A stretch of DNA of 64,000 nucleotides from Ruegeria marina (GTDB taxonomy: Bacteria > Pseudomonadota > Alphaproteobacteria > Rhodobacterales > Rhodobacteraceae): the NCBI RefSeq assembly GCF_900101475.1, contig NZ_FMZV01000008.1, positions 62,001 through 126,000 of the forward strand, given 5' to 3'. The translations under genes and the position numbers were made by a program. Shown here one piece after another: positions 1 to 64,000 of the stretch. Numbering within the stretch: the first letter of the stretch is position 1; every line of letters begins with the position of its first letter. Under the pieces are notes generated by a model that did not search any database, was not told the origin of the DNA, and saw only the letters and a list, made by a program, of their open reading frames with translations.

Positions 1-666
1 GCCGCGTTCCTGCGATGGGTGTAGACGCTCGGCGGGGCTCTGCTCGGCACCGGACGCATATCGGCTCAGGAATTCCGCGTGTCTCCGTCGTGGCCGGCCC
101 AGGACCAAGTGGAACGAAACATAGGCGAGGGCGGATGTGCAGACAAAGATCAAGAGCGCATTGCGCAGCGTGATCCTGACAATATTGGAAGACGCCTGAT
201 CCAACGGATGGTGTGGGTATTCCACGACAACTGCGCCCGAAACCGGTCCGTTCCTGCTGCTCCTGATCGAAAAGCCGCTGTAGATAAAGTCCTGTGTTTC
301 GTGCCCCCAGAAGTCGCCATCCGCCAGGCGCATCGCGAACATCAGATCGTTCGACAGTGTTCGCGGCTTTGGTCCGGTGGTATGTACGACGACGCCCGAC
401 GGGTTGATCGCATGCACTGCCACGATGTTGGGATCAATGTCGATCCCGCGTGCGACGATCGCGTCCCCACCTCGCAGCATCGAGATGGGAAGGCCGAGAT
501 CAAGGATCGGCCGAAAGGTCTCGGCCGTCGTTTGTGCTATGACCGAGACACGTTGTCTGAGCAGTTCGGAATAGAGAGCGTCGTGTTGCAGTACCAGCAA
601 GAGGGACAGGACGGCTTGCGCAATCCCGATCACGATGGTGGTGACGATCCAACTACGAAATCGCAT
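1..666 (-). CDS. Two-TM membrane sensor-like protein (N-terminal 222 codons, runs off left edge)
   Basis: An uninterrupted minus-strand frame begins at ATG 666 behind an AAGGA motif and is still open at base 1, so only the N-terminal part is visible. Residues about 7-27 form a hydrophobic helix, residues 28-169 look like a mixed extracytoplasmic domain, and residues 170-190 form a second helix followed by an Arg-rich cytoplasmic stretch (GRPRRRH). This is the usual layout of sensor kinases, cyclases or chemoreceptors that carry a small periplasmic sensing domain. The output domain lies outside the window, so the class cannot be decided. It is transcribed away from the neighbouring IS6-type relic. 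Confidence 0.6.
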   Translation of the reverse strand, partial: MRFRSWIVTTIVIGIAQAVLSLLLVLQHDALYSELLRQRVSVIAQTTAETFRPILDLGLPISMLRGGDAIVARGIDIDPNIVAVHAINPSGVVVHTTGPKPRTLSNDLMFAMRLADGDFWGHETQDFIYSGFSIRSSRNGPVSGAVVVEYPHHPLDQASSNIVRITLRNALLIFVCTSALAYVSFHLVLGRPRRRHAEFLSRYASGAEQSPAERLHPSQERG

Positions 667-846
667 GGCGTCCTTCTGAGGCTTTCCGGACCACGAGAAA
701 TAGCCGCAGCGATTTCTGGCGACACCTCCGATCTTGCGCCGAAACAACCTGTTATCTCAAGGGCTTTGAATCGATAGCCATCGACAGGACGCGGTGTCCG
801 AAGGACTTCGGTTGAGGCGGGCGGGGCGGTTTCGTAGCCTGTCGGC

Positions 847-1554
847 ATGTAGAAGCGTGATCCTTTCAAATGCTTCCACAGCAGCCCAGAGATCATTCGT
901 CTGGCGGTGATGCTGTACGTCAGATTTCCCCTGTCACTGCGCAATATCGAGGATCTGCTTCACGAGCGCGGCGTCGATGTCAGCCACGAAACGATCCGGT
1001 TCTGGTGGCAAAAATTTGGTCCGATGTTTGCGTCCGAGATTCGCAAGAAACGCGCAAATCGGCTTCGGTCCTGGCCGCAGTGGCGTTGGCATCTGGGCGA
1101 AATGTTCTTGAAGATCAATGGAGAACGGCACTCCCCTTGGCGGGCCGTCGATCACCAAGGTGAGGTTCTTGAAAGCTGCGTCGCGAAGACGAGAGACAAG
1201 AAGGCCGCATTGAAATTCCCAAGAAAATCAATGAAACGCCACGGTCGATCTCATGTCCTGGTGACCGACCGGTTGAGGTCCTGCGGTGCGCCGATGAAAG
1301 ACATCGGCAATACCCGCAGGCAGGAAACGGGTCGCTGGCTGAACAACAGGGCTGAGAATTCGCACCTGCTTTTCCGACGACGAGAGCGGGCAATGCAGCG
1401 CTTTCGGCGCATGCGAAGTTTGCAGATGTTCGCCGCCGTCCACGCCGCGGTCTTCAGCCATTTCAACTCGGAGCGCAGCCTCACCAGCCGACAGAATTTC
1501 AAGCTCAACCGCGCCGCGGCTCTGGCCGAGTGGCGTCAGCTTTGCGTCGCCTAA
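847..1554 (+). pseudogene. IS6-family transposase, inactivated
   Basis: The translation has the IS6/IS26-type layout: an N-terminal HTH-like region (SPEIIRLAVMLYVRFPLSLR), then a DDE core ending in WLNNRAENSHLLFRRRERAM. Two lesions are visible. The natural start ATG 847 is followed at once by an in-frame TAG (850-852). The first catalytic Asp of the W-H-L-D-E motif is Gly here (GGC at 1096-1098). The second Asp (VTDRLRS) and the Glu (RAEN) remain. An internal start near 907 would lack the N-terminus. A related, differently truncated copy lies at 50366-50926 and keeps the first Asp. No matching inverted repeat is seen on the left side. Confidence 0.85.
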
Positions 1555-1556
1555 GT

Positions 1557-1607
1557 TCCTGCGGTTCGTGGGAAACCGAGACTGGTTAGAATCTGTCTGC
1601 ACCCTCA
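1557..1607 (+). repeat. IS6-type right-end sequence (copy A)
   Basis: Directly after the transposase stop, a roughly 45-bp sequence containing GGTTCGTGGGAAAC and AGAATCTGTCTG recurs after the RTX gene (42053-42100). A more divergent form follows the second IS6-type transposase (50927-50975). It is read as the terminal non-coding part of the element. It also supplies the last codons and the stop of the convergent esterase gene. Confidence 0.6.
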
Positions 1608-2533
1608 CGTCCGGGCTTAAATGCAGCGCGCAGGCGCTGACACATCCCATCCAAAGCCGCATCAATCTGGTGCGAAGTCGCAGGTAACGACAGGAACCCG
1701 TGGATCATGCCGGGATGACACGTCAACTCGGTGTCTATCCCTGCGTCAGTCAATCGTTTTGCGAAATGCACGCCCTCGTCGCGCAGGACATCGAATTCGG
1801 CGGTGGCGATCGTGGTCGGCGGGAGGCCGGACAGGTCGCGCAGGTCGCCCGGCAAGGGCACATTTTCAGGCGGCTTGCCGGGACCAAGGTAGCATGACCA
1901 GAACCATTCCATCGCCGACTTCGTCAGAAGCGGGCCTTCAGCAAAGGCGTGTTGGCTGGGCGTATTGCAGGATGGGTCCAGAGCTGGGTAGAACAGCCCG
2001 AGGTGTCGAAGCGATAGGCCTGACTGTGCCGCCAGGGCCGCCACACTGACGCATATCGCGCCGCCCGCACTGTCGCCGCACAGGGCAAGGGCGTCTGGAT
2101 CGATGTCTTCACCATCGGCACACTCATGCACCGCGCCCAGCACTCCGAGAACATCGAGCACAGGTCCTGGAAAACGCGTTTCCGGCGCAAGGCGATAGCC
2201 GACGCTGAAAACCGATGCACCGGTCTTGGCAGCGAGCCTTCGACAGAGGCCGTCATGCGTTTCGATGCTGCCCCATACGAAACCACCGCCGTGGCAGAAC
2301 ACGATTGCGGGAAGCCGCTCCGCTTCGATGGGACGATACTGACGGACGGGGATTGCACGCCCCTCGACAGCGAAATCCGCATCGCGCACAGAAGCCATCA
2401 CGGGCGATTCGCCTTGCGCCATGGCGCGGTCGGCGGCTTGGCGGACCTTTTCCATGGGAACATGTGCCGGCGGCGGGCGCACTGTGTTGCGCGGATCCGA
2501 CAGAAGTTCGCTGAAGCAGGGATCGACAGGCAT
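1586..2533 (-). CDS. Alpha/beta hydrolase, HSL-type (family IV) esterase
   Basis: The protein has 315 residues. It shows the oxyanion motif HGGGF at residues 81-85, the nucleophile motif GDSAGG with Ser155, a downstream acidic motif (EFDVLRDEG) and a catalytic His in GMIHGF, the full triad of hormone-sensitive-lipase-like esterases. Such enzymes hydrolyse short acyl esters or lactones in the cytoplasm. It is divergent from the TetR gene and next to a Baeyer-Villiger-type monooxygenase operon, so hydrolysis of the ester or lactone made by that enzyme is a reasonable role (inference). Its last residues (ADRF, then TAA) are encoded by the adjacent IS-end sequence, so the original C-terminus was probably altered by a few residues. 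Confidence 0.9.
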   Translation of the reverse strand: MPVDPCFSELLSDPRNTVRPPPAHVPMEKVRQAADRAMAQGESPVMASVRDADFAVEGRAIPVRQYRPIEAERLPAIVFCHGGGFVWGSIETHDGLCRRLAAKTGASVFSVGYRLAPETRFPGPVLDVLGVLGAVHECADGEDIDPDALALCGDSAGGAICVSVAALAAQSGLSLRHLGLFYPALDPSCNTPSQHAFAEGPLLTKSAMEWFWSCYLGPGKPPENVPLPGDLRDLSGLPPTTIATAEFDVLRDEGVHFAKRLTDAGIDTELTCHPGMIHGFLSLPATSHQIDAALDGMCQRLRAAFKPGREGADRF

Positions 2534-2566
2534 CGCACCGGATTCTTTTCTGGTAAGTAATGATTG

Positions 2567-2580
2567 ATACCAATAAGTAT
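2567..2580. promoter_or_regulatory. ATAC-N6-GTAT dyad between esterase and TetR genes
   Basis: The sequence ATACCAATAAGTAT lies between the divergent esterase (start 2533) and regulator (start 2680). It shares the ATAC-N6-GTAT pattern with the perfect palindrome at 3450-3471 before the monooxygenase operon, which suggests one regulator acts at both places. Binding is inferred. Confidence 0.4.
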
Positions 2581-2679
2581 GACAATGAACTCAATCTGGG
2601 CAAGCCCGGAGGTCGGCAAAATACGGGAAGAATCCCGACCGGCCTCGCGGACTGCCAGACAAGCGCGGGAACAGCCATA

Positions 2680-3309
2680 ATGGCCGATGGAAAGCGAACC
2701 AAATCGAACCTGCGCGCAGAAGTCGCCGCCCTGAAACGCGAGCGCACTCTCGGTGCAGCCACGGATCTTTTCTATGAAAAGGGCTATACCAACACCACAC
2801 TTGACGATGTCGCCGCGCAATTGGGCGTCACAAAACCGTTCATTTATACCAACTTCGGCTCGAAACCGGATCTGCTGGTCGAAATCTGCCGCGTCGGTGT
2901 CGGCAGCGCGCTGGAGGAGGTGGAACGGGTTCTGGCCCTTGGCGAACCCGATCCCCAAACCCTGAGGCGGTTCATTCCACGATACGTTGACGCGGTACTG
3001 CGGCGGCAGAAGAACATCGCCATCAACATCCGCGAAGAAAAGAACCTTCTGCCCGAACATGCGTCAGAGCTGGCAGAACTGCGGCACAACTTCATGGCGC
3101 GAATCGAGTTGCTGCTAACGAAGGCCTGCGCCGCCGCCGGGTACAAGCTGCCCGATCCCAATGTCACCGCCTTTGCCATTGTCGGCGCAGTCAGCTGGTC
3201 GACATTCTGGTACAGTCCCCAGGGCCGTCTGAGCGCACAGGATCTGTCCGACAGGATGACGGAAATCGTGCTCAACCTCGTCACACATAACGACAGGACA
3301 ACCCGATAA
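2680..3309 (+). CDS. TetR/AcrR-family transcriptional regulator
   Basis: The protein has 209 residues counted from ATG 2680. The frame is open further upstream to 2560, but that extension has no TetR similarity and covers the promoter region. An N-terminal helix-turn-helix is clear (TTLDDVAAQLGVTKPFIYTN followed by FGSKPDLL), with a helical ligand-binding C-terminal domain. It lies between the divergent esterase and the same-strand catabolic operon that begins 222 bases downstream. It probably represses both through dyads at 2567-2580 and 3450-3471 and is released by a pathway intermediate. The ligand cannot be deduced from the sequence. Confidence 0.88.
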   Translation: MADGKRTKSNLRAEVAALKRERTLGAATDLFYEKGYTNTTLDDVAAQLGVTKPFIYTNFGSKPDLLVEICRVGVGSALEEVERVLALGEPDPQTLRRFIPRYVDAVLRRQKNIAINIREEKNLLPEHASELAELRHNFMARIELLLTKACAAAGYKLPDPNVTAFAIVGAVSWSTFWYSPQGRLSAQDLSDRMTEIVLNLVTHNDRTTR

Positions 3310-3449
3310 CGCTCTGTAAAAGAGAAGTTTTTCGGTTCGCAATCGGCCAGATCGACAGTTGGGTCGCGCTTTTTGCGAGATGCCCTGCCGCGAGTTCCAT
3401 GCGCCTCTTCCGTTCCTGATTTCTCACGCGCGGCACAATATTTCCCTTG

Positions 3450-3471
3450 AAATATACTGATCAGTATATTT
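3450..3471. promoter_or_regulatory. Perfect 22-bp palindrome, likely TetR operator
   Basis: The two 11-base arms (AAATATACTGA and its exact reverse complement) meet at a TGATCA centre. It lies in the AT-rich leader 61 bases before the monooxygenase start and 141 bases after the TetR gene, a typical position for a repressor site. Its core (3454-3467) fits the ATAC-N6-GTAT pattern seen at 2567-2580. Confidence 0.7.
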
Positions 3472-3531
3472 ATGTATTTGCCAGTACATCCACATATCAG
3501 CGGGTGTGGATCAGGTCGGGGAGGACCGCTC

Positions 3532-5166
3532 ATGGCGCACACCGAAACGCTAATTGTTGGTGCAGGGCTGGCAGGCTTGCGGGCGCTTTACGCACTACGC
3601 GAACAGGGGATTTCGGCGGTTGTGCTCGAAGCGTCGGATGAAATCGGCGGGGTCTGGAATCACAACCGGTATCCGGGGGCGCGGTGCGACGTGGAAAGCT
3701 TCGATTACTCCTACAGCTTCTCGAAGGAGCTTGAGCAGGAGTGGCGATGGTCCGAGCGTTATCCGACCCAGCCAGAGATTCTTCGCTACATCAACCACGT
3801 CGCCGACCGGTTCGACCTTCGCCGCGATATAGTGCTGAACGCCCGCGTGGAAGAGGCGGTCTATGACGAGGATCAAGCCGTCTGGGAGGTCACGACCTCT
3901 GAAGGGTGCAGATGGACGGCAAACACGTTGATGCTGTGCCTCGGGCAGCTCTCCGCGCCCAAGATCCCGTCTTACCCGGGTCAGGAGGATTTTGGCGGCG
4001 AGGTCATCGTCAGTGCGATGTGGCCGCGCCGGCAGGTCGATTTCACGGGCAAGCGCGTGGGCATTATCGGCACGGGATCGTCCGGAATGCAGATGACCCC
4101 GGTGATTGCGGAAACGGCCGCGCACCTGACAGTCTTCCAGCGCACCGCAAACTACAGTCTGCCCGCCGCGAACGCGCCCCTGACCGACGAAGAGGATGCC
4201 CGCGTAAAGGCGAACTACGACGCGCGCCGGGAACAGATCCGCAATTCACCCACAGGACTGGGCTTTCAGCCCGGCAAGGTGAAGACCCTCGATGTTTCGA
4301 CCGAGGAGCGTGAGGCCGCGCTCGAGAAATCCTATCACCGGCTTGGCTTCGGCTTTGCCCTGACCTTTCCCGACATCCTGCTTGACGCAAAGGCCAATGC
4401 GGTGGCTAGCGACTTTCTGAAACGCAAGATGGGCGAACGGGTTGCGGATCCGGAACTGCGCAAGAAGCTCGTTCCCAACGATCATGGTTTCGGCACGCGC
4501 CGCCCTTCGGTCGATGGCGGGTATTTCGAGGCGTTTGCCCGTGACAACGTCGAACTGGCGGATATTCGGGAACACCCGATCGTCGAATTCACGCCAAACG
4601 GTATCCGCACGGACGAAAAACTGCACGAGCTCGACATCGTCATTTTCGCGACCGGGTTCGATGCCCTCACGGGTGCACTCTTGAGGCCGCGCATCGTGGG
4701 ACGAAGTGGCCAGACGCTGGCCGAAAAATGGGCTGATGGACCGCTTACGCAGCTTGGGCTCGCCACGGCCGGGTTTCCCAACATGGTGATTGTCGCGGGC
4801 CCGGGCAGCCCCTCGGTTCTGTCCAACGTAATCGTCTCGATCGAGGAGCACGCCGATTGGTTTGCCCGGATGCTCGCCGCGTTCAAGGCGCAGGGCATCG
4901 CGGAATTCGAAGCGACAAAGGCGGCCGAGCGGGCCTGGACGGACTATGTTCAGCAACGTGCGCGCGAAACGCTCTACGGGACCGCAAACAGCTTTTACAA
5001 TGGCGGCGAAGTCAAAGGGAAACCGAGGGTTTTCATGCCCTTCTCCGGCGGCGTGCGGAATTACCGGCAACACCTGCAGAAATGCGCGGACGAAAACTAT
5101 TCCGGCTTCGAAAAACGAAAGACACCGGCGGCGCAGAAATCGACCGAGGTGCATCGCCATGCCTGA
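3532..5166 (+). CDS. Baeyer-Villiger-type flavin monooxygenase
   Basis: The protein has 544 residues from ATG 3532, which follows a GGGGAGGA ribosome site; a longer frame exists but is not needed. It has an N-terminal FAD Rossmann motif GAGLAG (residues 10-15), a second NADPH Rossmann motif (GIIGTGSSG) and the later motif RRPSVDGGYFEAF typical of cyclohexanone/ketone monooxygenases. Such enzymes insert oxygen next to a ketone to give an ester or lactone using NADPH and O2. The family fingerprint F-x-G-x3-H-x3-W is present as FGGEVIVSAMWP (154-165), with Val160 where His is expected. This is the first gene of an operon of CoA-thioester enzymes. Substrate unknown. Confidence 0.85.
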   Translation: MAHTETLIVGAGLAGLRALYALREQGISAVVLEASDEIGGVWNHNRYPGARCDVESFDYSYSFSKELEQEWRWSERYPTQPEILRYINHVADRFDLRRDIVLNARVEEAVYDEDQAVWEVTTSEGCRWTANTLMLCLGQLSAPKIPSYPGQEDFGGEVIVSAMWPRRQVDFTGKRVGIIGTGSSGMQMTPVIAETAAHLTVFQRTANYSLPAANAPLTDEEDARVKANYDARREQIRNSPTGLGFQPGKVKTLDVSTEEREAALEKSYHRLGFGFALTFPDILLDAKANAVASDFLKRKMGERVADPELRKKLVPNDHGFGTRRPSVDGGYFEAFARDNVELADIREHPIVEFTPNGIRTDEKLHELDIVIFATGFDALTGALLRPRIVGRSGQTLAEKWADGPLTQLGLATAGFPNMVIVAGPGSPSVLSNVIVSIEEHADWFARMLAAFKAQGIAEFEATKAAERAWTDYVQQRARETLYGTANSFYNGGEVKGKPRVFMPFSGGVRNYRQHLQKCADENYSGFEKRKTPAAQKSTEVHRHA

Positions 5167-6049
5167 TCGCCCGGTCACAGAAACAGGCCGCGTCGGCGTT
5201 GTGGGCGCCGGCACGATGGGTGTCGGCATCGCCTATGTCTTCGCCATGGCCGGGTTCGAAGTGTTCCTCGTCGAGCCGGGGGCAGAGGCGGCGTCGCGCG
5301 CTCAAGCCACCCTGAAAGAGACCGCCGCAGGTGCCGTTTCGCGGGCCAAGATGACCGCTGAAAAGGCCGATGGCTACCTATCGCAGGTTCGGATTATCAA
5401 GGGCGCGACGGAATTGCCGGTCGGACTCGATGTCGTGATCGAAACCGTACCGGAACGCCTCGACCTGAAAATGAAGGTTTTGGCCGATATCGCGAACCGC
5501 GCGCCTAGATTGATTGCGACCAATACAAGCTCGATGTCGATCGACGTTCTGGCTGGTGCTGTTAGGGATCCCGCATGCTTTCTGGGGATGCATTTCTTCA
5601 ATCCTGTCTGGTCTCTTAAACTGGTCGAGGTGATCCGTGGCGCAAAAACCAGCGCCGACAGCGTGGAACGCGCCCAGGCGCTTGCTGCGGCCATCGGCAA
5701 GACGACTGCCATCGTCGCCGACAGCCCCGGATTTGCGACGAGCCGCCTCGATCTCGTGCAAGCGCTCGAAGCGATCCGCATGGTCGAAGAGGGCGTCGCA
5801 AGTCCCGAGGATATCGACCGCGCGATCACCATCGCCTATCGCCACCCGATCGGGCCGCTGCGCCTGAGCGACATGGTCGGGCTTGATGTCCGGCTGGACA
5901 TTGCACGGCAACTGGCCGGCACGATCGGTCCCCATTTCGCTCCGCCGCAGCTCTTGCAGGACATGGTCGCACGCGGCGATCTTGGTCAGAAATCCGGCAG
6001 GGGTTTCTACGACTGGGCGACAGAAACAATCAATAGCAACGCAGGATAG
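5159..6049 (+). CDS. 3-hydroxyacyl-CoA dehydrogenase
   Basis: The protein has 296 residues. ATG 5159 overlaps the end of the monooxygenase gene by 8 bases. It has the NAD-binding motif GAGTMG near the N-terminus, NTSSMS and the HFFNP motif of the short (HBDH/PaaH-like) 3-hydroxyacyl-CoA dehydrogenases, followed by the C-terminal helical domain (SPGFATSRL and a GRGFYDW ending). It oxidises an L-3-hydroxyacyl-CoA to 3-ketoacyl-CoA with NAD. In this operon it would act after the enoyl-CoA hydratase at 9545 and before the thiolase at 13416. Confidence 0.9.
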   Translation: MPDRPVTETGRVGVVGAGTMGVGIAYVFAMAGFEVFLVEPGAEAASRAQATLKETAAGAVSRAKMTAEKADGYLSQVRIIKGATELPVGLDVVIETVPERLDLKMKVLADIANRAPRLIATNTSSMSIDVLAGAVRDPACFLGMHFFNPVWSLKLVEVIRGAKTSADSVERAQALAAAIGKTTAIVADSPGFATSRLDLVQALEAIRMVEEGVASPEDIDRAITIAYRHPIGPLRLSDMVGLDVRLDIARQLAGTIGPHFAPPQLLQDMVARGDLGQKSGRGFYDWATETINSNAG

Positions 6050-6058
6050 GTCCCGGAC

Positions 6059-7234
6059 ATGGCGCGTGTTTTCAACTCATCCCTGGTCGACACAGCGGAA
6101 CATCACGCGATGCTGCGGGAAAATGTCGGCAAGCTCGCCGGCAGTTTCGGACGCAAGTATTTCCAAGACGTGACCCGCCGAAAGGCGAAGCCGGTCGAAC
6201 TGTGGAACGCCCTTGGCGAGGCCGGCTTCATCGGCGTTCACGTTGCAGAAGAATACGGCGGCGGCGGCGGCGGCATGGCCGATTACAACGTAATCGTCGA
6301 AGAGGTGGCGGCACAGGGCTGCCCAATCCTGTCGCTGGTCATCGGCTCGATTTGCGCGCCGATTATCCAGAACCACGCCAGCCAGGAGATGAAGGACGCA
6401 TGGCTGCCCGGCCTCGCCACGGGCAAGAAGCGCCTCGCTTTTGCCATTACCGAACCGGATGCAGGGTCGAACACCCACAAGGTTTCGACCGTCGCCCGCA
6501 AGGATGGCAATGGCTGGTCCCTGAACGGGAACAAATACTGGACTTCGGCCGTTGACGAGGTCGACGCGATCATGGTCGTGGCGCGGGGCGAGGATCTTGA
6601 CGAGCGTGGGCGCGGAAAGCTTTCGCTGTTCCTCGTGCCCACCGACAGCCCCGGCATCAGCAAGACGCCGATCGAAACCGCGCTGCACGTGCCCGAAACC
6701 AGCTTCATGCTCTATTTCGACGACGTGAAAATACCGGCCTCGTCGCTGGTCGGTGTCGAGGGGGAGGGTCTGAAGCAGCTCTTTTCCGGACTGAACCCCG
6801 AGCGCATCTGCGCGTCGGCTATCAACAACGGAATCGCGCGTTATGCTATTGAAAAGGCAGCGATTCAGGCGGGCGAACGCAAGGTCTGGAGTACCCCAAT
6901 CGGTGCGCATCAGGGCGTGTCGCACCCACTGGCCGCGGCCTATGTGGGTGTGCAGCAGGCCCGCCTGATGACCGCGCGCGCCGCGCAACTTTACGACGAA
7001 GGCTCGCCCGAGGCCGGCGAAGTCTCGAACATGGCGAAATTCGCGGCGGCCGATGCCTCGCTGGTGGCGCTCGATCAGGCAATACAGGTGCATGGCGGCA
7101 ACGGGATGGCGCTGGAATACGGGCTTGCTGACCTGTGGTTCATCGCGCGCCTTCACAAGACCGCGCCTGTCAGCCGGGAAATGGTTCTCAACTTCTTCGC
7201 GCAACACTCGCTTGGTCTGCCCAAGAGCTACTGA
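6059..7234 (+). CDS. Acyl-CoA dehydrogenase
   Basis: The protein has 391 residues, the normal length for soluble acyl-CoA dehydrogenases. The FAD/substrate signature AFAITEPDAGSN, the middle beta domain and the C-terminal QVHGGNGMALEYGLADLW with a candidate catalytic Glu are present. It forms a trans-2-enoyl-CoA and passes electrons to ETF. It starts 9 bases after the dehydrogenase gene. With ligase, hydratase, hydroxyacyl-CoA dehydrogenase and thiolase in the same operon it completes a beta-oxidation cycle. Chain length or ring specificity cannot be read from the sequence. Confidence 0.9.
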   Translation: MARVFNSSLVDTAEHHAMLRENVGKLAGSFGRKYFQDVTRRKAKPVELWNALGEAGFIGVHVAEEYGGGGGGMADYNVIVEEVAAQGCPILSLVIGSICAPIIQNHASQEMKDAWLPGLATGKKRLAFAITEPDAGSNTHKVSTVARKDGNGWSLNGNKYWTSAVDEVDAIMVVARGEDLDERGRGKLSLFLVPTDSPGISKTPIETALHVPETSFMLYFDDVKIPASSLVGVEGEGLKQLFSGLNPERICASAINNGIARYAIEKAAIQAGERKVWSTPIGAHQGVSHPLAAAYVGVQQARLMTARAAQLYDEGSPEAGEVSNMAKFAAADASLVALDQAIQVHGGNGMALEYGLADLWFIARLHKTAPVSREMVLNFFAQHSLGLPKSY

Positions 7235-7260
7235 AGCGGGATGGTCTTGGGAGGGGCCAG

Positions 7261-8775
7261 ATGACCGAAACATTCGCCAACACCCTGCGAAGGCACGCAC
7301 GGCACCGCCCGGGCGCTCCAGCGCTGACCTTCCAGGGCTGCACCCGGACTTTCTCAGATCTCGATGCCGACAGTTCGCGCAGCGCGAACCTTCTTGCCGC
7401 AAGGGGGGTGAGCGCGGGCGATCGCGTGGCAATTCTGTCGAAGAACCGGGCGGAATATTTCGAGATCATCTATGCTGCTGGCAAAATCGGTGCGACGCTG
7501 GTCTGCCTGAACTGGCGGCTGTCCGTGCGCGAGATCGGGGACATTCTCGCCGATGCCGAGCCATCGCTTGTGCTGGTCGACGAGACCGGTGCGGGGCTGT
7601 TGCCGGACCCGTTCTCGCGGTGCGACGTTCTGCATTTCGGCGCCGATTTCGATGCCGAGCGGGCGGCCCAGTCCGATACCGATCCGGGCCATGACGGCGA
7701 GCCGGACGAGGTTGCGCTGATCCTTTATACCTCAGGCACGACGGGTTTGCCCAAGGGGGTGATGCTGTCCAACGAAGGCATGTCCTATACGGCCGAACTG
7801 GCCAAGGCTTGGGGCATGAGTGACCACAGCGTCAACCTTGTCGCGATGCCGCTGTTTCACATTGGCGGTTGCGGCTACGGCAGTTCCACAATGCTGGCTG
7901 GCGGGCATACGGTGCTGATGGCCGATGTCGACATAGCCGCAATCATCGACCTGATTCCGCGCTATTCGGTGACGCACACGTTTATGGTGCCTGCGGTGGT
8001 GCAGGCGCTTCTCAACGCGCCGGAGGTGGCTGGTGCCGACATGTCCAGCCTCGAGTTGCTGATGTACGGTGCATCGCCGATGGGCGACGTGTTGTTGCGG
8101 CGCGCAATCGCAACGCTGGGCTGCAACTTCATGCACGCCTACGGCATGACCGAAAGTTCCGGCACCGTGGTCTGCCTTGGCCCCGAATGGCACGATCCGG
8201 ACGGCCCCAACAGCCATCTGCTGAAATCCTGTGGCACTGCCCTGCCTTGGGTAGAGCTGCGTGTGGTCGATCCGGCGACAGGCGCTGACCGGCCCATCGG
8301 AGAGGTGGGCGAATTGTGGCTGCGCAGCCCGATGCTGATGAAGGGTTACTGGCGCAACCCGAAAGCCACGGCCGACGCCATTGTCGCGGGTGGATGGTTC
8401 CGCTCGGGAGACGCAGCCTACCTCGACGACGAAGGCCACGTTTTCCTCTTCGATCGATACAAGGACATGATCATTTCCGGTGGAGAAAACATCTATCCCG
8501 CCGAGATCGAGAACGTCCTGAACGGGCACCCGGCCGTGGCCCAGGTGGGCGTGATCGGCGTGCCGCACGAGCGCTGGGGCGAAACCCCTCTGGCAGTGGT
8601 GGTGCTGCGCGAAGGGCAGACGGCGACCGAGGCCGAACTGATCGCACACACCCGCGCCGATCTTGCGCATTACAAGTGCCCCACCCGGATCGCCTTTGCC
8701 GATGCCCTGCCGCGCAACGCTTCGGGCAAACTGCTGAAACCCGAGATGCGGCGACTGTACGGAGCGGGCGCATGA
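7261..8775 (+). CDS. Acyl-CoA ligase (AMP-forming)
   Basis: The protein has 504 residues from ATG 7261, which follows GGGAGGGG; the frame is open upstream but that part overlaps the preceding gene. It has the ANL-superfamily P-loop LYTSGTTGLPKGV, the A5 motif YGMTESS, the GWFRSGD motif, the hinge DRYKDMI and the C-terminal catalytic Lys region (PRNASGKLLK). It activates a carboxylic acid to the CoA thioester with ATP. Position in the operon suggests it activates the acid formed after oxidation and hydrolysis of the cluster's substrate (inference). Confidence 0.92.
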   Translation: MTETFANTLRRHARHRPGAPALTFQGCTRTFSDLDADSSRSANLLAARGVSAGDRVAILSKNRAEYFEIIYAAGKIGATLVCLNWRLSVREIGDILADAEPSLVLVDETGAGLLPDPFSRCDVLHFGADFDAERAAQSDTDPGHDGEPDEVALILYTSGTTGLPKGVMLSNEGMSYTAELAKAWGMSDHSVNLVAMPLFHIGGCGYGSSTMLAGGHTVLMADVDIAAIIDLIPRYSVTHTFMVPAVVQALLNAPEVAGADMSSLELLMYGASPMGDVLLRRAIATLGCNFMHAYGMTESSGTVVCLGPEWHDPDGPNSHLLKSCGTALPWVELRVVDPATGADRPIGEVGELWLRSPMLMKGYWRNPKATADAIVAGGWFRSGDAAYLDDEGHVFLFDRYKDMIISGGENIYPAEIENVLNGHPAVAQVGVIGVPHERWGETPLAVVVLREGQTATEAELIAHTRADLAHYKCPTRIAFADALPRNASGKLLKPEMRRLYGAGA

Positions 8776-9548
8776 CGACCGCGCTTGCCCTTCTGCGCCG
8801 CTGGGTGGTCGAGTACTTCAACGGCCACAATGCCGAGGCCGCGCGCGCATTCATTGCGCCGGATTACGCGCTGTCGATCGGCGACGTGGTCTTTGCGGGG
8901 CGCGACGAAGCCTGGCTTCCGGCAGTCGATATCCAGATGAAGGCATATCCCGGGCTCGGCATGACCGTGCACCAGACGCTGACCGGCGAGGATTGGGCCG
9001 CCATCTGGTTCAGCGAACACGGGCAGACCGACGAGCGCGCGGCCGCATGGTCGGGCGTGGGTATCTACCGCTCGAACGGCGCAGTTTTGACCGGCTGTGT
9101 CGCGCAGGAGGATTACATGACACGCCGCCGCCAGTTGAAATCCGGCATTGCCGATCCGGTCGACCCGCCCGCCGTCGCACCGTGGGACATCCGGCCGGCA
9201 CCGGCAAACCCGGATGCCGAGGCTGTGGTGCTGGAATGGCTGGCGCATGGATGGCCCTGTGCCGAGGCTCAAGTCCGTTGTGACGACGACCACATCACGG
9301 GCACGCCATTGGAATTCGACGTGGCAGAAACGCAAATCGGAGAGCTGCTGTCGTCCGGCGATCATGTCGCCTTCAACGTACGTCAGGTAGGGACCTATCG
9401 GACCGGCCTGCCGGCTCCGGCGGCCGGTCCCTGCGCGGAAACGCTGGATTGCAACGGGTTGTTGCGCGTCGAAAACGGGCGCGTGGTTTCTGGCCGGGTG
9501 ATCCGCGACCGAATGGGGCTCTGGTCCCGGATGAGGGCAGCGGTATGA
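8772..9548 (+). CDS. SnoaL-like (NTF2-fold) protein, probably two domains
   Basis: The protein has 258 residues. ATG 8772 overlaps the ligase stop by 4 bases and its own stop overlaps the hydratase start by 4, so it is embedded in the operon. The N-terminal half resembles SnoaL/NTF2-like folds (WVVEYFNGHNAEAARAFIAP, then a conserved Trp-rich beta region). The C-terminal half repeats a similar pattern (EAVVLEWLAHGWPCAE, HVAFNVRQVGTY). Such folds serve as small hydrolases, isomerases or cyclases. No catalytic motif can be assigned, so the function is unknown, but translational coupling argues for a real step in the pathway. Confidence 0.75.
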   Translation: MTTALALLRRWVVEYFNGHNAEAARAFIAPDYALSIGDVVFAGRDEAWLPAVDIQMKAYPGLGMTVHQTLTGEDWAAIWFSEHGQTDERAAAWSGVGIYRSNGAVLTGCVAQEDYMTRRRQLKSGIADPVDPPAVAPWDIRPAPANPDAEAVVLEWLAHGWPCAEAQVRCDDDHITGTPLEFDVAETQIGELLSSGDHVAFNVRQVGTYRTGLPAPAAGPCAETLDCNGLLRVENGRVVSGRVIRDRMGLWSRMRAAV

Positions 9549-10321
9549 CCGGCGAAAAAACTCCCAAAGTGATCTTGAGCCGCGAAGGCGCAATTCTGAT
9601 CGTGACGATCAACCGTCCCGAAAGTCGCAACGCCATCGACCGCGAAACTTCGCTGGCGCTGGCCGAGGCGATGGACCAACTTGACAACGATCCAACCCTG
9701 TCTCTGGCGATCCTCACCGGCGCCGGGGAACATTTCTGCGCCGGCATGGACCTCAAGGCCTTTGTCGCGGGGGAGCGAGTGGAACTGTCCGGGCGCGGTT
9801 TGGCCGGGATCACACAGAAGCCTCCGGCAAAGCCTCTCATTGCCGCCATCGAGGGTTACGCGCTGGCCGGCGGTTTCGAAATCGCGCTGGCCTGCGACCT
9901 GATCGTTGCTTCCGAAACCGCCCGGTTCGGACTGCCCGAGGCAAAACGCGGATTGATTGCTGGCTCGGGTGGACTGGTCCGCCTGCCCGAATGCATGCCG
10001 CGCCAGATCGCCATGGAATGCGCGCTGACCGGCCGGATGATTCCGGCGGCCGAAGCCGAACGCTGGGGACTGATCAACCGCCTGTGTTTGCCGGGCGCGG
10101 CGCTGGATACGGCCAGGGACCTGGCCGGCGAAATCGCCCGGAACGCGCCGATGTCGCTTGTGGCCAGCAAGCAGATCGTCGCCCATGCCGGGCGCTGGTC
10201 CGAAGACAATGTCTGGCCCCGCCAGAACGAAATTCTCGAAAAGGTCATCCATTCGGAGGACGCGAAGGAGGGCGCCAGGGCCTTTGCCGAGAAACGCAAC
10301 CCGGTCTGGACAGGCCGGTAA
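9545..10321 (+). CDS. Enoyl-CoA hydratase/isomerase family protein
   Basis: The protein has 258 residues, starting at ATG 9545 with a 4-base overlap with the upstream gene. Crotonase motifs are clear: the oxyanion segment GAGEHFCAGMDLKAF, then IEGYALAGGFEIALACDLIV and FGLPEAKRGL. A Glu at the usual catalytic position (PEAKRG) is present. The crotonase family includes hydratases, isomerases and ring-opening hydrolases. In this context hydration of an enoyl-CoA before the dehydrogenase step is most likely. Confidence 0.9.
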   Translation: MTGEKTPKVILSREGAILIVTINRPESRNAIDRETSLALAEAMDQLDNDPTLSLAILTGAGEHFCAGMDLKAFVAGERVELSGRGLAGITQKPPAKPLIAAIEGYALAGGFEIALACDLIVASETARFGLPEAKRGLIAGSGGLVRLPECMPRQIAMECALTGRMIPAAEAERWGLINRLCLPGAALDTARDLAGEIARNAPMSLVASKQIVAHAGRWSEDNVWPRQNEILEKVIHSEDAKEGARAFAEKRNPVWTGR

Positions 10322-10387
10322 TCGCCGCACCTGCGGCACGAGTATAACGAGAGGCCACGCTGGCTTCTCACTTGAGGAGGAAATGAA

Positions 10388-11515
10388 ATGAAACTGAAGC
10401 ACATGCTGCGCGCCACCTGCGCCGCCGCCGCGATGGCCGTCATGGCCGCATCGGCGCACGCACGCGACGTCAAGATCGTCGTGGGTGTTCCGCCCGGAAG
10501 CGGCGCGCATTACGGCGTCGATGCCTTCGCCGCGGATCTGTCGGAACGGACCGGCGGCGAACTCAAGGTGCGTGTTCTGCCCGCCTCGCTGCTGAACCTT
10601 GTACAGACCTTCGGCGGCATGAAGGACGGCGTCGTGGATGGCGGCTATCTCGTGCTCAACTACTTCCCCTCGGAACTGCCCGAGGCGACCCTGCCCATCG
10701 AACTGGCGATGCTGGGCAAGAACCCCTTCGCCATGGCCGGCGCGATGAGCGAATACATCCTGACCTGCGAGCCCTGCATCCAGGAACGTCTGGACAACAA
10801 CCAGGTACCGCTGGGCAACGCGTCGACCGGCGCCTACGCAATCATCGGAACCTCTCCGATGACCAACACCGCGGAACTGGCCGGCAAGAAGATCCGCGCG
10901 GCCGGTGGATCCTGGACCCGTTGGGCCGCTGCGGTCGGAGCGATAGGTGTCAGCCTGCCGGGCAACGAAATCTTCGAGGCGATGTCGCAAGGCACGATCG
11001 ACGGCGCGTTCAACGCCCCGTCCGAACTGACCTCGATCCGGCTGATCGACGTGGCCACCGACGTGACCGTCAACATCCCCGGCGGCACCGTTCACGGCCT
11101 TGACGTTATGAGCGTCAACCGCGATTTCTGGAAATCGCTCAGCACCGAGGAACGGCGCGCCTATCTCGACGCCGCCGCGCTCGGCAATGCCGCGACGACC
11201 TGGAAATTCGCCAGCGACGTGGCCGAGAACCTTAAACTGGCCAGGGAAAAAGGCATCAACATCCACGAGGCCCCGGTCGACATACTCGCCTTGTCCGACG
11301 CGGCCATCGAGGCGGACCTCGCCAATATTGCCAAGATCGCCAAGGAAACCCACGGGATCGAGGATGCGGAAACGAAGATCGCGCGCTTCGTGGAACTGGT
11401 GAAGAAGTGGGAAGGCCTGATTCCGCTGGACCGCGACTGGACACCCGAAGAGATCGCCGAAATCTACCGCGCCGAGATCTTCTCGAAAATCGACGCCGCG
11501 TCTTACGGCCTCTGA
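10388..11515 (+). CDS. TRAP transporter substrate-binding protein (DctP type)
   Basis: The protein has 375 residues with a Sec signal peptide (a basic start, then an Ala-rich hydrophobic stretch ending in SAHA) and the DctP-family fold. The conserved Arg region near ELAGKKIRAAG and the EAMSQGTIDGAF segment are characteristic. It binds the substrate in the periplasm and delivers it to the QM membrane pair encoded directly downstream. A strong GAGGAGG site precedes the start, fitting the high expression usual for binding proteins. A weak hairpin (GGCCA/TGGC) lies in the leader. The ligand is presumably the compound degraded by the surrounding enzymes. Confidence 0.92.
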   Translation: MKLKHMLRATCAAAAMAVMAASAHARDVKIVVGVPPGSGAHYGVDAFAADLSERTGGELKVRVLPASLLNLVQTFGGMKDGVVDGGYLVLNYFPSELPEATLPIELAMLGKNPFAMAGAMSEYILTCEPCIQERLDNNQVPLGNASTGAYAIIGTSPMTNTAELAGKKIRAAGGSWTRWAAAVGAIGVSLPGNEIFEAMSQGTIDGAFNAPSELTSIRLIDVATDVTVNIPGGTVHGLDVMSVNRDFWKSLSTEERRAYLDAAALGNAATTWKFASDVAENLKLAREKGINIHEAPVDILALSDAAIEADLANIAKIAKETHGIEDAETKIARFVELVKKWEGLIPLDRDWTPEEIAEIYRAEIFSKIDAASYGL

Positions 11516-11533
11516 ACGAAAGGATCCGTGTCC

Positions 11534-12091
11534 ATGACCATGCAGGGAACCGCGGTTCTTGTCCGAGTCCTGGACCGGATCTTGATCGTCATCGCCACTA
11601 TCGGTCTGGTGGCGATGATGCTCCACATCAGCCTCGATATCCTGCTGAGCCTGATCGTGAACGCACCGCTTGCAACCACCTCGGCCATCGTGACCAATTA
11701 CTACATGATCGCGGTGGCCTTCCTGCCGATCCTGGCCGCCGAGTATCGCGGCAGTCATATTGGCGTGAGCCTGGCGACGGACAGGCTGCCGCCGCGTCCA
11801 CGCCACTTGCTCGAAACCGTGGTGCTGGCGATCACGGCGGCGGTCTACGGGATGCTCACGGCGCAATCCTGGCAACAGGCGGTCGAGAAGCTGGCGATCT
11901 CGGCCTACACGATCGAACAGACCAGCAAGATATATGTCTGGCCTTCCTTCTACATGCTGCCGGCCGCCTTCGGCGCGATGACGCTTCTTCTGGCTCTGAA
12001 GGTGGTGCTGCGCATAACGACCGGATCCGATCACGCCCTGCATGCGCCCGAGAGCGCAGGCATCGCAGCAGCGGAGACCGGCCATGACTGA
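11534..12091 (+). CDS. TRAP transporter small permease (DctQ type)
   Basis: The protein has 185 residues with four predicted hydrophobic helices, as expected for DctQ. ATG 11534 lies 9 bases behind AAGGA; GTG 11528 is also in frame but too close to that site. It pairs with the large permease that begins 8 bases before its end. Conserved features include ISLDILLSL in the first helix and YYMIAVAFLP in the second. Confidence 0.88.
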   Translation: MTMQGTAVLVRVLDRILIVIATIGLVAMMLHISLDILLSLIVNAPLATTSAIVTNYYMIAVAFLPILAAEYRGSHIGVSLATDRLPPRPRHLLETVVLAITAAVYGMLTAQSWQQAVEKLAISAYTIEQTSKIYVWPSFYMLPAAFGAMTLLLALKVVLRITTGSDHALHAPESAGIAAAETGHD

Positions 12092-13388
12092 CGCCATGAT
12101 CGGATCGCTTGGGATCCTGGCACTGCTGGTGCTCATCGCCGCCAACATGCATATCGGGATCGCACTGATCCTGGTGTCCTATGTCGGGCTGATCGCGCTC
12201 GTGGGACCGCATGCCGCCTGGGGCATGCTCGAGGTCGTGCCCTACACATTCATCTCCAACTGGACGCTCTCATCGGTGCCGATGTTCGTCTTCATGGGCT
12301 ACATCTGTTTCAGCGCCGATCTGACGCGCGGCCTTTTCGATGCGGCGCGGCTTTGGCTGGCGCGGCTACCCGGTGGGCTGGCTATCGCCTCGGTCTTCGG
12401 CTGTTCGGGCTTTGCAGCCGTCACCGGATCGAGCGTGGCCTGCGCCGCCGCCATGGGCAAGGTCGCCGTGCCAGAGATGCTGCGCAACGGCTACGATGCG
12501 CGCCTTGCCACGGGCACAGTCGCCGCCGCCGGAACCATCGGCGCGTTGATCCCGCCCAGCATTCTCCTGATTGTCTTCGGCGTGATCGCCCAGGTCTCGA
12601 TCAACGATCTGTTCTTGGGCGGCATTGGAGCCGGCATCGCCACAGCCGCGACCTATATCGCGGTAATCCTGATCCGGGTGAAGCTTAACCCGTCCCTCGC
12701 CCCCGGCATATCGGAACGCATCACCTGGACTCAGAAACTCGTCGCCCTGAAGGGGGCTTTGCCCGTTACACTTCTCGTCGTGGGCGTGCTGGGCGGCCTT
12801 TTCGGCGGGCTATTCACCGCGACACAGGCGGGTGCTGTGGGCGCGCTTCTGTCTCTGGGCGTTGCGGCCTTGCATGGCCGGCTGACCTTTCCCGTTCTCA
12901 AGAGATCCGTGGTCGACACCCTGACCACCTGCGGCAGCCTGTTTATCGTCACAATAGGCGCCAGCATGCTGACGCGCTTCCTGACGCTCTCCGGCGTTGG
13001 TTACATGATCTCGGATGCCGTCGACTGGCTGGGCGCCTCGCCAGTTCTGCTTCTGATCGTCATCGCGCTGGTCTATCTGGTGCTCGGCATGTTCCTGGAA
13101 CCCATCGGCGCCATGCTGATCACGCTGCCGATCTTCCTGCCGCTCGTCGCCAACGCCGGGATCGAGGCGATCTGGTTCGGCGTCTTCGTCGCCAAGCTGC
13201 TGGAGGTCGGCATGATCACGCCACCCATCGGGATGAACGTCTTCGTCCTCAGCTCGACCGTCGGCAAGTCTGCCCCGACCGACATCGTCTTCCGCGGAGT
13301 CTTCTGGTTCTTCGTTGCCGACATCATCCTGCTGGGTCTGCTGATCTGGTTCCCCTCCATCATCACCTTCATCCCGTCGCTGATGTGA
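12084..13388 (+). CDS. TRAP transporter large permease (DctM type)
   Basis: The protein has 434 residues, the usual DctM length, with about 12 hydrophobic helices and hallmark segments such as AAAGTIGALIPPSI and the matching second-half GMITPPIGMNVF. It is the sodium-coupled ion-transporter subunit of the tripartite system. The start ATG 12084 overlaps the DctQ stop by 8 bases. The preceding binding protein and small permease make this a complete TRAP set inside the catabolic operon. Confidence 0.93.
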   Translation: MTDAMIGSLGILALLVLIAANMHIGIALILVSYVGLIALVGPHAAWGMLEVVPYTFISNWTLSSVPMFVFMGYICFSADLTRGLFDAARLWLARLPGGLAIASVFGCSGFAAVTGSSVACAAAMGKVAVPEMLRNGYDARLATGTVAAAGTIGALIPPSILLIVFGVIAQVSINDLFLGGIGAGIATAATYIAVILIRVKLNPSLAPGISERITWTQKLVALKGALPVTLLVVGVLGGLFGGLFTATQAGAVGALLSLGVAALHGRLTFPVLKRSVVDTLTTCGSLFIVTIGASMLTRFLTLSGVGYMISDAVDWLGASPVLLLIVIALVYLVLGMFLEPIGAMLITLPIFLPLVANAGIEAIWFGVFVAKLLEVGMITPPIGMNVFVLSSTVGKSAPTDIVFRGVFWFFVADIILLGLLIWFPSIITFIPSLM

Positions 13389-13415
13389 CGGGCTCACCCT
13401 AAAGAAAGGCTTGTC

Positions 13416-14600
13416 ATGAAAGACGCTGTTATCGTTTCCACCGCCCGTACCGGCATCGGCCGGGCCTTCAAGGGCGCGCTGAACGCCACGAAATCCCCGA
13501 CCATGATGGGCCACGCCATTTCGCACGCGGTCAAGCGCGCCGGGATCGATCCGGCAGAGATCGACGATGCCGTGATCGGCACGGTGCTGGCCTCGGGCAC
13601 GGCGGGCATGAACCTCGCGCGCAACGCGGTCTTTGCCGCCGGGTTGCCGGTGTCGGTGTCGGCACAGACGATCGACCGGCAATGCGCCTCGGGGCTGATG
13701 GCAGTGGCCACGGCGGCCAAGCAGATCATGGTGGACGGCATGCAGATCGCCATCGCCGGCGGCCAGGACAACATCACCGCCGTCCAGGCTGCGTATTTCG
13801 AAGCGGTCATGATGGCGAAGGACCCGAACGTGACCGCGCAGGTGGAACACGCCTACATGCCGATGCTGAAAACCGCCGAGTTCGTTGCCAGCAAATACGG
13901 CATCAGCCGCGAGGCGCAGGACGAATATGCGCTCATTTCGCAGCAGCGGACCGCCGCAGCCCAGGCGGAGGGCAAGTTCGATGCCGAGATCGTGCCGTTC
14001 GGCACCAAGACGGCAGTCAAGGACAAGGATACCGGCGAAGTCACGCTGCATGACATCACCCTCGACCGGGACGAGGGCAACCGACCGTCGACCACGCTCG
14101 AGTCGCTACAGGGTCTGCAACCCGTGATCGAGGGCGGCTGTGTCACCGCCGGCAATGCCAGCCAACTGTCGGATGGCGCGAGCGCCCTGGTGTTGATGGA
14201 GGGGTCTGAGGCAGCCCGCCGTGGCATCGCGCCACTTGGCATCTATCGCGGGATGGCGGTAGCCGGTTGCGCTCCCGAGGAAATGGGTATCGGTCCGGTT
14301 TACGCAGTGCCGAAACTGCTGAAGCAGCACGGGCTGAAGGTGTCGGATATCGGGCTTTGGGAGCTCAATGAAGCCTTTGCCTGCCAGGCGCTCTATTGCC
14401 GCGATCACCTTGGGATCGATCCGGACATCTACAACGTGAACGGCGGCGCCATCTCGATCGGCCACCCCTATGGCATGACCGGCGCGCGTCTCACCGGCCA
14501 TGCCCTGATCGAGGGCAAGCGGCGCGGTGTCAAATACGTCGTGGTGACAATGTGCGTCGGCGGCGGCATGGGGGCCGCCGGCCTGTTTGAAGTCGCCTAG
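13416..14600 (+). CDS. Acetyl-CoA acyltransferase (thiolase)
   Basis: The protein has 394 residues. Thiolase-family motifs are intact: the nucleophilic Cys in DRQCASGLM (about residue 90), NEAFACQ, the His in [12 protein letters not shown] and the second active-site Cys in [12 protein letters not shown]. It cleaves a 3-ketoacyl-CoA with CoA and closes the beta-oxidation sequence encoded upstream. It follows the TRAP large permease by 27 bases, so it is likely co-transcribed. A strong hairpin follows the stop. Confidence 0.93.
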
Positions 14601-14627
14601 ATCCGGCAGTAACCTTAGTCTGCCAAC

Positions 14628-14648
14628 CCGGCGGCTGAAAGCCGCCGG
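14628..14648. terminator. GC-rich hairpin after thiolase gene
   Basis: An 8-bp perfect stem (CCGGCGGC with its complement) and a TGAAA loop lie 28 bases after the thiolase stop. There is no T-run, so it may be a weak or factor-assisted terminator or an mRNA-processing hairpin between the main operon and the cyclase gene. Confidence 0.4.
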
Positions 14649-14796
14649 ATCACCGGCGGCAACAGGCTCTCTTGACGACACCGCGTTGGTGTGTCGGCGC
14701 TGGGGTTGTAAGATGCGACATGTCCCCAAGGGCAGCTCACCCGGCGCCAAGCCGGTGCGCGCCGCCGTCCTTTCGACCCAGCCAGGAGGCCCCACC

Positions 14797-15573
14797 ATGT
14801 CCCGACGCTACATCGACCTCTCGGTTCCTCTGGAAACGGGCATCGCATCCGACCCGCCGATCGTCTTGCCCGAGATCGAGTACTTGTCGCATCAGCAAAC
14901 TGCTGAACAGATCATGTCTTTCTTCCCCGGTCTGAAAAGGGAAGATTTGCCGGGTGGTGAAGGCTGGGCCATCGAACGGTTGCGGATCGTGACACATAAC
15001 GGCACGCATGTCGACGCGCCCTACCATTATCATTCGACGATGAACAAAGGCGAACGCGCCATGACGATCGACGAAGTTCCGCTGGAATGGTGCTACGGCA
15101 ATGGCGTGAAGTTCGATTTCCGGCAAATGCCCGATGGTCACGTGGTGACTCCGGAGGAGATAAAGGCAGAGCTTGCGCGCATCGGTCACGACCTGCGGCC
15201 CCTGGACATCGTGGTTGTCAATACTTCGGCCGGTGAGCGTTACGGGAAGGACGATTACCTGTTGAAAGGCTGCGGTTTCAGCCGCGATGCCACGAATTAC
15301 CTGACGGACAAGGGGGTACGCATGGTGGGCACGGACGCGTGGAGCTGGGATGCCCCCTTTGCCTATACCGCGCAGGAATTCGCGAGAACCGGCGATGCTT
15401 CGATCATATGGGAGGGCCACCGTGCCGGAATGGACCAGGGCTATTGTCAGATAGAAAAAATGACCAATCTGAACCTTTTGCCCGACAACGGTTTCATCGT
15501 TTCCGCCTTTCCATTCAAGATCAAAGCCGCCTCGGCCGGATTTACCCGCGCTGTCGCCATAATCGAGGAGTAA
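14797..15573 (+). CDS. Cyclase-family metal hydrolase (kynurenine formamidase/isatin hydrolase-like)
   Basis: The protein has 258 residues from ATG 14797, behind CCAGGAGG. The metal-binding motif HNGTHVDAPYHYH is typical of the cyclase family (PF04199), whose known members hydrolyse amide or lactam bonds in ring compounds using Mn or Zn. Supporting family segments are DLSVPLETG at the N-terminus and a C-terminal FPFKIKAASAGFTRAVA. The context of an oxygenase and CoA enzymes suggests ring opening of a cyclic intermediate (inference). The next gene, an FAH-family fragment, starts 4 bases later and is broken. Confidence 0.88.
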   Translation: MSRRYIDLSVPLETGIASDPPIVLPEIEYLSHQQTAEQIMSFFPGLKREDLPGGEGWAIERLRIVTHNGTHVDAPYHYHSTMNKGERAMTIDEVPLEWCYGNGVKFDFRQMPDGHVVTPEEIKAELARIGHDLRPLDIVVVNTSAGERYGKDDYLLKGCGFSRDATNYLTDKGVRMVGTDAWSWDAPFAYTAQEFARTGDASIIWEGHRAGMDQGYCQIEKMTNLNLLPDNGFIVSAFPFKIKAASAGFTRAVAIIEE

Positions 15574-15577
15574 GGCC

Positions 15578-15712
15578 ATGCGCCTGGGAACAGTGTGCTG
15601 CGAAGGCCGCGAACGCGTCGTTGCCGATCTTGGTGATGGCCGGATGCTGGGTCCGCACCTGGCTGTCGATCACGCCTCGGTCTCTGTGCTGAATAAGGGA
15701 CAGCGATCCTGA
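15578..15712 (+). pseudogene. 5' fragment of a fumarylacetoacetate-hydrolase-family gene
   Basis: The 44-codon frame begins MRLGTVCCEGRERVVADLGD, which matches the N-terminal style of FAH-family hydrolases, proteins normally 280-330 residues long. After about 35 codons similarity is lost and a TGA follows at 15710-15712. The sequence then passes into insertion-sequence scars. It was probably the last gene of the catabolic operon, cut when the polysaccharide block or an IS became joined here. Confidence 0.6.
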
Positions 15713-15716
15713 CGCT

Positions 15717-15745
15717 GCCGAGACTGGTTCGCATTGGTCTGGCAG
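15717..15745. repeat. Possible IS6-type end scar at left edge of polysaccharide block
   Basis: CCGAGACTGGTT is identical to 12 bases of the IS6-type end at 1557-1607 and is followed after a few mismatches by TCTG. The match is short, so it may be a degraded end or chance. An imperfect direct repeat (GGACAGCNATCCTG at about 15698 and 15760) brackets it. Confidence 0.35.
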
Positions 15746-15803
15746 CACCGCGCGGCATAAAGGACAGCTATCCTGTCCTTGCGGGGACCGATTTTCACCT
15801 GTC

Positions 15804-15835
15804 TTGACCTGCTCCCCTGAAACCTCCCCATTCCA
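15804..15835. repeat. IS3-like terminal sequence scar
   Basis: TTGACCTGCTCCCC followed by GAAACCTCCC closely matches the outer end of the IS3-type relic on the right (reverse complement of about 43157-43187, with TTGACCTGCCCCCC then GAAACTTCCC). It indicates that an IS3-type element once lay at the left edge of the polysaccharide block as well. No transposase remains here. Confidence 0.5.
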
Positions 15836-15880
15836 GGGATGAGGTGCCGATGTCAGAGGCAAACCGCTGTTGGAGACGGA

Positions 15881-18076
15881 TCAGTAGGCCCGCGAAACGA
15901 AGGCGCCTTTCACGACGGTCATGACGATGATCTTGAGGTCGGTCCAGATCGACCATGTCTCTATGTATTCGTTGTCTGTCTGGCAGCGCTTCTGCATCAT
16001 CGTCAGGGCTTCGCCCGGGGTCTCCGGTGTGCCCCGAAAACCGAGAAGCTGGGACGCCCCGGTAATGCCCGGACGAACCCGGTACCGGCGATTCCATTCG
16101 GGTATCAGAAGGTCGAAACGCTGGCCCCTGAAGTGAAACCCCGGAGGAAGCGGGCGGGGACCGACAACTGACATATCGCCGCGTAGGACATTAAGGAACT
16201 GCGGTAATTCGTCGATTGACGTGCGTCGGATGAACGAGCCGACCCGCGTGACCCTGGTGTCGTTTCGCGTGGTCAGGCGGTCTGCGTTTTCATCGGAATC
16301 GGCAACGCGCATCGAGCGGAACTTGATCATTCGGAACGCAACCTGATTGCGCCCGAGCCTGGGTTGCCTGAAAAACACCGGCCTGCCGTCTTCCAGGAGT
16401 ATCAATACCGCCACAGTCAGGTAGAGCCAGGAAAGCAATACCAGCGCAAAAAGCGAAATGGTGATATCCAGCCCCCTTTGCAGCGCCTCGCGAGATCGAC
16501 TTCTGAGCGGTGTCCGCAAACGTTGTGCGGTTGGATGATCCTCCGTCAGGTTCACATACCAGACGGGCACGTCGAATACCGACAGGTGTTCCAGCGTTTC
16601 CAGGCAGAGATCGCTTCGATCCATTCCCCTGACCAGGTAGACGTGATCGATTTGAGCCTTTGAGATGGCCGAGGACAATTCTTCGAAAATGGAGGCAGCG
16701 GATTTTCCGGACGCATCGAACACCCGCGCCACGACCTGATTGCCAACAGGAAGCGCCGGAACCAGCCGGGAAATCTCTGCCGCCGGGGGCATGGTGACGA
16801 CGCCGATACGTGTGCCGCCGGGCGACGCGAAGCGCGCGAACAGCCGTGATCCAAGATAGTTGAAAAGGGCGCCAAACACGCCGAGAAGCAGGTAGAACCC
16901 GGGCATCCCCGGTGTCGTGAAGACGCCGAATAAAACCAGCACCAGCGCCAGAAGCAGCCACGCCAGCAGCGACGTTTCCAAGGCTCCCACCGCCCTTCTG
17001 GCACCATCCGAAAGGCCGGTGCTCTCGAATTCGTGCAACAAGAGCTGCACGAAAAGCGTCAGGACGACAAAGGCAATCGTGACGACGGAGCCAGTGGAGA
17101 AAGGCAGTGAGTGGTAGAATGCGGCCCCGAGAATCCAGGCTGACACAAGGCCGGCAAGAACGCTCGACAGGATCAGCGTCGCCGCAAACAGGATTTGTTC
17201 AAACCTGCGACCCATCCTTAGAGTGAGCCCTCCACCCGAAAGGTCTAACTCTGATCCGGGAGAGACAATGCCATGCTGAAAACCGGGGGGGCGAAGAAGT
17301 GCCCCGTCCTTCCATGCGTATCGCAGAAGGCTTTTGATGTGGTTCTTCTGGTATGTGTTCAATATCGACTTGCTGCTGTCCCGACGATGATCGTGACAAA
17401 ACACGAGTTGCGGATAGATCCAGGTTGAGTACCCTGCTTTTCGAAGACGATAGCACAAGTCGACATCTTCGTAATACATGAAGAACCCTTCGTCGAACCC
17501 GCCGATTTCTTCGAAAGTGGATCGGCGAATGAGCATGAAGGATCCGAATACCCAATCGACCTGGACAGGCACGGATGTATCGAGATCGTGCAGCATTGCG
17601 TCCCGATAGAACTGCGGTTTCCGCGACCAGTCGTTCGCACCGGCGGCTCTCAGCGCAGTGACCGCCAGAGACGGAAATCCACGAAAGTTGCGCTGATCCG
17701 TGCCATCAGGGTTTTGCAGGACCGCGGAAACGAGTCCGCGTCCTTGGTCGGCCAAAAGGAACTCGACCGCATCGGCGATCTTGCCGGTCTTGTGGGCCGT
17801 GTCCGGATTCAGGATCAGCAGAACGTCGCCCTGAGCCATCGCGGCGGCCTTGTTGACATTGGCGCCAAAGCCGGCCTTTGCGTCATTTGCGACCACGGTC
17901 ATGTTGTCCCTGAGGCCGCCGATCTTCTCTATGAAATCCGTTTCTGCAAGGTTGTCGATCAAAATGAATTGATGGTCGAGGTCTTCCAGTTCGCCAGAAA
18001 GCGACTGCAGGCAAGCCTTTATCTCGGTCGCATGGCCGTGGCTCACGATCAGGATTGACAGTACAGCGGCCGACAT
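15881..18076 (-). CDS. Fusion of GT2 glycosyltransferase and polyprenyl-phosphate sugar phosphotransferase
   Basis: The protein has 731 residues from ATG 18076, which shares its A with the upstream stop (TGATG). Residues 1 to about 270 are a rhamnosyltransferase-like GT2 domain (LSILIVSHGH, ILNPDTA, FFMYYEDVDLCYR). Four hydrophobic helices follow (about 295-435), then a CoA-binding-like cytoplasmic domain and a C-terminal PGPT/WcaJ domain with KFRSM, DELPQF, GDMSVVGPRPLPPG and VRPGITG. The C-terminal part would start repeat-unit synthesis by moving a sugar phosphate onto undecaprenyl phosphate. The N-terminal part could add another sugar. These activities are normally separate proteins. It is the last gene of the minus-strand group that starts at 21273. 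Confidence 0.88.
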   Translation of the reverse strand: MSAAVLSILIVSHGHATEIKACLQSLSGELEDLDHQFILIDNLAETDFIEKIGGLRDNMTVVANDAKAGFGANVNKAAAMAQGDVLLILNPDTAHKTGKIADAVEFLLADQGRGLVSAVLQNPDGTDQRNFRGFPSLAVTALRAAGANDWSRKPQFYRDAMLHDLDTSVPVQVDWVFGSFMLIRRSTFEEIGGFDEGFFMYYEDVDLCYRLRKAGYSTWIYPQLVFCHDHRRDSSKSILNTYQKNHIKSLLRYAWKDGALLRPPGFQHGIVSPGSELDLSGGGLTLRMGRRFEQILFAATLILSSVLAGLVSAWILGAAFYHSLPFSTGSVVTIAFVVLTLFVQLLLHEFESTGLSDGARRAVGALETSLLAWLLLALVLVLFGVFTTPGMPGFYLLLGVFGALFNYLGSRLFARFASPGGTRIGVVTMPPAAEISRLVPALPVGNQVVARVFDASGKSAASIFEELSSAISKAQIDHVYLVRGMDRSDLCLETLEHLSVFDVPVWYVNLTEDHPTAQRLRTPLRSRSREALQRGLDITISLFALVLLSWLYLTVAVLILLEDGRPVFFRQPRLGRNQVAFRMIKFRSMRVADSDENADRLTTRNDTRVTRVGSFIRRTSIDELPQFLNVLRGDMSVVGPRPLPPGFHFRGQRFDLLIPEWNRRYRVRPGITGASQLLGFRGTPETPGEALTMMQKRCQTDNEYIETWSIWTDLKIIVMTVVKGAFVSRAY

Positions 18077-19305
18077 CAGACTGCGAATTTCCGGATAAGC
18101 GAAATCTTCTGCTCGACCCGAAGGCGCCAATCGTGGCTACGCATCGCATCGCTACGGTCCCGTTTCGTTTTCGTCGTGTCGCGCAAATGACGCTCGCATG
18201 CCACTACAAACTCTTCGGGTGTTTCGGCAATTTCGACAAGATCGTTCAATCTCCGGGCGACGGGAACCGACCGACCGACAACGGGCAATCCCGCAGCGAG
18301 GTATTCGTAGCATTTCAAGGCGTCGCCATTCCGGGTGATGTCGTTCAGCGGGAAAGGCAAGAGGCCAATATCCATGCCTTTCAGGAACCGCGGAACATCC
18401 TGATACGGTTTCGGTCCAAGCACGTGGATGTTCGGTTGATCGTCGAATGGTTTCTTGTCGAACCCGAACCAGACATAGCCGATGAACACCAGGGACCATT
18501 CCGGCCTGAGTTTCGCAATGCCGGTGATCAGCGGAACGTCGATCTTCCACGGGTCCAATCCGCCGAAATACCCCAAAATTGGCTTGGGAAGCTTGGCGAT
18601 GCTGTCAGGGATTTCCGTGTGCGCGTCTAGGGCTACACTGAACGCCTCTTGGTCAACGCCGCAATTGACCTCGAATGTCGCCGGATTTACCGCGCGTCGG
18701 GGGGCGCAGAGTTCCTCTGTCACCGCAAAGACGATGTCGGCGGCTTCGCAGGCTTCCTTGTCCAGCGTCCTGACAGTGCGTCGTTGTGAGTCAGTACGGG
18801 CGAGCGCCGCATCATCGTCGCCACATTCGTAGATCCGCAGATCCGACGGCAAGGCCCTTAGAAACTCTCCTGAATTGTACATGAAGCTCCATGTGCAAAC
18901 GGGGCCAAAGTTCAGTTTGCGGATGCACCGGCGGACAAGAGCGGCCAGCAAACGGCCGCTGATCCGAGCCGCCATGGGTGATCTGGACTGGCCGGGCAGC
19001 GCCAGCGGCGGGGGGCGATAGACCCAGATATTTTCTTGAACCTGTCTAAGACCCCAATCCAATTTGACGCGGCGCTTCTGAATGCCGGCCATCCGGATTG
19101 CTGCGGGTAGGGACTCGAACGGCTCGACTACAAGAACCCGGAAGCCGCGCTCTGCCAGTCCGAGAAACGTGTAGTCGGGGTTCGACTTGACAAGACTCCA
19201 ATTCGAAACTGCGAGGCAGACAAAATCGAATTTCAGTTTGCCTGAATCGGCTTTGCCCGAAGGGGATGTGTCCGATGCGAATTCCAGGTCGGAAACTTGA
19301 TCCAT
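18076..19305 (-). CDS. Glycosyltransferase (GT1/GT4-like, GT-B fold)
   Basis: The protein has 409 residues from ATG 19305; a TTG two codons upstream is also in frame. The C-terminal half has the nucleotide-sugar-binding layout of GT-B enzymes (ILGYFGGLDPWKIDVPL, NGDALKCYEYLAAGLPVVG). The N-terminal half resembles the acceptor domain of UDP-galactopyranose/glucuronosyl transferases. It starts 3 bases after the methyltransferase stop and overlaps the next gene by one base, so it is translationally linked to both. It probably adds one residue to the lipid-linked repeat unit; donor and linkage are unknown. Confidence 0.85.
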   Translation of the reverse strand: MDQVSDLEFASDTSPSGKADSGKLKFDFVCLAVSNWSLVKSNPDYTFLGLAERGFRVLVVEPFESLPAAIRMAGIQKRRVKLDWGLRQVQENIWVYRPPPLALPGQSRSPMAARISGRLLAALVRRCIRKLNFGPVCTWSFMYNSGEFLRALPSDLRIYECGDDDAALARTDSQRRTVRTLDKEACEAADIVFAVTEELCAPRRAVNPATFEVNCGVDQEAFSVALDAHTEIPDSIAKLPKPILGYFGGLDPWKIDVPLITGIAKLRPEWSLVFIGYVWFGFDKKPFDDQPNIHVLGPKPYQDVPRFLKGMDIGLLPFPLNDITRNGDALKCYEYLAAGLPVVGRSVPVARRLNDLVEIAETPEEFVVACERHLRDTTKTKRDRSDAMRSHDWRLRVEQKISLIRKFAV

Positions 19306-19307
19306 GG

Positions 19308-20123
19308 TCAACCGGTCTTTTCCATCTTGACCAAACCAAAGTAACTAAAAAAGTGCAGGAATGGTAGGTATCTCAATGTGGTATCACCCGCCTTGAGAAG
19401 CGCCCGAACCGGAGGATTATTGAGAAAGGATAGATAGCCGCCCATCCGCAGGAACACCACGTCAGGATTGGTGACCGTCACCTCGCCCGAAAAATGGTTC
19501 CGGATCCTGTCCAGACCGGCCTTGTCGATTGGAGCCTCGTCTTCGCTCGAGGCCTTTTCGATGCCAAATCGTCCAGGCAGGGTTCGTCGCGCCAGCATGA
19601 GGGCGGGATTAAGGCCCATCGTCTCGATGCAGGCAACTTTTCCGTTGGCCCGTAGAACGCGTGACAAGCTCAGTGCGACTCGTTCAAGGTCAAGGTGATG
19701 CAATACAAAGGAACCGACCACCGCGTCGAAATGCCCGTCCGGAAAATCCAGGTTCTCACAGTCCATCACCTGGAAGTCGATCCTGTCCTGCACTCCGGCG
19801 AGGGCCGCGCGCCTTCTGCAAATCTCGATGGATTTTGGCGAAATATCGATGCCATTTACCTGTGCGCCACGCAACGCGAGCGCAATCGACAGGAAACCTG
19901 TTCCGCATCCCAGATCAAGTATCCGCTGACCCGGCGAACAATCGATGAACTTGATCATGTCATCGAAGAACCGATGCAACCCCATAAAACCCAACCAGGG
20001 GACGCAGGGATCGTAACGATCCTCCATGCGAACGAGACTTTCCGCCGGGGAAAGGTCGGACTCTTCGACAACCGTATCCCAGAACTCGGCTTCACGGGCC
20101 TGGACTGACTTGGGCCGTTTCAC
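19308..20123 (-). CDS. Class I SAM-dependent methyltransferase
   Basis: The protein has 271 residues from GTG 20123. The SAM-binding motif ILDLGCGTGFLSIALALRG is textbook, followed by the acidic motif II region (GIDISPKSIEI) and VVGSFVLHHLD. It lies between glycosyltransferase genes and probably methylates a sugar hydroxyl or the end of the growing glycan, sometimes a chain-capping step (family knowledge). The C-terminal 100 residues lack a recognised domain and contain short hydrophobic stretches. Confidence 0.85.
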   Translation of the reverse strand: MKRPKSVQAREAEFWDTVVEESDLSPAESLVRMEDRYDPCVPWLGFMGLHRFFDDMIKFIDCSPGQRILDLGCGTGFLSIALALRGAQVNGIDISPKSIEICRRRAALAGVQDRIDFQVMDCENLDFPDGHFDAVVGSFVLHHLDLERVALSLSRVLRANGKVACIETMGLNPALMLARRTLPGRFGIEKASSEDEAPIDKAGLDRIRNHFSGEVTVTNPDVVFLRMGGYLSFLNNPPVRALLKAGDTTLRYLPFLHFFSYFGLVKMEKTG

Positions 20124-20184
20124 GACGAATATCCCAGGTTCGATCGTTTCGCTCGAAGCAACTTCTGGGTCAAGTTTCCGGACC

Positions 20185-21273
20185 TCATTCGCTGGCCCCC
20201 AAGACCGACGGAACTGTTCCCTCCGATTTCCCGATCGTCAGCATTTCCTTGGAGTTTGCCGCCAGATACCAGATCGTCAGTTTGTTTCCGGTAAGGACGG
20301 CAGCTGGCGCCAGAACCTGATGCTCGTCCTGGGCGCCGCGGGCGCCCGGCTCGATGATAGGGGTGCTTCCGAACTTGAAAGGCCCCAGTGGCGTCGCCCC
20401 CTGAGCGACGCCGATTGCGCGCCTTTCTCCGGAAAGCCCGGTGAAGAACAGCAGGAACTTTCCCGGGCCCTGCTTCACCAGGTAGGGCTCTGCGATGCCA
20501 TCGGCGCGCCAGTCGGAAAACTGGCCCGGGCGGGCGATCGGTGTTTCGAGCTTGGTCCAGTTCCGGCCGTCCGGGGACTCCGCAGCAAGCAGAAACACGC
20601 CTCCCGTTCCGATTTTTGACGTGTCTGTATACGCGTGCCCGACATAGATCATGTAATAGGTTCCGCCGTCGCGAAGGATCGTGGGGCTGTAGATCGCGTC
20701 GTTGTCATACCACCCTTTGGTCGGAGCCAGCACAGGGTCATCCGACACGCGCTGGAAATTCCGACCGTCCGTCGAGGTTGCCAGGAACAGGGCGGCCGGA
20801 AAGCCTTTGAACGGATTGCCCCTGTCCCGGTAACCCGAGAAATACAGCGACCATGTGTCGCCGGACTTGACCACAGCTGCGGATTCCACGTTTTCATCCC
20901 ACCGGCCGTCCTCGCCAGCCATGACCAGACCGTCGACGCCTTTGTCGCGACCCTCGGTTGTCCAGTCCAGCCCGTCTGTGGAGACTGCCGTTGCAATGAC
21001 TGTCCTGCCTCGCCTGGTATCCAGGTCGGTGTAGAACATCCGATACCCGCTACCGATCTCGACGATGCTTGGGTCGGACGCGATGACCGTGCCTCGGAAG
21101 AACAGCGGCGACTTGACCAGATCGCCGGCCGCGCCCTGCGACGGCACCGTTTGCGGGTCCTGGATCATTTTCTCGTCGGACGAGCCAGCTTCGGCGTTTT
21201 CCTCGATACAATCTGTTAGCGCAAACAATGCGACCAGAAGGGGAGCGCCGGTCTTTGCTATTCGCCAAAACAT
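20185..21273 (-). CDS. Secreted five-bladed beta-propeller (GH43/GH32/GH68-like) protein
   Basis: The protein has 362 residues from ATG 21273; a TTG at 21291 is also in frame. An N-terminal hydrophobic stretch ends LFALTDC, which could be a signal peptide or an unusual lipobox with Asp before Cys. The rest shows repeated beta-propeller signatures (SDPSIVEIGSGYRMFYTD, YSPTILRDGGTYYMIYVGH, RADGIAEPYLVKQG), as in GH43-type arabinanases/xylosidases and related inactive propellers. Located in the polysaccharide cluster, it may trim or bind the polymer in the periplasm or outer membrane. Catalytic competence was not established. Confidence 0.75.
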   Translation of the reverse strand: MFWRIAKTGAPLLVALFALTDCIEENAEAGSSDEKMIQDPQTVPSQGAAGDLVKSPLFFRGTVIASDPSIVEIGSGYRMFYTDLDTRRGRTVIATAVSTDGLDWTTEGRDKGVDGLVMAGEDGRWDENVESAAVVKSGDTWSLYFSGYRDRGNPFKGFPAALFLATSTDGRNFQRVSDDPVLAPTKGWYDNDAIYSPTILRDGGTYYMIYVGHAYTDTSKIGTGGVFLLAAESPDGRNWTKLETPIARPGQFSDWRADGIAEPYLVKQGPGKFLLFFTGLSGERRAIGVAQGATPLGPFKFGSTPIIEPGARGAQDEHQVLAPAAVLTGNKLTIWYLAANSKEMLTIGKSEGTVPSVLGASE

Positions 21274-21295
21274 GCTAAATTCCCAAAACAACGAA

Positions 21296-21334
21296 ACTGG
21301 TTTATCATATCTTAAGCATGGCAGAAAAACCAGT
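21296..21334. promoter_or_regulatory. Inverted repeat in divergent polysaccharide promoter region
   Basis: ACTGGTTT (21296-21303) and AAACCAGT (21327-21334) form an 8-bp inverted repeat between the minus-strand group starting at 21273 and the plus-strand CDP-sugar group starting at 21437. It could be an operator or hairpin controlling one or both directions. Confidence 0.35.
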
Positions 21335-21436
21335 ACTCGAATCGGTCAGGATGTCGGGGCGCTGTTTAGGCGGGTTCGCCGTAGCGTGTATTTGATCACG
21401 TATTGATACTACCATGACTGCGAATTGGAGGTCATT

Positions 21437-22234
21437 TTGAACGATCCCGCAGAACAGGACATCCCCGTCGTCATTCTATGCGGGGGCGAGGGGACGCGAT
21501 TTGGTCAGGCGACCCAGGGCTTGCCCAAGCCATTGCTGGAAATCGGAGCAGAACCGATATTGGTCCACATCATGCGGCTTTACGCGCAGCAGGGGTTTCG
21601 GCGCTTCATTCTGTGCCTCGGGTATCGCGGAACGATGATCAAGGAGTATTTCCTGGACCGGGATATCCGCGAAAGCGATCTGCGTCTGGATCTGAGCGCA
21701 GGAAAGCGGGAATACCTCGGGGGCGCGGATCGGCTGGATTGGGATATCACCTTTGCCGAGACCGGACCCAAGACCCAGACTGGCGCGCGCGTTCGGCGTG
21801 TGAAGCAGTATATCGACACACCCCGGTTCATGCTGACCTACGGCGACGGGGTGGCGGACATTGACCTGCGCGCCCTGCTAATGTTCCACATGGCACACGG
21901 CAAGATCGGAACGATTTCCGGGGTTCAGGCGACTTCGCAATTCGGCGAACTGGCGATTGACGGCGACACTGTCCTCGACTTTGTCGAAAAGCCTAAAGTG
22001 CAGGCGCTGATCAACGGGGGGTTCTTCGTGTTCGAGCGCCGGTTCCTGGACTACATCCCCGATGATCCCGAATGCATCCTTGAACGCGAGCCGCTCGAGC
22101 GATTGGCGGCCGAGCGCGAACTGCGTGTGCGGCGGCACTCCGGCTATTGGCAGTGCATGGACACCTTCAAGGATTACCTCCTGCTCAACGAGATTTTTGC
22201 CAACGGCGACGCGCCCTGGACGCGGCCTCAGTGA
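21437..22234 (+). CDS. rfbF: Glucose-1-phosphate cytidylyltransferase (RfbF-like)
   Basis: The protein has 265 residues. TTG 21437 is chosen because GGAGG ends 5 bases before it; TTG 21425 is in frame but overlaps that site. The nucleotidyltransferase motif VVILCGGEGTRFGQ and LPKPLLEIG are present, with the RfbF-like features GGFFVFERRFLDYI and SGYWQCMDTFKD near the C-terminus. It would form CDP-glucose from CTP and glucose-1-phosphate. The CDP-glucose 4,6-dehydratase two genes downstream supports this over a plain glucose or mannose nucleotidyltransferase. Confidence 0.85.
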   Translation: MNDPAEQDIPVVILCGGEGTRFGQATQGLPKPLLEIGAEPILVHIMRLYAQQGFRRFILCLGYRGTMIKEYFLDRDIRESDLRLDLSAGKREYLGGADRLDWDITFAETGPKTQTGARVRRVKQYIDTPRFMLTYGDGVADIDLRALLMFHMAHGKIGTISGVQATSQFGELAIDGDTVLDFVEKPKVQALINGGFFVFERRFLDYIPDDPECILEREPLERLAAERELRVRRHSGYWQCMDTFKDYLLLNEIFANGDAPWTRPQ

Positions 22235-23172
22235 TGACGGTCCTGGTTACAGGAGCTTCCGGGTTCGTTGGCGGCTGGCTAGTTCGGCGGTTGGCCGATG
22301 CCGGGCTTCGGGTTGTCGCGCAGATGCGGCGCCCGGCCTCGGAACATTTCCGCCAACTGGGACTGGCGGACAGGCCCGACGTTTCAACCTTGATTGACGC
22401 GTCCATGCCCAAGGTGCTGCGCGAAACCAGGCCGGATGTCATGTTTCACCTGGGCGGGCTGAGTCAGGTGGTCGAGTTGCTTGCTGCCCCGGAAACGGCC
22501 TACGAGGGCAATGCCCGTGCCGGGTGGCAGTTGCTGGAGGCGATGCGGCAGATGGAAGATCCGCCGCGAACGGTTGTGGCCTCGAGCGACGCGATCTACG
22601 GCGAGACCGGCGACATCGCAGCCACGGAAGAGGATTTACCAGCCGCCCTTGGCCCCTACGAAGTGTCCAAGCTCATGCTCGACTACGCGGCGCGGAGCTA
22701 TGGCCAGATGTTTTCTCTTCCTGTTGTGGTAGCTCGACTGGGAAATGTCTACGGGCCTGGCGATGCCAACGGGGCTCGGATCGTGCCATCGGTTATCCGG
22801 GCGGTGCGCGAGGGCAGGGCGCCGCAATTGCGCGGCGGCGGGCGCGCGGTGCGAAGCCTGCTGCATGTGGACGACTGTGTCGATGCCCTGCTGATGCTGG
22901 CCACCCACGCTGGCGATCCTGCGATTCGCGGGCAGGCTTTCAACGTGTCCGGCGGTCCGCCCATGACAACGTTAGAGATTGCGCGTAAAACGCTGGATGC
23001 CTTCGGCAAGGAAAAGGTGGTGCCCGAGATCATTGACGGAGCGCCCGGAGAAACCTCGGTGAAATATTCCAGCAGCGAAAAGTTGCGCCTGGCGTTGGGC
23101 TGGAGCCCGAAAGTACCATTCGAGGACGGCATACGCACTGTCGTCGACTCATATCAGGACGGGACAGCATGA
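22234..23172 (+). CDS. NAD(P)-dependent sugar epimerase/dehydratase (extended SDR)
   Basis: The protein has 312 residues from ATG 22234, overlapping the upstream stop by one base (TGATG). It has the Rossmann motif GASGFVGGWL at the N-terminus, an active-site pair seen as SSDAIYG and YEVSK, and the family segment VVARLGNVYGPGD. It sits between the cytidylyltransferase and CDP-glucose dehydratase genes and probably processes the CDP-4-keto-6-deoxy sugar by epimerisation or 4-reduction. Which one cannot be decided from the sequence. Confidence 0.82.
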   Translation: MTVLVTGASGFVGGWLVRRLADAGLRVVAQMRRPASEHFRQLGLADRPDVSTLIDASMPKVLRETRPDVMFHLGGLSQVVELLAAPETAYEGNARAGWQLLEAMRQMEDPPRTVVASSDAIYGETGDIAATEEDLPAALGPYEVSKLMLDYAARSYGQMFSLPVVVARLGNVYGPGDANGARIVPSVIRAVREGRAPQLRGGGRAVRSLLHVDDCVDALLMLATHAGDPAIRGQAFNVSGGPPMTTLEIARKTLDAFGKEKVVPEIIDGAPGETSVKYSSSEKLRLALGWSPKVPFEDGIRTVVDSYQDGTA

Positions 23173-24275
23173 CTGACGCCATCGATCAGACCTATGCGGG
23201 TCGTTCGGTCCTTGTGACGGGGCATACCGGCTTCAAGGGATCCTGGCTGTCCCTTTGGCTGGCACAGATGGGGGCCAGGGTCACTGGCTTCAGCAATACG
23301 ATCCCGACCTCGCCAAGTGCCTACGAGATAATGGAACTGGGTGCGCGCATGCGTGATCTGCGCGGCGAGATTTCGGACAGGGATGCGCTGGTCGCCGCCA
23401 TGGCCGCGGCTGAACCCAGCATCGTTTTTCACCTTGCTGCGCAGGCGATTGTCCGCCGGGGTTTCAATGACCCGTTTGGAACTTTTCAGACCAACGTGAT
23501 GGGCACCGCTGCGGTTCTGGATGCGGCCTGCCGCGTGCCATCTGTCCGGGCTGTTGTCATCGTGACCAGCGACAAGGTTTACGACAACAACGGTTCTGTC
23601 TGGCCGTTTCGGGAAACTGACCCGCTGGGGGGGCACGAACCATACGGCGCCAGCAAGGCCGCGGCCGAGATCGTGGCGACGACTTGGCGCTCGGCCGGGT
23701 TTCACAAGGCTGCCGGGTCAGTGAACACTCCCCATGTGGTGACGGCTCGGGCGGGCAATGTCATAGGCGGCGGCGACTGGGCGGCGGACCGGTTGTTGCC
23801 AGACTTCGTGCGCGCCATCGCGGAGCAACGCGATCAGGAGATCCGCCAGCCGCGCGCAACACGACCCTGGCAGCATGTGCTTGAACCGGTGGGCGGTTAT
23901 CTGCTGCTTGGCAGCCGTCTTCTGCAATCCCCCGAAGCGGTGCCCGCTGCGACGAATTTCGGCCCGCTTGAACCCGTCATGCCGGATGTCGAGCAGGTCG
24001 CCCGGAAATTTCTGGAGCAGATGAAGGCGAGTGCGACAAAGCTGAAGGTCGCCGAAAATCCGCACAGCGGCGAAGCGCACGCATTGCGCGTCGATTCCAG
24101 CCTGGCGATTGCTCGGTTGGGATGGCGTCCGGCATGGACTGCGGTTCAGGCCATCTCGCGGGCAGGGGAGTGGTATCGCGCCCATCTTGAAGGCGAGGCC
24201 GACATGGTTTCTCTGTCGCAGCGGCAGCTTGCCGAATACCGGTCCGAAACGCCGGTGGCGGCGCTGAGGTCTTAA
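23169..24275 (+). CDS. rfbG: CDP-glucose 4,6-dehydratase
   Basis: The protein has 368 residues, starting with a 4-base overlap (ATGA). It has the extended SDR motif VTGHTGFKGSWLSLWL, characteristic of CDP-glucose 4,6-dehydratases, the VTSDKVYDNN catalytic region, YGASK, and NVIGGGDWAADRLLPD, also typical of this subfamily. It converts CDP-glucose to CDP-4-keto-6-deoxyglucose, the branch point for CDP-linked deoxy and dideoxy sugars. It is the last gene of a three-gene plus-strand group and converges with the BY-kinase-like gene (4-base overlap at 24272-24275). Confidence 0.9.
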   Translation: MTDAIDQTYAGRSVLVTGHTGFKGSWLSLWLAQMGARVTGFSNTIPTSPSAYEIMELGARMRDLRGEISDRDALVAAMAAAEPSIVFHLAAQAIVRRGFNDPFGTFQTNVMGTAAVLDAACRVPSVRAVVIVTSDKVYDNNGSVWPFRETDPLGGHEPYGASKAAAEIVATTWRSAGFHKAAGSVNTPHVVTARAGNVIGGGDWAADRLLPDFVRAIAEQRDQEIRQPRATRPWQHVLEPVGGYLLLGSRLLQSPEAVPAATNFGPLEPVMPDVEQVARKFLEQMKASATKLKVAENPHSGEAHALRVDSSLAIARLGWRPAWTAVQAISRAGEWYRAHLEGEADMVSLSQRQLAEYRSETPVAALRS

Positions 24276-24925
24276 GCGTTGGCGCGAATGCTGAACGGCC
24301 GCTTTCCGGCCCGATTGCGCAGAACGGCAATGGGACGTGCACGCATGGTCGAAATCTCCCTCAGGCTACTGGTCAGATGATCCATGCGGGTGACGTCGGA
24401 CAAGGTTACCAGCACTATGTCCGGCAGTCGTGTCGCAAGAACCTTCGTGTCCGACGAGATGTTGATCGCGTCTGTATCCCAGATCGTGATGTCGAACCGT
24501 GCGCTGGCGGCGGCAATTACTTTGTCCAGAATGCCACGGCTCTGCAAATCGATAGCGTCCGCATCCGCAGAGTCTCCGCGCGGCAGAATGGACACTCCGG
24601 GCTCGAATTCGACCGTGTGGCGCAGAACTTCCTGCTCGGGCGTTTCCGTGGGAGCGGTCGGCAGGTCGCACAGCCCGCGCGTTGCCATGTTGTGGACAAG
24701 GGACGACAGACCTCGTGTACGAAAATTCGCGTCCACCAACAGGACGTTCGCATTTTGTATCCGGTGGGCAGCGCGGCCAAGCGCAAGGCACAGCGTACTG
24801 ACGCCTTCGCCGCCATTACAGCCGGTGACAAGGAACTGCCGGGTCGCAGGGAAGTTTCTTCGGATATCCGTGAATAATCTTGACGCGTCGGAGTGCAGGT
24901 CCGGGATCTGACTGGCCTGGATCAT
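24272..24925 (-). CDS. BY-kinase-like ATPase with degenerate Walker A and no tyrosine
   Basis: The protein has 217 residues and resembles the cytoplasmic kinase domain of CpsD/Wzc-type bacterial tyrosine kinases, with a Walker A' segment VLLVDANFR and a Walker-B-like ITIWDTDAI. The P-loop reads GCNGGEGVST, with Val42 where Lys is invariant in active enzymes. The protein has no tyrosine at all, so the usual C-terminal Tyr cluster is absent. It overlaps the chain-length gene by 4 bases and probably works with that protein, as a non-catalytic partner or with another nucleotide mechanism (inference). Confidence 0.85.
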   Translation of the reverse strand: MIQASQIPDLHSDASRLFTDIRRNFPATRQFLVTGCNGGEGVSTLCLALGRAAHRIQNANVLLVDANFRTRGLSSLVHNMATRGLCDLPTAPTETPEQEVLRHTVEFEPGVSILPRGDSADADAIDLQSRGILDKVIAAASARFDITIWDTDAINISSDTKVLATRLPDIVLVTLSDVTRMDHLTSSLREISTMRARPIAVLRNRAGKRPFSIRANA

Positions 24926-26766
24926 CGTCTCCTCCGACTGTTGGCAATGGCTCGCACCAGAACCCCGGGTCCGACCAGGCGAGCCAGATCCGTGTTGTCG
25001 CGCACCTTTGGCCTTAAGGCATCGACAACCAGGATGATCCCCGATGCCACCATCAATGACAGGACAAAGCCAACCGCGATCGTACGCGGGACTCTCGGCT
25101 TTGCGGGTGCTATGCCTCCTTGCGGTTTGGCGATCACCACAACATTGGACAGCAGCGCCTCGGAGATTTCGGAGGAGATGCGTGTGTCCTCAAAAGCTTG
25201 CGAATAGGCCTGTTTGGAATGCCGCAGCCGCGCGAGATCCTGCTCGATGTTCTCCAGCTGGGCGCCTACACGTTCCTTTGTTTCCAGATCGGCTTCGATC
25301 TGGGCGATATCATCTTCCAGCGTCTCGATTTTCGTTTTCGTCGCAACCAAGGTCAACTGCGCTGCACTACGTTGAGCGAGAAGCGAGTCGAGCAAGGGGT
25401 TCTTCGTTTCAACTACGCTATCCGAGACGCGGTCCGGTTCGGCGTCGATCATCATTTGCAAGTGTGCAATTTGTTCGTTGAGGCTCTGTACCTGTAGCGA
25501 ACGCGCGCCTGAACGGTTGTCTTCTGCTTCGAGCTGTAGTTGCAAATCGACAAGCTTGAGGCGCAACTGGTCCTTGATCTGATTGCGCCGGGTCGAGGAT
25601 TGGGATGGGATCAGGGCTTGGAGCTCCGAAATTTCGGCATCGATCCGATCCAGCCGGTCCTCTTCGATCTGCACGACGGCGCGCGCGGTCTCAAGGTCGT
25701 GCGTTAGTGCCGCGCGACGTTCGACCGCCAATGATCGCTGATCATTGATCAGCCAGGCTTCGTTTTCCTTGAGCATTTGTGCGTGGGCCGCCTCCGCGGC
25801 CTCCAGTTTCGCATTTACCGCGCTCAACTCGTTTCGAAAGAAGTCCTGCACGCGCTTGTCTAGATAGATTTCGCGGCGCTTCTCGAAATACGCATCCAGA
25901 AACCGTCCGAGCACTTCCTCGCCGGCAAAAGGATCCGGGTAGGAGAGCGTCAGTTCGATGACATCCGAGCGGGTGACGTGCTCGATGCTCAGTACGCTCT
26001 GGATCAGCAGGATCACACGGTCGAGGCGACTGAGTTCCGGTAACAGGCCTATCTTGACCAGAACCGACCGGATGGCTTCCTTGGTTTCGCTGACGGTATC
26101 CTTGATCCACTTCTTGATTTTCTGCAGCAGCGTGACGGCCGGATCCTCTCCGTAGAAATAATCTTCGCCCAGTTCCTCGACCACAGTTCGAACCAGCGCG
26201 GGATCCTTCATGATCTGAACTTCTGCCGTTATGTTTTCCAACCGTATCGACATCGGGATGACCGTTTGAGTTCCAGCGGCCGAGACGGTCGCGGGCGCAG
26301 CCATTTCCTTCCCGAATTTCAGCATCAGTTGCGCGCCGACCTCGTAGGTCGGGTTCTTGACCAGCAGGTAGCCGACCGTCGCGAGTACGCCGATTATCGG
26401 CGCGACGATCAGCCAGAGATAGTTTTGCCCGAGTGCCATCAGCAGGCGCAGCACGTCCGGGGGACTCCAGACCGCGCCGGACACGTCCTTGGCCGAGGCG
26501 CGAGTTTCGTCCGTGCTCGGGCCCACCGACAATGCCGACTCGAGATGCAGCCGCCTGTCCGCGCCGGGCGCGTCCTCGGCCGGGGCGCCAGTTTCGTCCG
26601 TTGTCGGGTCCACTGACAATGCCGCCTCGGAAGGCAGCCGTCTTCCTGCGCCGGACACGTCCTTGGCCGAGGCGCGAGTTTCGTCCGTGGCCGGGTCCAC
26701 CAGCCATTCTGCCTCCAGATTCAGGCGTCTGCCCGCGGGGGGCTTGTTTTCGCCATTCCCGGTCAC
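24922..26766 (-). CDS. Polysaccharide chain-length/co-polymerase protein (Wzc/GumC/ExoP-like)
   Basis: The protein has 614 residues from GTG 26766, overlapping the export gene by 4 bases. It has a long Wzz-like architecture: a cytoplasmic N-terminal tail, TM helix near residues 115-135, a large periplasmic region with extended coiled coils (about 290-530), a Pro-rich segment (PAKPRVPRT) and a second TM near 565-585. The kinase domain is encoded separately by the next gene. Such proteins set polymer length and connect to the outer-membrane export pore. The tail contains three tandem 29-residue repeats (residues 12-98), an uncommon addition. Confidence 0.9.
   Translation of the reverse strand: MTGNGENKPPAGRRLNLEAEWLVDPATDETRASAKDVSGAGRRLPSEAALSVDPTTDETGAPAEDAPGADRRLHLESALSVGPSTDETRASAKDVSGAVWSPPDVLRLLMALGQNYLWLIVAPIIGVLATVGYLLVKNPTYEVGAQLMLKFGKEMAAPATVSAAGTQTVIPMSIRLENITAEVQIMKDPALVRTVVEELGEDYFYGEDPAVTLLQKIKKWIKDTVSETKEAIRSVLVKIGLLPELSRLDRVILLIQSVLSIEHVTRSDVIELTLSYPDPFAGEEVLGRFLDAYFEKRREIYLDKRVQDFFRNELSAVNAKLEAAEAAHAQMLKENEAWLINDQRSLAVERRAALTHDLETARAVVQIEEDRLDRIDAEISELQALIPSQSSTRRNQIKDQLRLKLVDLQLQLEAEDNRSGARSLQVQSLNEQIAHLQMMIDAEPDRVSDSVVETKNPLLDSLLAQRSAAQLTLVATKTKIETLEDDIAQIEADLETKERVGAQLENIEQDLARLRHSKQAYSQAFEDTRISSEISEALLSNVVVIAKPQGGIAPAKPRVPRTIAVGFVLSLMVASGIILVVDALRPKVRDNTDLARLVGPGVLVRAIANSRRRR
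26473..26733 (-). repeat. Three tandem 87-bp repeats in the chain-length gene
   Basis: Three consecutive 29-codon units each carry RRL, then DETRASAKD or DETGAPAED, and end in GA. They encode residues 12-98 of the cytoplasmic tail. Period and frame are kept exactly, so copy-number change would not break the gene. Confidence 0.9.
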
Positions 26767-27998
26767 CGAAGAAATCCTGTTTCAGAAAGAAGGGCCGGGC
26801 ACTCCCGCGTCTGGCGCCCCACTTCCAGATGGTCACCCGGTTGCAGCGGGGTCAACGCATCGGCCGAAAGCAATGCAGGTGTGCCGTCTGGGTTTTCGCG
26901 CAGGATGGTCAGGCGGCAGTCGCTGTCCCGTGTTCGAAAGTTGAGAGGCAAGGACGCAGCGCCCGCCGCATCAAGGGTTTGAACGATGCCCTCGCGGCTG
27001 GTTGTTGCAGAAACGATCTCGGTTTCGATGGCGATGATTTGGGAAGTCAGATCGAATTCCCTTTGCAGGTCCAAAGCCTTCAGTTCCTCGTCCAGGACAA
27101 CCTGCTGCGTCCGCGCCTGGGACAGGCTCGAAACAGCTTCGGCCACCAGCCCCTCGATCTCGGCGAAGTCGCGGCGCAGGCTCAGAACGCGTTCCCCAGT
27201 GATTGCGCCCTTGTCGATCAGCGGGCTAATTCGTTCGAGATCTCGGCGAACCAGGTCGAACTGCTTTTGCAGTGACTCGGCTGAGGCCTGTCGTGCCGTA
27301 ATGTTTTGACTGTTGATGTCTGTTGCGGCTTTGATCCGCCGCAGAGTGCTTTCATAGCTCTCGATACTGCCCGCGAGCAGGCGCAACTGGCCCTGCCTCA
27401 ACTCTTCTGCCTTGGCCTCGCCGACCAGCGGAACGACGTCTGGTGGCAACTCGAAGGTTTCAGCGCCGGATATCTCGGCGTCGATCCGGGCACGGGTCAT
27501 AAGGGCCTCGGCCAGTCGCTGCTCGGCCAGCGCAAGACGTTCTTGCTCCTGGCTGATCAGGGCGACCTCGGTGATGTTGCTGCTCAGGCGCGGTGCGCTC
27601 AGGCCGCCCGCGCGCGCGATGGCTTGCGCCACCCGAATTCCGACGGAATAGGGGATGTCGCCCGGATCCCCGACATGACCGCCTACGGTCACGGCGCGCA
27701 GCGGACCGAGTGTCACCGAGTAGCTGTCGGGATCCAGGCCCAGGTTCTGGTCTATCAATGTGCCGATTGCATCACGGGCCTGCGCAAGCGACGTCACCCC
27801 GGTGATCCGGCCAAGGCCGGGAATGGCGAGGATGCCGCCGCTGCCGATCTCGTAGGTGTCCGTCAGGTCAGGATGACCGAATATCCGGATGCGCAGTGTA
27901 TCTCCCTGACTCAACGCCAGCGTATCCTCGGCGCCGGCCGCAGTCGCCAGCGACAGTGCGGTCAACGACGCCAACCAGGATAAGCGAAATCGGTTCAC
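26763..27998 (-). CDS. Outer-membrane polysaccharide export protein (Wza/ExoF-like)
   Basis: The protein has 411 residues from GTG 27998, overlapping the nucleotidyltransferase gene by 4 bases. A signal peptide ends near TAAGAE with no lipobox Cys. The Poly_export domain follows (LSQGDTLRIRIFGHPDLT), then a SLBB-type domain (VTVGGHVGDPGDIPYSVG) and a coiled-coil region (about 150-330). This length and coiled coil resemble ExoF-type periplasmic/outer-membrane proteins more than Wza. It would form the export conduit working with the chain-length protein encoded next. Confidence 0.88.
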   Translation of the reverse strand: MNRFRLSWLASLTALSLATAAGAEDTLALSQGDTLRIRIFGHPDLTDTYEIGSGGILAIPGLGRITGVTSLAQARDAIGTLIDQNLGLDPDSYSVTLGPLRAVTVGGHVGDPGDIPYSVGIRVAQAIARAGGLSAPRLSSNITEVALISQEQERLALAEQRLAEALMTRARIDAEISGAETFELPPDVVPLVGEAKAEELRQGQLRLLAGSIESYESTLRRIKAATDINSQNITARQASAESLQKQFDLVRRDLERISPLIDKGAITGERVLSLRRDFAEIEGLVAEAVSSLSQARTQQVVLDEELKALDLQREFDLTSQIIAIETEIVSATTSREGIVQTLDAAGAASLPLNFRTRDSDCRLTILRENPDGTPALLSADALTPLQPGDHLEVGRQTRECPALLSETGFLR

Positions 27999-28717
27999 GA
28001 GGCTTCAAATCCCGGCAAGAATACTGAAGGATCAGCCAGATAGACGGATGACGCGTGTTCGTGCTGGCCCTGGTTCCCGATGTCGATCCACTCGCAGTCC
28101 GGCGCATGCGACAGCACTTTCTTGCCGTCCGCGATCAGACCCAGAACCAGGTTTGGGGCGTCCAGATACTCGCCGGGCTTAATCCTGTCGAGAATGCGCG
28201 GTGAATAGACATAGATTCCCATACTCGCAGCATAGGTCATCGTGGGCTTCTCGTCGTAACCGATGACATGACGAGACGGATCGATATTCAACACGCCAAG
28301 CTCGATCCGGACGTCGGTCGTCACGGTGCCGACTGTCAGATCCGCGTCGTCGGCCATGTGAGCCTCATACATCGCCGAATAATCCAGCGAGGTCAGGATG
28401 TCCCCGTTCATCACGAAGAAGGGGGCATCCAGGCCCTTGATCGTGCCGATTGCGCCCGCGGTGCCCAAGGGCTTTTCTTCCCAATGGTAGTGGATGTTAA
28501 GCCGTTGTCCGATTTCGGACTGATCGACATAGGACTGGATCAATGATCCCAGGTAGTTCAATGCGATAGTGACATCAGTTACACCGTGCATGTAAAGCTG
28601 CCGCAGAATGATGTCGAGAATTGGCCGGTCCCCGATCGGCATCAGAGGTTTCGGCAGGACCGAGGTAAACGGCCGCAATCTTTGACCCTGACCACCTGCG
28701 AGAACTACCGCTTGCAT
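27995..28717 (-). CDS. Sugar-1-phosphate nucleotidyltransferase
   Basis: The protein has 240 residues from ATG 28717, behind AAAGGAAG. It has the pyrophosphorylase motif VVLAGGQGQRLRPFT, LPKPLMPIGDRPI and the metal/nucleotide Asp in FVMNGDIL. The short length and lack of a C-terminal beta-helix resemble mannose-1-phosphate guanylyltransferase or heptose-1-phosphate nucleotidyltransferases (HddC-like). The activated sugar is probably used by the adjacent SDR enzymes. Base specificity cannot be read from the sequence. Confidence 0.85.
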   Translation of the reverse strand: MQAVVLAGGQGQRLRPFTSVLPKPLMPIGDRPILDIILRQLYMHGVTDVTIALNYLGSLIQSYVDQSEIGQRLNIHYHWEEKPLGTAGAIGTIKGLDAPFFVMNGDILTSLDYSAMYEAHMADDADLTVGTVTTDVRIELGVLNIDPSRHVIGYDEKPTMTYAASMGIYVYSPRILDRIKPGEYLDAPNLVLGLIADGKKVLSHAPDCEWIDIGNQGQHEHASSVYLADPSVFLPGFEAS

Positions 28718-28730
28718 GCGTTTCTTCCTT

Positions 28731-29720
28731 TCAAATTCGATAACCGGAACTGTCGAATAAGTCGCTGTTGCGGCGAACCCATGAAATCGTGTGGTCCAAC
28801 CCCTCGGACAGCGTCACCGAGGGCGTCCACCCCAGCAGGTCGCGGGCCAGAGTGGCATCGCCGAGCAGCTGCATCACTTCGCTTTTTTCCGGACGGATTC
28901 GGCGCTGATCGGTTTCTATCCGCTTGCCGCCTCCCAGAAGGTCGATCACGGAATGGGCCAGATCACCGATTGACACTTCGCAACCCGTCGCGAGGTTGAT
29001 GACCTTGCCGATGGTGGCATCCTCTTCGGCGATCCGCATCGCCCCGTAGGCTGTATCGCCAACATAGACCAGGTCGCGCGTCGGTGTCAGCGATCCCAGC
29101 TTGATCACGTCGCCGGTCAGCGCCTGCGCGATGATCGTGGGCAGCACGGCCCGCGCGGGCTGGCGCGGTCCATAGGTGTTGAACGGACGGCAAATCGCAA
29201 CCGGAAGATCGAAGGACCGGGCATAGGCCAGCGCCAGTTGATCCGCGCCTACCTTGCTGGCTGCATAGGGTGACTGAGGGTTCATCGGGTGGCGTTCATC
29301 GATCGGGACATACTGCGCGGTACCGTAGGTCTCCGAGGTCGAAAACACGACAACCTTGGAAACTGACTGGCGGCGGCAGGCCTCGAGTACGTTCGCCGTT
29401 CCTTCCATGTTGACCTGAACGACATCGATGGGGTGGACATAGGAATACGGGATGCCGATATGCGCGGCCAGATGGAACACCACATCCGCGCCCGAAATCG
29501 CGGCTTCGACTCCAAAGCCATCCCGCAGATCGCCGGCGACGATGGTGATGGCATCAAACACCTCCGGGGCAACGTCGCGCAGCGCCCCCTGAATGCCGTT
29601 CGACGTGTATCTCGTGAAAACGGTGACTGACGCACCGGCCGCCACCAAGCGCTCGCTCAGGTGGCTGCCGATGAATCCTGCGCCCCCCGTTACGACCACG
29701 CGCTTTCCCGGCCAATTCAT
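28731..29720 (-). CDS. NAD-dependent nucleotide-sugar 4,6-dehydratase/epimerase
   Basis: The protein has 329 residues from ATG 29720; a TTG 15 bases upstream is also in frame. It has the extended SDR motif VTGGAGFIGSHLSERL, the FSTSETYG active-site region and YAASK, with ICRPFNTYGPRQPARAV characteristic of GDP-mannose/UDP-GlcNAc dehydratase-like enzymes. The nucleotidyltransferase 13 bases downstream and a second SDR upstream suggest a short pathway from an activated sugar to a deoxy sugar. Confidence 0.85.
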   Translation of the reverse strand: MNWPGKRVVVTGGAGFIGSHLSERLVAAGASVTVFTRYTSNGIQGALRDVAPEVFDAITIVAGDLRDGFGVEAAISGADVVFHLAAHIGIPYSYVHPIDVVQVNMEGTANVLEACRRQSVSKVVVFSTSETYGTAQYVPIDERHPMNPQSPYAASKVGADQLALAYARSFDLPVAICRPFNTYGPRQPARAVLPTIIAQALTGDVIKLGSLTPTRDLVYVGDTAYGAMRIAEEDATIGKVINLATGCEVSIGDLAHSVIDLLGGGKRIETDQRRIRPEKSEVMQLLGDATLARDLLGWTPSVTLSEGLDHTISWVRRNSDLFDSSGYRI

Positions 29721-29748
29721 TGAAACACTGTCCAAACTATCCGCTAAT

Positions 29749-30666
29749 CTAAGGAAAACGTAACATGGCCTTCAACGATGTGTCCAGTGAATAGGCGGGT
29801 TCCCAACCCGTAGAGGCGTACAGCAGCGATGGGTTTCCCACGCTTCTTGAAACCCCCGCCGACGGGGCGAGGTGACTGCGTTCAGACACCTTTGGCGCGT
29901 GTCCGGAAACCGCGAGAAGCCGCTCCAGGATCATGCCGACGGACTGCCCGCGGCCGGTGCAGATGTTGAAACGCCCGGTGGGGCAGTCCGGATCGGCCAG
30001 TAGAACCAGAGCCCGCGCGACGTCGCGCACGTCGACCCAGTCCCTGATAGGCGTCAAGTCCCCGACCACCAGCCGGTCAGGATCGCGTTGCAGTTGCGAG
30101 ATGAATGTCTGTGGCACCAAGGCAGGTGGTTGGCCGGGCCCGATGACGTTGAACGGAATTCCAATCGCGACCGGGCTGCCGCGCTGGACCTCCAATTGGG
30201 CCAGCATGGTCGCGGCGGCCTTTGCCACGCCGTATCTGCCGCTTGGACGCCAGGGATGGGCTTCGTCCGCGGAATGTTGCCCGTCCTCCAGCGGTGCATA
30301 GATCGCCGCGCTGGATGTCACGACAACGCGCGGCGGCTCGCGTTGCGCCAGGCTGGCCGTCAGCAGGCGGTCGGTCGCGGTCAGGTGCTGGGCCAGGCAG
30401 TCCGCCCAGGAACCGGCATCCCGAGGTTCTCCGATGGCGCCGGCGCAATGTATGATGGTGGTTATGCTGTGCCGCTGAATGACCTCCGCAACATCGTTCT
30501 GCGTCAGGTCAAGGCAAACATGCGGATTCTCGGTTGGCGCCGGGCGTCTGGAAAGCCCTACGACATCCGCATCCATGCTACGCAAGGTGCGAACAACCGC
30601 GCTGCCCAGAAAGCCGGTGGCTCCGGTTACAAGAACGCGTCCCAGGCGGCTAGAGGTTGCTTCCAC
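29749..30666 (-). CDS. NAD(P)-dependent sugar epimerase/reductase (extended SDR)
   Basis: The protein has 305 residues from GTG 30666, behind AGGAAGGA. It has the Rossmann motif VLVTGATGFLGSAVVR, the catalytic pair TSSAAIYA and YGVAK, and GIPFNVIGPGQP. It resembles GDP-6-deoxy-4-keto-mannose reductases and other sugar reductases, consistent with the preceding dehydratase in the same operon. Ends 28 bases before the dehydratase start. Confidence 0.83.
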   Translation of the reverse strand: MEATSSRLGRVLVTGATGFLGSAVVRTLRSMDADVVGLSRRPAPTENPHVCLDLTQNDVAEVIQRHSITTIIHCAGAIGEPRDAGSWADCLAQHLTATDRLLTASLAQREPPRVVVTSSAAIYAPLEDGQHSADEAHPWRPSGRYGVAKAAATMLAQLEVQRGSPVAIGIPFNVIGPGQPPALVPQTFISQLQRDPDRLVVGDLTPIRDWVDVRDVARALVLLADPDCPTGRFNICTGRGQSVGMILERLLAVSGHAPKVSERSHLAPSAGVSRSVGNPSLLYASTGWEPAYSLDTSLKAMLRFP

Positions 30667-30749
30667 GGAATCCGATCCTTCCTGCCTGCCTTTCGGCCAT
30701 CCGGTTGCCTGATCAGCCGAAACACCTTGCTACACACGGCTCGGTGCCG

Positions 30750-30763
30750 ATACTAATTGGTAT
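30750..30763. promoter_or_regulatory. ATAC-N6-GTAT dyad before the polymerase/ligase gene
   Basis: ATACTAATTGGTAT lies between the divergent SDR gene (start 30666) and the Wzy/WaaL-like gene (start 30779). Its reverse complement matches the dyad at 2567-2580 at 13 of 14 positions. A shared regulator is possible but unproven. Confidence 0.3.
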
Positions 30764-30778
30764 TGTGGAAAGAATTCA

Positions 30779-32299
30779 ATGGACAGGCCCTTGCGAGCGA
30801 CCAGAGTCCAGTTCTCGAAAACCTCCGGGCGCAGCGCGGCAGCGGTTGTCCTGTGCCTGACGGCTGGACTGATCATCGTTGCCGGACCTACCAAGGCGCT
30901 GGGTGCGTTGTTCGGCGCGGTCCTCATCTGTCTAAGCCTGGCCCGGCCTATGATCGGGATGGTCATTGTGATCTTCGCGAACACGTCCTTTCAAGTGCTC
31001 GGCAGTTCGCCTTTGACCGGATTTCCGGTCAGCGTTTCCAAGTTGTTCGGAGTAATCACTGTTGGCTCGGTCCTGCTTCATGTGATGTTCATGGGATGGA
31101 GGATCACAGCGTCCCCGCTGTACCGGCCGATGCTGGTTTTTCTGATGTGGGTGCTGATCGGGGATTTTGTGGCCCGCAACGCCGAAACATCCTTTCTTGA
31201 AGGCACGAACCGGCTGCTGATGATGTTGCTGTTGACAACCTCGGTCGCGACATTGGCAGGTCAGTCGCAAAAGGCGCTGGACCTGATCGTTGTCGCGATC
31301 AGCGCCGCGATCGCATTCTGCGGTCTGATCGGTCTGGCCGAGCATTTTCTGCCGTCGCTGGCTTTGCAATCCGATGACCCGCGGTTGCCCGAGGGAGCGA
31401 TCGGCGGGGTCATCGACAGCGAGTCCCTAGAAGGCGTCGTGATCAAACGTATCACCGGGGGGATCGGTGACGCCAACTGGCTCGCCTATACTGTCGCCAT
31501 TGCTGTTCCACTGCTGATCTATTGCTGGCACCGCTTTACTGGGACCTGGTGGCGCGTGCTCATCCTGGTCATGGGTGGGCTACAATTGATAGCGCTGGTG
31601 TTCAGCTATACGCGAACTGGGTTTCTTGGTCTTGGTGTCGCCGGCCTTTACCTTGCTGTGCGTGGCGTCGTTCCTCTCAGGCCGCTGATGTTCATCTTGG
31701 CCTTGGGCTTTTGCGGAAGCATCATCTACTTGCCGCCCGGTCTCGTCGACCGGATGTTTTCGGCAAAATACCTCAAGGAAGGCAGCACACCATTGCGAAC
31801 GCTGTTCTTCGATCATGCCGTGGATATCTGGTTGGAGGAGCCTATCGCCGGCCATGGCTACAAGGGTTTCGGCGACAAGTTCTATACTGCGGTGAAAGTC
31901 ACCCTGCCGAATGACTTGCGGCTTCAGGCCTGGGCAGAGGACATGGAGCGTGCGGTAGTCGAGGGGCGGGAACTGGTTTCCAATATCGGGGCGCATAATC
32001 TTCAACTGGAAATCCTGGTGGAGTACGGCCTGATAGGTTTCGTGCTTTACTTCGGTGTTTTCGTGATGGGATTCATCGAGATGCGCAGGGTCGAGATTCG
32101 CGGGCCGCCGCATTTGCGGGTATTGGCGATCGCCATTTCCGCCGGCATGATCGCGTTCCTGGTCTGCGGTCTGCTGGGGCATGCCAAGTATCTCAAGATC
32201 GTTTGGCTGATGTTTGGCGTGCTGATGGCCGTGGCCCGGATTTCGCGCATCGGCGACAGTTCCGCGCGAAATCTACTTGATACATGGCAGGCGAAATGA
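30779..32299 (+). CDS. O-antigen ligase/polymerase family protein (Wzy/WaaL-like)
   Basis: The protein has 506 residues with about 11-12 hydrophobic helices. The Wzy_C-type signature is present: VFSYTRTGFLGLG in one helix, then a large periplasmic loop and AHNLQLEILVEYGLIGFVLY with the conserved His. Enzymes of this family polymerise lipid-linked repeat units or ligate glycans. With a flippase, chain-length protein and export protein in the cluster, polymerase (Wzy) is more likely than ligase. It is divergent from the SDR operon. Confidence 0.85.
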   Translation: MDRPLRATRVQFSKTSGRSAAAVVLCLTAGLIIVAGPTKALGALFGAVLICLSLARPMIGMVIVIFANTSFQVLGSSPLTGFPVSVSKLFGVITVGSVLLHVMFMGWRITASPLYRPMLVFLMWVLIGDFVARNAETSFLEGTNRLLMMLLLTTSVATLAGQSQKALDLIVVAISAAIAFCGLIGLAEHFLPSLALQSDDPRLPEGAIGGVIDSESLEGVVIKRITGGIGDANWLAYTVAIAVPLLIYCWHRFTGTWWRVLILVMGGLQLIALVFSYTRTGFLGLGVAGLYLAVRGVVPLRPLMFILALGFCGSIIYLPPGLVDRMFSAKYLKEGSTPLRTLFFDHAVDIWLEEPIAGHGYKGFGDKFYTAVKVTLPNDLRLQAWAEDMERAVVEGRELVSNIGAHNLQLEILVEYGLIGFVLYFGVFVMGFIEMRRVEIRGPPHLRVLAIAISAGMIAFLVCGLLGHAKYLKIVWLMFGVLMAVARISRIGDSSARNLLDTWQAK

Positions 32300-33465
32300 G
32301 CCCGCGGCACGTTCTCTACATTCAGCCCAACTCGGAGGTCGGAGGGTCGGACATCGCGCTGGCGAGAACGATCGAAGCCATGGGGCAAAGCGGCCAGCGC
32401 AGCAGTGTCATCCTGCCGAAAGACGGACCGCTGGTGGCGCGGCTTCGGGCCGCGGGCGCCGAGGTACACTTCCTCGAGATGAAGCAGCTGCGGACGTTGC
32501 CGTCGGTTCGCTACCAGTCGGCCTACTTGTTGCGACTGGTTCCGACGGTGATCCGCCTGCGGCGCATGATGCGGCAGATCGCGCCCGATCTTGTCCATTC
32601 GAATTCCGCCTACTGCCTCTATGGTGCCTTTGCTGCCCGTCTGGCCGGGTTGCCCCATGTCTGGCATGTGCGCGAAATGGCTCCGCAGGTTGCGGTGCTG
32701 ACCCGGCTCTATGCGGGTATGGTTCGCCGCCTTTCGACGGTCGTTCTGGCCATGTCGGACGCCTGTCTTGAGGCCCTTTACGGCGAAGTTCCCGAAGATG
32801 CCGTAGTGATGCCAGATGCGCTGGACGCCGATGCCTTTCGCGCCGTGGCCCGCGCTGGCCGGTTGCGGGCGGAATTGGGTATTGACCCGAACACCCGGAT
32901 CGTCGGTTTTGCCGCAAGACTGGACCCGTGGAAAGGCGCTGATGTCTTTCTGAACGCGGCGGCGCGGGTATGTCGCGAAAGGAAGGATGTACTGTTCCTG
33001 CTCGCAGGCGGCGCGCCTGCGGGACTGGAGGCGCACGAGGCCGAGCTTCATGCGAAGGCCGACGAACTCGGGCTCGGAGAGCGGGTGCGCTTTTTAGGCT
33101 GGCGTTACCGGATGCAGGACATGGCGGACGTAATGGAGGGGTTCGACATCTTCTGCCACACTTCCGTGGTTGCTGAGCCATTCGGTCTGGTACTGCTCGA
33201 AGCGATGGCGATGGGTACGCCGGTGATTGCGTCCGCGGCGGGCGGCCCCCTGTCGATCATCGAAGACGGCGTGTCGGGACTGTTGTGCCCACCCGGCCAG
33301 CCGGATGCGCTAGCGCTGGCGATCCTTGAATTGCTGGACGATCCGGATCGCGCGCGCCGCATCGGCGCGGCGGGCCGCAGCCGTCAGGCCCAGGCGTTTT
33401 CGGTCCCGGCCTTCATCACGGCCTTGACGGCTGTCTATGATCTTGCCGAGCAGCGGAGCCGCTGA
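32296..33465 (+). CDS. Glycosyltransferase family 4
   Basis: The protein has 389 residues from ATG 32296, whose ATGA overlaps the upstream stop; ATG 32284 is also in frame. GT-B fold: N-terminal GGSDIALARTIEAM, the C-terminal donor-binding motif EPFGLVLLEAMAMGTPVIA (E-x7-E) and GFAARLDPWKGADVFL. It transfers a sugar from a nucleotide donor with retention of configuration. Its last 50 bases overlap the end of the convergent glycosyltransferase at 33416-34564. Confidence 0.9.
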   Translation: MSPRHVLYIQPNSEVGGSDIALARTIEAMGQSGQRSSVILPKDGPLVARLRAAGAEVHFLEMKQLRTLPSVRYQSAYLLRLVPTVIRLRRMMRQIAPDLVHSNSAYCLYGAFAARLAGLPHVWHVREMAPQVAVLTRLYAGMVRRLSTVVLAMSDACLEALYGEVPEDAVVMPDALDADAFRAVARAGRLRAELGIDPNTRIVGFAARLDPWKGADVFLNAAARVCRERKDVLFLLAGGAPAGLEAHEAELHAKADELGLGERVRFLGWRYRMQDMADVMEGFDIFCHTSVVAEPFGLVLLEAMAMGTPVIASAAGGPLSIIEDGVSGLLCPPGQPDALALAILELLDDPDRARRIGAAGRSRQAQAFSVPAFITALTAVYDLAEQRSR

Positions 33466-34564
33466 CCAGGGCTCCCGCCGTCTCGGCCATCGCGGTGGCC
33501 AATGCGGCGGCGGTGTGGTGCTGTTCGATCCTGGCGCGTGCTGCGGCGCCGAACCGCCTGCGCTTGGCCGCGTCGGCCAGCAGATCCGCCATCGCTGCGG
33601 ACAAGGCGCCCGCGTCGCCGACGGGGATGACTCGTCCTGAGACGCCATCGGTCACCACTCGCGGCATGTCGCCCGTCGCGGAAACGATGACCGCCCGCCC
33701 GGCAGCCATTCCTTCCAGGCAAGTCAGCGGCAGGCTTTCCTTGCGCGACGGAACGACGATGACGTCGCTTGCGGCGATCCAGGGCGCGGTCCGGGGAACA
33801 AACCCCGTCAGGGTCACCCTCTCCGATAGTCCCAGTCGGTCGACACGCTCCCGCAGCGCGGCTTCGTCCTCGGGCTTGCCGGAGCCAACGACAACGCCAT
33901 GCCACGGCTGGTCCATGGCCAGGCCAGCCAGGGCCTCCAGGAAGAGATCCTGACCTTTGCCGCGATGCACCCGGCCGAGCATCGTAAACACAACAACGGT
34001 TTCGGGCAGCCCGAGCGAAGCGCGATCAGCGGCGGCGATGTCCGGCAGGGCGACGGCGTTCCACGCCACCGAGGTCCGGCGCGCCCCGGCGGCCTGAACC
34101 TCTGCCCGCGCGGCGTGCGATCCGACCAGGACGTGGTCGGCATAACGAACCAGGCGCCGGTCAATGGTCTCGTAAACCGCATGGATGCCACTGTGCGTCG
34201 TGCCCAGCCAACCATGGATTTGGCATAACCAGGGTCTGCGGTTGAACGGCCGTGCCATCGCCGCCAGAAGATTGGCACGCATGTCGTGGGTATGCACCAC
34301 GTCGGCCTTGCACCGGTCAAGCAATCGCGCCATCTGGTGCGCCGCGAGCGGGGCGGATTTCAGGCCTCGCCATTTCAATACCTCCATCGGGACACGCCCA
34401 TCCGACGTCAGCCTGCGTTCGATCTCGGGGTGCCGCTTGTCGGCAATCAGTATGATCAGCGGCTCTACCCCGTCCATCTCCTGCTGGACAGGTAGGACCG
34501 TTTCGAGCAGGGATTCGATGCCGCCGATATCATCATAAAGGCTTTTGACATGCGCGATCCTCAT
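33416..34564 (-). CDS. Glycosyltransferase family 4
   Basis: The protein has 382 residues from ATG 34564, overlapping the flippase stop by 4 bases; the frame is open far upstream inside that gene but without family similarity. It has GGIESLLETVLP at the N-terminus, the donor-site segment MLGRVHRGKGQDLFL and the E-x7-E-like motif KESLPLTCLEGMAAG. It probably adds a residue to the repeat unit carried across by the neighbouring flippase. The C-terminus overlaps the convergent gene by 50 bases. Confidence 0.9.
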   Translation of the reverse strand: MRIAHVKSLYDDIGGIESLLETVLPVQQEMDGVEPLIILIADKRHPEIERRLTSDGRVPMEVLKWRGLKSAPLAAHQMARLLDRCKADVVHTHDMRANLLAAMARPFNRRPWLCQIHGWLGTTHSGIHAVYETIDRRLVRYADHVLVGSHAARAEVQAAGARRTSVAWNAVALPDIAAADRASLGLPETVVVFTMLGRVHRGKGQDLFLEALAGLAMDQPWHGVVVGSGKPEDEAALRERVDRLGLSERVTLTGFVPRTAPWIAASDVIVVPSRKESLPLTCLEGMAAGRAVIVSATGDMPRVVTDGVSGRVIPVGDAGALSAAMADLLADAAKRRRFGAAARARIEQHHTAAALATAMAETAGALVSGSAARQDHRQPSRP

Positions 34565-35856
34565 GGGGGCACCTGCCCCGAACGCGATCGCGAGTTCAGC
34601 GTTCGCAGGGCCACGGCGCAGATCATCGTCCCGGTTACGAACCGCATCACCAGGATTGCCGTCGCAGCGCCGACAACGCCGTCCGACGGGATCAGCGCCA
34701 GACCCGCCGTCAGCATTACTGCGGCCTGACCCAGCGTGATGGCCAGTGTGATGCGCGGCATGTTCATGACAACGAAAGCGAGCGCTACCGGGACTACGGA
34801 AAACCACAGCATGACTGCCGCAAACAGGATGCGAAATGCCGGGGCGGCGTCAAGGTAGCTGGGGCCGATCGTGAGCAAGATGATCTGTTCGGCCAGCAAC
34901 CAGACCACGATCAGTCCCACCGCCGCGAGCGGAACGGTCAGTCGGCAAATGCTTAACCAGAACGAAGGCAGGCGTCCTCGGGAGTGCAGGTCCGCTATTC
35001 GCGGCTGAAGCACCCCGATGGCAAAGCCGATGGCAACTTCGGGAACCAGTATCAGCGGCAGCAAGGCGCCATAGAGACCGCTTTCCTGTGGCCCTCGCAG
35101 CCAGGTCAGCAAGTAGAGATCCAGACGTTCCACCACCGCGCTGAGGATCATCGCCGGGGCGATCCAGCGGGCATATTGCCAGGTTTCGCGGCTGACCGAT
35201 CCCACAACGACCCAGAGCGCGCGGCGCGCAGCGCCTGACACCAGGTAGGCAATGCAGACGACGAGGAAGGTTGCCAGCGCATACGCGCCCAGAAAAGTCA
35301 GCACGGACAACCAGCCGCCGAGGATCAAGGCCAGTATCAGCGCGACCCGCACCCCCTGCAGACCGGCTTCGAGAGCAAGAAAACCACCGAAACGCTCGCG
35401 CGATTGATAGTCCGACAGATAGCCGCGAAAAACCAACTCCAGCCCGGCTGCGGCGCCGACCAACATGACAGCCGGCGCCCAGTCGGCATCGTGCAGGAGT
35501 ACAGTCGCGATCGGGCGCGCAAGCGCGATCGCCAGCAACACAATGATACCTGCGAGCGCGATACGAAATTGTTGTGCCGCCCGCCAGATCGCGACGGCCT
35601 TAGCAGGGTCGGTTCCCAGAACGACTGGCACGCGCCGTACCACGTCCAGATCCAGCGGGTCCGAAAGTGAGGTGGTCAGCATCTTCACCGCAGCCAAAGA
35701 AAACGCCAGGACGCCGGCCTGGATCAGCGCGTCGTTTTGTTGGCCAATGGTCCTGTAAACCATCGCGATCATGACAAACCAGACCGCGAGCAGGGCGATA
35801 CGTCCCATTGTCACCAGCGAGGTTCGGCGCATCAATCCCTTGTCGGCGTCGCTCAT
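34561..35856 (-). CDS. Polysaccharide flippase-like membrane protein (Wzx/MATE-like)
   Basis: The protein has 431 residues from ATG 35856 (ATGA overlap with the GT2 gene). It has about 12 hydrophobic helices in the arrangement of polysaccharide biosynthesis flippases (PF01943/PF13440), with a basic, polar N-terminus and a loop near QSRERFGGFLALEAG. It would move lipid-linked repeat units to the periplasmic face for the polymerase. The position between glycosyltransferase genes fits a Wzx/Wzy-dependent pathway. Confidence 0.85.
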   Translation of the reverse strand: MSDADKGLMRRTSLVTMGRIALLAVWFVMIAMVYRTIGQQNDALIQAGVLAFSLAAVKMLTTSLSDPLDLDVVRRVPVVLGTDPAKAVAIWRAAQQFRIALAGIIVLLAIALARPIATVLLHDADWAPAVMLVGAAAGLELVFRGYLSDYQSRERFGGFLALEAGLQGVRVALILALILGGWLSVLTFLGAYALATFLVVCIAYLVSGAARRALWVVVGSVSRETWQYARWIAPAMILSAVVERLDLYLLTWLRGPQESGLYGALLPLILVPEVAIGFAIGVLQPRIADLHSRGRLPSFWLSICRLTVPLAAVGLIVVWLLAEQIILLTIGPSYLDAAPAFRILFAAVMLWFSVVPVALAFVVMNMPRITLAITLGQAAVMLTAGLALIPSDGVVGAATAILVMRFVTGTMICAVALRTLNSRSRSGQVPP

Positions 35857-36824
35857 TGCTGGTCGATCGCAACTGTGCGGCGCCAGTTGCGCAGCCACTG
35901 GATTGTCGTCGCCGGCAGCAGTGCAAAGGCGAACCGCAGCCAGGCGCGCGGCGACAGAAGGATGCCGGGCACCGCTTGCGTAACCTGCCACGACTTTGCA
36001 AGCATCCCCGAAAGCCCGGCTCCGATCCTGGTCATGTGCATGGTATCGAAGGCCTGAAGAGCCACAGCCAGTCGCGCCTCGCGGGCGCGTGGTCTCAACG
36101 GGGCGGCCTCGGGCCAAGAAAACGCCTGCTCCAGCCCCATGAGATGGTCGTTGAACATCTTGCCGTCGGCATAGAGTTCGAACGAGAGGCTGCTGTCGCG
36201 GACCCGATACAGAACCAGGGGCGTATCTAGAAACAGCACCTCCCCGGCCAGGCACATCTTGAGAAACAGCCAGCTATCCGAGATCATGCCCCAACGTTCG
36301 TCCATTGCCTGCAACCGCTTCACGTGCTCGGTGCGGGAAATCACCGTCGAATAACAGAAGCCTTCGGTGAAGGTGCGCAAGAAAGCGTCCTCGCCGCTGG
36401 ACTTGGCGGGCCATGTCCCGCGCATCACCCCGATAGGCGCGCCGTCATCGTCAATCCATATCGCCCTGCCATGCAGCATAGAGGCAGCCGGGTCGGCGTC
36501 CAGCAGGGCAACGGCTTCTGCGAGAAATGTCGGCTTGAGCACGTCATCGGCACCCAGCACCAGGAAATACCGGCCGCGGGCGGCCTCGATCCCCCGAGTT
36601 ACGTTCCCGGCAAAACCGATGTTCTCGGCCGCCCGAAAATAGCTCAGGCGCGGATCGGAAATCCGGGCCATCAGGTCCGGCGTCGCGTCCGTCGAGGCAT
36701 TGTCGAAAACCAGGACTTCGATATCAGTCAGGGTCTGCGAAAGGGCGCTTCGGACGGCCTCTTCCAGCCACGGTTCAGCGTTGTAGGTTGGGATGACGAT
36801 AGAAACGACTGGAATGGTGGACAT
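35853..36824 (-). CDS. Glycosyltransferase family 2
   Basis: The protein has 323 residues. It has the GT-A motif VSIVIPTYNAEPWLEEAVRS, VLVFDNASTDATP and the DXD-like LVLGADDVL, with the usual downstream ISDSWLFLKMCLAGE. It is an inverting glycosyltransferase acting on the cytoplasmic face. It is first in a three-gene minus-strand operon with flippase and GT4 genes and divergent from the deacetylase gene. Confidence 0.9.
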   Translation of the reverse strand: MSTIPVVSIVIPTYNAEPWLEEAVRSALSQTLTDIEVLVFDNASTDATPDLMARISDPRLSYFRAAENIGFAGNVTRGIEAARGRYFLVLGADDVLKPTFLAEAVALLDADPAASMLHGRAIWIDDDGAPIGVMRGTWPAKSSGEDAFLRTFTEGFCYSTVISRTEHVKRLQAMDERWGMISDSWLFLKMCLAGEVLFLDTPLVLYRVRDSSLSFELYADGKMFNDHLMGLEQAFSWPEAAPLRPRAREARLAVALQAFDTMHMTRIGAGLSGMLAKSWQVTQAVPGILLSPRAWLRFAFALLPATTIQWLRNWRRTVAIDQQ

Positions 36825-36903
36825 ATTTACACTACCTTACGCTAAGGGCGAGCAAGGCCCGTGTTGGCATTCGTGTGGTTTCAGCCGGTGGGGTGCGCGG
36901 GGA

Positions 36904-37896
36904 TTGATCGGACGAAAAGTTTCCAAGCTGCTCGATCTGACCATCGCTCGCCTGCTGCCTTCGGTCAGTGACTCCGATACACTGCTCGTGCTGGCGTTTC
37001 ATGCCGTGCTGGCCGATATGTCGGAACTGTCCGCGAACGTCATAGACCCGTATCAACCGATCACCTTGGACGACATCGCCCGGATAGTTGGTACGCTGAA
37101 ATCCAGGGGCTTTCGTTTCGTCGATGGCCGGGACCTGTCGCGTGCCGGCCTGAAAGGACCGGCGGCATGGCTGACATTCGACGATGGATATGCCAACAAC
37201 CTGCGACTTCTTCCTCTGTTGAACGACCTGCGCGTGCCCGCGACGGTCTTTGTCGCGACCTCCTTCGTGGACACGGGCGAAGCCTTCTGGTGGGATGTTC
37301 TGTTCCGCGAGGGGACTCGTGCGGGGCAATCGGCGGAAACACTCGCCAGATGGCGCGAGGACATCAAGCGACAATCGCCTGAACAGATCCGCGAAATCCT
37401 TGTCGACCGGTTTGGCGCCGCTTCCTTGCGTCCGGTCGGTGAACTGGATCGCCCGATGACTCCGGAGGAAGTTGCGTTTATGTCCCGCGATCCACTCGTC
37501 GAGATCGGAAACCATACCCACTTGCATTCGATCTTGCTGCACACCGATCCCGAAGACCAGCTTCGGGATGTTCTGCGCTGCCAGGAACGTCTTTACCAGA
37601 TGACAGGGCGGCGTCCCGTCACCATCGCCTATCCCAATGGAAATCCCAGTCTGCAATCCCTTGCTATCTCGCGTCAAGTGGGCCTGAACTTTGGCGTGAC
37701 CTGTGCTCCTTGCCGCACCTCCATCGCAACATTGCGGGAACCGGGGGCTGCCTTCGCGATCGGTCGATTTGCATCGCTGCGTCATGGCAAATTGGACCGT
37801 GAACTTGATCTGGCCTTGGCGCCCAAGGGGCTGGCGCAATCCCGCGCACGACGCGAAACCACGGCCTTGGTCAGGGGGATGGGAACTGTGGATTGA
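36904..37896 (+). CDS. Polysaccharide deacetylase (NodB-like)
   Basis: The NodB homology domain is clear: LTFDDGYANN with the catalytic/metal Asp pair, the NHTHLHS metal-binding His motif and VTIAYPNGN. The enzyme removes acetyl groups from N- or O-acetylated sugars. The start is uncertain. TTG 36904 gives 330 residues and an N-terminus of the family type (LIGRKVSKLLDL). An ATG at 36793 is in frame but would overlap the divergent GT2 gene start. No convincing signal peptide is seen. The 3' end overlaps the convergent dehydratase gene by 26 bases. Confidence 0.8.
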   Translation: MIGRKVSKLLDLTIARLLPSVSDSDTLLVLAFHAVLADMSELSANVIDPYQPITLDDIARIVGTLKSRGFRFVDGRDLSRAGLKGPAAWLTFDDGYANNLRLLPLLNDLRVPATVFVATSFVDTGEAFWWDVLFREGTRAGQSAETLARWREDIKRQSPEQIREILVDRFGAASLRPVGELDRPMTPEEVAFMSRDPLVEIGNHTHLHSILLHTDPEDQLRDVLRCQERLYQMTGRRPVTIAYPNGNPSLQSLAISRQVGLNFGVTCAPCRTSIATLREPGAAFAIGRFASLRHGKLDRELDLALAPKGLAQSRARRETTALVRGMGTVD

Positions 37897-38968
37897 ATTG
37901 GTAAAGGTTGGAATTGCTGCGAGAGTTTCGCAATCGATTGAACTGCACACCTTTGCCGGAAATGAGTTTGAGGGTTCTGTTGATCCGCTGCTGCGCACCT
38001 TTGTCCTTCTGCTGCGACGCCGAATAGAGTTCCAGGTTCGCTTTGTACCAGTCGACCAATGCACTCAGTTCGTTCTCGAGCAGGCGGGTGGGTTTCCAAC
38101 CCAAGGCCGAAAGCTGTTCCCCCTTCACCCCGTACCTGCAGTCGTTGTGCGGTCGATCGGGGCCAAAGGCGACGAATTTCTCGACATCGATGCCTAGCGC
38201 TTTGCTGACCATTTCGACGACGGCCATGACCGAGTATTCCTTTTGCGCGGGCACGTTGTACACGCCGCCGTCCTCGCCGTGATCGATTATGGCTCCTACT
38301 GCCTGGCAAAAGTCTGAAACCTCAAGAAACGCCCGGAATGCCGTGCCACGACCATGGACGACAAACGTATTTCCCAGGAGCGCGTCGCATATCAGCTTGG
38401 GGATCAGCTTCTCGGGATATTGTCGGGTGCCGAATATATTGTTGGCGCGCGTGATCCTGGTCCGCATGCGGTAGGATCTGGCATAGGACAAGACAAACAT
38501 TTCCGCGGCCGCCTTGGATGCGGCATACGGGTTCGTTGGGTTCAGTTTGTCATTGACCGTAAGATTCCTGCACTCGGACTCGCCGTAAACCTCATCGGTG
38601 CTGACGTGGACAAACAAACCGACATTGTTCTGTCTGGCGGCCGCCAGAACGCTGATCGTGCCCATGATGTTGGTTTCGATGAACGGTTTGACATCACGGT
38701 ACGAGTTGTCGACATGCGACTCGGCAGCCGCGTGGATCACTAGGTCGGCCCCTGCAAGCACAGTGTTCATCAGTTCCGAGTTACAGATCGAGCCCTCGAC
38801 AAGAGTGGCGCGTCTTGACCGTAAAAGAGGTTCAAGATATTCGCGCCTCGCCGGGTAACACATCTTGTCCACGACGACCAAATGGGCCTGCGGATATTTC
38901 GACGCTAAATAGTCCACAAGGTGCGAGCCGATAAATCCGGCGCCACCGGTAATACATATCTTCTTCAT
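37871..38968 (-). CDS. dTDP-glucose 4,6-dehydratase-like NAD-dependent SDR
   Basis: The protein has 365 residues from ATG 38968, behind a long G-run ribosome site. RmlB-type features: ITGGAGFIGSHLVDYL, HAAAESHVDNS, VHVSTDEVYGE, YAASKAAAE and ITRANNIFGTRQYPEKLIP. It would produce a 4-keto-6-deoxy sugar nucleotide. No rmlA/C/D genes are adjacent, so the substrate nucleotide is not certain. A roughly 45-residue polar C-terminal extension beyond the RmlB core is rich in Asn, Ser and Arg. This is the last gene on the right side of the polysaccharide block. Confidence 0.87.
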   Translation of the reverse strand: MKKICITGGAGFIGSHLVDYLASKYPQAHLVVVDKMCYPARREYLEPLLRSRRATLVEGSICNSELMNTVLAGADLVIHAAAESHVDNSYRDVKPFIETNIMGTISVLAAARQNNVGLFVHVSTDEVYGESECRNLTVNDKLNPTNPYAASKAAAEMFVLSYARSYRMRTRITRANNIFGTRQYPEKLIPKLICDALLGNTFVVHGRGTAFRAFLEVSDFCQAVGAIIDHGEDGGVYNVPAQKEYSVMAVVEMVSKALGIDVEKFVAFGPDRPHNDCRYGVKGEQLSALGWKPTRLLENELSALVDWYKANLELYSASQQKDKGAQQRINRTLKLISGKGVQFNRLRNSRSNSNLYQFNPQFPSP

Positions 38969-38981
38969 ACAATTCCCCCCA

Positions 38982-39008
38982 CCCCCTCTGGAAAAAACCA
39001 GAAGAGGG
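38982..39008 (-). promoter_or_regulatory. Leader hairpin before the dehydratase gene
   Basis: On the transcribed (minus) strand, CCCTCTTCTGG, six T and CCAGAGGGGG form a stem with two small bulges, ending about 14 bases before the start codon and next to the ribosome site. It could act as an attenuator or modulate translation. The following 220 bases (39009-39229) hold no gene and are AT-richer than the surroundings. Confidence 0.35.
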
Positions 39009-39224
39009 ATCGCCAAAACACACTTCAACACTTTTGTCCCGCCAAGCCCCACCCTTCTTGAGGTAAATGACGGTTGCCTTGCTTTTGGTCCCGGACAAGC
39101 AGAAATGATCCAGGGTTTGCAGTATGATGTTGGACCCAGCGCCCACACCAATCCCGTTATTAAAGGGAAAGACTGTCATATATTTAAATTTTTAGCAAGG
39201 AATCTGTATCGGCGCGGCCTTTGC

Positions 39225-39625
39225 TATCGCACTGCGGCAGTGTTGCACAACTTGGAGTTTCAAGGATCCACGTCGCGTTTCCATGCGGTTAGATGGAGCG
39301 GATGAGCAAGCCATTACCTGCCCGCCATCACACTGCGATCTGGAAGAGATATGTTGCGGCCCTGAAGCGGCGTGGATTTCTGCTGATCCGGCTGGACAAG
39401 AACACGACCTGGCTTGCTGACAATGCGGCCGCCCTGGCCGCCACCCCGGCATTCTCCGATGTTGCGATCCAATTCTGTGTGTCGGTAACGGTGCTCTTCA
39501 CGCTGCCTCTCTGACTGGTCGCCGGGGTGGTTGCCGGCCGCTCCATTGGGTTTGACTGGCGCGATCATCGCCGCGCGTGCCGCACGAAGCTGCCGACATT
39601 CGATTGGCAGGATTAGGCCGGAACA
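39225..39625 (+). mobile_element. IS5-family element remnant (5' part of transposase)
   Basis: From ATG 39302 the frame reads MSKPLPARHHTAIWKRYVAA and RRGFLLIRLDKNTTWLAD, then AFSDVAIQFCVSVTVLFTLPL, the N-terminal domain of IS5-type (DUF4372/transposase 11 DDE) proteins. An in-frame TGA at 39512-39514 stands where Arg is usual. Similarity continues in the same frame for a few dozen codons (LVAGVVAGRSIGFDWR) and then ends. The catalytic domain is missing. A GTGTTGCACAACTTGG segment near 39240 is probably the old left end. Confidence 0.7.
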
Positions 39626-39814
39626 TTCAGGGAATATGGCGGGTTCTCGCTTGTCCTTTGGCGGTCGCTTGACGAACCTGACGATCCGGATACCGTCCTG
39701 CAAAAATGAGGCGGGCTGGCAAAAAAATCAGCTCAAAAAAAAACAGCCATGATTTCTCCACATTTGGTGGGGATCATCGGTTTCGTGCACCAGGCAGGCA
39801 ACGGAGCATATCAA

Positions 39815-42052
39815 ATGAGCGGCCTAACCACTTCCAGCGACAGCAATCTGCTGGACCAATTCGTATCGCCCCTTTTTGGATTCTCGGAGACCGAAACTTT
39901 TGCCGGACCCAATGGAAAAGCTAAGGTCTCGGCCACCGGGGGCAATGATGTCGTGTTGGGCACGCCGGGGGACGACAGCCTGACCGGCGAAGGTGGCAAC
40001 GACACGCTTGTGGGCGATGCCGGCAATGACATACTGATCGGGGGCGAGGGGCTCGACCTCGCGATGGGCGGTTTTGGCAACGATTTTCTGTCGGGCGATG
40101 CAGGCGATGACCTGCTGCTTGGTGATGACGGGAACGACACGCTTGACGGCGGTACCGGTGCCGACACGCTGGATGGCGGCCAGGGCGATGACATGATCAA
40201 CGGCGGGGCCGGTAGCGACAACCTGTCGGGTGGCGCGGGTGCAGATTTTCTTTCCGGTGACGGACCCGGCACTGCAACGTCTTTTGGCCACGACACCATC
40301 ATGGCGGGCGCCGGCAATGACACGATCTGGGGGGGGATGGGTGATGACATCCTCAACGGAGAGGCCGACGACGACAAAGTCGACGGCGGTGACGGCGATG
40401 ACCAGGTCTTCGGCGGCGACGGAAACGACACGCTTTCTGCGGGTGCCGGCAACGATTATCTCAGCGGCGACGCCGGAATGGACACGCTTTGGGGCGGTGA
40501 TGGCAACGACGTGCTGTCCGGAGGTCTTGGTAATGACGCGCTGTACGGCGGTGCCGGTACCGACACGCTGGATGGCGGCGAGGGCGATGACACGATCATC
40601 GGCGGGGCCGATAGCGACAACCTGTCGGGTGGCGCGGGCGCAGATTTTCTTTCGGGTGACGGACCCGGCACTGCAACGTCTTTTGGCCACGACACCATCT
40701 TGGCGGGCGCCGGCAATGACACGATCTGGGGGGGGATGGGTGATGACATCCTCAACGGAGAGGCCGACGACGACGTAGTCGACGGCGGTGATGGCGATGA
40801 CCAGGTCTTCGGCGGCGACGGAAACGACACGCTTTCGGCTGGCGCCGGCAACGATTCTCTCAGCGGCGAAGCAGGAAATGACACGCTTTGGGGCGGTGAT
40901 GGCAACGACGGGCTGTCCGGCGGTCTCGGCGATGACGCGCTATACGGCGGCACCGGTGCAGATACCATGATGGGTGAAGAAGGGCACGATTTTCTAAATG
41001 GTGGCTGGGGAGGAGATTTCCTCATCGGCGGTGGCGGGAATGACACTCTGCATGGCAATGGAGGGAACGACTATTTCGAGGGCGGGTGGGGCAACGACCT
41101 CGTGGAGGGTCATAATGGAGAGGATACCCTTCATGGAAACGAGGGCCATGACACCCTGATTGGCGGTGGTGACATGGACTTCCTGGAAGGCCATGACGGA
41201 AACGACCTGATGAATGGCGGCGACGGCGCCGACACATTGTTTGGCGGCGCCGGCGATGATGTGATGCTCGGGGGCAGTGGAGACAACTTTCTGCGCGGCG
41301 ACGAGGGCATGGACAGCATGGTCGGTGGTGTCGGCGCCGACTTGATGATTGGCGGCTCCGGGAATGACACGCAGTCGGGGAATGACGGTAATGACAATCT
41401 CAATGGGGGCGTCGGTGATGACCTCATGATCGGCGGCAGTGGCAATGATCGAACCTACGGCGACTTCGGAAACGACACGGCGGACGGCGGCGCGGGCGAC
41501 GATACGCTCTTCTCGCGCTCAGACGGCGGACAACCGGTGCTCGACCAGGTCAGGCGCGCCAACGGCGAGTTCCAGTATATCGTCTACGAAGATGCCAACG
41601 ATGTTCTTACTGGGGGCGCGGGGGCGGACGAGTTCATCTTCCGGCTCGACATGAATGCCACGGCCGAGGTGCTGGCACGGAACACCAACCTGGATGGCAC
41701 CGTCGACTGGATGTCAATAATGATGGAGAATGACAATTATCACGACCATTGGGTCGAGGCCATCGGGAACGATGTGATTACCGATTTTACTCCCAGCGAA
41801 GGCGACACCTTGGTGATCAGCGGTCATACCGTGTCGGTCACGCTGGAACAGGTGGACGAAGATGGCGACGGAGCCATGGATTATACGCTGCTGATGTTGA
41901 TGAGCGTTCAACCCATGGTGAACGGCGCGCATCACAATGATTCCCTGGGCACGATCCGTGTCTATGGCGAAGCTTTCACCCTTGCCGACATTTTAGTCGA
42001 CCCCAGCGCAATGTGGGATGCATACGACTCCCGAGAGGAGTTTCTCCTCTAA
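39815..42052 (+). CDS. RTX-type calcium-binding repeat protein, probably type I secreted
   Basis: The protein has 745 residues from ATG 39815, chosen because GGAG lies 9 bases upstream; ATG 39749 is in frame without a site. After a 45-residue N-terminus almost the whole chain is glycine/aspartate nonapeptide repeats (GGxGxDxLx), several dozen copies that form Ca-bound beta-rolls. The last 150 residues carry ANDVLTGGAGADEFIF and ITDFTPSEGDTLVISG, typical of C-terminal secretion regions. No catalytic domain is visible, so a structural or adhesive surface role is likely, possibly holding the exopolysaccharide. No T1SS genes lie nearby. A 133-residue segment is duplicated in tandem. Confidence 0.88.
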   Translation: MSGLTTSSDSNLLDQFVSPLFGFSETETFAGPNGKAKVSATGGNDVVLGTPGDDSLTGEGGNDTLVGDAGNDILIGGEGLDLAMGGFGNDFLSGDAGDDLLLGDDGNDTLDGGTGADTLDGGQGDDMINGGAGSDNLSGGAGADFLSGDGPGTATSFGHDTIMAGAGNDTIWGGMGDDILNGEADDDKVDGGDGDDQVFGGDGNDTLSAGAGNDYLSGDAGMDTLWGGDGNDVLSGGLGNDALYGGAGTDTLDGGEGDDTIIGGADSDNLSGGAGADFLSGDGPGTATSFGHDTILAGAGNDTIWGGMGDDILNGEADDDVVDGGDGDDQVFGGDGNDTLSAGAGNDSLSGEAGNDTLWGGDGNDGLSGGLGDDALYGGTGADTMMGEEGHDFLNGGWGGDFLIGGGGNDTLHGNGGNDYFEGGWGNDLVEGHNGEDTLHGNEGHDTLIGGGDMDFLEGHDGNDLMNGGDGADTLFGGAGDDVMLGGSGDNFLRGDEGMDSMVGGVGADLMIGGSGNDTQSGNDGNDNLNGGVGDDLMIGGSGNDRTYGDFGNDTADGGAGDDTLFSRSDGGQPVLDQVRRANGEFQYIVYEDANDVLTGGAGADEFIFRLDMNATAEVLARNTNLDGTVDWMSIMMENDNYHDHWVEAIGNDVITDFTPSEGDTLVISGHTVSVTLEQVDEDGDGAMDYTLLMLMSVQPMVNGAHHNDSLGTIRVYGEAFTLADILVDPSAMWDAYDSREEFLL
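40151..40948 (+). repeat. Tandem 399-bp duplication inside the RTX gene
   Basis: Copies at 40151-40549 and 40550-40948 are nearly identical over long stretches, including the non-RTX insert GDGPGTATSFGHDTI in both. The unit is exactly 133 codons, so the frame is maintained. The high DNA identity suggests a recent duplication. Confidence 0.88.
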
Positions 42053-42100
42053 CTGCCTGCGGTTCGTGGGAAACTGAGACCAGTTAGAATCTGCCTGACA
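42053..42100 (+). repeat. Solo IS6-type end sequence (copy B)
   Basis: It starts right at the RTX stop codon and matches copy A (1557-1607) with few changes (GCGGTTCGTGGGAAAC, then AGAATCTGCCTG). No transposase lies next to it. The RTX stop aligns with the transposase stop of copy A. The RTX coding end itself forms a small hairpin (AGAGGAG/CTCCTCT, 42034-42050). Confidence 0.6.
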
Positions 42101-42579
42101 TCCCCGCCAGCCACCTTCGGGTATTCTGGGCGGTTGCGCGTTGTGTTGGCGCGCAGAGACGCCTTGGAGCGGCGCGGGAGGGCGGAATTTCGGGCGCAGT
42201 CTCTGCGGGACATTTCGGCGGTGCGGTTTTGTTTCGGGCAGAGATTAACAGGGAATTTACAGGGAAAAATGCAACGCGCCGCGCCGACTTTTTGACGATT
42301 GGCCCGACCGAGACCGGGCCGATCCCCGGCGTGGAGACCGACCCCAAGGTTCGAACAATCGAAGGGGGATCAGGCGTTGGTGCTAGGCGAAGAGAACGGC
42401 TGCTTACTGGTATTTCCACTCGTCACCCGTGGCTCCACAGCCTTGCCTTCGGCATCGCCTCTGTCTCCTCGACCGTGCGCAGCATACCCACCCTCACACA
42501 ACCCATCTCGGATCCAGCCCAGCGCCTGCCACCAGTCCGCGTGGGCCCGGCGGCCGGCTTCGATCTGCTGCGGATGCGG
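42101..42579. other. Non-coding stretch between IS scars
   Basis: About 480 bases without a supportable gene. Short open frames exist on both strands but show no recognisable domain, no ribosome site and no consistent coding bias. It probably consists of IS and junction debris. Confidence 0.5.
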
Positions 42580-43187
42580 GACACCCAGCTTCTCCTCTGA
42601 ATAGAGTAGGTAGAGCCTCTTGTGGTTCACGATCATTCCCTTGCGCTCCTGCATGACGCCGATACGCCGGTAGCCGAACCGGCTGCGCCTGGCAGCGACG
42701 GCCTTCATCTCTGCCCTGATCTCTGGATTGTCCGGCGGGCGTTCATGTCGGGCCGTCTTCGGATTCACACCGACAAGTCGGCAGGCTCGACGCTGCGAGA
42801 CATTATGATCCCGAATCGCCTTGAGCGCTGCCTCGTGCCGCTCATTCGGTGTCGTCGACTCTTTACCAGAAGGTCGTTGAGCACCACGTTGTCCAGCGTC
42901 GTGTCCGCCTGCAGGCGCTTGAGCTTGGCTTTCTCGTTTTTCAGCGCCTTCAGCTTGGCGGCGTCAGACACTTCCATACCACCATACTTCGATTTCAACT
43001 TGTAGAACGTGCTCTGGCTGACGCCTTGCTTGCGGCACACCTCGTCCGTAGGCATGCCAGCGTCCTGTTCCTTGATCATTTCGATGATCTGCGCCTTGGT
43101 GAAACGGCTCTTTCGCATTCGTTTGCTCCTTCGAAAAGTTGAGCAAACTCTACATCGGCGTGAGGGAAGTTTCGGGGGGCAGGTCAA
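42580..43187 (-). mobile_element. IS3-family element remnant (orfA plus start of orfB)
   Basis: OrfA runs from ATG 43118 with MRKSRFTKAQIIEMIKEQDA and the HTH segment CRKQGVSQSTFYKLKSKYGG, followed by the leucine-zipper-like NEKAKLKRLQ. OrfB is present in the other frame only as its beginning (AALKAIRDHNVSQRRACRLV, then NPKTARHERPPDNPEIRAEM and FGYRRIGVM) and loses similarity after EEKLGV near 42590. The rve/DDE core is missing. The outer end at about 43157-43187 reads TTGACCTGCCCCCC on the minus strand and matches the scar at 15804-15835. Confidence 0.8.
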
Positions 43188-43524
43188 ATCCCTCGCAAGA
43201 CCGGGGCCGTCCAACAATGACCGCACTCAGCTCCGAGACCGTTTCGTGTTCGTCTTGCCGCGCCTCTGCCCAATCACGGCGTTCGGTATCGACATCGGCA
43301 ACCGGAGGCTGGCTGCACAAGGCCAACTCAAGGCGATTTCCCCTCGCCAGCGTGCGTCAGAAGTTGATCTCATTGCCCCGAACCCGCCGGGAACGCTCTG
43401 TCAAGCCGCCGATTTTTTGTAGTAATCCCATACGACCGAGCTATTAATGGGAGCAGTTTTCCGGTGATCCGACGCCCATTCCGGGCACAGGCTCCTTAGG
43501 TAAAAAAGTGGGAGGTGACCAACG
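43188..43524. other. Unassigned spacer left of the sensory module
   Basis: Open frames of up to about 70 codons occur on both strands but none shows a recognisable family. One minus-strand frame (ending in VGRPRSCEG) runs into the IS3 end and may be a gene fragment cut by it. The last 100 bases are AT-richer (a T-run near 43413 and an ATGGGA/TCCCAT pair near 43426-43452) and probably contain the promoter of the binding-protein gene. Confidence 0.45.
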
Positions 43525-44673
43525 ATGAAACATCGGGGGGGAACCCGGCGGGGGCCGGCTGACATCGCGCCGAACACCACCAGACGCAAAGCGCTTTTCG
43601 CGGCGGCGACCGTGAGCGCAGGGGCCTTGGCGGCGCCGTTTGTGGGTAACGCGCAGGTCTCGGGCGGACGGAAGCTCACGATCCAGTCGCTCTGGACCGA
43701 GAATACGATCGGCTACCGGACATTCAAAACCTGGTGCGAAAGCATCGTCGAACTGACCGAGGGCGAGATCGAATTCGTCCCTTTCGCGGGCGGAACGGTT
43801 TCTGAAATCTTCGACATGATGACCGCCACTTCGGCGGGGGTGCTCGACGGAATGCACTGGGTGCCGCATTACGCCGCGATCACCGGGGCGATGCCGGCCG
43901 GGGCTTTGCTGACGTCCTTCCCGATGGGGCTGCCGCATCCGCATCAATGGGACATGTTGTTCGACAGCTACGGTGGCACCGAACTGGCCCGCGAACTCTA
44001 CGCACGCCATGGCCTGCATTACGTCGGCCACGTCCACCACGACATGAACCTCATTCATTCCAACAGGCCGATCCGCTCGCTGGACGATTTCCGGGGGCTG
44101 AACCTTCGGATGCCCGGTGGGATCGTGGCCGACTGCTTCGAGGCCATCGGCGCGCGGACCATCGCGCTCGCGGGGTCTGAAGTACAGCCTGCGCTGGCCT
44201 CCGGCGCGATCGACGCTGCGGACTTCACCGGCCCGGCGATGAATTACGACCTCGGCTTTGCCGATGTCAGCAAATATATCGTCATGGGTCCGACCTCGAC
44301 GCCCTGCCTGCATCAGCCGGTCGACCTGACGATCGTCGTTTTCAACCAGGACGTCTGGAACAGCTTCACAGCCGCGACGCAGGACCTGCTGACAGAGCTT
44401 GTCCGCGCCTTTTCGGTCAAGCACTTCACAGCTCACCAGGAGGCCAATATCGCCGCCTGGACAAAGTTCGCTGAGGCCGGCGTGGAGATCACGCGGCTGT
44501 CCGAGGACGACGTGGAGCGGTTCCGCAAGATTGCTCTGCCCCTTTGGTTCGAATGGGCGAACCGGGACACCGATTCCGCGCGGGTCTTCAAGCTGCACCT
44601 CGATGTGATGCTCAATCCGGCAGTGGCCTACATCAACCCCGACGACATCAAGGACTTCGAACTGAAGCTCTGA
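43525..44673 (+). CDS. Orphan TRAP-type (DctP family) binding protein with Tat signal
   Basis: The protein has 382 residues, starting at ATG 43525 behind GGGAGGTGA. A twin-arginine signal TTRRKALFAAATVSAGALA precedes a DctP/TakP-like fold (VEVIRG is absent; NLRMPGGIVADCFEAIGARTIALAGSEVQPAL and AIDAADFTGPAMNYDLGFA are visible in pieces). Relatives bind 2-oxo acids and similar carboxylates. No DctQ/DctM genes follow. Instead it is followed by a hybrid histidine kinase, an HPt protein and a receiver-transporter fusion. A periplasmic sensing role comparable to TorT with TorS is therefore likely (inference). Confidence 0.88.
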   Translation: MKHRGGTRRGPADIAPNTTRRKALFAAATVSAGALAAPFVGNAQVSGGRKLTIQSLWTENTIGYRTFKTWCESIVELTEGEIEFVPFAGGTVSEIFDMMTATSAGVLDGMHWVPHYAAITGAMPAGALLTSFPMGLPHPHQWDMLFDSYGGTELARELYARHGLHYVGHVHHDMNLIHSNRPIRSLDDFRGLNLRMPGGIVADCFEAIGARTIALAGSEVQPALASGAIDAADFTGPAMNYDLGFADVSKYIVMGPTSTPCLHQPVDLTIVVFNQDVWNSFTAATQDLLTELVRAFSVKHFTAHQEANIAAWTKFAEAGVEITRLSEDDVERFRKIALPLWFEWANRDTDSARVFKLHLDVMLNPAVAYINPDDIKDFELKL

Positions 44674-44731
44674 CGCAGAGGTGACCCGACCGGGCGAACG
44701 CCCCGGCGCGTTGTGCGGAGAAGGGTGCGCA

Positions 44732-47700
44732 ATGGCAACAGCAGATGACGAAAGGTCCGGTCTCGCGGCCCTGCTTCCCTACACGATCCGAGGCAAGCTC
44801 CTTCTGGTCGTCGTCATCTTCTTTCTGTCGGCAGCCATCAGCGCGCTGATCGCGCACCGCGCTAACCTCGTAATTCAAGAGCAGCTTGCCTCGATCTCCA
44901 ACGAGAGCATCCCGGCCCTCGTCATCGCGCATCGGGTTGCCGAAGACACAACGAACATCCGCAACGCCGCCGCCTCGGTTGCCACCTCCGACAACGCCGA
45001 ACAGCTTGCCGCCCGGATGGCGACGCTGAAGGGGTACCTGGACCGCATCCGGTTGGTCATCAACGAACTGGAAAAACGCGGCAGCGGCGCCGAGACGGTC
45101 CTCAGCCTCGAGTCCTCGGTCCGTGACGTCGGCGCGCTGTCGGAGAAACTTGCCACCATCATCGCGCAGAGGATCGAGCTGGCCGGAACGCTTGGCAGCC
45201 AGGTTCAGAGCCTTGCCCGAACCCACGCAGCGTTCAACCGTTCCATGGAACCCCTGATCGCCGAGCAACTCGAAGTCCTCAGCGCCGAAAGCGACCGCGT
45301 GAACGCCAGCACCGAGGCCTCGGTCGCCTTGTTGAACGACCTCGGAGTCCGGGGGTTGATCCCGCTGCTGACGATGCAGGTCCAGCTTGGGATCATCGAG
45401 CGATCAATGATCGGCGCGCTCAGCGCCTCGACGGACGAAGCTCTTCGCGACAATTGGAGCGCTTTTGTCACCTCGAGTTCAGTCGCCGCGCGCAACGTCG
45501 ATGAACTGCGAGACAACGGCCCGGTTCGGCAGGTGGTCGATGTCGAAGAATTGTCCGAGATGATTGACCAGATCATAGCCCTCGGTGCAGGCGCGGACGG
45601 CATCTTTGAACGCCGCAGGTCCGCGCTGGCCGACCCCACGGCGGCTTTCGATGCGCAAGAAACCGAACGCGACCTGCGCCGGACCGTCTTGCAGCTCGAC
45701 GTCGTTCTGCGGCGCTCGATCATCCTGATCCGGGGCCAGGCCGTCACGGTGGGCGCCAACCTCAGCAGCCAGGTCGCGGCCAGCCTCGACGCCATCAATG
45801 ACGCCAGCGTCGTCGGCTACGGGACACTTCTGGCGCTGGAAACGCTCGGCAACCGGACCGTTGGCATACTTTCTCTGGCGCCATTTGCAGAAGACCGGGC
45901 CGGGCTGAATGGGTTGCGGGCGGATCTTGGTGCGGTGGCGACCGAAACTTCGGCGCTGATCGCCCGCCTCGGCCCGCGCACCGACGTTTCGGACACCGCC
46001 GACTTGGCAGAGCGCCTGATCGGCTTCGGCTTCGGTGGAGGAGGAGAGACGGTTTTCGGCCTGCGCGCGCGTGAGCTTGGCGCGCTGGAGCAGGCCGAAG
46101 GGCTGCTTCTCAGAACCAACGAGCTCACCGAGAGGATGAGTGGTCTTGCCGCGACCATCGTTTCCGAAACCCGCCAGTCCACCGACGCCTCGGCCGCTGC
46201 GGTGCTTTCGTCGCTCCAAGCAAGTCGGCTGACCCTCGCTGTTGTTCTCATCGCCTCGCTCGTGGTGATCCTCGGTGCCTTTGCCTATGTAAACCGCAGC
46301 CTCGGCTCGAGGCTCAGCGCGTTCAGCAACGCCGCCTTGTCCCTCGCCGAGGGCGATCTGCACGTCCCCCTGCCAAAGCCCACCGGACGCGACGAGGTCT
46401 CACGTCTGATGCGCGCGCTGACTGTTTTCCGCGACACGGCCGTCGAAATGGAGCAGAGCAACCTGCGCGAGATCGCCGAGACCCGGCAGCGGTTGATCGA
46501 CGCCATCGAGAGCATCTCGGAGGGCTTTGCCTTCTACGACGCCGACAACCGGCTTGTCCTGTGCAACACCCGCTACCGGGATTTCTTGGGCGACCCGGCC
46601 GGAGACTTCGTTCGACCTGGCCGCTTGGCAGAAGAGATCGCCCAAGACGTGCCGCCGGGCTCGGGCCTGCGACTCGAGGCCGATCGGAGCGGTCAAGCGC
46701 CGCGGGCGTCGAACGTTCGGAAGTTGCAGGACGGACGCTGGGTCCAAATCGACAAACGGCGAACAAGCGACGGCGGCTCGGTCTTGGTATATTCGGACAT
46801 CAGCGAGCTTAAGCAGCGGGAAAGCGAACTAACCCAAGCCAAAGAGCAGGCCGAAGCCGCCAACGAAGCAAAAAGCTCATTCCTGGCTACGATGAGCCAC
46901 GAAATCCGGACGCCGCTCAACGGGATCATGGGGATGAGCAGCCTGCTTGCCTCGACGAAGCTCGACGCCGAGCAGCGCGAATTTGCCACCACCATCGGCG
47001 ATGCAGCTGACACGCTGTTGACCATCATCAACGACATCCTTGACTTTTCGAAGGTCGAAGCCGGGGCGCTCGACCTTGAGGAGCTTGAGATCGACCTTGT
47101 CGAAGCGGTGGAAGCAGCGGTGGAACTGGTTATTCCCAAGGCGGACGAGAAAGGCGTTGAACTGGCCTGCCGGATCGCGCCCGAGGTTCCGCGCGGCGTG
47201 GTGGGCGACCCGACCCGGCTTAAGCAAGTGTTGCTCAACCTGCTGAACAATGCCGTGAAGTTCACGGAAAAGGGTGAGGTCCTTCTTGGCGTGAGCCTTG
47301 CCGAGTCCGTGCCCGAGGCAGGCGACACCGCGCATGTCACCTTTTCGGTTTGCGATACGGGTATCGGCATTCCCGCCGACCGCATGGACCGCCTCTTTCG
47401 CTCATTCAGCCAGGTCGACGCCTCGACGACACGGCGCTACGGCGGTACCGGGCTAGGTCTCGCCATCAGTCAGCGGCTTGTCGAAAAGATGGGCGGCAAG
47501 ATCGAAGTCGAGAGCAAGCCCGGGTACGGCTCTACCTTTTCCTTCGCTTTGCCAATGCGGCGCTGCGCCTTGCCCGACCGCAACGACCGGCAGGCCCGGA
47601 TTGAGGCGTTGCGTGGCAGGACCGCGCTTGTGGTGGACGACAACCTGACCAACCGGCGGATCATCGATGAAAGGCTCCGTGCTTGGGGCATGTTGCCCGA

Positions 47701-48445
47701 GGCCCTGGGAGACCCGTACGGAGCGCTTGAGCGCCTCAAGGGCGAACCGGCCATCGACGTGGTGATCATCGACTACAAGATGCCGGAAATGACCGGGCTC
47801 GAACTGGCTCGGCGGGTCCGCACCGCACTTGGAGAGGCTGCGCCGCCGATGATCCTTTTCACTTCGCTCACCCCCGCCGAGCCGGCTTTCTGGGTCGAGA
47901 TCCGCAAAGCCGGCTTTGCCTCGGTGCTGGCGAAGCCGCCGAAGTCTGCACAACTCCTGCAAGCCCTCGCCTCGGCGGTCGGCTGGCAGGAACGGCACGC
48001 CGCGCCAGAGGCCGAAGCTCCCGAGGTCCCAGCTGAGGCACTGTCGATCCTTCTTGTCGATGACAACCGGATCAACAGGAAGGTCGGGCAGAAGATGCTC
48101 GCCAAGAACGGCTACGGCTCCGACCTCGCCTGCGGCGGTGCCGAGGCGGTCGGGCTGGCGGCCGGCGGGACCTACGACGTCATCCTGATGGACATTGAGA
48201 TGCCCGATATGGATGGGGTAGAAGCCGCCGCCGAAATCCGACGCGCCTTCGAGGGGCGGCCGCGGCCCTATATTGTGGCGCTGACAGCGAACGCGCAGAC
48301 CTCGGCGCGGGATACCTACCTAGACGCGGGAATGGACGACTACCTAAGCAAACCGGTGGACGAAGCGGCACTGGTTGCCAGTCTCAAGCGCGGCGCGACC
48401 TTCCGGCAGGCGCAGCGCGGGGATGGCGAAGGACGTGAACATTGA
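44732..48445 (+). CDS. TorS-like hybrid sensor histidine kinase with two receiver domains
   Basis: The protein has 1237 residues from ATG 44732, behind GGAGAAGG; GTG 44681 is in frame without a good site. Layout: TM1 (about 21-41), a long helical periplasmic domain to about 498, TM2 (500-521), HAMP (522-575), a PAS domain (about 585-695, SISEGFAFYDADNRL), HisKA with phospho-His723 (ATMSHEIRTPLNG), HATPase with DTGIGIP and GTGLGLAI, receiver 1 with Asp1014 (IDYKMPEM) and receiver 2 with Asp1154 (LMDIEMPDMDG, then ALTANA and YLSKP). The long helical sensor domain fits a TorS-type kinase reading a binding protein. No HPt domain at the C-terminus; a separate one follows. Confidence 0.93.
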   Translation: MATADDERSGLAALLPYTIRGKLLLVVVIFFLSAAISALIAHRANLVIQEQLASISNESIPALVIAHRVAEDTTNIRNAAASVATSDNAEQLAARMATLKGYLDRIRLVINELEKRGSGAETVLSLESSVRDVGALSEKLATIIAQRIELAGTLGSQVQSLARTHAAFNRSMEPLIAEQLEVLSAESDRVNASTEASVALLNDLGVRGLIPLLTMQVQLGIIERSMIGALSASTDEALRDNWSAFVTSSSVAARNVDELRDNGPVRQVVDVEELSEMIDQIIALGAGADGIFERRRSALADPTAAFDAQETERDLRRTVLQLDVVLRRSIILIRGQAVTVGANLSSQVAASLDAINDASVVGYGTLLALETLGNRTVGILSLAPFAEDRAGLNGLRADLGAVATETSALIARLGPRTDVSDTADLAERLIGFGFGGGGETVFGLRARELGALEQAEGLLLRTNELTERMSGLAATIVSETRQSTDASAAAVLSSLQASRLTLAVVLIASLVVILGAFAYVNRSLGSRLSAFSNAALSLAEGDLHVPLPKPTGRDEVSRLMRALTVFRDTAVEMEQSNLREIAETRQRLIDAIESISEGFAFYDADNRLVLCNTRYRDFLGDPAGDFVRPGRLAEEIAQDVPPGSGLRLEADRSGQAPRASNVRKLQDGRWVQIDKRRTSDGGSVLVYSDISELKQRESELTQAKEQAEAANEAKSSFLATMSHEIRTPLNGIMGMSSLLASTKLDAEQREFATTIGDAADTLLTIINDILDFSKVEAGALDLEELEIDLVEAVEAAVELVIPKADEKGVELACRIAPEVPRGVVGDPTRLKQVLLNLLNNAVKFTEKGEVLLGVSLAESVPEAGDTAHVTFSVCDTGIGIPADRMDRLFRSFSQVDASTTRRYGGTGLGLAISQRLVEKMGGKIEVESKPGYGSTFSFALPMRRCALPDRNDRQARIEALRGRTALVVDDNLTNRRIIDERLRAWGMLPEALGDPYGALERLKGEPAIDVVIIDYKMPEMTGLELARRVRTALGEAAPPMILFTSLTPAEPAFWVEIRKAGFASVLAKPPKSAQLLQALASAVGWQERHAAPEAEAPEVPAEALSILLVDDNRINRKVGQKMLAKNGYGSDLACGGAEAVGLAAGGTYDVILMDIEMPDMDGVEAAAEIRRAFEGRPRPYIVALTANAQTSARDTYLDAGMDDYLSKPVDEAALVASLKRGATFRQAQRGDGEGREH

Positions 48446-48459
48446 ACTGGGGGGAAACG

Positions 48460-48840
48460 ATGGAAAACGCTGACATAGACCTGGCCGCGTTGAAACGGCT
48501 GCTGGAGGTCGTGGGCGGAGATGTCGAAGAACTCGAGGATCTGCGGAACGACTACTTTGAGGACGCCCCCGAGCTCGTCCGGCGCATCCTTGACGCAGCG
48601 GGCAGAGCAGACCTTACGGCCCTAAAGATCGCCGCCCATACGCTAAAGTCGAACGCCCGTGATTTCGGCGCGGCGCGGCTGGCGGAGCTTTGTGCCGTGC
48701 TCGAAAGGACGTGCCTTGAAGGCGGTCCGGAGGACCCCGTCGGGCTTGCCCGGCGTATCCGGGACGAAGAGGACCTTGCCAGGCGCGCGCTCGCGGGCTT
48801 GAACCTTGGCGATCTTGAAGGGCCACGGTCCGAAAGATGA
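48460..48840 (+). CDS. Histidine phosphotransfer (HPt) protein
   Basis: The protein has 126 residues from ATG 48460, behind a G-rich ribosome site 14 bases after the kinase stop. A single four-helix HPt domain with the conserved AAHTLKSNARDFGA, phospho-acceptor His60. It would shuttle phosphate from the kinase receivers to the receiver of the next protein, whose start codon overlaps its stop (ATGA). The small size and clear motif make this assignment firm. Confidence 0.92.
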   Translation: MENADIDLAALKRLLEVVGGDVEELEDLRNDYFEDAPELVRRILDAAGRADLTALKIAAHTLKSNARDFGAARLAELCAVLERTCLEGGPEDPVGLARRIRDEEDLARRALAGLNLGDLEGPRSER

Positions 48841-50360
48841 TTGACCTGCCCCCCCCAGACACCACCGCCGAGGCATCGGTCCTGATCGTCGACGACAGCC
48901 GAGTCAGCGGCCGCAAGCTTGGCAAGGCGGTCACCGCGCTCGGCCACCGGACCCAGCTTGTCACCGGCGGCGCCGAGGCGCTTGCCATCTTGCGCGAGAC
49001 AACTTTCGACATCGTGCTTCTCGACATTGTCATGCCCGAGGTGGACGGCTACCAGGTGCTGAGCGTCATGAAGGCCGATGCCGCGTTGCGCGACATCCCG
49101 GTCATCGTGATCTCGGCGCTGGACGAAGAGATCGACAGCGTCGCCCGCGCCATCGAACTTGGCGCGGAGGACTTTCTGCCCAAGAACTTTGAGCCGGCCA
49201 TTCTCAAGGCTCGGATGAACGCCTCTCTCGCCCGCAAACGGTTCCGCGACCGAGAGCTCGCCTATTTCCGCGACATCGATACGTTGACCAGGGCCGCCCA
49301 GGTGATCGAGGGTGGGGCTTTTCGTCCGACGGAACTCGCCATTGCAGACGTGGCCGCACGGAACGATCCTCTGGGCGGGCTCGCCAAAGTCTTCCGCAGC
49401 CTGGCCGAGGAAATCTACGACCGCGAGCGCCGCGCCGACCTGACGGTGCGCACCCTTCGCGGCACGCTTCTGGTTCTCGCGGCGGGCAGCATCTTCGGGA
49501 TCGCGCCCGCGCTTGGCCGTCTCGCCTCGGCCCGCGATGTGCCGCCGCTGGGGCTGGTATTCTGGTCGGCGGTCGTCGCCTCGGCGGTTTGCCTTTCGGC
49601 GTCGGTCCTTCGCCGGGGACTGCCGCGCCTGAAATTGCGGGACTTCGGGTTTCTCGCGCTTTGGGCGGTGCTGCTCGGCTCGCTCTACCAACTTCTGACC
49701 GTGGTAATCGCGGCCCATGTCGAGGCCACGATGATTGCGCTGATCGGAAGTTCGCGGGGGTTCATGGTTTTCCTGCTGGCTGCGCTTCTGGCGCTCGAGC
49801 GTCCAAGCCTGCGGCGTTTCTTCGGTCTCGGGGTCGGCTTCGCCGGGATAGCCGTCGTTCTTCTGATGCAGGGTGCCGGTGGTGAGGGCGAACTTCTCTG
49901 GCAGATCTCGGCGCTGGTGCTTCCCTTCCTTTTGTCGCTGCATACGCTTCTGATGTCCTGGCGCCCGAGGCACATCGACGCTGGCGCGACAGTCGGGTTG
50001 ATGATGGCGCTTTCGGCGCTGTTCCTGCTGCCCTTTGCCGCTGCCCAGGACGCTTTGTTCCTTCCCTCGGCCTCGTTCGGCCAGCGCGAGATCATCGTGC
50101 TCGCGCTCGGCGTATCGACAGCCGCCGCGCTGGTTCTGGCACTTGAACTCGTGGCGACGGCGGGGCCGGTCTTTGCCAGTCAGATGGCCTATTCCCAGAC
50201 GCTGGCCGGGATCGCATGGGGGATGCTGTTGTTGGGCGAACGTCTTTCGCCGCTGGCTTGGGGCTCGCTCGTGCTAGTGATCGTTGGTTTCTGGCTGGTC
50301 GAGCCGAAGCGCGCGGGGGACGATTTCCGGATCACGCTCAGGATGCGGGGCAGGCAGTAG
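48837..50360 (+). CDS. Receiver domain fused to an EamA/DMT-family transporter
   Basis: The protein has 507 residues. Residues 13-130 are a complete CheY-like receiver: acidic pair Asp19-Asp20 (VLIVDDSRVSG), phospho-acceptor Asp63 (VLLDIVMPEVDG), Ser93 and Lys116 (FLPKN). Residues about 131-203 form a helical linker (GGLAKVFRSLAEEIYDRERR) like that after receivers in some signalling proteins. Residues about 205-500 hold ten hydrophobic helices in two EamA halves (GSIFGIAPALGRLA; QMAYSQTLAGIAWGMLLLGE). The expected output is transport, not DNA binding. The 4-base overlap with the HPt gene links their synthesis. Substrate and direction are unknown. Its stop lies just before a truncated transposase. 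Confidence 0.9.
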   Translation: MIDLPPPDTTAEASVLIVDDSRVSGRKLGKAVTALGHRTQLVTGGAEALAILRETTFDIVLLDIVMPEVDGYQVLSVMKADAALRDIPVIVISALDEEIDSVARAIELGAEDFLPKNFEPAILKARMNASLARKRFRDRELAYFRDIDTLTRAAQVIEGGAFRPTELAIADVAARNDPLGGLAKVFRSLAEEIYDRERRADLTVRTLRGTLLVLAAGSIFGIAPALGRLASARDVPPLGLVFWSAVVASAVCLSASVLRRGLPRLKLRDFGFLALWAVLLGSLYQLLTVVIAAHVEATMIALIGSSRGFMVFLLAALLALERPSLRRFFGLGVGFAGIAVVLLMQGAGGEGELLWQISALVLPFLLSLHTLLMSWRPRHIDAGATVGLMMALSALFLLPFAAAQDALFLPSASFGQREIIVLALGVSTAAALVLALELVATAGPVFASQMAYSQTLAGIAWGMLLLGERLSPLAWGSLVLVIVGFWLVEPKRAGDDFRITLRMRGRQ

Positions 50361-50365
50361 CCGAG

Positions 50366-50926
50366 GTGGCCTGGTTCTGGTGGTACCGGTTCGGGCCGAT
50401 ATTTGCCAACGAGATCGGAAAACGATTTGTCGAAGGGATGAAGTCGAGCCGATCATGCTGGCATCTCGACGAGATGTCCGTGAAGATCAATGGCGAACCC
50501 CACTACCCGTGGCGGGCTGTGGATCACGAGGGCGAAGTCCCTGAGAGCTACGTCACGAAGAAGCTGGACAAGAAGGCCGCGCTGAAATGTCTAAGGAACG
50601 CAATGCGTAAGCATGGACACCCCGAAGTGGTCGTGACCGACAGGCTCCGGTCCCACGGTGCCGCCCTGAGGGAAGTTGGTGCGGGGCGTCGCCGGCAAAC
50701 GGGGCGCTGGCTGAACAATCAGGTCGAAAACTCACACCTGCCGTTTCGACGACGAAAACGGTCAATGCTAAGGTTCCGGAGGATGCGAAGTTTGCAGATG
50801 TTCGCCGCCGTTAACGCCTCGGTCTTCAACCATTTCAATTCTAAGCGCCGCCTCGCCTGCCGACAAATTTTCAAGCTCAACCGCGCTGTCGCTCTTGCCC
50901 GGTGGCGTAAACTTGCTGTGGCATAA
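50366..50926 (+). pseudogene. 5'-truncated IS6-family transposase
   Basis: Similarity begins abruptly at VAWFWWYRFGPIFANEIGKR, only a few bases after the transporter stop. The N-terminal HTH region and start codon are missing. The DDE core is intact: first Asp in CWHLDEMSVKING, second in VTDRLRSHG, Glu in NNQVENSHLPFRRRK. The frame stops at TAA 50924-50926. The copy at 847-1554 keeps the N-terminal region but has lost the first Asp, so the two have decayed independently. Confidence 0.85.
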
Positions 50927-50975
50927 ACAGCAGGGTCACTCTCCAACCGGAGACCAATTGGAATCTGTCTGACGG
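50927..50975 (+). repeat. IS6-type right-end sequence (copy C)
   Basis: After the transposase stop, ACCGGAGACCAATTGGAATCTGTCTGACGG corresponds in pieces to the ends at 1557-1607 and 42053-42100 (shared GAATCTGTCTG and GAGAC). It is the most diverged of the three. The rest up to 51039 contains no gene. Confidence 0.55.
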
Positions 50976-51039
50976 GCCCCTTGAGTCTTATCTTCATGGG
51001 CGTTCGGTTTGCGGTTTGGGTGAGCGCTCTTGCTCGGGA

Positions 51040-51618
51040 TCAAAGATATGGTGGCGTGCAGGCTGACACCACGACCGCGATGCGGTCGGATATGTTGCGA
51101 AAGCGGTGTGGCTCGCGCGAGTTGAAGAGATAGGCGTCACCGGTCTTGAGAATGCGAACACTGTCGCCGACCGTCACTTCGAGCTCGCCCGCGATGACGA
51201 TTCCGCCTTCGCTGGCAGGGTGAGATATCATGTCGTCGCCTGTGTCGGCGCCCGGTTCATAGGTTTCGTGCAGTATTTGCAGCCCGTGTTCGCGAGCGTT
51301 GCCGACCTGCTTCAGGGCCATGCGGCCACGGGTTTCGGGGCGATCGGAATAGATGCGCGAGGTGAGATCCTTGAACTGGTCCGGGGCAAAGAAGATTTCA
51401 TTCACTTGATTCGCCTCGGGCTCAAAAAACTCAGACATCGTGATCTCCAATCCGCCCAGAATTTTGCGCAATGTGGCGACAGAAGGACTGCTGCGGTTGG
51501 TCTCGACCATCGAGATCTGGCCGTGGGGAACAGCTGCGGCCTCGGCCAGTTGGCGTTGGGAAAATCCTTTGTTTATGCGAAGTTCCCGCAATCTCGCGCC
51601 GACATCAAAATCGGTCAT
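51040..51618 (-). CDS. XRE-family regulator with C-terminal cupin (PuuR-like)
   Basis: The protein has 192 residues from ATG 51618, behind AAGGAT; the frame is open upstream into the promoter region. It has an HTH at residues about 10-60 (INKGFSQRQLAEAAAVPHGQ) and a cupin domain (SEGGIVIAGELEVTVGD, NSREPHRFRN). Proteins of this design control polyamine, GABA and amino-acid genes, and the cupin senses a small ligand. It is divergent from an omega-aminotransferase operon with a 25-bp dyad between them (51696-51720), its likely operator. Confidence 0.88.
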   Translation of the reverse strand: MTDFDVGARLRELRINKGFSQRQLAEAAAVPHGQISMVETNRSSPSVATLRKILGGLEITMSEFFEPEANQVNEIFFAPDQFKDLTSRIYSDRPETRGRMALKQVGNAREHGLQILHETYEPGADTGDDMISHPASEGGIVIAGELEVTVGDSVRILKTGDAYLFNSREPHRFRNISDRIAVVVSACTPPYL

Positions 51619-51695
51619 TCTGGTATCCTTCCCTCGGTCGCTTGACTGGAATTTACCCGAACCGGGCTTGGGAAAAAAGATTTGAGATGCTTTAA

Positions 51696-51720
51696 ATATT
51701 GAGCTAATTGTGCTCAATAT
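51696..51720. promoter_or_regulatory. Dyad operator between XRE-cupin regulator and aminotransferase operon
   Basis: ATATTGAGC and GCTCAATAT form perfect 9-bp arms around a 7-base spacer (TAATTGT). It ends 10 bases before the ribosome site (GGAGGG) of the aminotransferase gene, a position suited to repression. It is the best candidate site for the divergent regulator. Confidence 0.65.
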
Positions 51721-51740
51721 ACTCTTGCATGGAGGGCGAG

Positions 51741-53042
51741 ATGCCGCGAACCAAGGATCTTATCGACCGGCGTAAAGCGGCGGTGGCCAATGGCGTTGCG
51801 ACGCGTCGCATCTATGCGGCACGCGCCGAAAACGCCGAATTGTGGGATGTTGACGGCAAGCGCTATCTCGATCTTGCCGCCGGGATCGCGGTTAACAATA
51901 CCGGCCACCGCCACCCCAAATTGATGGCGGCGGTTGCGGCACAGGCCGAGGCCTTTACCCATACCTGTTTCCACGTTGCGCCTTATGAGGGTTATGTGCG
52001 TCTGGCCGAGCGGTTGAACGCGGCTACTCCGGGGGATTTCGCCAAAAAGACCATGCTGGTCACGACCGGGGCCGAAGCGGTTGAAAACGCGGTCAAGATG
52101 GCGCGGGCCTTTACCGGACGGTCGGGTGTGATCGCTTTTTCGGGCGCGTTTCATGGCCGCACTCTGATGGGGATGGCGCTTTGCGGCAAGGTTCAGCCCT
52201 ACAAGCGCTCCTTTGGAGCGATGCCGCCCGAGGTGTATCATGCGGTCTTCCCGAACGCCTATCACGGGGTCACGCCCGAGATGAGCCTGGCGCAGATCCA
52301 ACAACTCTTCCGCTCCACGATCGATCCGGAACGGGTGGCGGCGATCATCATCGAGCCGGTACAGGGCGAGGGCGGGTTCAACGTCGCGCCGCCAGAGTTC
52401 CTGCGCGGGCTGCGGGCAGTGTGCGATAGGCATGGGATCGTGCTGATCGCGGACGAGGTGCAGGCGGGCATGGCGCGGACCGGCAAGCTCTTTGCCATGG
52501 AACATGCAGGTGTGGCGGCCGACCTGGTGACGATGGCCAAGGGGCTGGCCGGGGGCTTTCCCCTGTCGGCGGTCACGGGCCGGGCCGAGATCGTCGATGC
52601 GGCGCCGCCGGGCGGGATCGGGGGTACCTATGCGGGTAATCCGCTGGCCGTGGCCGCCGCAAATGCAGTGCTGGATGTCATAGCGGACGAGGGGTTGTGC
52701 ATTCGGGCCGAACAGGTGGGCGATGTGTTGCGTCAACGGCTAGAGGCGATGGCCGCGCGGCAGGGGATGGAGGCGATCGGCGATGTGCGCGGCGTCGGCG
52801 CCATGGTGGCGTTCGAACTGGTCACCGACCGGGCGACACGGGCGCCTGATGCAGCCCTGACGCAGGCGATCGTGGCCGAGGCCGAGGCGCGCGGGCTGAT
52901 CATCCTGCCCTGTGGCACGTATGGCAACGTGGTGCGCCTGTTGCCACCGCTGACCGTTCCGATGGCGCAGGTAGACGAGGCCCTCGATATCCTCGAAGCC
53001 GCGCTTGAGGCGGCCATCGGCAAGGCGGCGCGGGCGGCCTGA
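51741..53042 (+). CDS. Class III omega-aminotransferase (4-aminobutyrate aminotransferase-like)
   Basis: The protein has 433 residues from ATG 51741, behind GGAGGG. PLP fold type I, class III: TTGAEAVENAVKMARAFTGR, FSGAFHGRTLMGMALCG, EPVQGEGGFNVAP, the Asp-containing LIADEVQAGMARTG and the PLP Lys in VTMAKGLAGGFPLSAV. It moves the terminal amino group of a substrate such as GABA to 2-oxoglutarate, giving a semialdehyde. The aldehyde dehydrogenase gene follows, fitting a GABA-type route, but beta-alanine or 5-aminovalerate are equally possible. Confidence 0.92.
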   Translation: MPRTKDLIDRRKAAVANGVATRRIYAARAENAELWDVDGKRYLDLAAGIAVNNTGHRHPKLMAAVAAQAEAFTHTCFHVAPYEGYVRLAERLNAATPGDFAKKTMLVTTGAEAVENAVKMARAFTGRSGVIAFSGAFHGRTLMGMALCGKVQPYKRSFGAMPPEVYHAVFPNAYHGVTPEMSLAQIQQLFRSTIDPERVAAIIIEPVQGEGGFNVAPPEFLRGLRAVCDRHGIVLIADEVQAGMARTGKLFAMEHAGVAADLVTMAKGLAGGFPLSAVTGRAEIVDAAPPGGIGGTYAGNPLAVAAANAVLDVIADEGLCIRAEQVGDVLRQRLEAMAARQGMEAIGDVRGVGAMVAFELVTDRATRAPDAALTQAIVAEAEARGLIILPCGTYGNVVRLLPPLTVPMAQVDEALDILEAALEAAIGKAARAA

Positions 53043-53070
53043 GTCCGCTATCCCAACTGGAGGAACTGCG

Positions 53071-54501
53071 ATGAAAATGAACCTCGTTGCCGGGGAATGG
53101 GTTGGCGCGTCCGATGCGTCGGAAAACCGCAACCCGGCGAACCGGGCCGACCTGATCGGGCTTTATGCCCAGGGTTCGACGGAGACGGTGCAAGCGGCGG
53201 TGGCGGCCGCACAAGGCGCGCTCGCGGATTGGGCGGCCAGCACGCCCCAACGCCGAGCGGATCTGTTGGAAACGGTGGCCCAGGCCATTCTGGCGCGCGC
53301 GGACGAGATCGGTCATCTGCTGGCGCGAGAGGAAGGCAAGACGCTGGCCGAAGCACGCGGCGAGGCGATGCGCGCCGGGCAGATCTTTCGCTTTTTCGCG
53401 GGCGAGGCGCTGAGGATCTGCGGCGATGCATTGGCCTCGGTCCGTCCTGGGGTGAGCGTCGAGGTGACGCGCGAGCCCGTGGGCGTGGTCGGGATCATCA
53501 CGCCGTGGAATTTCCCCATCGCGATCCCGGCATGGAAAATCGCCCCGGCGCTGGCCTATGGCAATACCGTGGTGTTCAAACCCGCCGACCTGACGCCGGG
53601 CTGTGCGCATCTGCTGGCCGAAATCCTGCACCAGGCGAGGGTGCCTGCCGGCGTGTTCAACCTGGTGATGGGGCGCGGCGCGGTGGTGGGAGATGCCCTC
53701 GTGAAACATCCCGGCGTCGATGCGATTTCCTTCACCGGCTCGGTGCCGGTGGGCCGGGCGCTGGCTGCCGATGCCGCGCGGGGTCTGAAAAAGCTGCAAC
53801 TCGAGATGGGCGGCAAGAACCCGATGGTGGTTCTGAACGACGCCGATCTCGACCTCGCAGCAGAGGTCTGCCTGAATGGTGCGTTCTATTCGACCGGGCA
53901 GCGTTGCACCGCGTCGTCGCGGCTGATCGTCGAAGCGGGTATTCATGATGCCTTTGTCAAACGGCTGGTGAAAGGGGCGCAGACGCTGCGCGTGGGCGAC
54001 CCGCTCGACAGTGCAACCCAGGTCGGGCCGGTGGTGTCTGACGCGCAATTGCAGGGCAATCTCGCCTATGTCAGCCTGGCGCGGGACGAGGGCTGCGAAG
54101 TGATCGGCGGCGAGCGGCTGAACGGCAAGGCCGAAGGGTACTTTCAGCGGCCTGCGGTTTTCCTGGGGGCGTCGAACAGGATGCGTTCGAGCCGGGAAGA
54201 GATTTTCGGGCCTTGCGCCAGCGTGATCAAGGCCGCCGATTTCGAAGAAGCGCTGACGCTGGCCAACGATAGCGAATTCGGCCTGAGCGCGGGCATCTGC
54301 ACCGGCAGTCTGAAACATGCGCGCGCGTTTCGGCAGCGGGCAAAGGCTGGAATGGTGATGGTCAACCTGCCAACCGCCGGGGTCGACTATCATGTGCCCT
54401 TCGGCGGGCGAAAGGGGTCGTCCTATGGCCAGCGGGAACAGGGACGCTATGCCGCCGAGTTCTATACCACGGTCAAGACCGCCTATGAGTTCGCAGGATG
54501 A
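53071..54501 (+). CDS. NAD(P)-dependent aldehyde dehydrogenase (semialdehyde-type)
   Basis: The protein has 476 residues from ATG 53071, behind GGAGGAA. Aldehyde dehydrogenase hallmarks: GIITPWNFPIAIPAWKIAPA, the general base Glu in LEMGGKNPM and the nucleophilic Cys in STGQRCTASS. It oxidises the semialdehyde formed by the preceding enzyme to a carboxylic acid. Similarity in layout to succinate-semialdehyde and 2-oxoglutarate-semialdehyde dehydrogenases is strong, but substrate cannot be fixed. The stop overlaps the kinase gene start by 4 bases. Confidence 0.92.
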   Translation: MKMNLVAGEWVGASDASENRNPANRADLIGLYAQGSTETVQAAVAAAQGALADWAASTPQRRADLLETVAQAILARADEIGHLLAREEGKTLAEARGEAMRAGQIFRFFAGEALRICGDALASVRPGVSVEVTREPVGVVGIITPWNFPIAIPAWKIAPALAYGNTVVFKPADLTPGCAHLLAEILHQARVPAGVFNLVMGRGAVVGDALVKHPGVDAISFTGSVPVGRALAADAARGLKKLQLEMGGKNPMVVLNDADLDLAAEVCLNGAFYSTGQRCTASSRLIVEAGIHDAFVKRLVKGAQTLRVGDPLDSATQVGPVVSDAQLQGNLAYVSLARDEGCEVIGGERLNGKAEGYFQRPAVFLGASNRMRSSREEIFGPCASVIKAADFEEALTLANDSEFGLSAGICTGSLKHARAFRQRAKAGMVMVNLPTAGVDYHVPFGGRKGSSYGQREQGRYAAEFYTTVKTAYEFAG

Positions 54502-55595
54502 GCGGGATGGAGGCCATTCTGGCGATCAACCCCGGCACAACGACGACGCGCTGCGCGCTCTACGCGCCGCGCGGCGGTGCGGTGGAACTGCTGGCAGAAG
54601 AAACCTTCGAGCATGACGAAGCCGAGATGGCGCAGTTTTCGAACATCGCGGCCCAGCTCGACTTTCGTGCGGCCCAGGTGGCGGCGTTTCTGGACTGGCA
54701 TCCGGATGTGCGGCTGGTGGCCTGCGCCGGGCGGGGCGGCATGCTGACGCCGGTCCCGGCCGGGGTGATCGAGGTTTCCGACGCGTTAGTCGCTGTCGCG
54801 CTGCACCGCCCGGTTTACCAACATGCCAGCAATCTGGGGGCACCGCTGGCGCATCGTATTGCCAGCGCGCAAGGCGCGCGCGCCTTCATTGTCGATCCGG
54901 TCAGCGTGGACGAACTGGCGCCCGTGGCGCGGGTTTCGGGTTTTGCCGAGATCCCGCGGTTTTCCTTTGTTCATGCGTTGAATATCCGCGCCTGCGGTCG
55001 GCGGCTGGCAAGCGATCTGGGCAAGCCGTTTGACGAATTGCGCGCGGTGGTAGCGCATTTGGGGGCCGGGTTTTCCATCGCGGCACTGCTGGGCGGGCGC
55101 CTGGTCGACAGTTCGAACCGGATGGAATCCTCGCCTTTTACGCCGGAGCGGGCGGGCGGCCTGCCACCGCTGCCCCTGATCGAGCTTTGCTATTCGGGGC
55201 GCTACACGCGCCAGGAACTGCTGAACAAGCTTTACGGGCAGGGCGGGGTTTACGGGTTGCTAGGCACCAAGGACATCCGCCGCGTAGAGGCGATGATCGC
55301 GGCAGGCGACGAGAGAGCGGCGCTGGTGTTCGAGGCGATGCTCTATCAGGTGGCCAAAACGGTGGGCGCAATGGCTTCGGTGGCGGATTTCGATCTCGAC
55401 GGGATCGTTCTGACCGGTGGATTGGCCAACAGCTCCCGCGTGCGCGGATATCTCGACGGCAAGCTGGCGCGGTTGGCGCCCCTCTTCACCTATCCGGGTA
55501 GCGACGAGTGTCGGGCGCTGGCCGAAGGTGCCGCGCGGGTGCTGTGCGGGACCGAGCAGGCGATGCGCTGGCCGCTTGCGGCGCAAGCGGCATGA
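54498..55595 (+). CDS. buk: Butyrate kinase-family acyl kinase
   Basis: The protein has 365 residues, with ATGA overlap to the dehydrogenase gene. ASKHA-fold motifs: AINPGTTTTRCALY near the N-terminus (phosphate 1), VAHLGAGFSIAAL and the adenosine motif IVLTGGLANSSRV near the C-terminus. The length and YSGRYTRQELLNKLYGQGG segment match butyrate kinases rather than acetate kinases. It interconverts a short-chain acid plus ATP with the acyl phosphate. Directly upstream of phosphate butyryltransferase, it would either activate the acid produced by the dehydrogenase or recover ATP. Such genes are typical of fermenters, so finding them here is notable. Confidence 0.88.
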   Translation: MSGMEAILAINPGTTTTRCALYAPRGGAVELLAEETFEHDEAEMAQFSNIAAQLDFRAAQVAAFLDWHPDVRLVACAGRGGMLTPVPAGVIEVSDALVAVALHRPVYQHASNLGAPLAHRIASAQGARAFIVDPVSVDELAPVARVSGFAEIPRFSFVHALNIRACGRRLASDLGKPFDELRAVVAHLGAGFSIAALLGGRLVDSSNRMESSPFTPERAGGLPPLPLIELCYSGRYTRQELLNKLYGQGGVYGLLGTKDIRRVEAMIAAGDERAALVFEAMLYQVAKTVGAMASVADFDLDGIVLTGGLANSSRVRGYLDGKLARLAPLFTYPGSDECRALAEGAARVLCGTEQAMRWPLAAQAA

Positions 55596-56539
55596 CAGCG
55601 GTACGGTCGTTCGCGGCGCTGCGCGGGTTTGCCCGCGCCGCTGCCCCGCTGCGGCCCGTGGTGGCCGGCGGTGAAGCGACAGAGGTAATCGTGGCGCTGG
55701 CGACCATGCTGGAGAGCGGCTTGATCGACGGCGCGGTGGTGACTGGCGATTCCGAGGCAATGGCGCCGTTGATGATTCCGGAGTTGCACGGGGCCATCGA
55801 GGTCGTGCCGGCTTCTGGCGTCCATGAATGCGCCCGCGCGGCCGTGGCCGCCATTCGCGCGGGGCGCGGCGATGTGCTGATGAAAGGCCATGTCGACAGC
55901 ACCAGCTATCTGCGCGCGGTGGTCGACCGCGCCGACGGGTTGCGCGACGGCGATGTCCTGTCGAATGTGACGGTGGCGGAAATGCCCTCGCTCGGGCGGC
56001 TGATCGCGGCGACGGATAACGGCATCCTGCCGATGCCGACGCTGGAACAGAAGCGTCAGATCGTGCGCAATACCACGGCACTTTTCGCCGGGCTGGGTGT
56101 GCGGCCTGTAAAGGTGGCCGCCGTTTGCGCGACCGAAAAGGCCAGTGATGCGATTCCGGCGACACGCGACGCTGAGGCGCTGGCGCGCGGGGGGCTGCCC
56201 GGGTTCGAGATCGGCGGGCCGATGGGCTATGACGTGGCCGTGTCGCCCGAGGCGGCGCGGATCAAGGGTCTACAGGACATGCCGGCGGCGGGGGCGGCGG
56301 ATTTGCTGCTGTTTCCCACAATCGACGCGGCCAATGCCGTGGCGAAGGCATGGAAATTCCACGGGCAGGCGGAAACCGGCTCGATCGTGCTGGGCGCGCG
56401 GGTTCCGGTACTATTGAACTCGCGCTCGGATTCGGCGGCGCGGCGGGTGAATGCGCTGCTGCTTGCAGGCGCGATGCTGCGCGGGCGGGCGGCAGCCGGA
56501 TCAGGCGGGGCGAAGCGCCGCGCTGCGCTGGAACTCTGA
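55592..56539 (+). CDS. ptb: Phosphate butyryltransferase-family enzyme
   Basis: The protein has 315 residues from ATG 55592 (4-base overlap with the kinase). It has the phosphate acetyl/butyryltransferase fold with DVLMKGHVDSTSYLRAVVD, LSNVTVAEMPSLGRL and the C-terminal VLLNSRSDSAARRVNALLLA, all typical of the family. It exchanges phosphate and CoA on a short-chain acyl group. Together with the kinase it links free acid and acyl-CoA. Its final 39 bases overlap the end of the convergent AraC-family gene. Confidence 0.9.
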   Translation: MTAVRSFAALRGFARAAAPLRPVVAGGEATEVIVALATMLESGLIDGAVVTGDSEAMAPLMIPELHGAIEVVPASGVHECARAAVAAIRAGRGDVLMKGHVDSTSYLRAVVDRADGLRDGDVLSNVTVAEMPSLGRLIAATDNGILPMPTLEQKRQIVRNTTALFAGLGVRPVKVAAVCATEKASDAIPATRDAEALARGGLPGFEIGGPMGYDVAVSPEAARIKGLQDMPAAGAADLLLFPTIDAANAVAKAWKFHGQAETGSIVLGARVPVLLNSRSDSAARRVNALLLAGAMLRGRAAAGSGGAKRRAALEL

Positions 56540-57463
56540 TGGCGTCATCCCGAACTTGGCCTTGAACAGACGCGAAAACTGCGCCTGATCGGCAAAGCCG
56601 AACCGATAGGCCACCTCGGAAATCGGCAGATCGCGCGAGGCCTGGAGCCGGTCGCGCGCGGCCACCAGCCGCTGATCGCGGATCTGCTGGCTGACCGTGC
56701 CGTTCACATCCTTGAACAGATCATGCAGGTACCGCTTGGAGATGCCGCAGGCTTCGGCGATGAGATCGGGGGACAGATCGGGGTCTTTCAGGTTGGCGCG
56801 GATGTATTTCTCGACCCGCGAGAGATGTGCGGCGCGGACCGAGGAATAGCCGCTTTCGCTCGCGTTCGATGCGTCGTTGAGCGCAAGGCCCAGAAGTTCA
56901 AGCAACTGGCGACCGATGGTTTCGCGGGCCGTCGCCGTAAGATCGTCGATCTGGCTCTGCGCGTGGCTGACCATGGTGGCGAAAAGCCCCGCCGTTCCGG
57001 TGGTGGCGTCGATGACCCGGGCGCAAAACCGGTCGGGTTGGCGCACCCGCTCGGCCAGCGCCCGGCGGCTGACCTTGAGCACATAGAGATCGTTGGGGCG
57101 CTCGTAGAGGAAGCGATAGGGTTCATCGCCACGTTCGATGATGAACCCGCCGGGATCGCAGCGCACATCGCGGCCCAACTGGCGAAACTCGACCGAGGTG
57201 GCGCGGGGCAGGGTGACCAGATACTGCTCTTCCTGCGCGCTCCGGATATGCGAGCGACGGCGTTCATAGTTCACCGGATCAGAGGTCAGCCGCGACATGC
57301 CGACATGGCCAAGCTCGGAGCGGGTCAGTTCGCCGTCGAACCGTACCGGATCGCGGAATTGCAGCTCGAGCGGAAAATAGGCTTCTGACACTACTGCATT
57401 CCATTTGCTGGAACGATGCTGCGGCTCTGTCGCACTCGTCGAAAAGCGGAACGCGGCTGTCAT
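56501..57463 (-). CDS. AraC-family transcriptional regulator
   Basis: The protein has 320 residues from ATG 57463, behind GGGAGGA. The N-terminal part matches the AraC-binding-like domain (PF14525 type; SELGHVGMSRLTSDPVNYER). The C-terminal 100 residues hold the double HTH (LIAEACGISKRYLHDLFKDV; EVAYRFGFADQAQFSRLFKA). It is divergent from the hydantoinase operon by 271 bases and may activate that operon rather than the kinase/transferase genes it converges with. Confidence 0.9.
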   Translation of the reverse strand: MTAAFRFSTSATEPQHRSSKWNAVVSEAYFPLELQFRDPVRFDGELTRSELGHVGMSRLTSDPVNYERRRSHIRSAQEEQYLVTLPRATSVEFRQLGRDVRCDPGGFIIERGDEPYRFLYERPNDLYVLKVSRRALAERVRQPDRFCARVIDATTGTAGLFATMVSHAQSQIDDLTATARETIGRQLLELLGLALNDASNASESGYSSVRAAHLSRVEKYIRANLKDPDLSPDLIAEACGISKRYLHDLFKDVNGTVSQQIRDQRLVAARDRLQASRDLPISEVAYRFGFADQAQFSRLFKAKFGMTPSEFQRSAALRPA

Positions 57464-57582
57464 CGATTGGTCCTCCCACCGTGAACGTTACGTCAGGGAG
57501 CACGCGAAACCAAAGGAAAACAGGCGTTCTGCGCTCTGCGTCAACTCATCCTGCGCTGGCTGACAAATTATACTGCGCCATT

Positions 57583-57645
57583 TGCCAAAGCTTTGTGCGC
57601 GGATCGTCAAGACCGGAATCGTTTTCCCGTGAACCCTGTTTGGCA
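57583..57645. promoter_or_regulatory. Inverted half-sites in the AraC/hydantoinase intergenic region
   Basis: TGCCAAA (57583-57589) and TTTGGCA (57639-57645) are inverted copies 49 bases apart, in the 271-base gap between the AraC gene and the hydantoinase B gene. Such spaced half-sites could be AraC-family binding positions. The evidence is only sequence pattern. Confidence 0.3.
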
Positions 57646-57734
57646 GATCGACGTGCGGAAGGAATGCGCCGAATCCGGGAAGAACCAAGACCCGGCTGGC
57701 GCGGCTTCTGCACCCAAGCAGAGGACCGGAAACC

Positions 57735-59486
57735 ATGGCAGAACGACAAGTCGACCCGATCACGCTTTCAGTGGTGAGAGGCGTTCTTGAAACCACCCAG
57801 CGCGAGATGACGATGGCATTGGAAAAGACCGCACGCAGCTCGGTCTTCAACCTGGCGCACGACTATTCCACTGCGCTCTTCAACCATACACCCGAGATGA
57901 TCCTGCAAGGACAGGACATTCCGATTCATCTGGGGTCGCTCATCCCGGCGATGAAGGCGGTCAACAAGTTCTTCGATGGCGACATCAACGAGGGTGACCT
58001 GATCCTGCACAACGACCCCGACTATGCCGGGTCGCACATCATCGACACGTGCATGTATTACCCGGTGTTCTACAAGGGCGAGCTTGTGTTCTGGACCGTG
58101 TGCAAGGGCCACCTGACCGATATCGGCGGGCCGGTTCCGGCGGGATACAACCCCGAGGCCAAGGAGATCTTTGCCGAGGGGCTGCGCATTCCGCCGGTCA
58201 AGATCTGGGACAAGGGTGTTCCGCGCAACGATGTACTGAACCTGCTGCTGACCAACATGCGGGCGCGGCGCGACCAGGAGGGCGATTTCAACGCCCTGAT
58301 CGGCGCCTGCCAGGTGGGCGCGCGCAACCTGATCGCGCTGATGGACAAATACGGCAAGGACGTGGTGCAGGACTGCATCGAAGAGCTTTTGGCGATGGCC
58401 AACCGGCACATGTCCGGACTGATCGCCAAGGTCCCGGACGGGACCTATACCGGTACCGCGGTACTTGAGGACGCGGGCCACGGTTTTGGTGATTTCGACA
58501 TCACCGCGACCGTGACGATCAAGGGCGAAACTTGCCATATCGAAATCGCCAGCCCGCCGCAGATCCCTTATTTCATCAATTCATACGAGGGCAATTCCTA
58601 TTCCGGCGTCTATCTGGGCCTGATGATGTTTGCCCAGTTGCCGCCGCCCTATAACGAAGGGCTGTATCGCAATGTGACGGTCGACATGGGCCCCAAGGGC
58701 ACGCTCTGCAACGCCAAGCCGCCCGCGCCGCACATGAACTGCACGACGACACCGATGGAAACGCTCACCGACGCGGTGCGGCTGGCCTTTGAACAGGCGG
58801 CGCCGGAGAAGGTTTCGGCCTCCTGGGGTCATGCGAACGGCTGCAACATAGCAGGCTGGGATACCCGGCACGACGAGGAATACGTGACCATGGTGCTGGC
58901 CTCGATCATCTCTGGCGCCGGGGCGACGGCCAGCCAGGACGGTTGGCACGCCTGCGGGCCGGAATGCTGTTTCGGCGCGCTGACCAGCGGCGATATCGAG
59001 ATGCTGGAGCATTCCTATCCGATCATCATCCACGAATACGGGCTGATGACCGACAGCGGTGGCGCGGGCAAGTTCCGGGGCGGCTCGGGCACCCGCTGGG
59101 AGGTCGAACCGCTCGACCGCGACATGACGCTGATCACCTTTGGCGAGGGCCGCCGCATTCCGGCGATGGGCGCGGCCGGAGCGAAATCCGCCATGGTCGA
59201 GAAAAAGGTCGGTCGTCTGGAAGTCACCCGCGACGGGCAAACCCGGATCATCACCGACAACGTGATCGAAACCATCAAGCCCGGCGAACGCGCGGCCAAT
59301 ATCAATCCCGGTGGCGGCGGCTACGGCAACCCGTTCGAACGCGATGTGCAGAAGGTGGTCGCCGATATCCGCAACGGGCTCGTGTCGATCGAGGGCGCGC
59401 GTCTCGACTATGGCGTGGTGATTGCCGACCCAGAAACGCTGACCGTGGACAAGGCCGCCACGGCAAAGGCCCGCGCGGCGGCCTGA
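57735..59486 (+). CDS. hyuB: Hydantoinase B/oxoprolinase family protein
   Basis: The protein has 583 residues, the usual length for HyuB-type subunits. Family segments include TARSSVFNLAHDYSTALF, HNDPDYAGSHIIDTCMY, GGPVPAGYNPEAKEI, and the C-terminal DSGGAGKFRGGSGTRWE and NPGGGGYGNPFER. With HyuA it forms ATP-dependent ring-opening amidases (N-methylhydantoinase, 5-oxoprolinase) or related carboxylases. The B gene precedes A here, reversed from the more common order. Downstream ABC genes suggest substrate uptake is coupled. Confidence 0.92.
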   Translation: MAERQVDPITLSVVRGVLETTQREMTMALEKTARSSVFNLAHDYSTALFNHTPEMILQGQDIPIHLGSLIPAMKAVNKFFDGDINEGDLILHNDPDYAGSHIIDTCMYYPVFYKGELVFWTVCKGHLTDIGGPVPAGYNPEAKEIFAEGLRIPPVKIWDKGVPRNDVLNLLLTNMRARRDQEGDFNALIGACQVGARNLIALMDKYGKDVVQDCIEELLAMANRHMSGLIAKVPDGTYTGTAVLEDAGHGFGDFDITATVTIKGETCHIEIASPPQIPYFINSYEGNSYSGVYLGLMMFAQLPPPYNEGLYRNVTVDMGPKGTLCNAKPPAPHMNCTTTPMETLTDAVRLAFEQAAPEKVSASWGHANGCNIAGWDTRHDEEYVTMVLASIISGAGATASQDGWHACGPECCFGALTSGDIEMLEHSYPIIIHEYGLMTDSGGAGKFRGGSGTRWEVEPLDRDMTLITFGEGRRIPAMGAAGAKSAMVEKKVGRLEVTRDGQTRIITDNVIETIKPGERAANINPGGGGYGNPFERDVQKVVADIRNGLVSIEGARLDYGVVIADPETLTVDKAATAKARAAA

Positions 59487-59513
59487 AGTCTCTGACATAA
59501 AAGGATTATTCTC

Positions 59514-61634
59514 ATGCGTAGCAAATATCGTCTGGGCATCGACGCCGGCGGCACCTTCACCGATTTCATCCTGGCAAGCGCCGGTGGCGAGGTGCAGATC
59601 TTCAAGGTCCTTTCAACCCCTACGGAACCGACCAAGGCCATCCGCAACGGGCTGGCCCTGATCACCGAGGAAACCGGGCTGAGCGCGGAAGAGATCGTTT
59701 CGAACTCGGATCTCTGCATCAACGGCACCACCGTGGGGCTCAACGCGCTGATCACCCATAACGGCGCCAAAACCGGGTTGATCGCGACGCGCGGCCACGA
59801 GGATTCGATTGAAATCCGGCTGGGCCACAAGGAAGACGGCTATCGTTACGATCCCGAATATCCGCCCGCGACGATGCTGGTGCCGCGCCACCTGCGCAAA
59901 GGGGTGAGCGAGCGGGTCATTTCGGATGGGTCGGTCCGCACCCCGCTGAACGAGGAGGATGTTCGCGCGGCCTGCCGGTATTTTATCGCCGAAGGCGTGG
60001 AATCGGTGGCGATCAGCTTTGTCTGGTCGGTGCTGCATCCCGAACACGAGATGCGCGCGGCCCAAATCGTGCGCGAGATGATGCCGGATGTGCGGTTGAC
60101 CGTCGGCAGCCAGCTTTACCCGCAGGTGCGCGAATACACCCGGACCTCGACCGCCATCGTGAACGCCTATCTGGCGCCGATCCTGCAACGCTATGTCGAG
60201 GCGATCGACTCCTATTTTCGCGAGTTGGGGTCGAAACACCCGGTCCGCTATTTCCAGTCGAATGGCGGGCTGGCTCTGGGCAAGGTGGTGACGGATCAGT
60301 CAGTATACGCCATCAACTCTGGCCCCGCTTCGGCACCTCAGGCGGCACTCGACGTGGGTGCGCCCTGGCGTGAGCAGAACATCATCACCTGCGACATGGG
60401 CGGTACCTCTTTCGACATCACGCTCACCAAGGACGGCAAGGCCAACGTCAACAAGAACATCGACTTCCTGCGCTATCGCATTGGAATTCCAATGATTCAA
60501 GTGGAAACTCTGGGCGCTGGCGGCGGCTCTATCGGCTGGATCGACGAGATGGGTCTGATGCAGATGGGGCCGCAATCGGCCGGGTCCGAGCCGGGGCCGG
60601 CCTGCTACGGCCAGGGCGGCGAGCGGCCGACGACGACCGATGCCAACCTGGTGCTGGGCTATCTCAACGGCGATGGCCTCGTTGGTGGGCGGCTGCCGCT
60701 CGACATCGGAAAGGCCCGTGCCGCGATCAAGACGCATCTGGCCGATCCGCTGGGGATCAGCGTGGAAAAGGCCGCTTACGGCATGTTCACCATCGTCAAC
60801 AACAACATGGTGAACGCGATCCGCCGGGTTTCGGTGGAACGCGGTTATGACCCGCGCGATTTCGTACTGATGGGCGCGGGCGGGGCGACCGGGGCTCATA
60901 TCACGGCACTGGCGCGCGAAATGGGCATTTCCAAAGTGCTGATCTCGAAACTCGCCTCGGGGCTTTGCGCCTATGGGCAGATCATTTCCGACGTGAAGTA
61001 CAACTATATGGCGCCGGCGCCGCTGCGGCTTCAGGGCGCGGCAGCCGCGAAGACGCTGGACGGGCTCTTCAAAGGGCTCGAGGCGCGTGGCCGCGAGGAT
61101 CTGGCGGGCGACGGGTTTGGCGAGAGCGATATCTCGATCCGCCGTACGCTCGACATGCGCTATGTCGGGCAAGTGCATGAATGCACTGTTGAAATCGGAA
61201 ATTTCGAGGTGACCGAATGCGCGCTGGATGACATCAAGGCGGCGTTCCACGCGCGCCACCGCGAGCTTTACACCTATGACGAGCCGCATAGCGCCGTCGA
61301 GGTGGTGAACGTGGAAAGCGCGATAGCCGGCCATGTCGACAAACCGCAGCGGATGCATATCGCGGCCGGCAAAGGTGCTGCTTCGGCGCTGAAAACCTAT
61401 CGCGATATGGTGTTCAGCGCTGACGGCGCGTCCCAGAACACGCCGGTCTATGATGGCGCGGCGCTGGGGGCCGGCGATGTGCTGCACGGGCCGGCGGTGA
61501 TCGAGGAGGTGACGACGACCATCGTTGTCGAGCCGGGCTGGGCGGTGAACCTGCATGAGACCGGAACCTACGTTTTGACGGCGGATGTCTTGGCCACGCG
61601 CGCTGCGCTGGCCCAAGAACTGATCGAGGCGTGA
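59514..61634 (+). CDS. hyuA: Hydantoinase A/oxoprolinase family protein
   Basis: The protein has 706 residues from ATG 59514, behind AAAAGGA. The ASKHA-type ATP-binding start LGIDAGGTFTDFIL, INGTTVGLNALI, the central ITCDMGGTSFDITL and GAGGATGAHITALAREMGIS are diagnostic of HyuA/5-oxoprolinase/acetone carboxylase beta subunits. It supplies ATP-driven activation of the amide or carbonyl substrate, with the B subunit completing the reaction. It ends 9 bases before the ABC ATPase start and is likely co-transcribed. Confidence 0.93.
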   Translation: MRSKYRLGIDAGGTFTDFILASAGGEVQIFKVLSTPTEPTKAIRNGLALITEETGLSAEEIVSNSDLCINGTTVGLNALITHNGAKTGLIATRGHEDSIEIRLGHKEDGYRYDPEYPPATMLVPRHLRKGVSERVISDGSVRTPLNEEDVRAACRYFIAEGVESVAISFVWSVLHPEHEMRAAQIVREMMPDVRLTVGSQLYPQVREYTRTSTAIVNAYLAPILQRYVEAIDSYFRELGSKHPVRYFQSNGGLALGKVVTDQSVYAINSGPASAPQAALDVGAPWREQNIITCDMGGTSFDITLTKDGKANVNKNIDFLRYRIGIPMIQVETLGAGGGSIGWIDEMGLMQMGPQSAGSEPGPACYGQGGERPTTTDANLVLGYLNGDGLVGGRLPLDIGKARAAIKTHLADPLGISVEKAAYGMFTIVNNNMVNAIRRVSVERGYDPRDFVLMGAGGATGAHITALAREMGISKVLISKLASGLCAYGQIISDVKYNYMAPAPLRLQGAAAAKTLDGLFKGLEARGREDLAGDGFGESDISIRRTLDMRYVGQVHECTVEIGNFEVTECALDDIKAAFHARHRELYTYDEPHSAVEVVNVESAIAGHVDKPQRMHIAAGKGAASALKTYRDMVFSADGASQNTPVYDGAALGAGDVLHGPAVIEEVTTTIVVEPGWAVNLHETGTYVLTADVLATRAALAQELIEA

Positions 61635-61643
61635 GCGGTGGGG

Positions 61644-62387
61644 ATGGGCGGCGATAACAGGTGCTCCCTGGCTGCGTCCGGGGTGACGGTGGCGTTCGGC
61701 GGCTTCAAGGCTCTCACCGACGTGACGCTCACCGTGACCCCGGGCGCGGTCCATGGGCTGATCGGTCCGAACGGCGCAGGTAAGACGACGCTGGTGAACG
61801 TGTTGACCGGGTTCCAGGCGCCAAGCACGGGGCACATCCTGCTCAAGGGGCGCGATGTCAGCACGCATCCCGCGCATCTTCTGCGCCGTGAGGGCGTGGC
61901 GCGCACATTCCAGGCGGGGCGGCTGTTCACCGGTCTCGACGTGCTCGACAACCTCACGGTGACGGGTGTGGGGCTAGGCCATTCGCGCCACGCCTCGGAG
62001 GTCGAGGCGATGCGGGTTCTCGACTGGATGGGCGTGGCCGATCTGGCCGAGAAACCCGCCGCCGGGCTGCCCTATACCGACGAGCGCCGGGTTGGCATCG
62101 CCCGCGCGCTGATGTTCGCGCCCTCCTTTCTGCTGCTCGATGAACCGGCGGCGGGCATGTCCGAGGCCGAGGCCGACGACCTCGCCGCGCTGATCGCCCG
62201 GGTGGCGGACGAGCTGGGCATCGGAGTTCTGCTGATCGAACATAATGTCGGGCTGGTGCTGTCGGTCAGCGCGCATGTCTATGTGCTCGATGCCGGGCAG
62301 GTGATCGAGGAGGGTGACCGCGCCGCGATCACTGTCAGCCAGCGGGTACGAGACGCCTATTTCGGCGCCGATCAGGAGGCCGCGTGA
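61644..62387 (+). CDS. livG: ABC transporter ATP-binding protein (LivG type)
   Basis: The protein has 247 residues from ATG 61644; GTG 61638 is in frame two codons earlier. Walker A GLIGPNGAGKTTLVNVLTG, Walker B FLLLDEPAAGMSEAEAD and the H-loop LLIEHNVGLVLS are present. The signature motif is diverged (LPYTDERRVGIARAL), as commonly seen in LivG-type proteins. It energises a branched-chain-amino-acid-type (HAAT) importer together with the next two genes. The hydantoinase genes upstream suggest the importer carries their substrate or product. Confidence 0.92.
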   Translation: MGGDNRCSLAASGVTVAFGGFKALTDVTLTVTPGAVHGLIGPNGAGKTTLVNVLTGFQAPSTGHILLKGRDVSTHPAHLLRREGVARTFQAGRLFTGLDVLDNLTVTGVGLGHSRHASEVEAMRVLDWMGVADLAEKPAAGLPYTDERRVGIARALMFAPSFLLLDEPAAGMSEAEADDLAALIARVADELGIGVLLIEHNVGLVLSVSAHVYVLDAGQVIEEGDRAAITVSQRVRDAYFGADQEAA

Positions 62388-63127
62388 TGTCGAAGCTGGG
62401 GGTGTTCGATATCTCGGTACGCTACGGCAAGGTGCCGGCGGTGAACGATCTGACGCTGCATGTCGAAGAGGGCGAGCGCGTCTTTGTCTCAGGGCCGAAT
62501 GGGGCGGGCAAGTCCTCGCTGCTCAAGGCGATCAGCGGCGCGGTGGCGACAAGCCATGGCCGTATCGAGATGGATGGCGATCTGTTGACCGGCCGCGCGC
62601 CCGAGGCGATCGCCCGGCTGGGGCTGTCGATGGTGCCCGAGGGGCGCGAGATATTCTGCTCGCTGACGGTCGAGGAGAACCTGCGCGTGGGCACCGGGCT
62701 GCGCCGCGATGCCGACGCGGTGGACGTGGATATCGCCGAAATCTACGCCAGCTTCCCGATCCTGGGCGAGCGCCGCAGCGCGGCGGCGGGTGCGCTGTCG
62801 GGTGGACAGCAACAGATGCTGGCTATCGGCCGGGCACTGATGACGAACCCCAAGCTGATCATGGTCGACGAACCCTCGCTGGGGCTGGCGCCGAAGATCG
62901 TGGACCAGGTCTATGACACGCTCTGCGCGTTGCAGGAGGAACGCGGGCTGACCCTGCTCATCGTCGAGCAAAGCTCGCTGCGCGCGGCCCGGGTGGGCGG
63001 GCGCATGGTGCTGATGCGCGGCGGGCGGATCGTGAGCGAGGGCAATGCCGCCGACATGGCCGACCGCGATGCGCTGGCTGCGGCCTATTTTGGCCAGTCC
63101 GGCAAACAGACGGAGACGGCAACATGA
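62387..63127 (+). CDS. livF: ABC transporter ATP-binding protein (LivF type)
   Basis: The protein has 246 residues from ATG 62387, sharing one base with the LivG stop (TGATG). Walker A VSGPNGAGKSSLLKAISG, signature ALSGGQQQMLAIGRAL, Walker B LIMVDEPSLGLAPKIVD and the LivF-typical MVPEGREIFCSLTVEENL identify it. It is the second ATPase subunit of the HAAT importer. Confidence 0.93.
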   Translation: MSKLGVFDISVRYGKVPAVNDLTLHVEEGERVFVSGPNGAGKSSLLKAISGAVATSHGRIEMDGDLLTGRAPEAIARLGLSMVPEGREIFCSLTVEENLRVGTGLRRDADAVDVDIAEIYASFPILGERRSAAAGALSGGQQQMLAIGRALMTNPKLIMVDEPSLGLAPKIVDQVYDTLCALQEERGLTLLIVEQSSLRAARVGGRMVLMRGGRIVSEGNAADMADRDALAAAYFGQSGKQTETAT

Positions 63128-64000
63128 CCAATTTTGCCCAGCTTTTCTTTGATGCGACCTCGCTTGGCGGGCTCTATGCCATGGCGGCGCTGGGGATCGC
63201 ACTGATCTTCGGGGTGATGAACCTGGTGAACTTCGCGCATGGCGAATACATCGCCTTTTGCGTCTTCGCCCTGATCGTTCCCTCGACCGACGCGGTGGCG
63301 GTGATGTTTCTGGGCCACGCGCCAGCGCTGATCCTGATCCCGGTGATCCTTGCCCTGGGCGGGCTGGTCGCGGTGGCCAGCGAATATGCCGTATTCCGGC
63401 ATTTGCGGCGGGCCGATCCGGTGGCGATGATGATCGCCTCTTTCGCGCTGGGTTTCGTGATCCGAAACGCGTTGCTGGCCGCTTATGGCGGGCGGCCCAA
63501 GGCGATCAGCCTGTGGCCCGGGCTGAATATGCCCGTGAATATCGCCGGTGCCAGCGTACCGCTGTTGCAGCTGATCGTGATCGTAACGACCCTGCTGGTG
63601 GTGACCGGGCTGGCGCTGTTGCTGAAAAGGACCCGGATCGGGCTGGAAATGCGTGCCGCGGCCGAGAATTTCACCATGGCGCGGCTGTTGGGGGTGCGGG
63701 CCAACCGGGTGATCACCGGGGCCTTTGCCCTGTCGGGCGCGCTGGCTGCTGCGGTGGCGCTGATCATGGTGACGCAGACCGGTGTGGCCGACGTGAAGAT
63801 GGGCGGGCAGATCATGCTGGTGGCCTTTATCGCCACGGTTCTGGGCGGTCTGGGCTCACTTCCCGGCGCCGTGGCTGCCGGGTTCCTGGTGGGCATCGTT
63901 TCGGTTGTCTTGCAGGCCTGGCTGCCGCTCGAGGCGCGGCCGTTCCGCGATGCCTTTCTCTACACGCTGGTGATCGTCTGCCTGCTGCTGCGGCCGCAGG
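63124..64000 (+). CDS. livH: ABC transporter permease (LivH type), cut by window end
   Basis: ATG 63124 overlaps the LivF stop by 4 bases. The frame stays open to base 64000 (292 codons), so the C-terminus is outside the window. Features of LivH permeases are clear: LGIALIFGVMNLVNFAHGEY in the first part, hydrophobic helices throughout, and the coupling region LEMRAAAENFTMARLLGVRA followed by AFIATVLGGLGSLPGAVAAG. Complete LivH proteins are about 290-310 residues, so nearly the whole gene is present. A LivM and a binding-protein gene are expected downstream. Confidence 0.92.
   Translation, partial: MTNFAQLFFDATSLGGLYAMAALGIALIFGVMNLVNFAHGEYIAFCVFALIVPSTDAVAVMFLGHAPALILIPVILALGGLVAVASEYAVFRHLRRADPVAMMIASFALGFVIRNALLAAYGGRPKAISLWPGLNMPVNIAGASVPLLQLIVIVTTLLVVTGLALLLKRTRIGLEMRAAAENFTMARLLGVRANRVITGAFALSGALAAAVALIMVTQTGVADVKMGGQIMLVAFIATVLGGLGSLPGAVAAGFLVGIVSVVLQAWLPLEARPFRDAFLYTLVIVCLLLRPQ

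Follow-up and report, generated by a model that had tools for sequence, protein, structure and literature searches.

A conserved receiver–EamA/DMT transporter fusion as the putative final output of a multi-step phosphorelay in Ruegeria marina

The stretch of DNA analysed here, referred to as the window, comprises 64,000 nucleotides of Ruegeria marina contig NZ_FMZV01000008.1, and all coordinates are positions in it on the forward strand. It carries the four consecutive same-strand genes that a first-pass annotation had described, called as + strand open reading frames for a DctP protein (43525–44673), a hybrid kinase (44681–48445), an HPt protein (48442–48840) and a receiver–transporter fusion (48837–50360). 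Judging from related sequences, the true starts of the second and third genes are likely to be kinase Met18 (44732) and HPt Met7 (48460), because in the closest relative (L001) an in-frame stop lies upstream of the position matching kinase Met18, and the closest relative’s HPt (L094) starts at a Met matching Met7 of the window protein. With these starts, the sole overlap in the set is therefore the 4 bases shared by the HPt and fusion genes (48837–48840), as annotated. An IS240-type transposase remnant (50361–50926, +; PF13610, 6.8e-29) begins directly after the stop codon of the fusion; it lies outside the system and marks its edge, and the similarity of L001 to the window extends about seven bases beyond the fusion stop and then ceases. 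A link to caprolactam genes through a shared length of 583 amino acids was considered and rejected, and no substrate is inferred from those genes, since the two proteins proved unrelated and an IS remnant lies between the system and the catabolic genes.

The first gene (43525–44673, +) encodes a DctP/TRAP-type (family 7) solute-binding protein, presumed to be a sensor subunit, which matches PF03480 (8.6e-39) in agreement with its annotation. A candidate Tat-signal motif was seen by eye. The closest solved relative is the lactate-binding TTHA0766 of Thermus (2zzv, E 1.1e-99); here, however, the DctP gene adjoins the kinase instead of a DctM gene, the contig having no DctM match closer than about 25 kb, so that the locus lacks the DctP with nearby DctM expected of a TRAP transporter. 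The genome holds 26 DctM matches; on this contig the closest lie upstream at about 30 kb and downstream at 26.5 kb. A DctP relative in Sinorhizobium sojae (46% identical) has DctQ directly downstream.

The hybrid histidine kinase (44732–48445, +, from Met18) contains HAMP, PAS_7, HisKA and HATPase_c domains and, as proposed, two receivers (two Response_reg stretches). Its description as TorS-like stands for the sensor region, where TorS_sensor_domain matches residues 77–197 at 27.5 bits, just above the cut-off of 27, but not for the protein as a whole, which at 492.7 bits falls far below the NCBIfam TorS equivalog cut-off of 676.5. TorS carries an HPt within the kinase; such an internal HPt is absent from the window kinase, and the HPt is the product of its own gene (48460–48840, +; PF01627, 1.7e-13), confirming it as a lone HPt protein. 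The His–Asp–His–Asp residue set of a phosphorelay is complete, with kinase His723 (46898–46900), Asp1014 and Asp1154, HPt His60 (48637–48639) and the terminal Asp63, and the annotated numbering fits the Met18 and Met7 starts.

The fourth gene (48837–50360, +) is a single 507-amino-acid open reading frame in which a Response_reg stretch (residues 15–127, 6e-22) is followed by two EamA stretches (1.2e-21). The fusion therefore lies in one frame, and the sequencing error that the annotation had named as a way in which it could fail was not found, there being no stop or frameshift at the receiver/transporter junction. In the receiver domain (48879–49217; PF00072), D19, D20 and D63 (codon 49023–49025) are invariant across the 20 complete receivers of aligned fusions, as are S93 and K116 across all 21 fused rows. 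The transporter part (49452–50306, about residues 206–490) is of the EamA/DMT type, with two PF00892 repeats and a DMT fold (matches to 5y78, 7paf and 9i20), and our reading of the AlphaFold model, which is of a monomer only (pTM 0.66), gives the ten helices previously predicted. Lys and Arg are richer in three of the four inner loops and the C-terminus than in the outer loops, with loop ends set by hand. Between receiver and transporter lies a linker of about residues 142–197 (49260–49427), modelled as helix, connector and helix, the last of which (residues 178–220) runs without a break from the linker into transmembrane helix 1. Weak matches to HAMP (PF00672) were found in eight of nine linkers at E up to 5 (best E 0.0012), and the window linker, at 16.0 bits against a Pfam cut-off of 25, is hence called HAMP-like only. 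A similar receiver–linker stretch also occurs in proteins with other C-terminal parts, their outputs being judged by eye.

With the near copies L005, L009 and L103 left out and the receiver-less L012 treated apart, Q449, Y452 and E468 are kept in 18 of 18 fused transporters and R327, W355 and W461 in 17 of 18. All six residues are also kept in six of six unfused relatives, and this shared conservation argues that the transporter part of the fusion is still functional, as far as sequence can predict.

Fusion loci were examined in 19 cases, mostly alphaproteobacterial, of which two belong to plasmids of Mesorhizobium and another to a Granulosicoccaceae bin. The environmental strain Ruegeria sp. 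PrR005 is an example of a carrier of the set. The fusion is intact in 18 of them, the exception being L099, where it is interrupted by a transposase. An HPt gene adjoins a fusion copy in 17/19 loci and a kinase gene lies directly upstream of the HPt in 16/19, so the receiver and transporter are not, as would have spoken against the annotation, separate proteins with no conserved linkage. The suggested co-occurrence of the fusion with binding-protein, kinase and HPt genes thus held for the latter two; the input module differs among loci (DctP, family-3-type binding proteins or GAF kinases), and the DctP gene is therefore not a fixed part of the system. Since full-length fusions recur in other records at 34–89% identity to the window protein, their joining is not due to chance, and sequence comparison confirms the fusion as conserved and no artefact. 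Neither a kinase nor an HPt gene lies near the fusion of the Granulosicoccaceae bin (L010). The linkage can also break, as L012 has the transporter and lacks the receiver, with no receiver motif within 4.5 kb. A different N-terminal domain on the EamA part of L012 was considered; residues 1–215, however, align poorly and match nothing in Pfam, and L012 is read as a receiver-less transporter.

A receiver-acetyltransferase beside the kinase of L011 is the only other receiver output among the neighbours scanned, which were part of the total. Genes of LuxR-type (L100) and Trans_reg_C-type (L097) DNA-binding proteins lie next to fusion genes, and L096 and L097 each have second fusions. Beyond the core and the binding proteins, the neighbours that recur in BLAST clusters are all generic, namely ABC ATPases, an epimerase and a Trans_reg_C-type gene (L097/L101), clusters made only of the near-identical pairs L008/L009, L102/L103 and L004/L005 being left out. 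Haem-peroxidase-like genes occur near L094 and L006. No common substrate is suggested by the single genes inspected next to four unfused EamA relatives. A candidate second fusion in the R. marina genome, on contig C40, has an EamA match in a 479-amino-acid open frame; from its first start codon the ORF is 450 amino acids long with no receiver motif by eye, and we take it for an EamA gene overlapped by an open frame upstream. Further genome counts, made at E ≤ 1e-40 with three candidates scored per genome, are lower bounds.

In the EamA tree, the fused transporters and one unfused member, L012, which is nested among them, form one clade (support 99/98). The outgroup was drawn from 20 stretches with own-genome EamA genes, and consists of the only four rows that exceeded the profile cut-off. 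A single origin of the fusion is supported by these sequences subject to rooting, because long branches meet at the outgroup rows (a warning of the tree tool) and the sister group of unfused EamA relatives has support of 85/87. The distances among HPt proteins and among kinases correlate with those among receivers and among transporters (Mantel r 0.79–0.89, p 0.0002, 12–13 loci, uncorrected for the species tree). Both the operon and this co-divergence would be equally expected if the transporter feeds signals back. Against the closest relative, dN/dS is 0.17 for the fusion, 0.19 for the receiver, 0.05 for the linker and 0.16 for the transporter, with purifying selection across both transporter halves; the linker has the lowest value of the three parts in three of four comparisons, the exception being that with L003 (linker 0.20, transporter 0.16).

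A sister operon on contig C10 of the same genome (G000:C10, L129) encodes a GAF kinase, an HPt protein and a receiver-adenylate cyclase, in the same gene order and with ORFs that overlap as called. Its products are 46% identical to those of the window over 533 residues of the kinase core with two receivers, 30% over 89 residues of HPt and 48% over 135 residues of receiver, but it differs in its nucleotide cyclase output, in the GAF domains of its kinase and in having no similar linker in the alignment. Because the cyclase holds the same slot there, the transporter is taken to occupy an effector slot. No HAMP-like linker was seen in the alignment of either the sister cyclase or the acetyltransferase regulators, so linker coupling is not common to sister regulators.

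The sequences show the component parts, the residues of a phosphorelay, conservation of both fusion and operon, purifying selection and the effector slot; what we infer is the order of phosphotransfer, the gating, and the sensory role and ligand of the binding protein, as follows. The most likely mechanism, which we favour somewhat beyond an even chance, is a multi-step phosphorelay with transport as its final output, in which phosphorylation of the receiver gates the EamA/DMT part. The binding protein, whose DctP type is that of the lactate-binding relative, would present its ligand in the periplasm to the membrane kinase, and phosphate would pass from the kinase His to Asp, to the HPt His and to Asp63 of the receiver. 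The phosphorylated receiver would then rearrange the HAMP-like linker, the final helix of which continues in the model as transmembrane helix 1 of the EamA/DMT part, and would thereby open, close or bias the transporter. The HAMP-like part would thus signal from cytoplasm to membrane, opposite to the usual HAMP direction.

That usual direction, from membrane to cytoplasm, and the ability of HPt relays to run in reverse both suit a possible though unlikely alternative, namely that the EamA part acts as sensor or transceptor: its substrate or transport state would alter phosphate uptake or loss by the receiver, and the fusion would serve as a gauge or phosphate sink with feedback through HPt to the kinase. 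Transporter domains are described as inputs in CbrA (SLC5) and in an ammonium-transporter kinase (PMC7096432, PMC13022988, PMC5764959). The system, however, already has its own sensor, and the slot of the fusion is occupied in the sister operon by an adenylate cyclase and, next to the kinase of L011, by an acetyltransferase. A weaker objection, that among the neighbours scanned, which were part of the total, this acetyltransferase is the only receiver output of another kind, is softened by the LuxR-type and Trans_reg_C-type genes of L100 and L097 and by the second fusions of L096 and L097.

Receivers often work through protein contacts, and phosphorylation might accordingly control how much transporter is present, where it lies or which partners it has (through proteolysis, clustering or docking) and not the transport step, to which the pairing of the receiver–linker stretch with other C-terminal parts, again judged by eye, would lend itself. 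We regard this as rather improbable: mechanical coupling fits better, because the linker helix continues into transmembrane helix 1 in the model and linker dN/dS is lowest in most comparisons. The EamA part has no known substrate and might be a mere membrane anchor for the receiver, which is more doubtful still given the alike conservation of transporter residues in fused and unfused relatives, the selection over both halves and the position of L012. An assembly error or frameshift joining two genes is practically out of the question, since the fusion is present at full length in 12 of the 80 loci that the collection search retained and again in three records of Mesorhizobium plasmids.

The response regulators known so far have DNA, RNA, second messengers, proteins or motors as their targets. 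We give an even chance to the broader proposal of a new output class, in which a phosphorelay would directly open or close a secondary transporter through a HAMP-like linker that signals towards the membrane from the cytoplasm. Export or import would thus be adjusted to a periplasmic or cytoplasmic cue with no transcriptional step. Under the same proposal, the class would have arisen once by the joining of a receiver–linker module to a DMT subfamily and travelled with kinase and HPt. If so, metabolite flux would be a direct and fast target of two-component signalling, and the cell might switch transport by phosphorylation, bypassing gene expression; the fusion would also offer a system for studying the mechanics by which a receiver drives a membrane protein, as well as a natural example for engineered ligand-controlled transport. 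No described case of receiver–transporter output was found in the open literature searched, response-regulator censuses lying outside that scope; a co-mention in a table of PMC12487129 is unrelated to such an output.

Considering known systems, the set resembles the TorT/TorS/TorR TMAO system, itself a multi-step relay, in that its binding protein is encoded next to a hybrid kinase whose sensor region is TorS-like, but differs in its separate HPt, two receivers, family-7 binding protein, transporter on the end receiver and score below the TorS cut-off. LacS of Streptococcus thermophilus, a galactoside transporter with a IIA domain that is phosphorylated by HPr, likewise fuses a phosphorylated cytoplasmic domain (phosphorylation being predicted here) to a secondary transporter, although it belongs to the sugar phosphotransferase system, has no two-component relay and is of a different transporter family. 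The SLC5-histidine kinases CbrA and CrbS and the ammonium-transporter kinase also combine a transporter with two-component parts in one polypeptide (PMC7096432, PMC13022988, PMC5764959, PMC5715377); there the transporter sits on the kinase, at the input side, whereas in the window fusion it sits on the receiver, at the output side.

The four forward-strand genes that the first-pass annotation read as a phosphorelay, encoding a binding protein of the DctP type, a two-receiver hybrid kinase, an HPt protein and a receiver–EamA protein, are all present as open reading frames in that order, and the overlap of 4 bases between the last two, HPt and fusion, is borne out. The fusion (48837–50360) is 507 amino acids long, with a receiver at residues 15–127 followed by two EamA repeats. 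The phosphorelay residue numbers proposed there are correct given a kinase start at 44732 and an HPt start at 48460; in the closest relative, whose HPt begins at the equivalent methionine, a stop codon lies upstream of the position matching kinase Met18. The receiver–transporter fusion is real and conserved. A complete receiver is found in 20 of 21 fused sequences, all 20 of which keep D19, D20 and D63, while S93 and K116 are kept in all 21. Compared with the closest relative, the fusion has a dN/dS of 0.17 (receiver 0.19, linker 0.05, transporter 0.16), the HPt 0.22, the DctP protein 0.06 and the kinase 0.15; against three further relatives the fusion gives 0.13–0.19, with synonymous sites near saturation. 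Fusion distances are tracked by those of kinase and HPt, a correlation to which species relatedness alone contributes part.

The distribution of the fusion is rare and patchy. With the fusion as query, a collection search yielded 202 candidate stretches, of which 164 proved to be relatives; of the best 80, kept as loci, 12 (L001–L011 and L014) carry it at full length with 34–89% identity, as do three Mesorhizobium plasmid records, two of them examined in detail. Whole-genome searches (E ≤ 1e-40) matched 2 of 41 genomes near the window's and at least 9 of 394 in its family, including one with receiver and linker only (G354) and one with a broken copy (G288). At least one of 385 genomes matched in the class-level sample, namely the window's own, which has a single copy, and at least 3 of 398 in the phylum-level sample, all within the window's family.

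Nineteen fusion loci were compared: the window, L094 (= L001), L002, L095 (= L003), L004–L011, L096 (= L014), L097–L100, L102 and L103, among which L004/L005, L008/L009 and L102/L103 are close pairs. The fusion is intact in 18. An HPt gene directly adjoins a fusion copy in 17, the exceptions being L010, where neither kinase nor HPt was found near the fusion, and L099; the HPt histidine is kept in these 17 loci, taking L005 as a near copy of L004. The kinase lies directly upstream of the HPt in 16; its frame is split in L002, and in L011 it is on the opposite side. Co-occurrence of the fusion with kinase and HPt holds in most loci, whereas the binding protein varies. A DctP gene precedes the kinase in seven loci, and four (L007, L096, L097, L099) have a family-3-like binding protein; three of these proteins were scanned with Pfam, none matching, and show 25–28% BLAST identity to the family-3 protein of L101, and that of L097 clusters with the other three. 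L100 has an SBP_bac_3 protein as input, a protein resembling it lies beside the L011 kinase, L098 has a convergent SBP_bac_3 gene, and L008, L009, L102 and L103 have GAF kinases without a binding protein. Since the input side differs between loci, the part that stays constant is the core of kinase, HPt and fusion.

Several loci depart from this arrangement. One Brevirhabdus contig (L096 8498–11966, L014 12589–13584) has two intact receiver–EamA genes in tandem, with a third, frame-broken copy downstream of them behind the HPt, and in L097 a second copy lies on the opposite strand. L099 is a decaying copy, with a split kinase frame and an rve transposase between kinase and receiver (7762–8925). 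L013 (9914–10651), from the same Granulosicoccaceae bin as L010, encodes a receiver and linker that stop after one hydrophobic stretch and is perhaps a truncated fusion. In L101 (1729–6829) the genes for a family-3 binding protein and a hybrid kinase carrying an HPt of its own are followed by those for a receiver–linker protein without output domain and a ParA-like protein, i.e. the same input module with a different ending. Beyond the DctP gene of L094 (7381–13805) lie YcaO-type, cyclase-domain and animal-haem-peroxidase-like genes, and a peroxidase-like gene is also near the L006 fusion.

Phylogenetic analysis of EamA sequences, 21 fused and 11 unfused, places the fused transporters in one clade (99/98) adjoined by six unfused alpha- and gammaproteobacterial relatives (85/87); the second-type copies L096b and L097b form a clade of their own. 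Four transporters from the window's genome served as outgroup, and the rooting is not firm because of long branches there (a tool warning). Nested among the fused transporters is L012 (9992–10876), an EamA transporter with neither receiver nor linker, probably a secondary loss of the receiver, and the simplest reading of the tree would be one fusion event and one such loss.

Horizontal spread of the set fits its patchy distribution, the transposase remains on either side (42765–43226 and 50361–50926, the latter starting just past the fusion stop codon) and the relaxase and TraG genes within 10 kb of the M. loti plasmid copy; a transposase also lies upstream in L002. Against it count the PLSDB typing of both examined Mesorhizobium plasmids as non-mobilizable and the set's G+C content of 0.64, close to the window's 0.62. 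Nearby, 39749–42052 encodes a 767-amino acid protein with 20 RTX nonapeptide stretches. The genes at 51708–61634, likely a lactam or omega-amino-acid catabolic cluster, encode GABA-transaminase-like, aldehyde dehydrogenase, butyrate kinase and phosphobutyryltransferase-like (below cut-off) proteins, with caprolactamase CapB and CapA above cut-off, followed by branched-chain-type ABC ATPases to 63127.

The closest solved relative of the DctP protein is the lactate-binding TTHA0766 (E 1.1e-99), and a lactate or related 2-hydroxy or 2-keto acid ligand would be a homology-based guess. DctM matches number 26 across the genome; on this contig the nearest are about 30 kb away on the upstream and 26.5 kb on the downstream side. 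The contrast with a Sinorhizobium relative (46% identical), which has DctQ directly downstream, suggests that the window protein may serve sensing.

An AlphaFold model of the fusion (built from 21 aligned rows, unfused and partial relatives among them; pLDDT 84.6, pTM 0.66) predicts a helix at 120–159, a connector and a helix at 178–220 continuing into transmembrane helix 1. Foldseek matches were RR468 and PleD for the receiver and, for the transporter, the triose-phosphate translocator 5y78 (TM 0.73 by target), LicB 7paf (0.76) and SLC35B1 9i20 (0.67). Eight of nine linkers resemble HAMP weakly (best E 0.0012, below cut-off). We lean towards a mechanism in which phosphorylation of Asp63 would alter the linker and thereby the transporter; its strongest rival, in which information flows in reverse and the transporter informs the relay, seems rather unlikely.

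A sister operon on contig C10 of the same genome (14–6700 of locus L129, which spans C10 11000–19172) shares the topology of the window set, with a hybrid kinase (seven GAF stretches), an HPt and a receiver–adenylate cyclase in a row, at 46% identity in the kinase core, 30% in the HPt and 48% in the receiver, but its output is the cyclase. In L011 a receiver–acetyltransferase adjoins the kinase, and records from distant phyla have receiver–linker stretches with other outputs, assigned by eye from the ends of the sequences. By comparison with these, the transporter occupies the position where such relays have their effector. As far as the searches reach, this fusion design is undescribed in the literature; relay, receiver and DMT transporter are each of already known kinds, and what is new is their combination as output.
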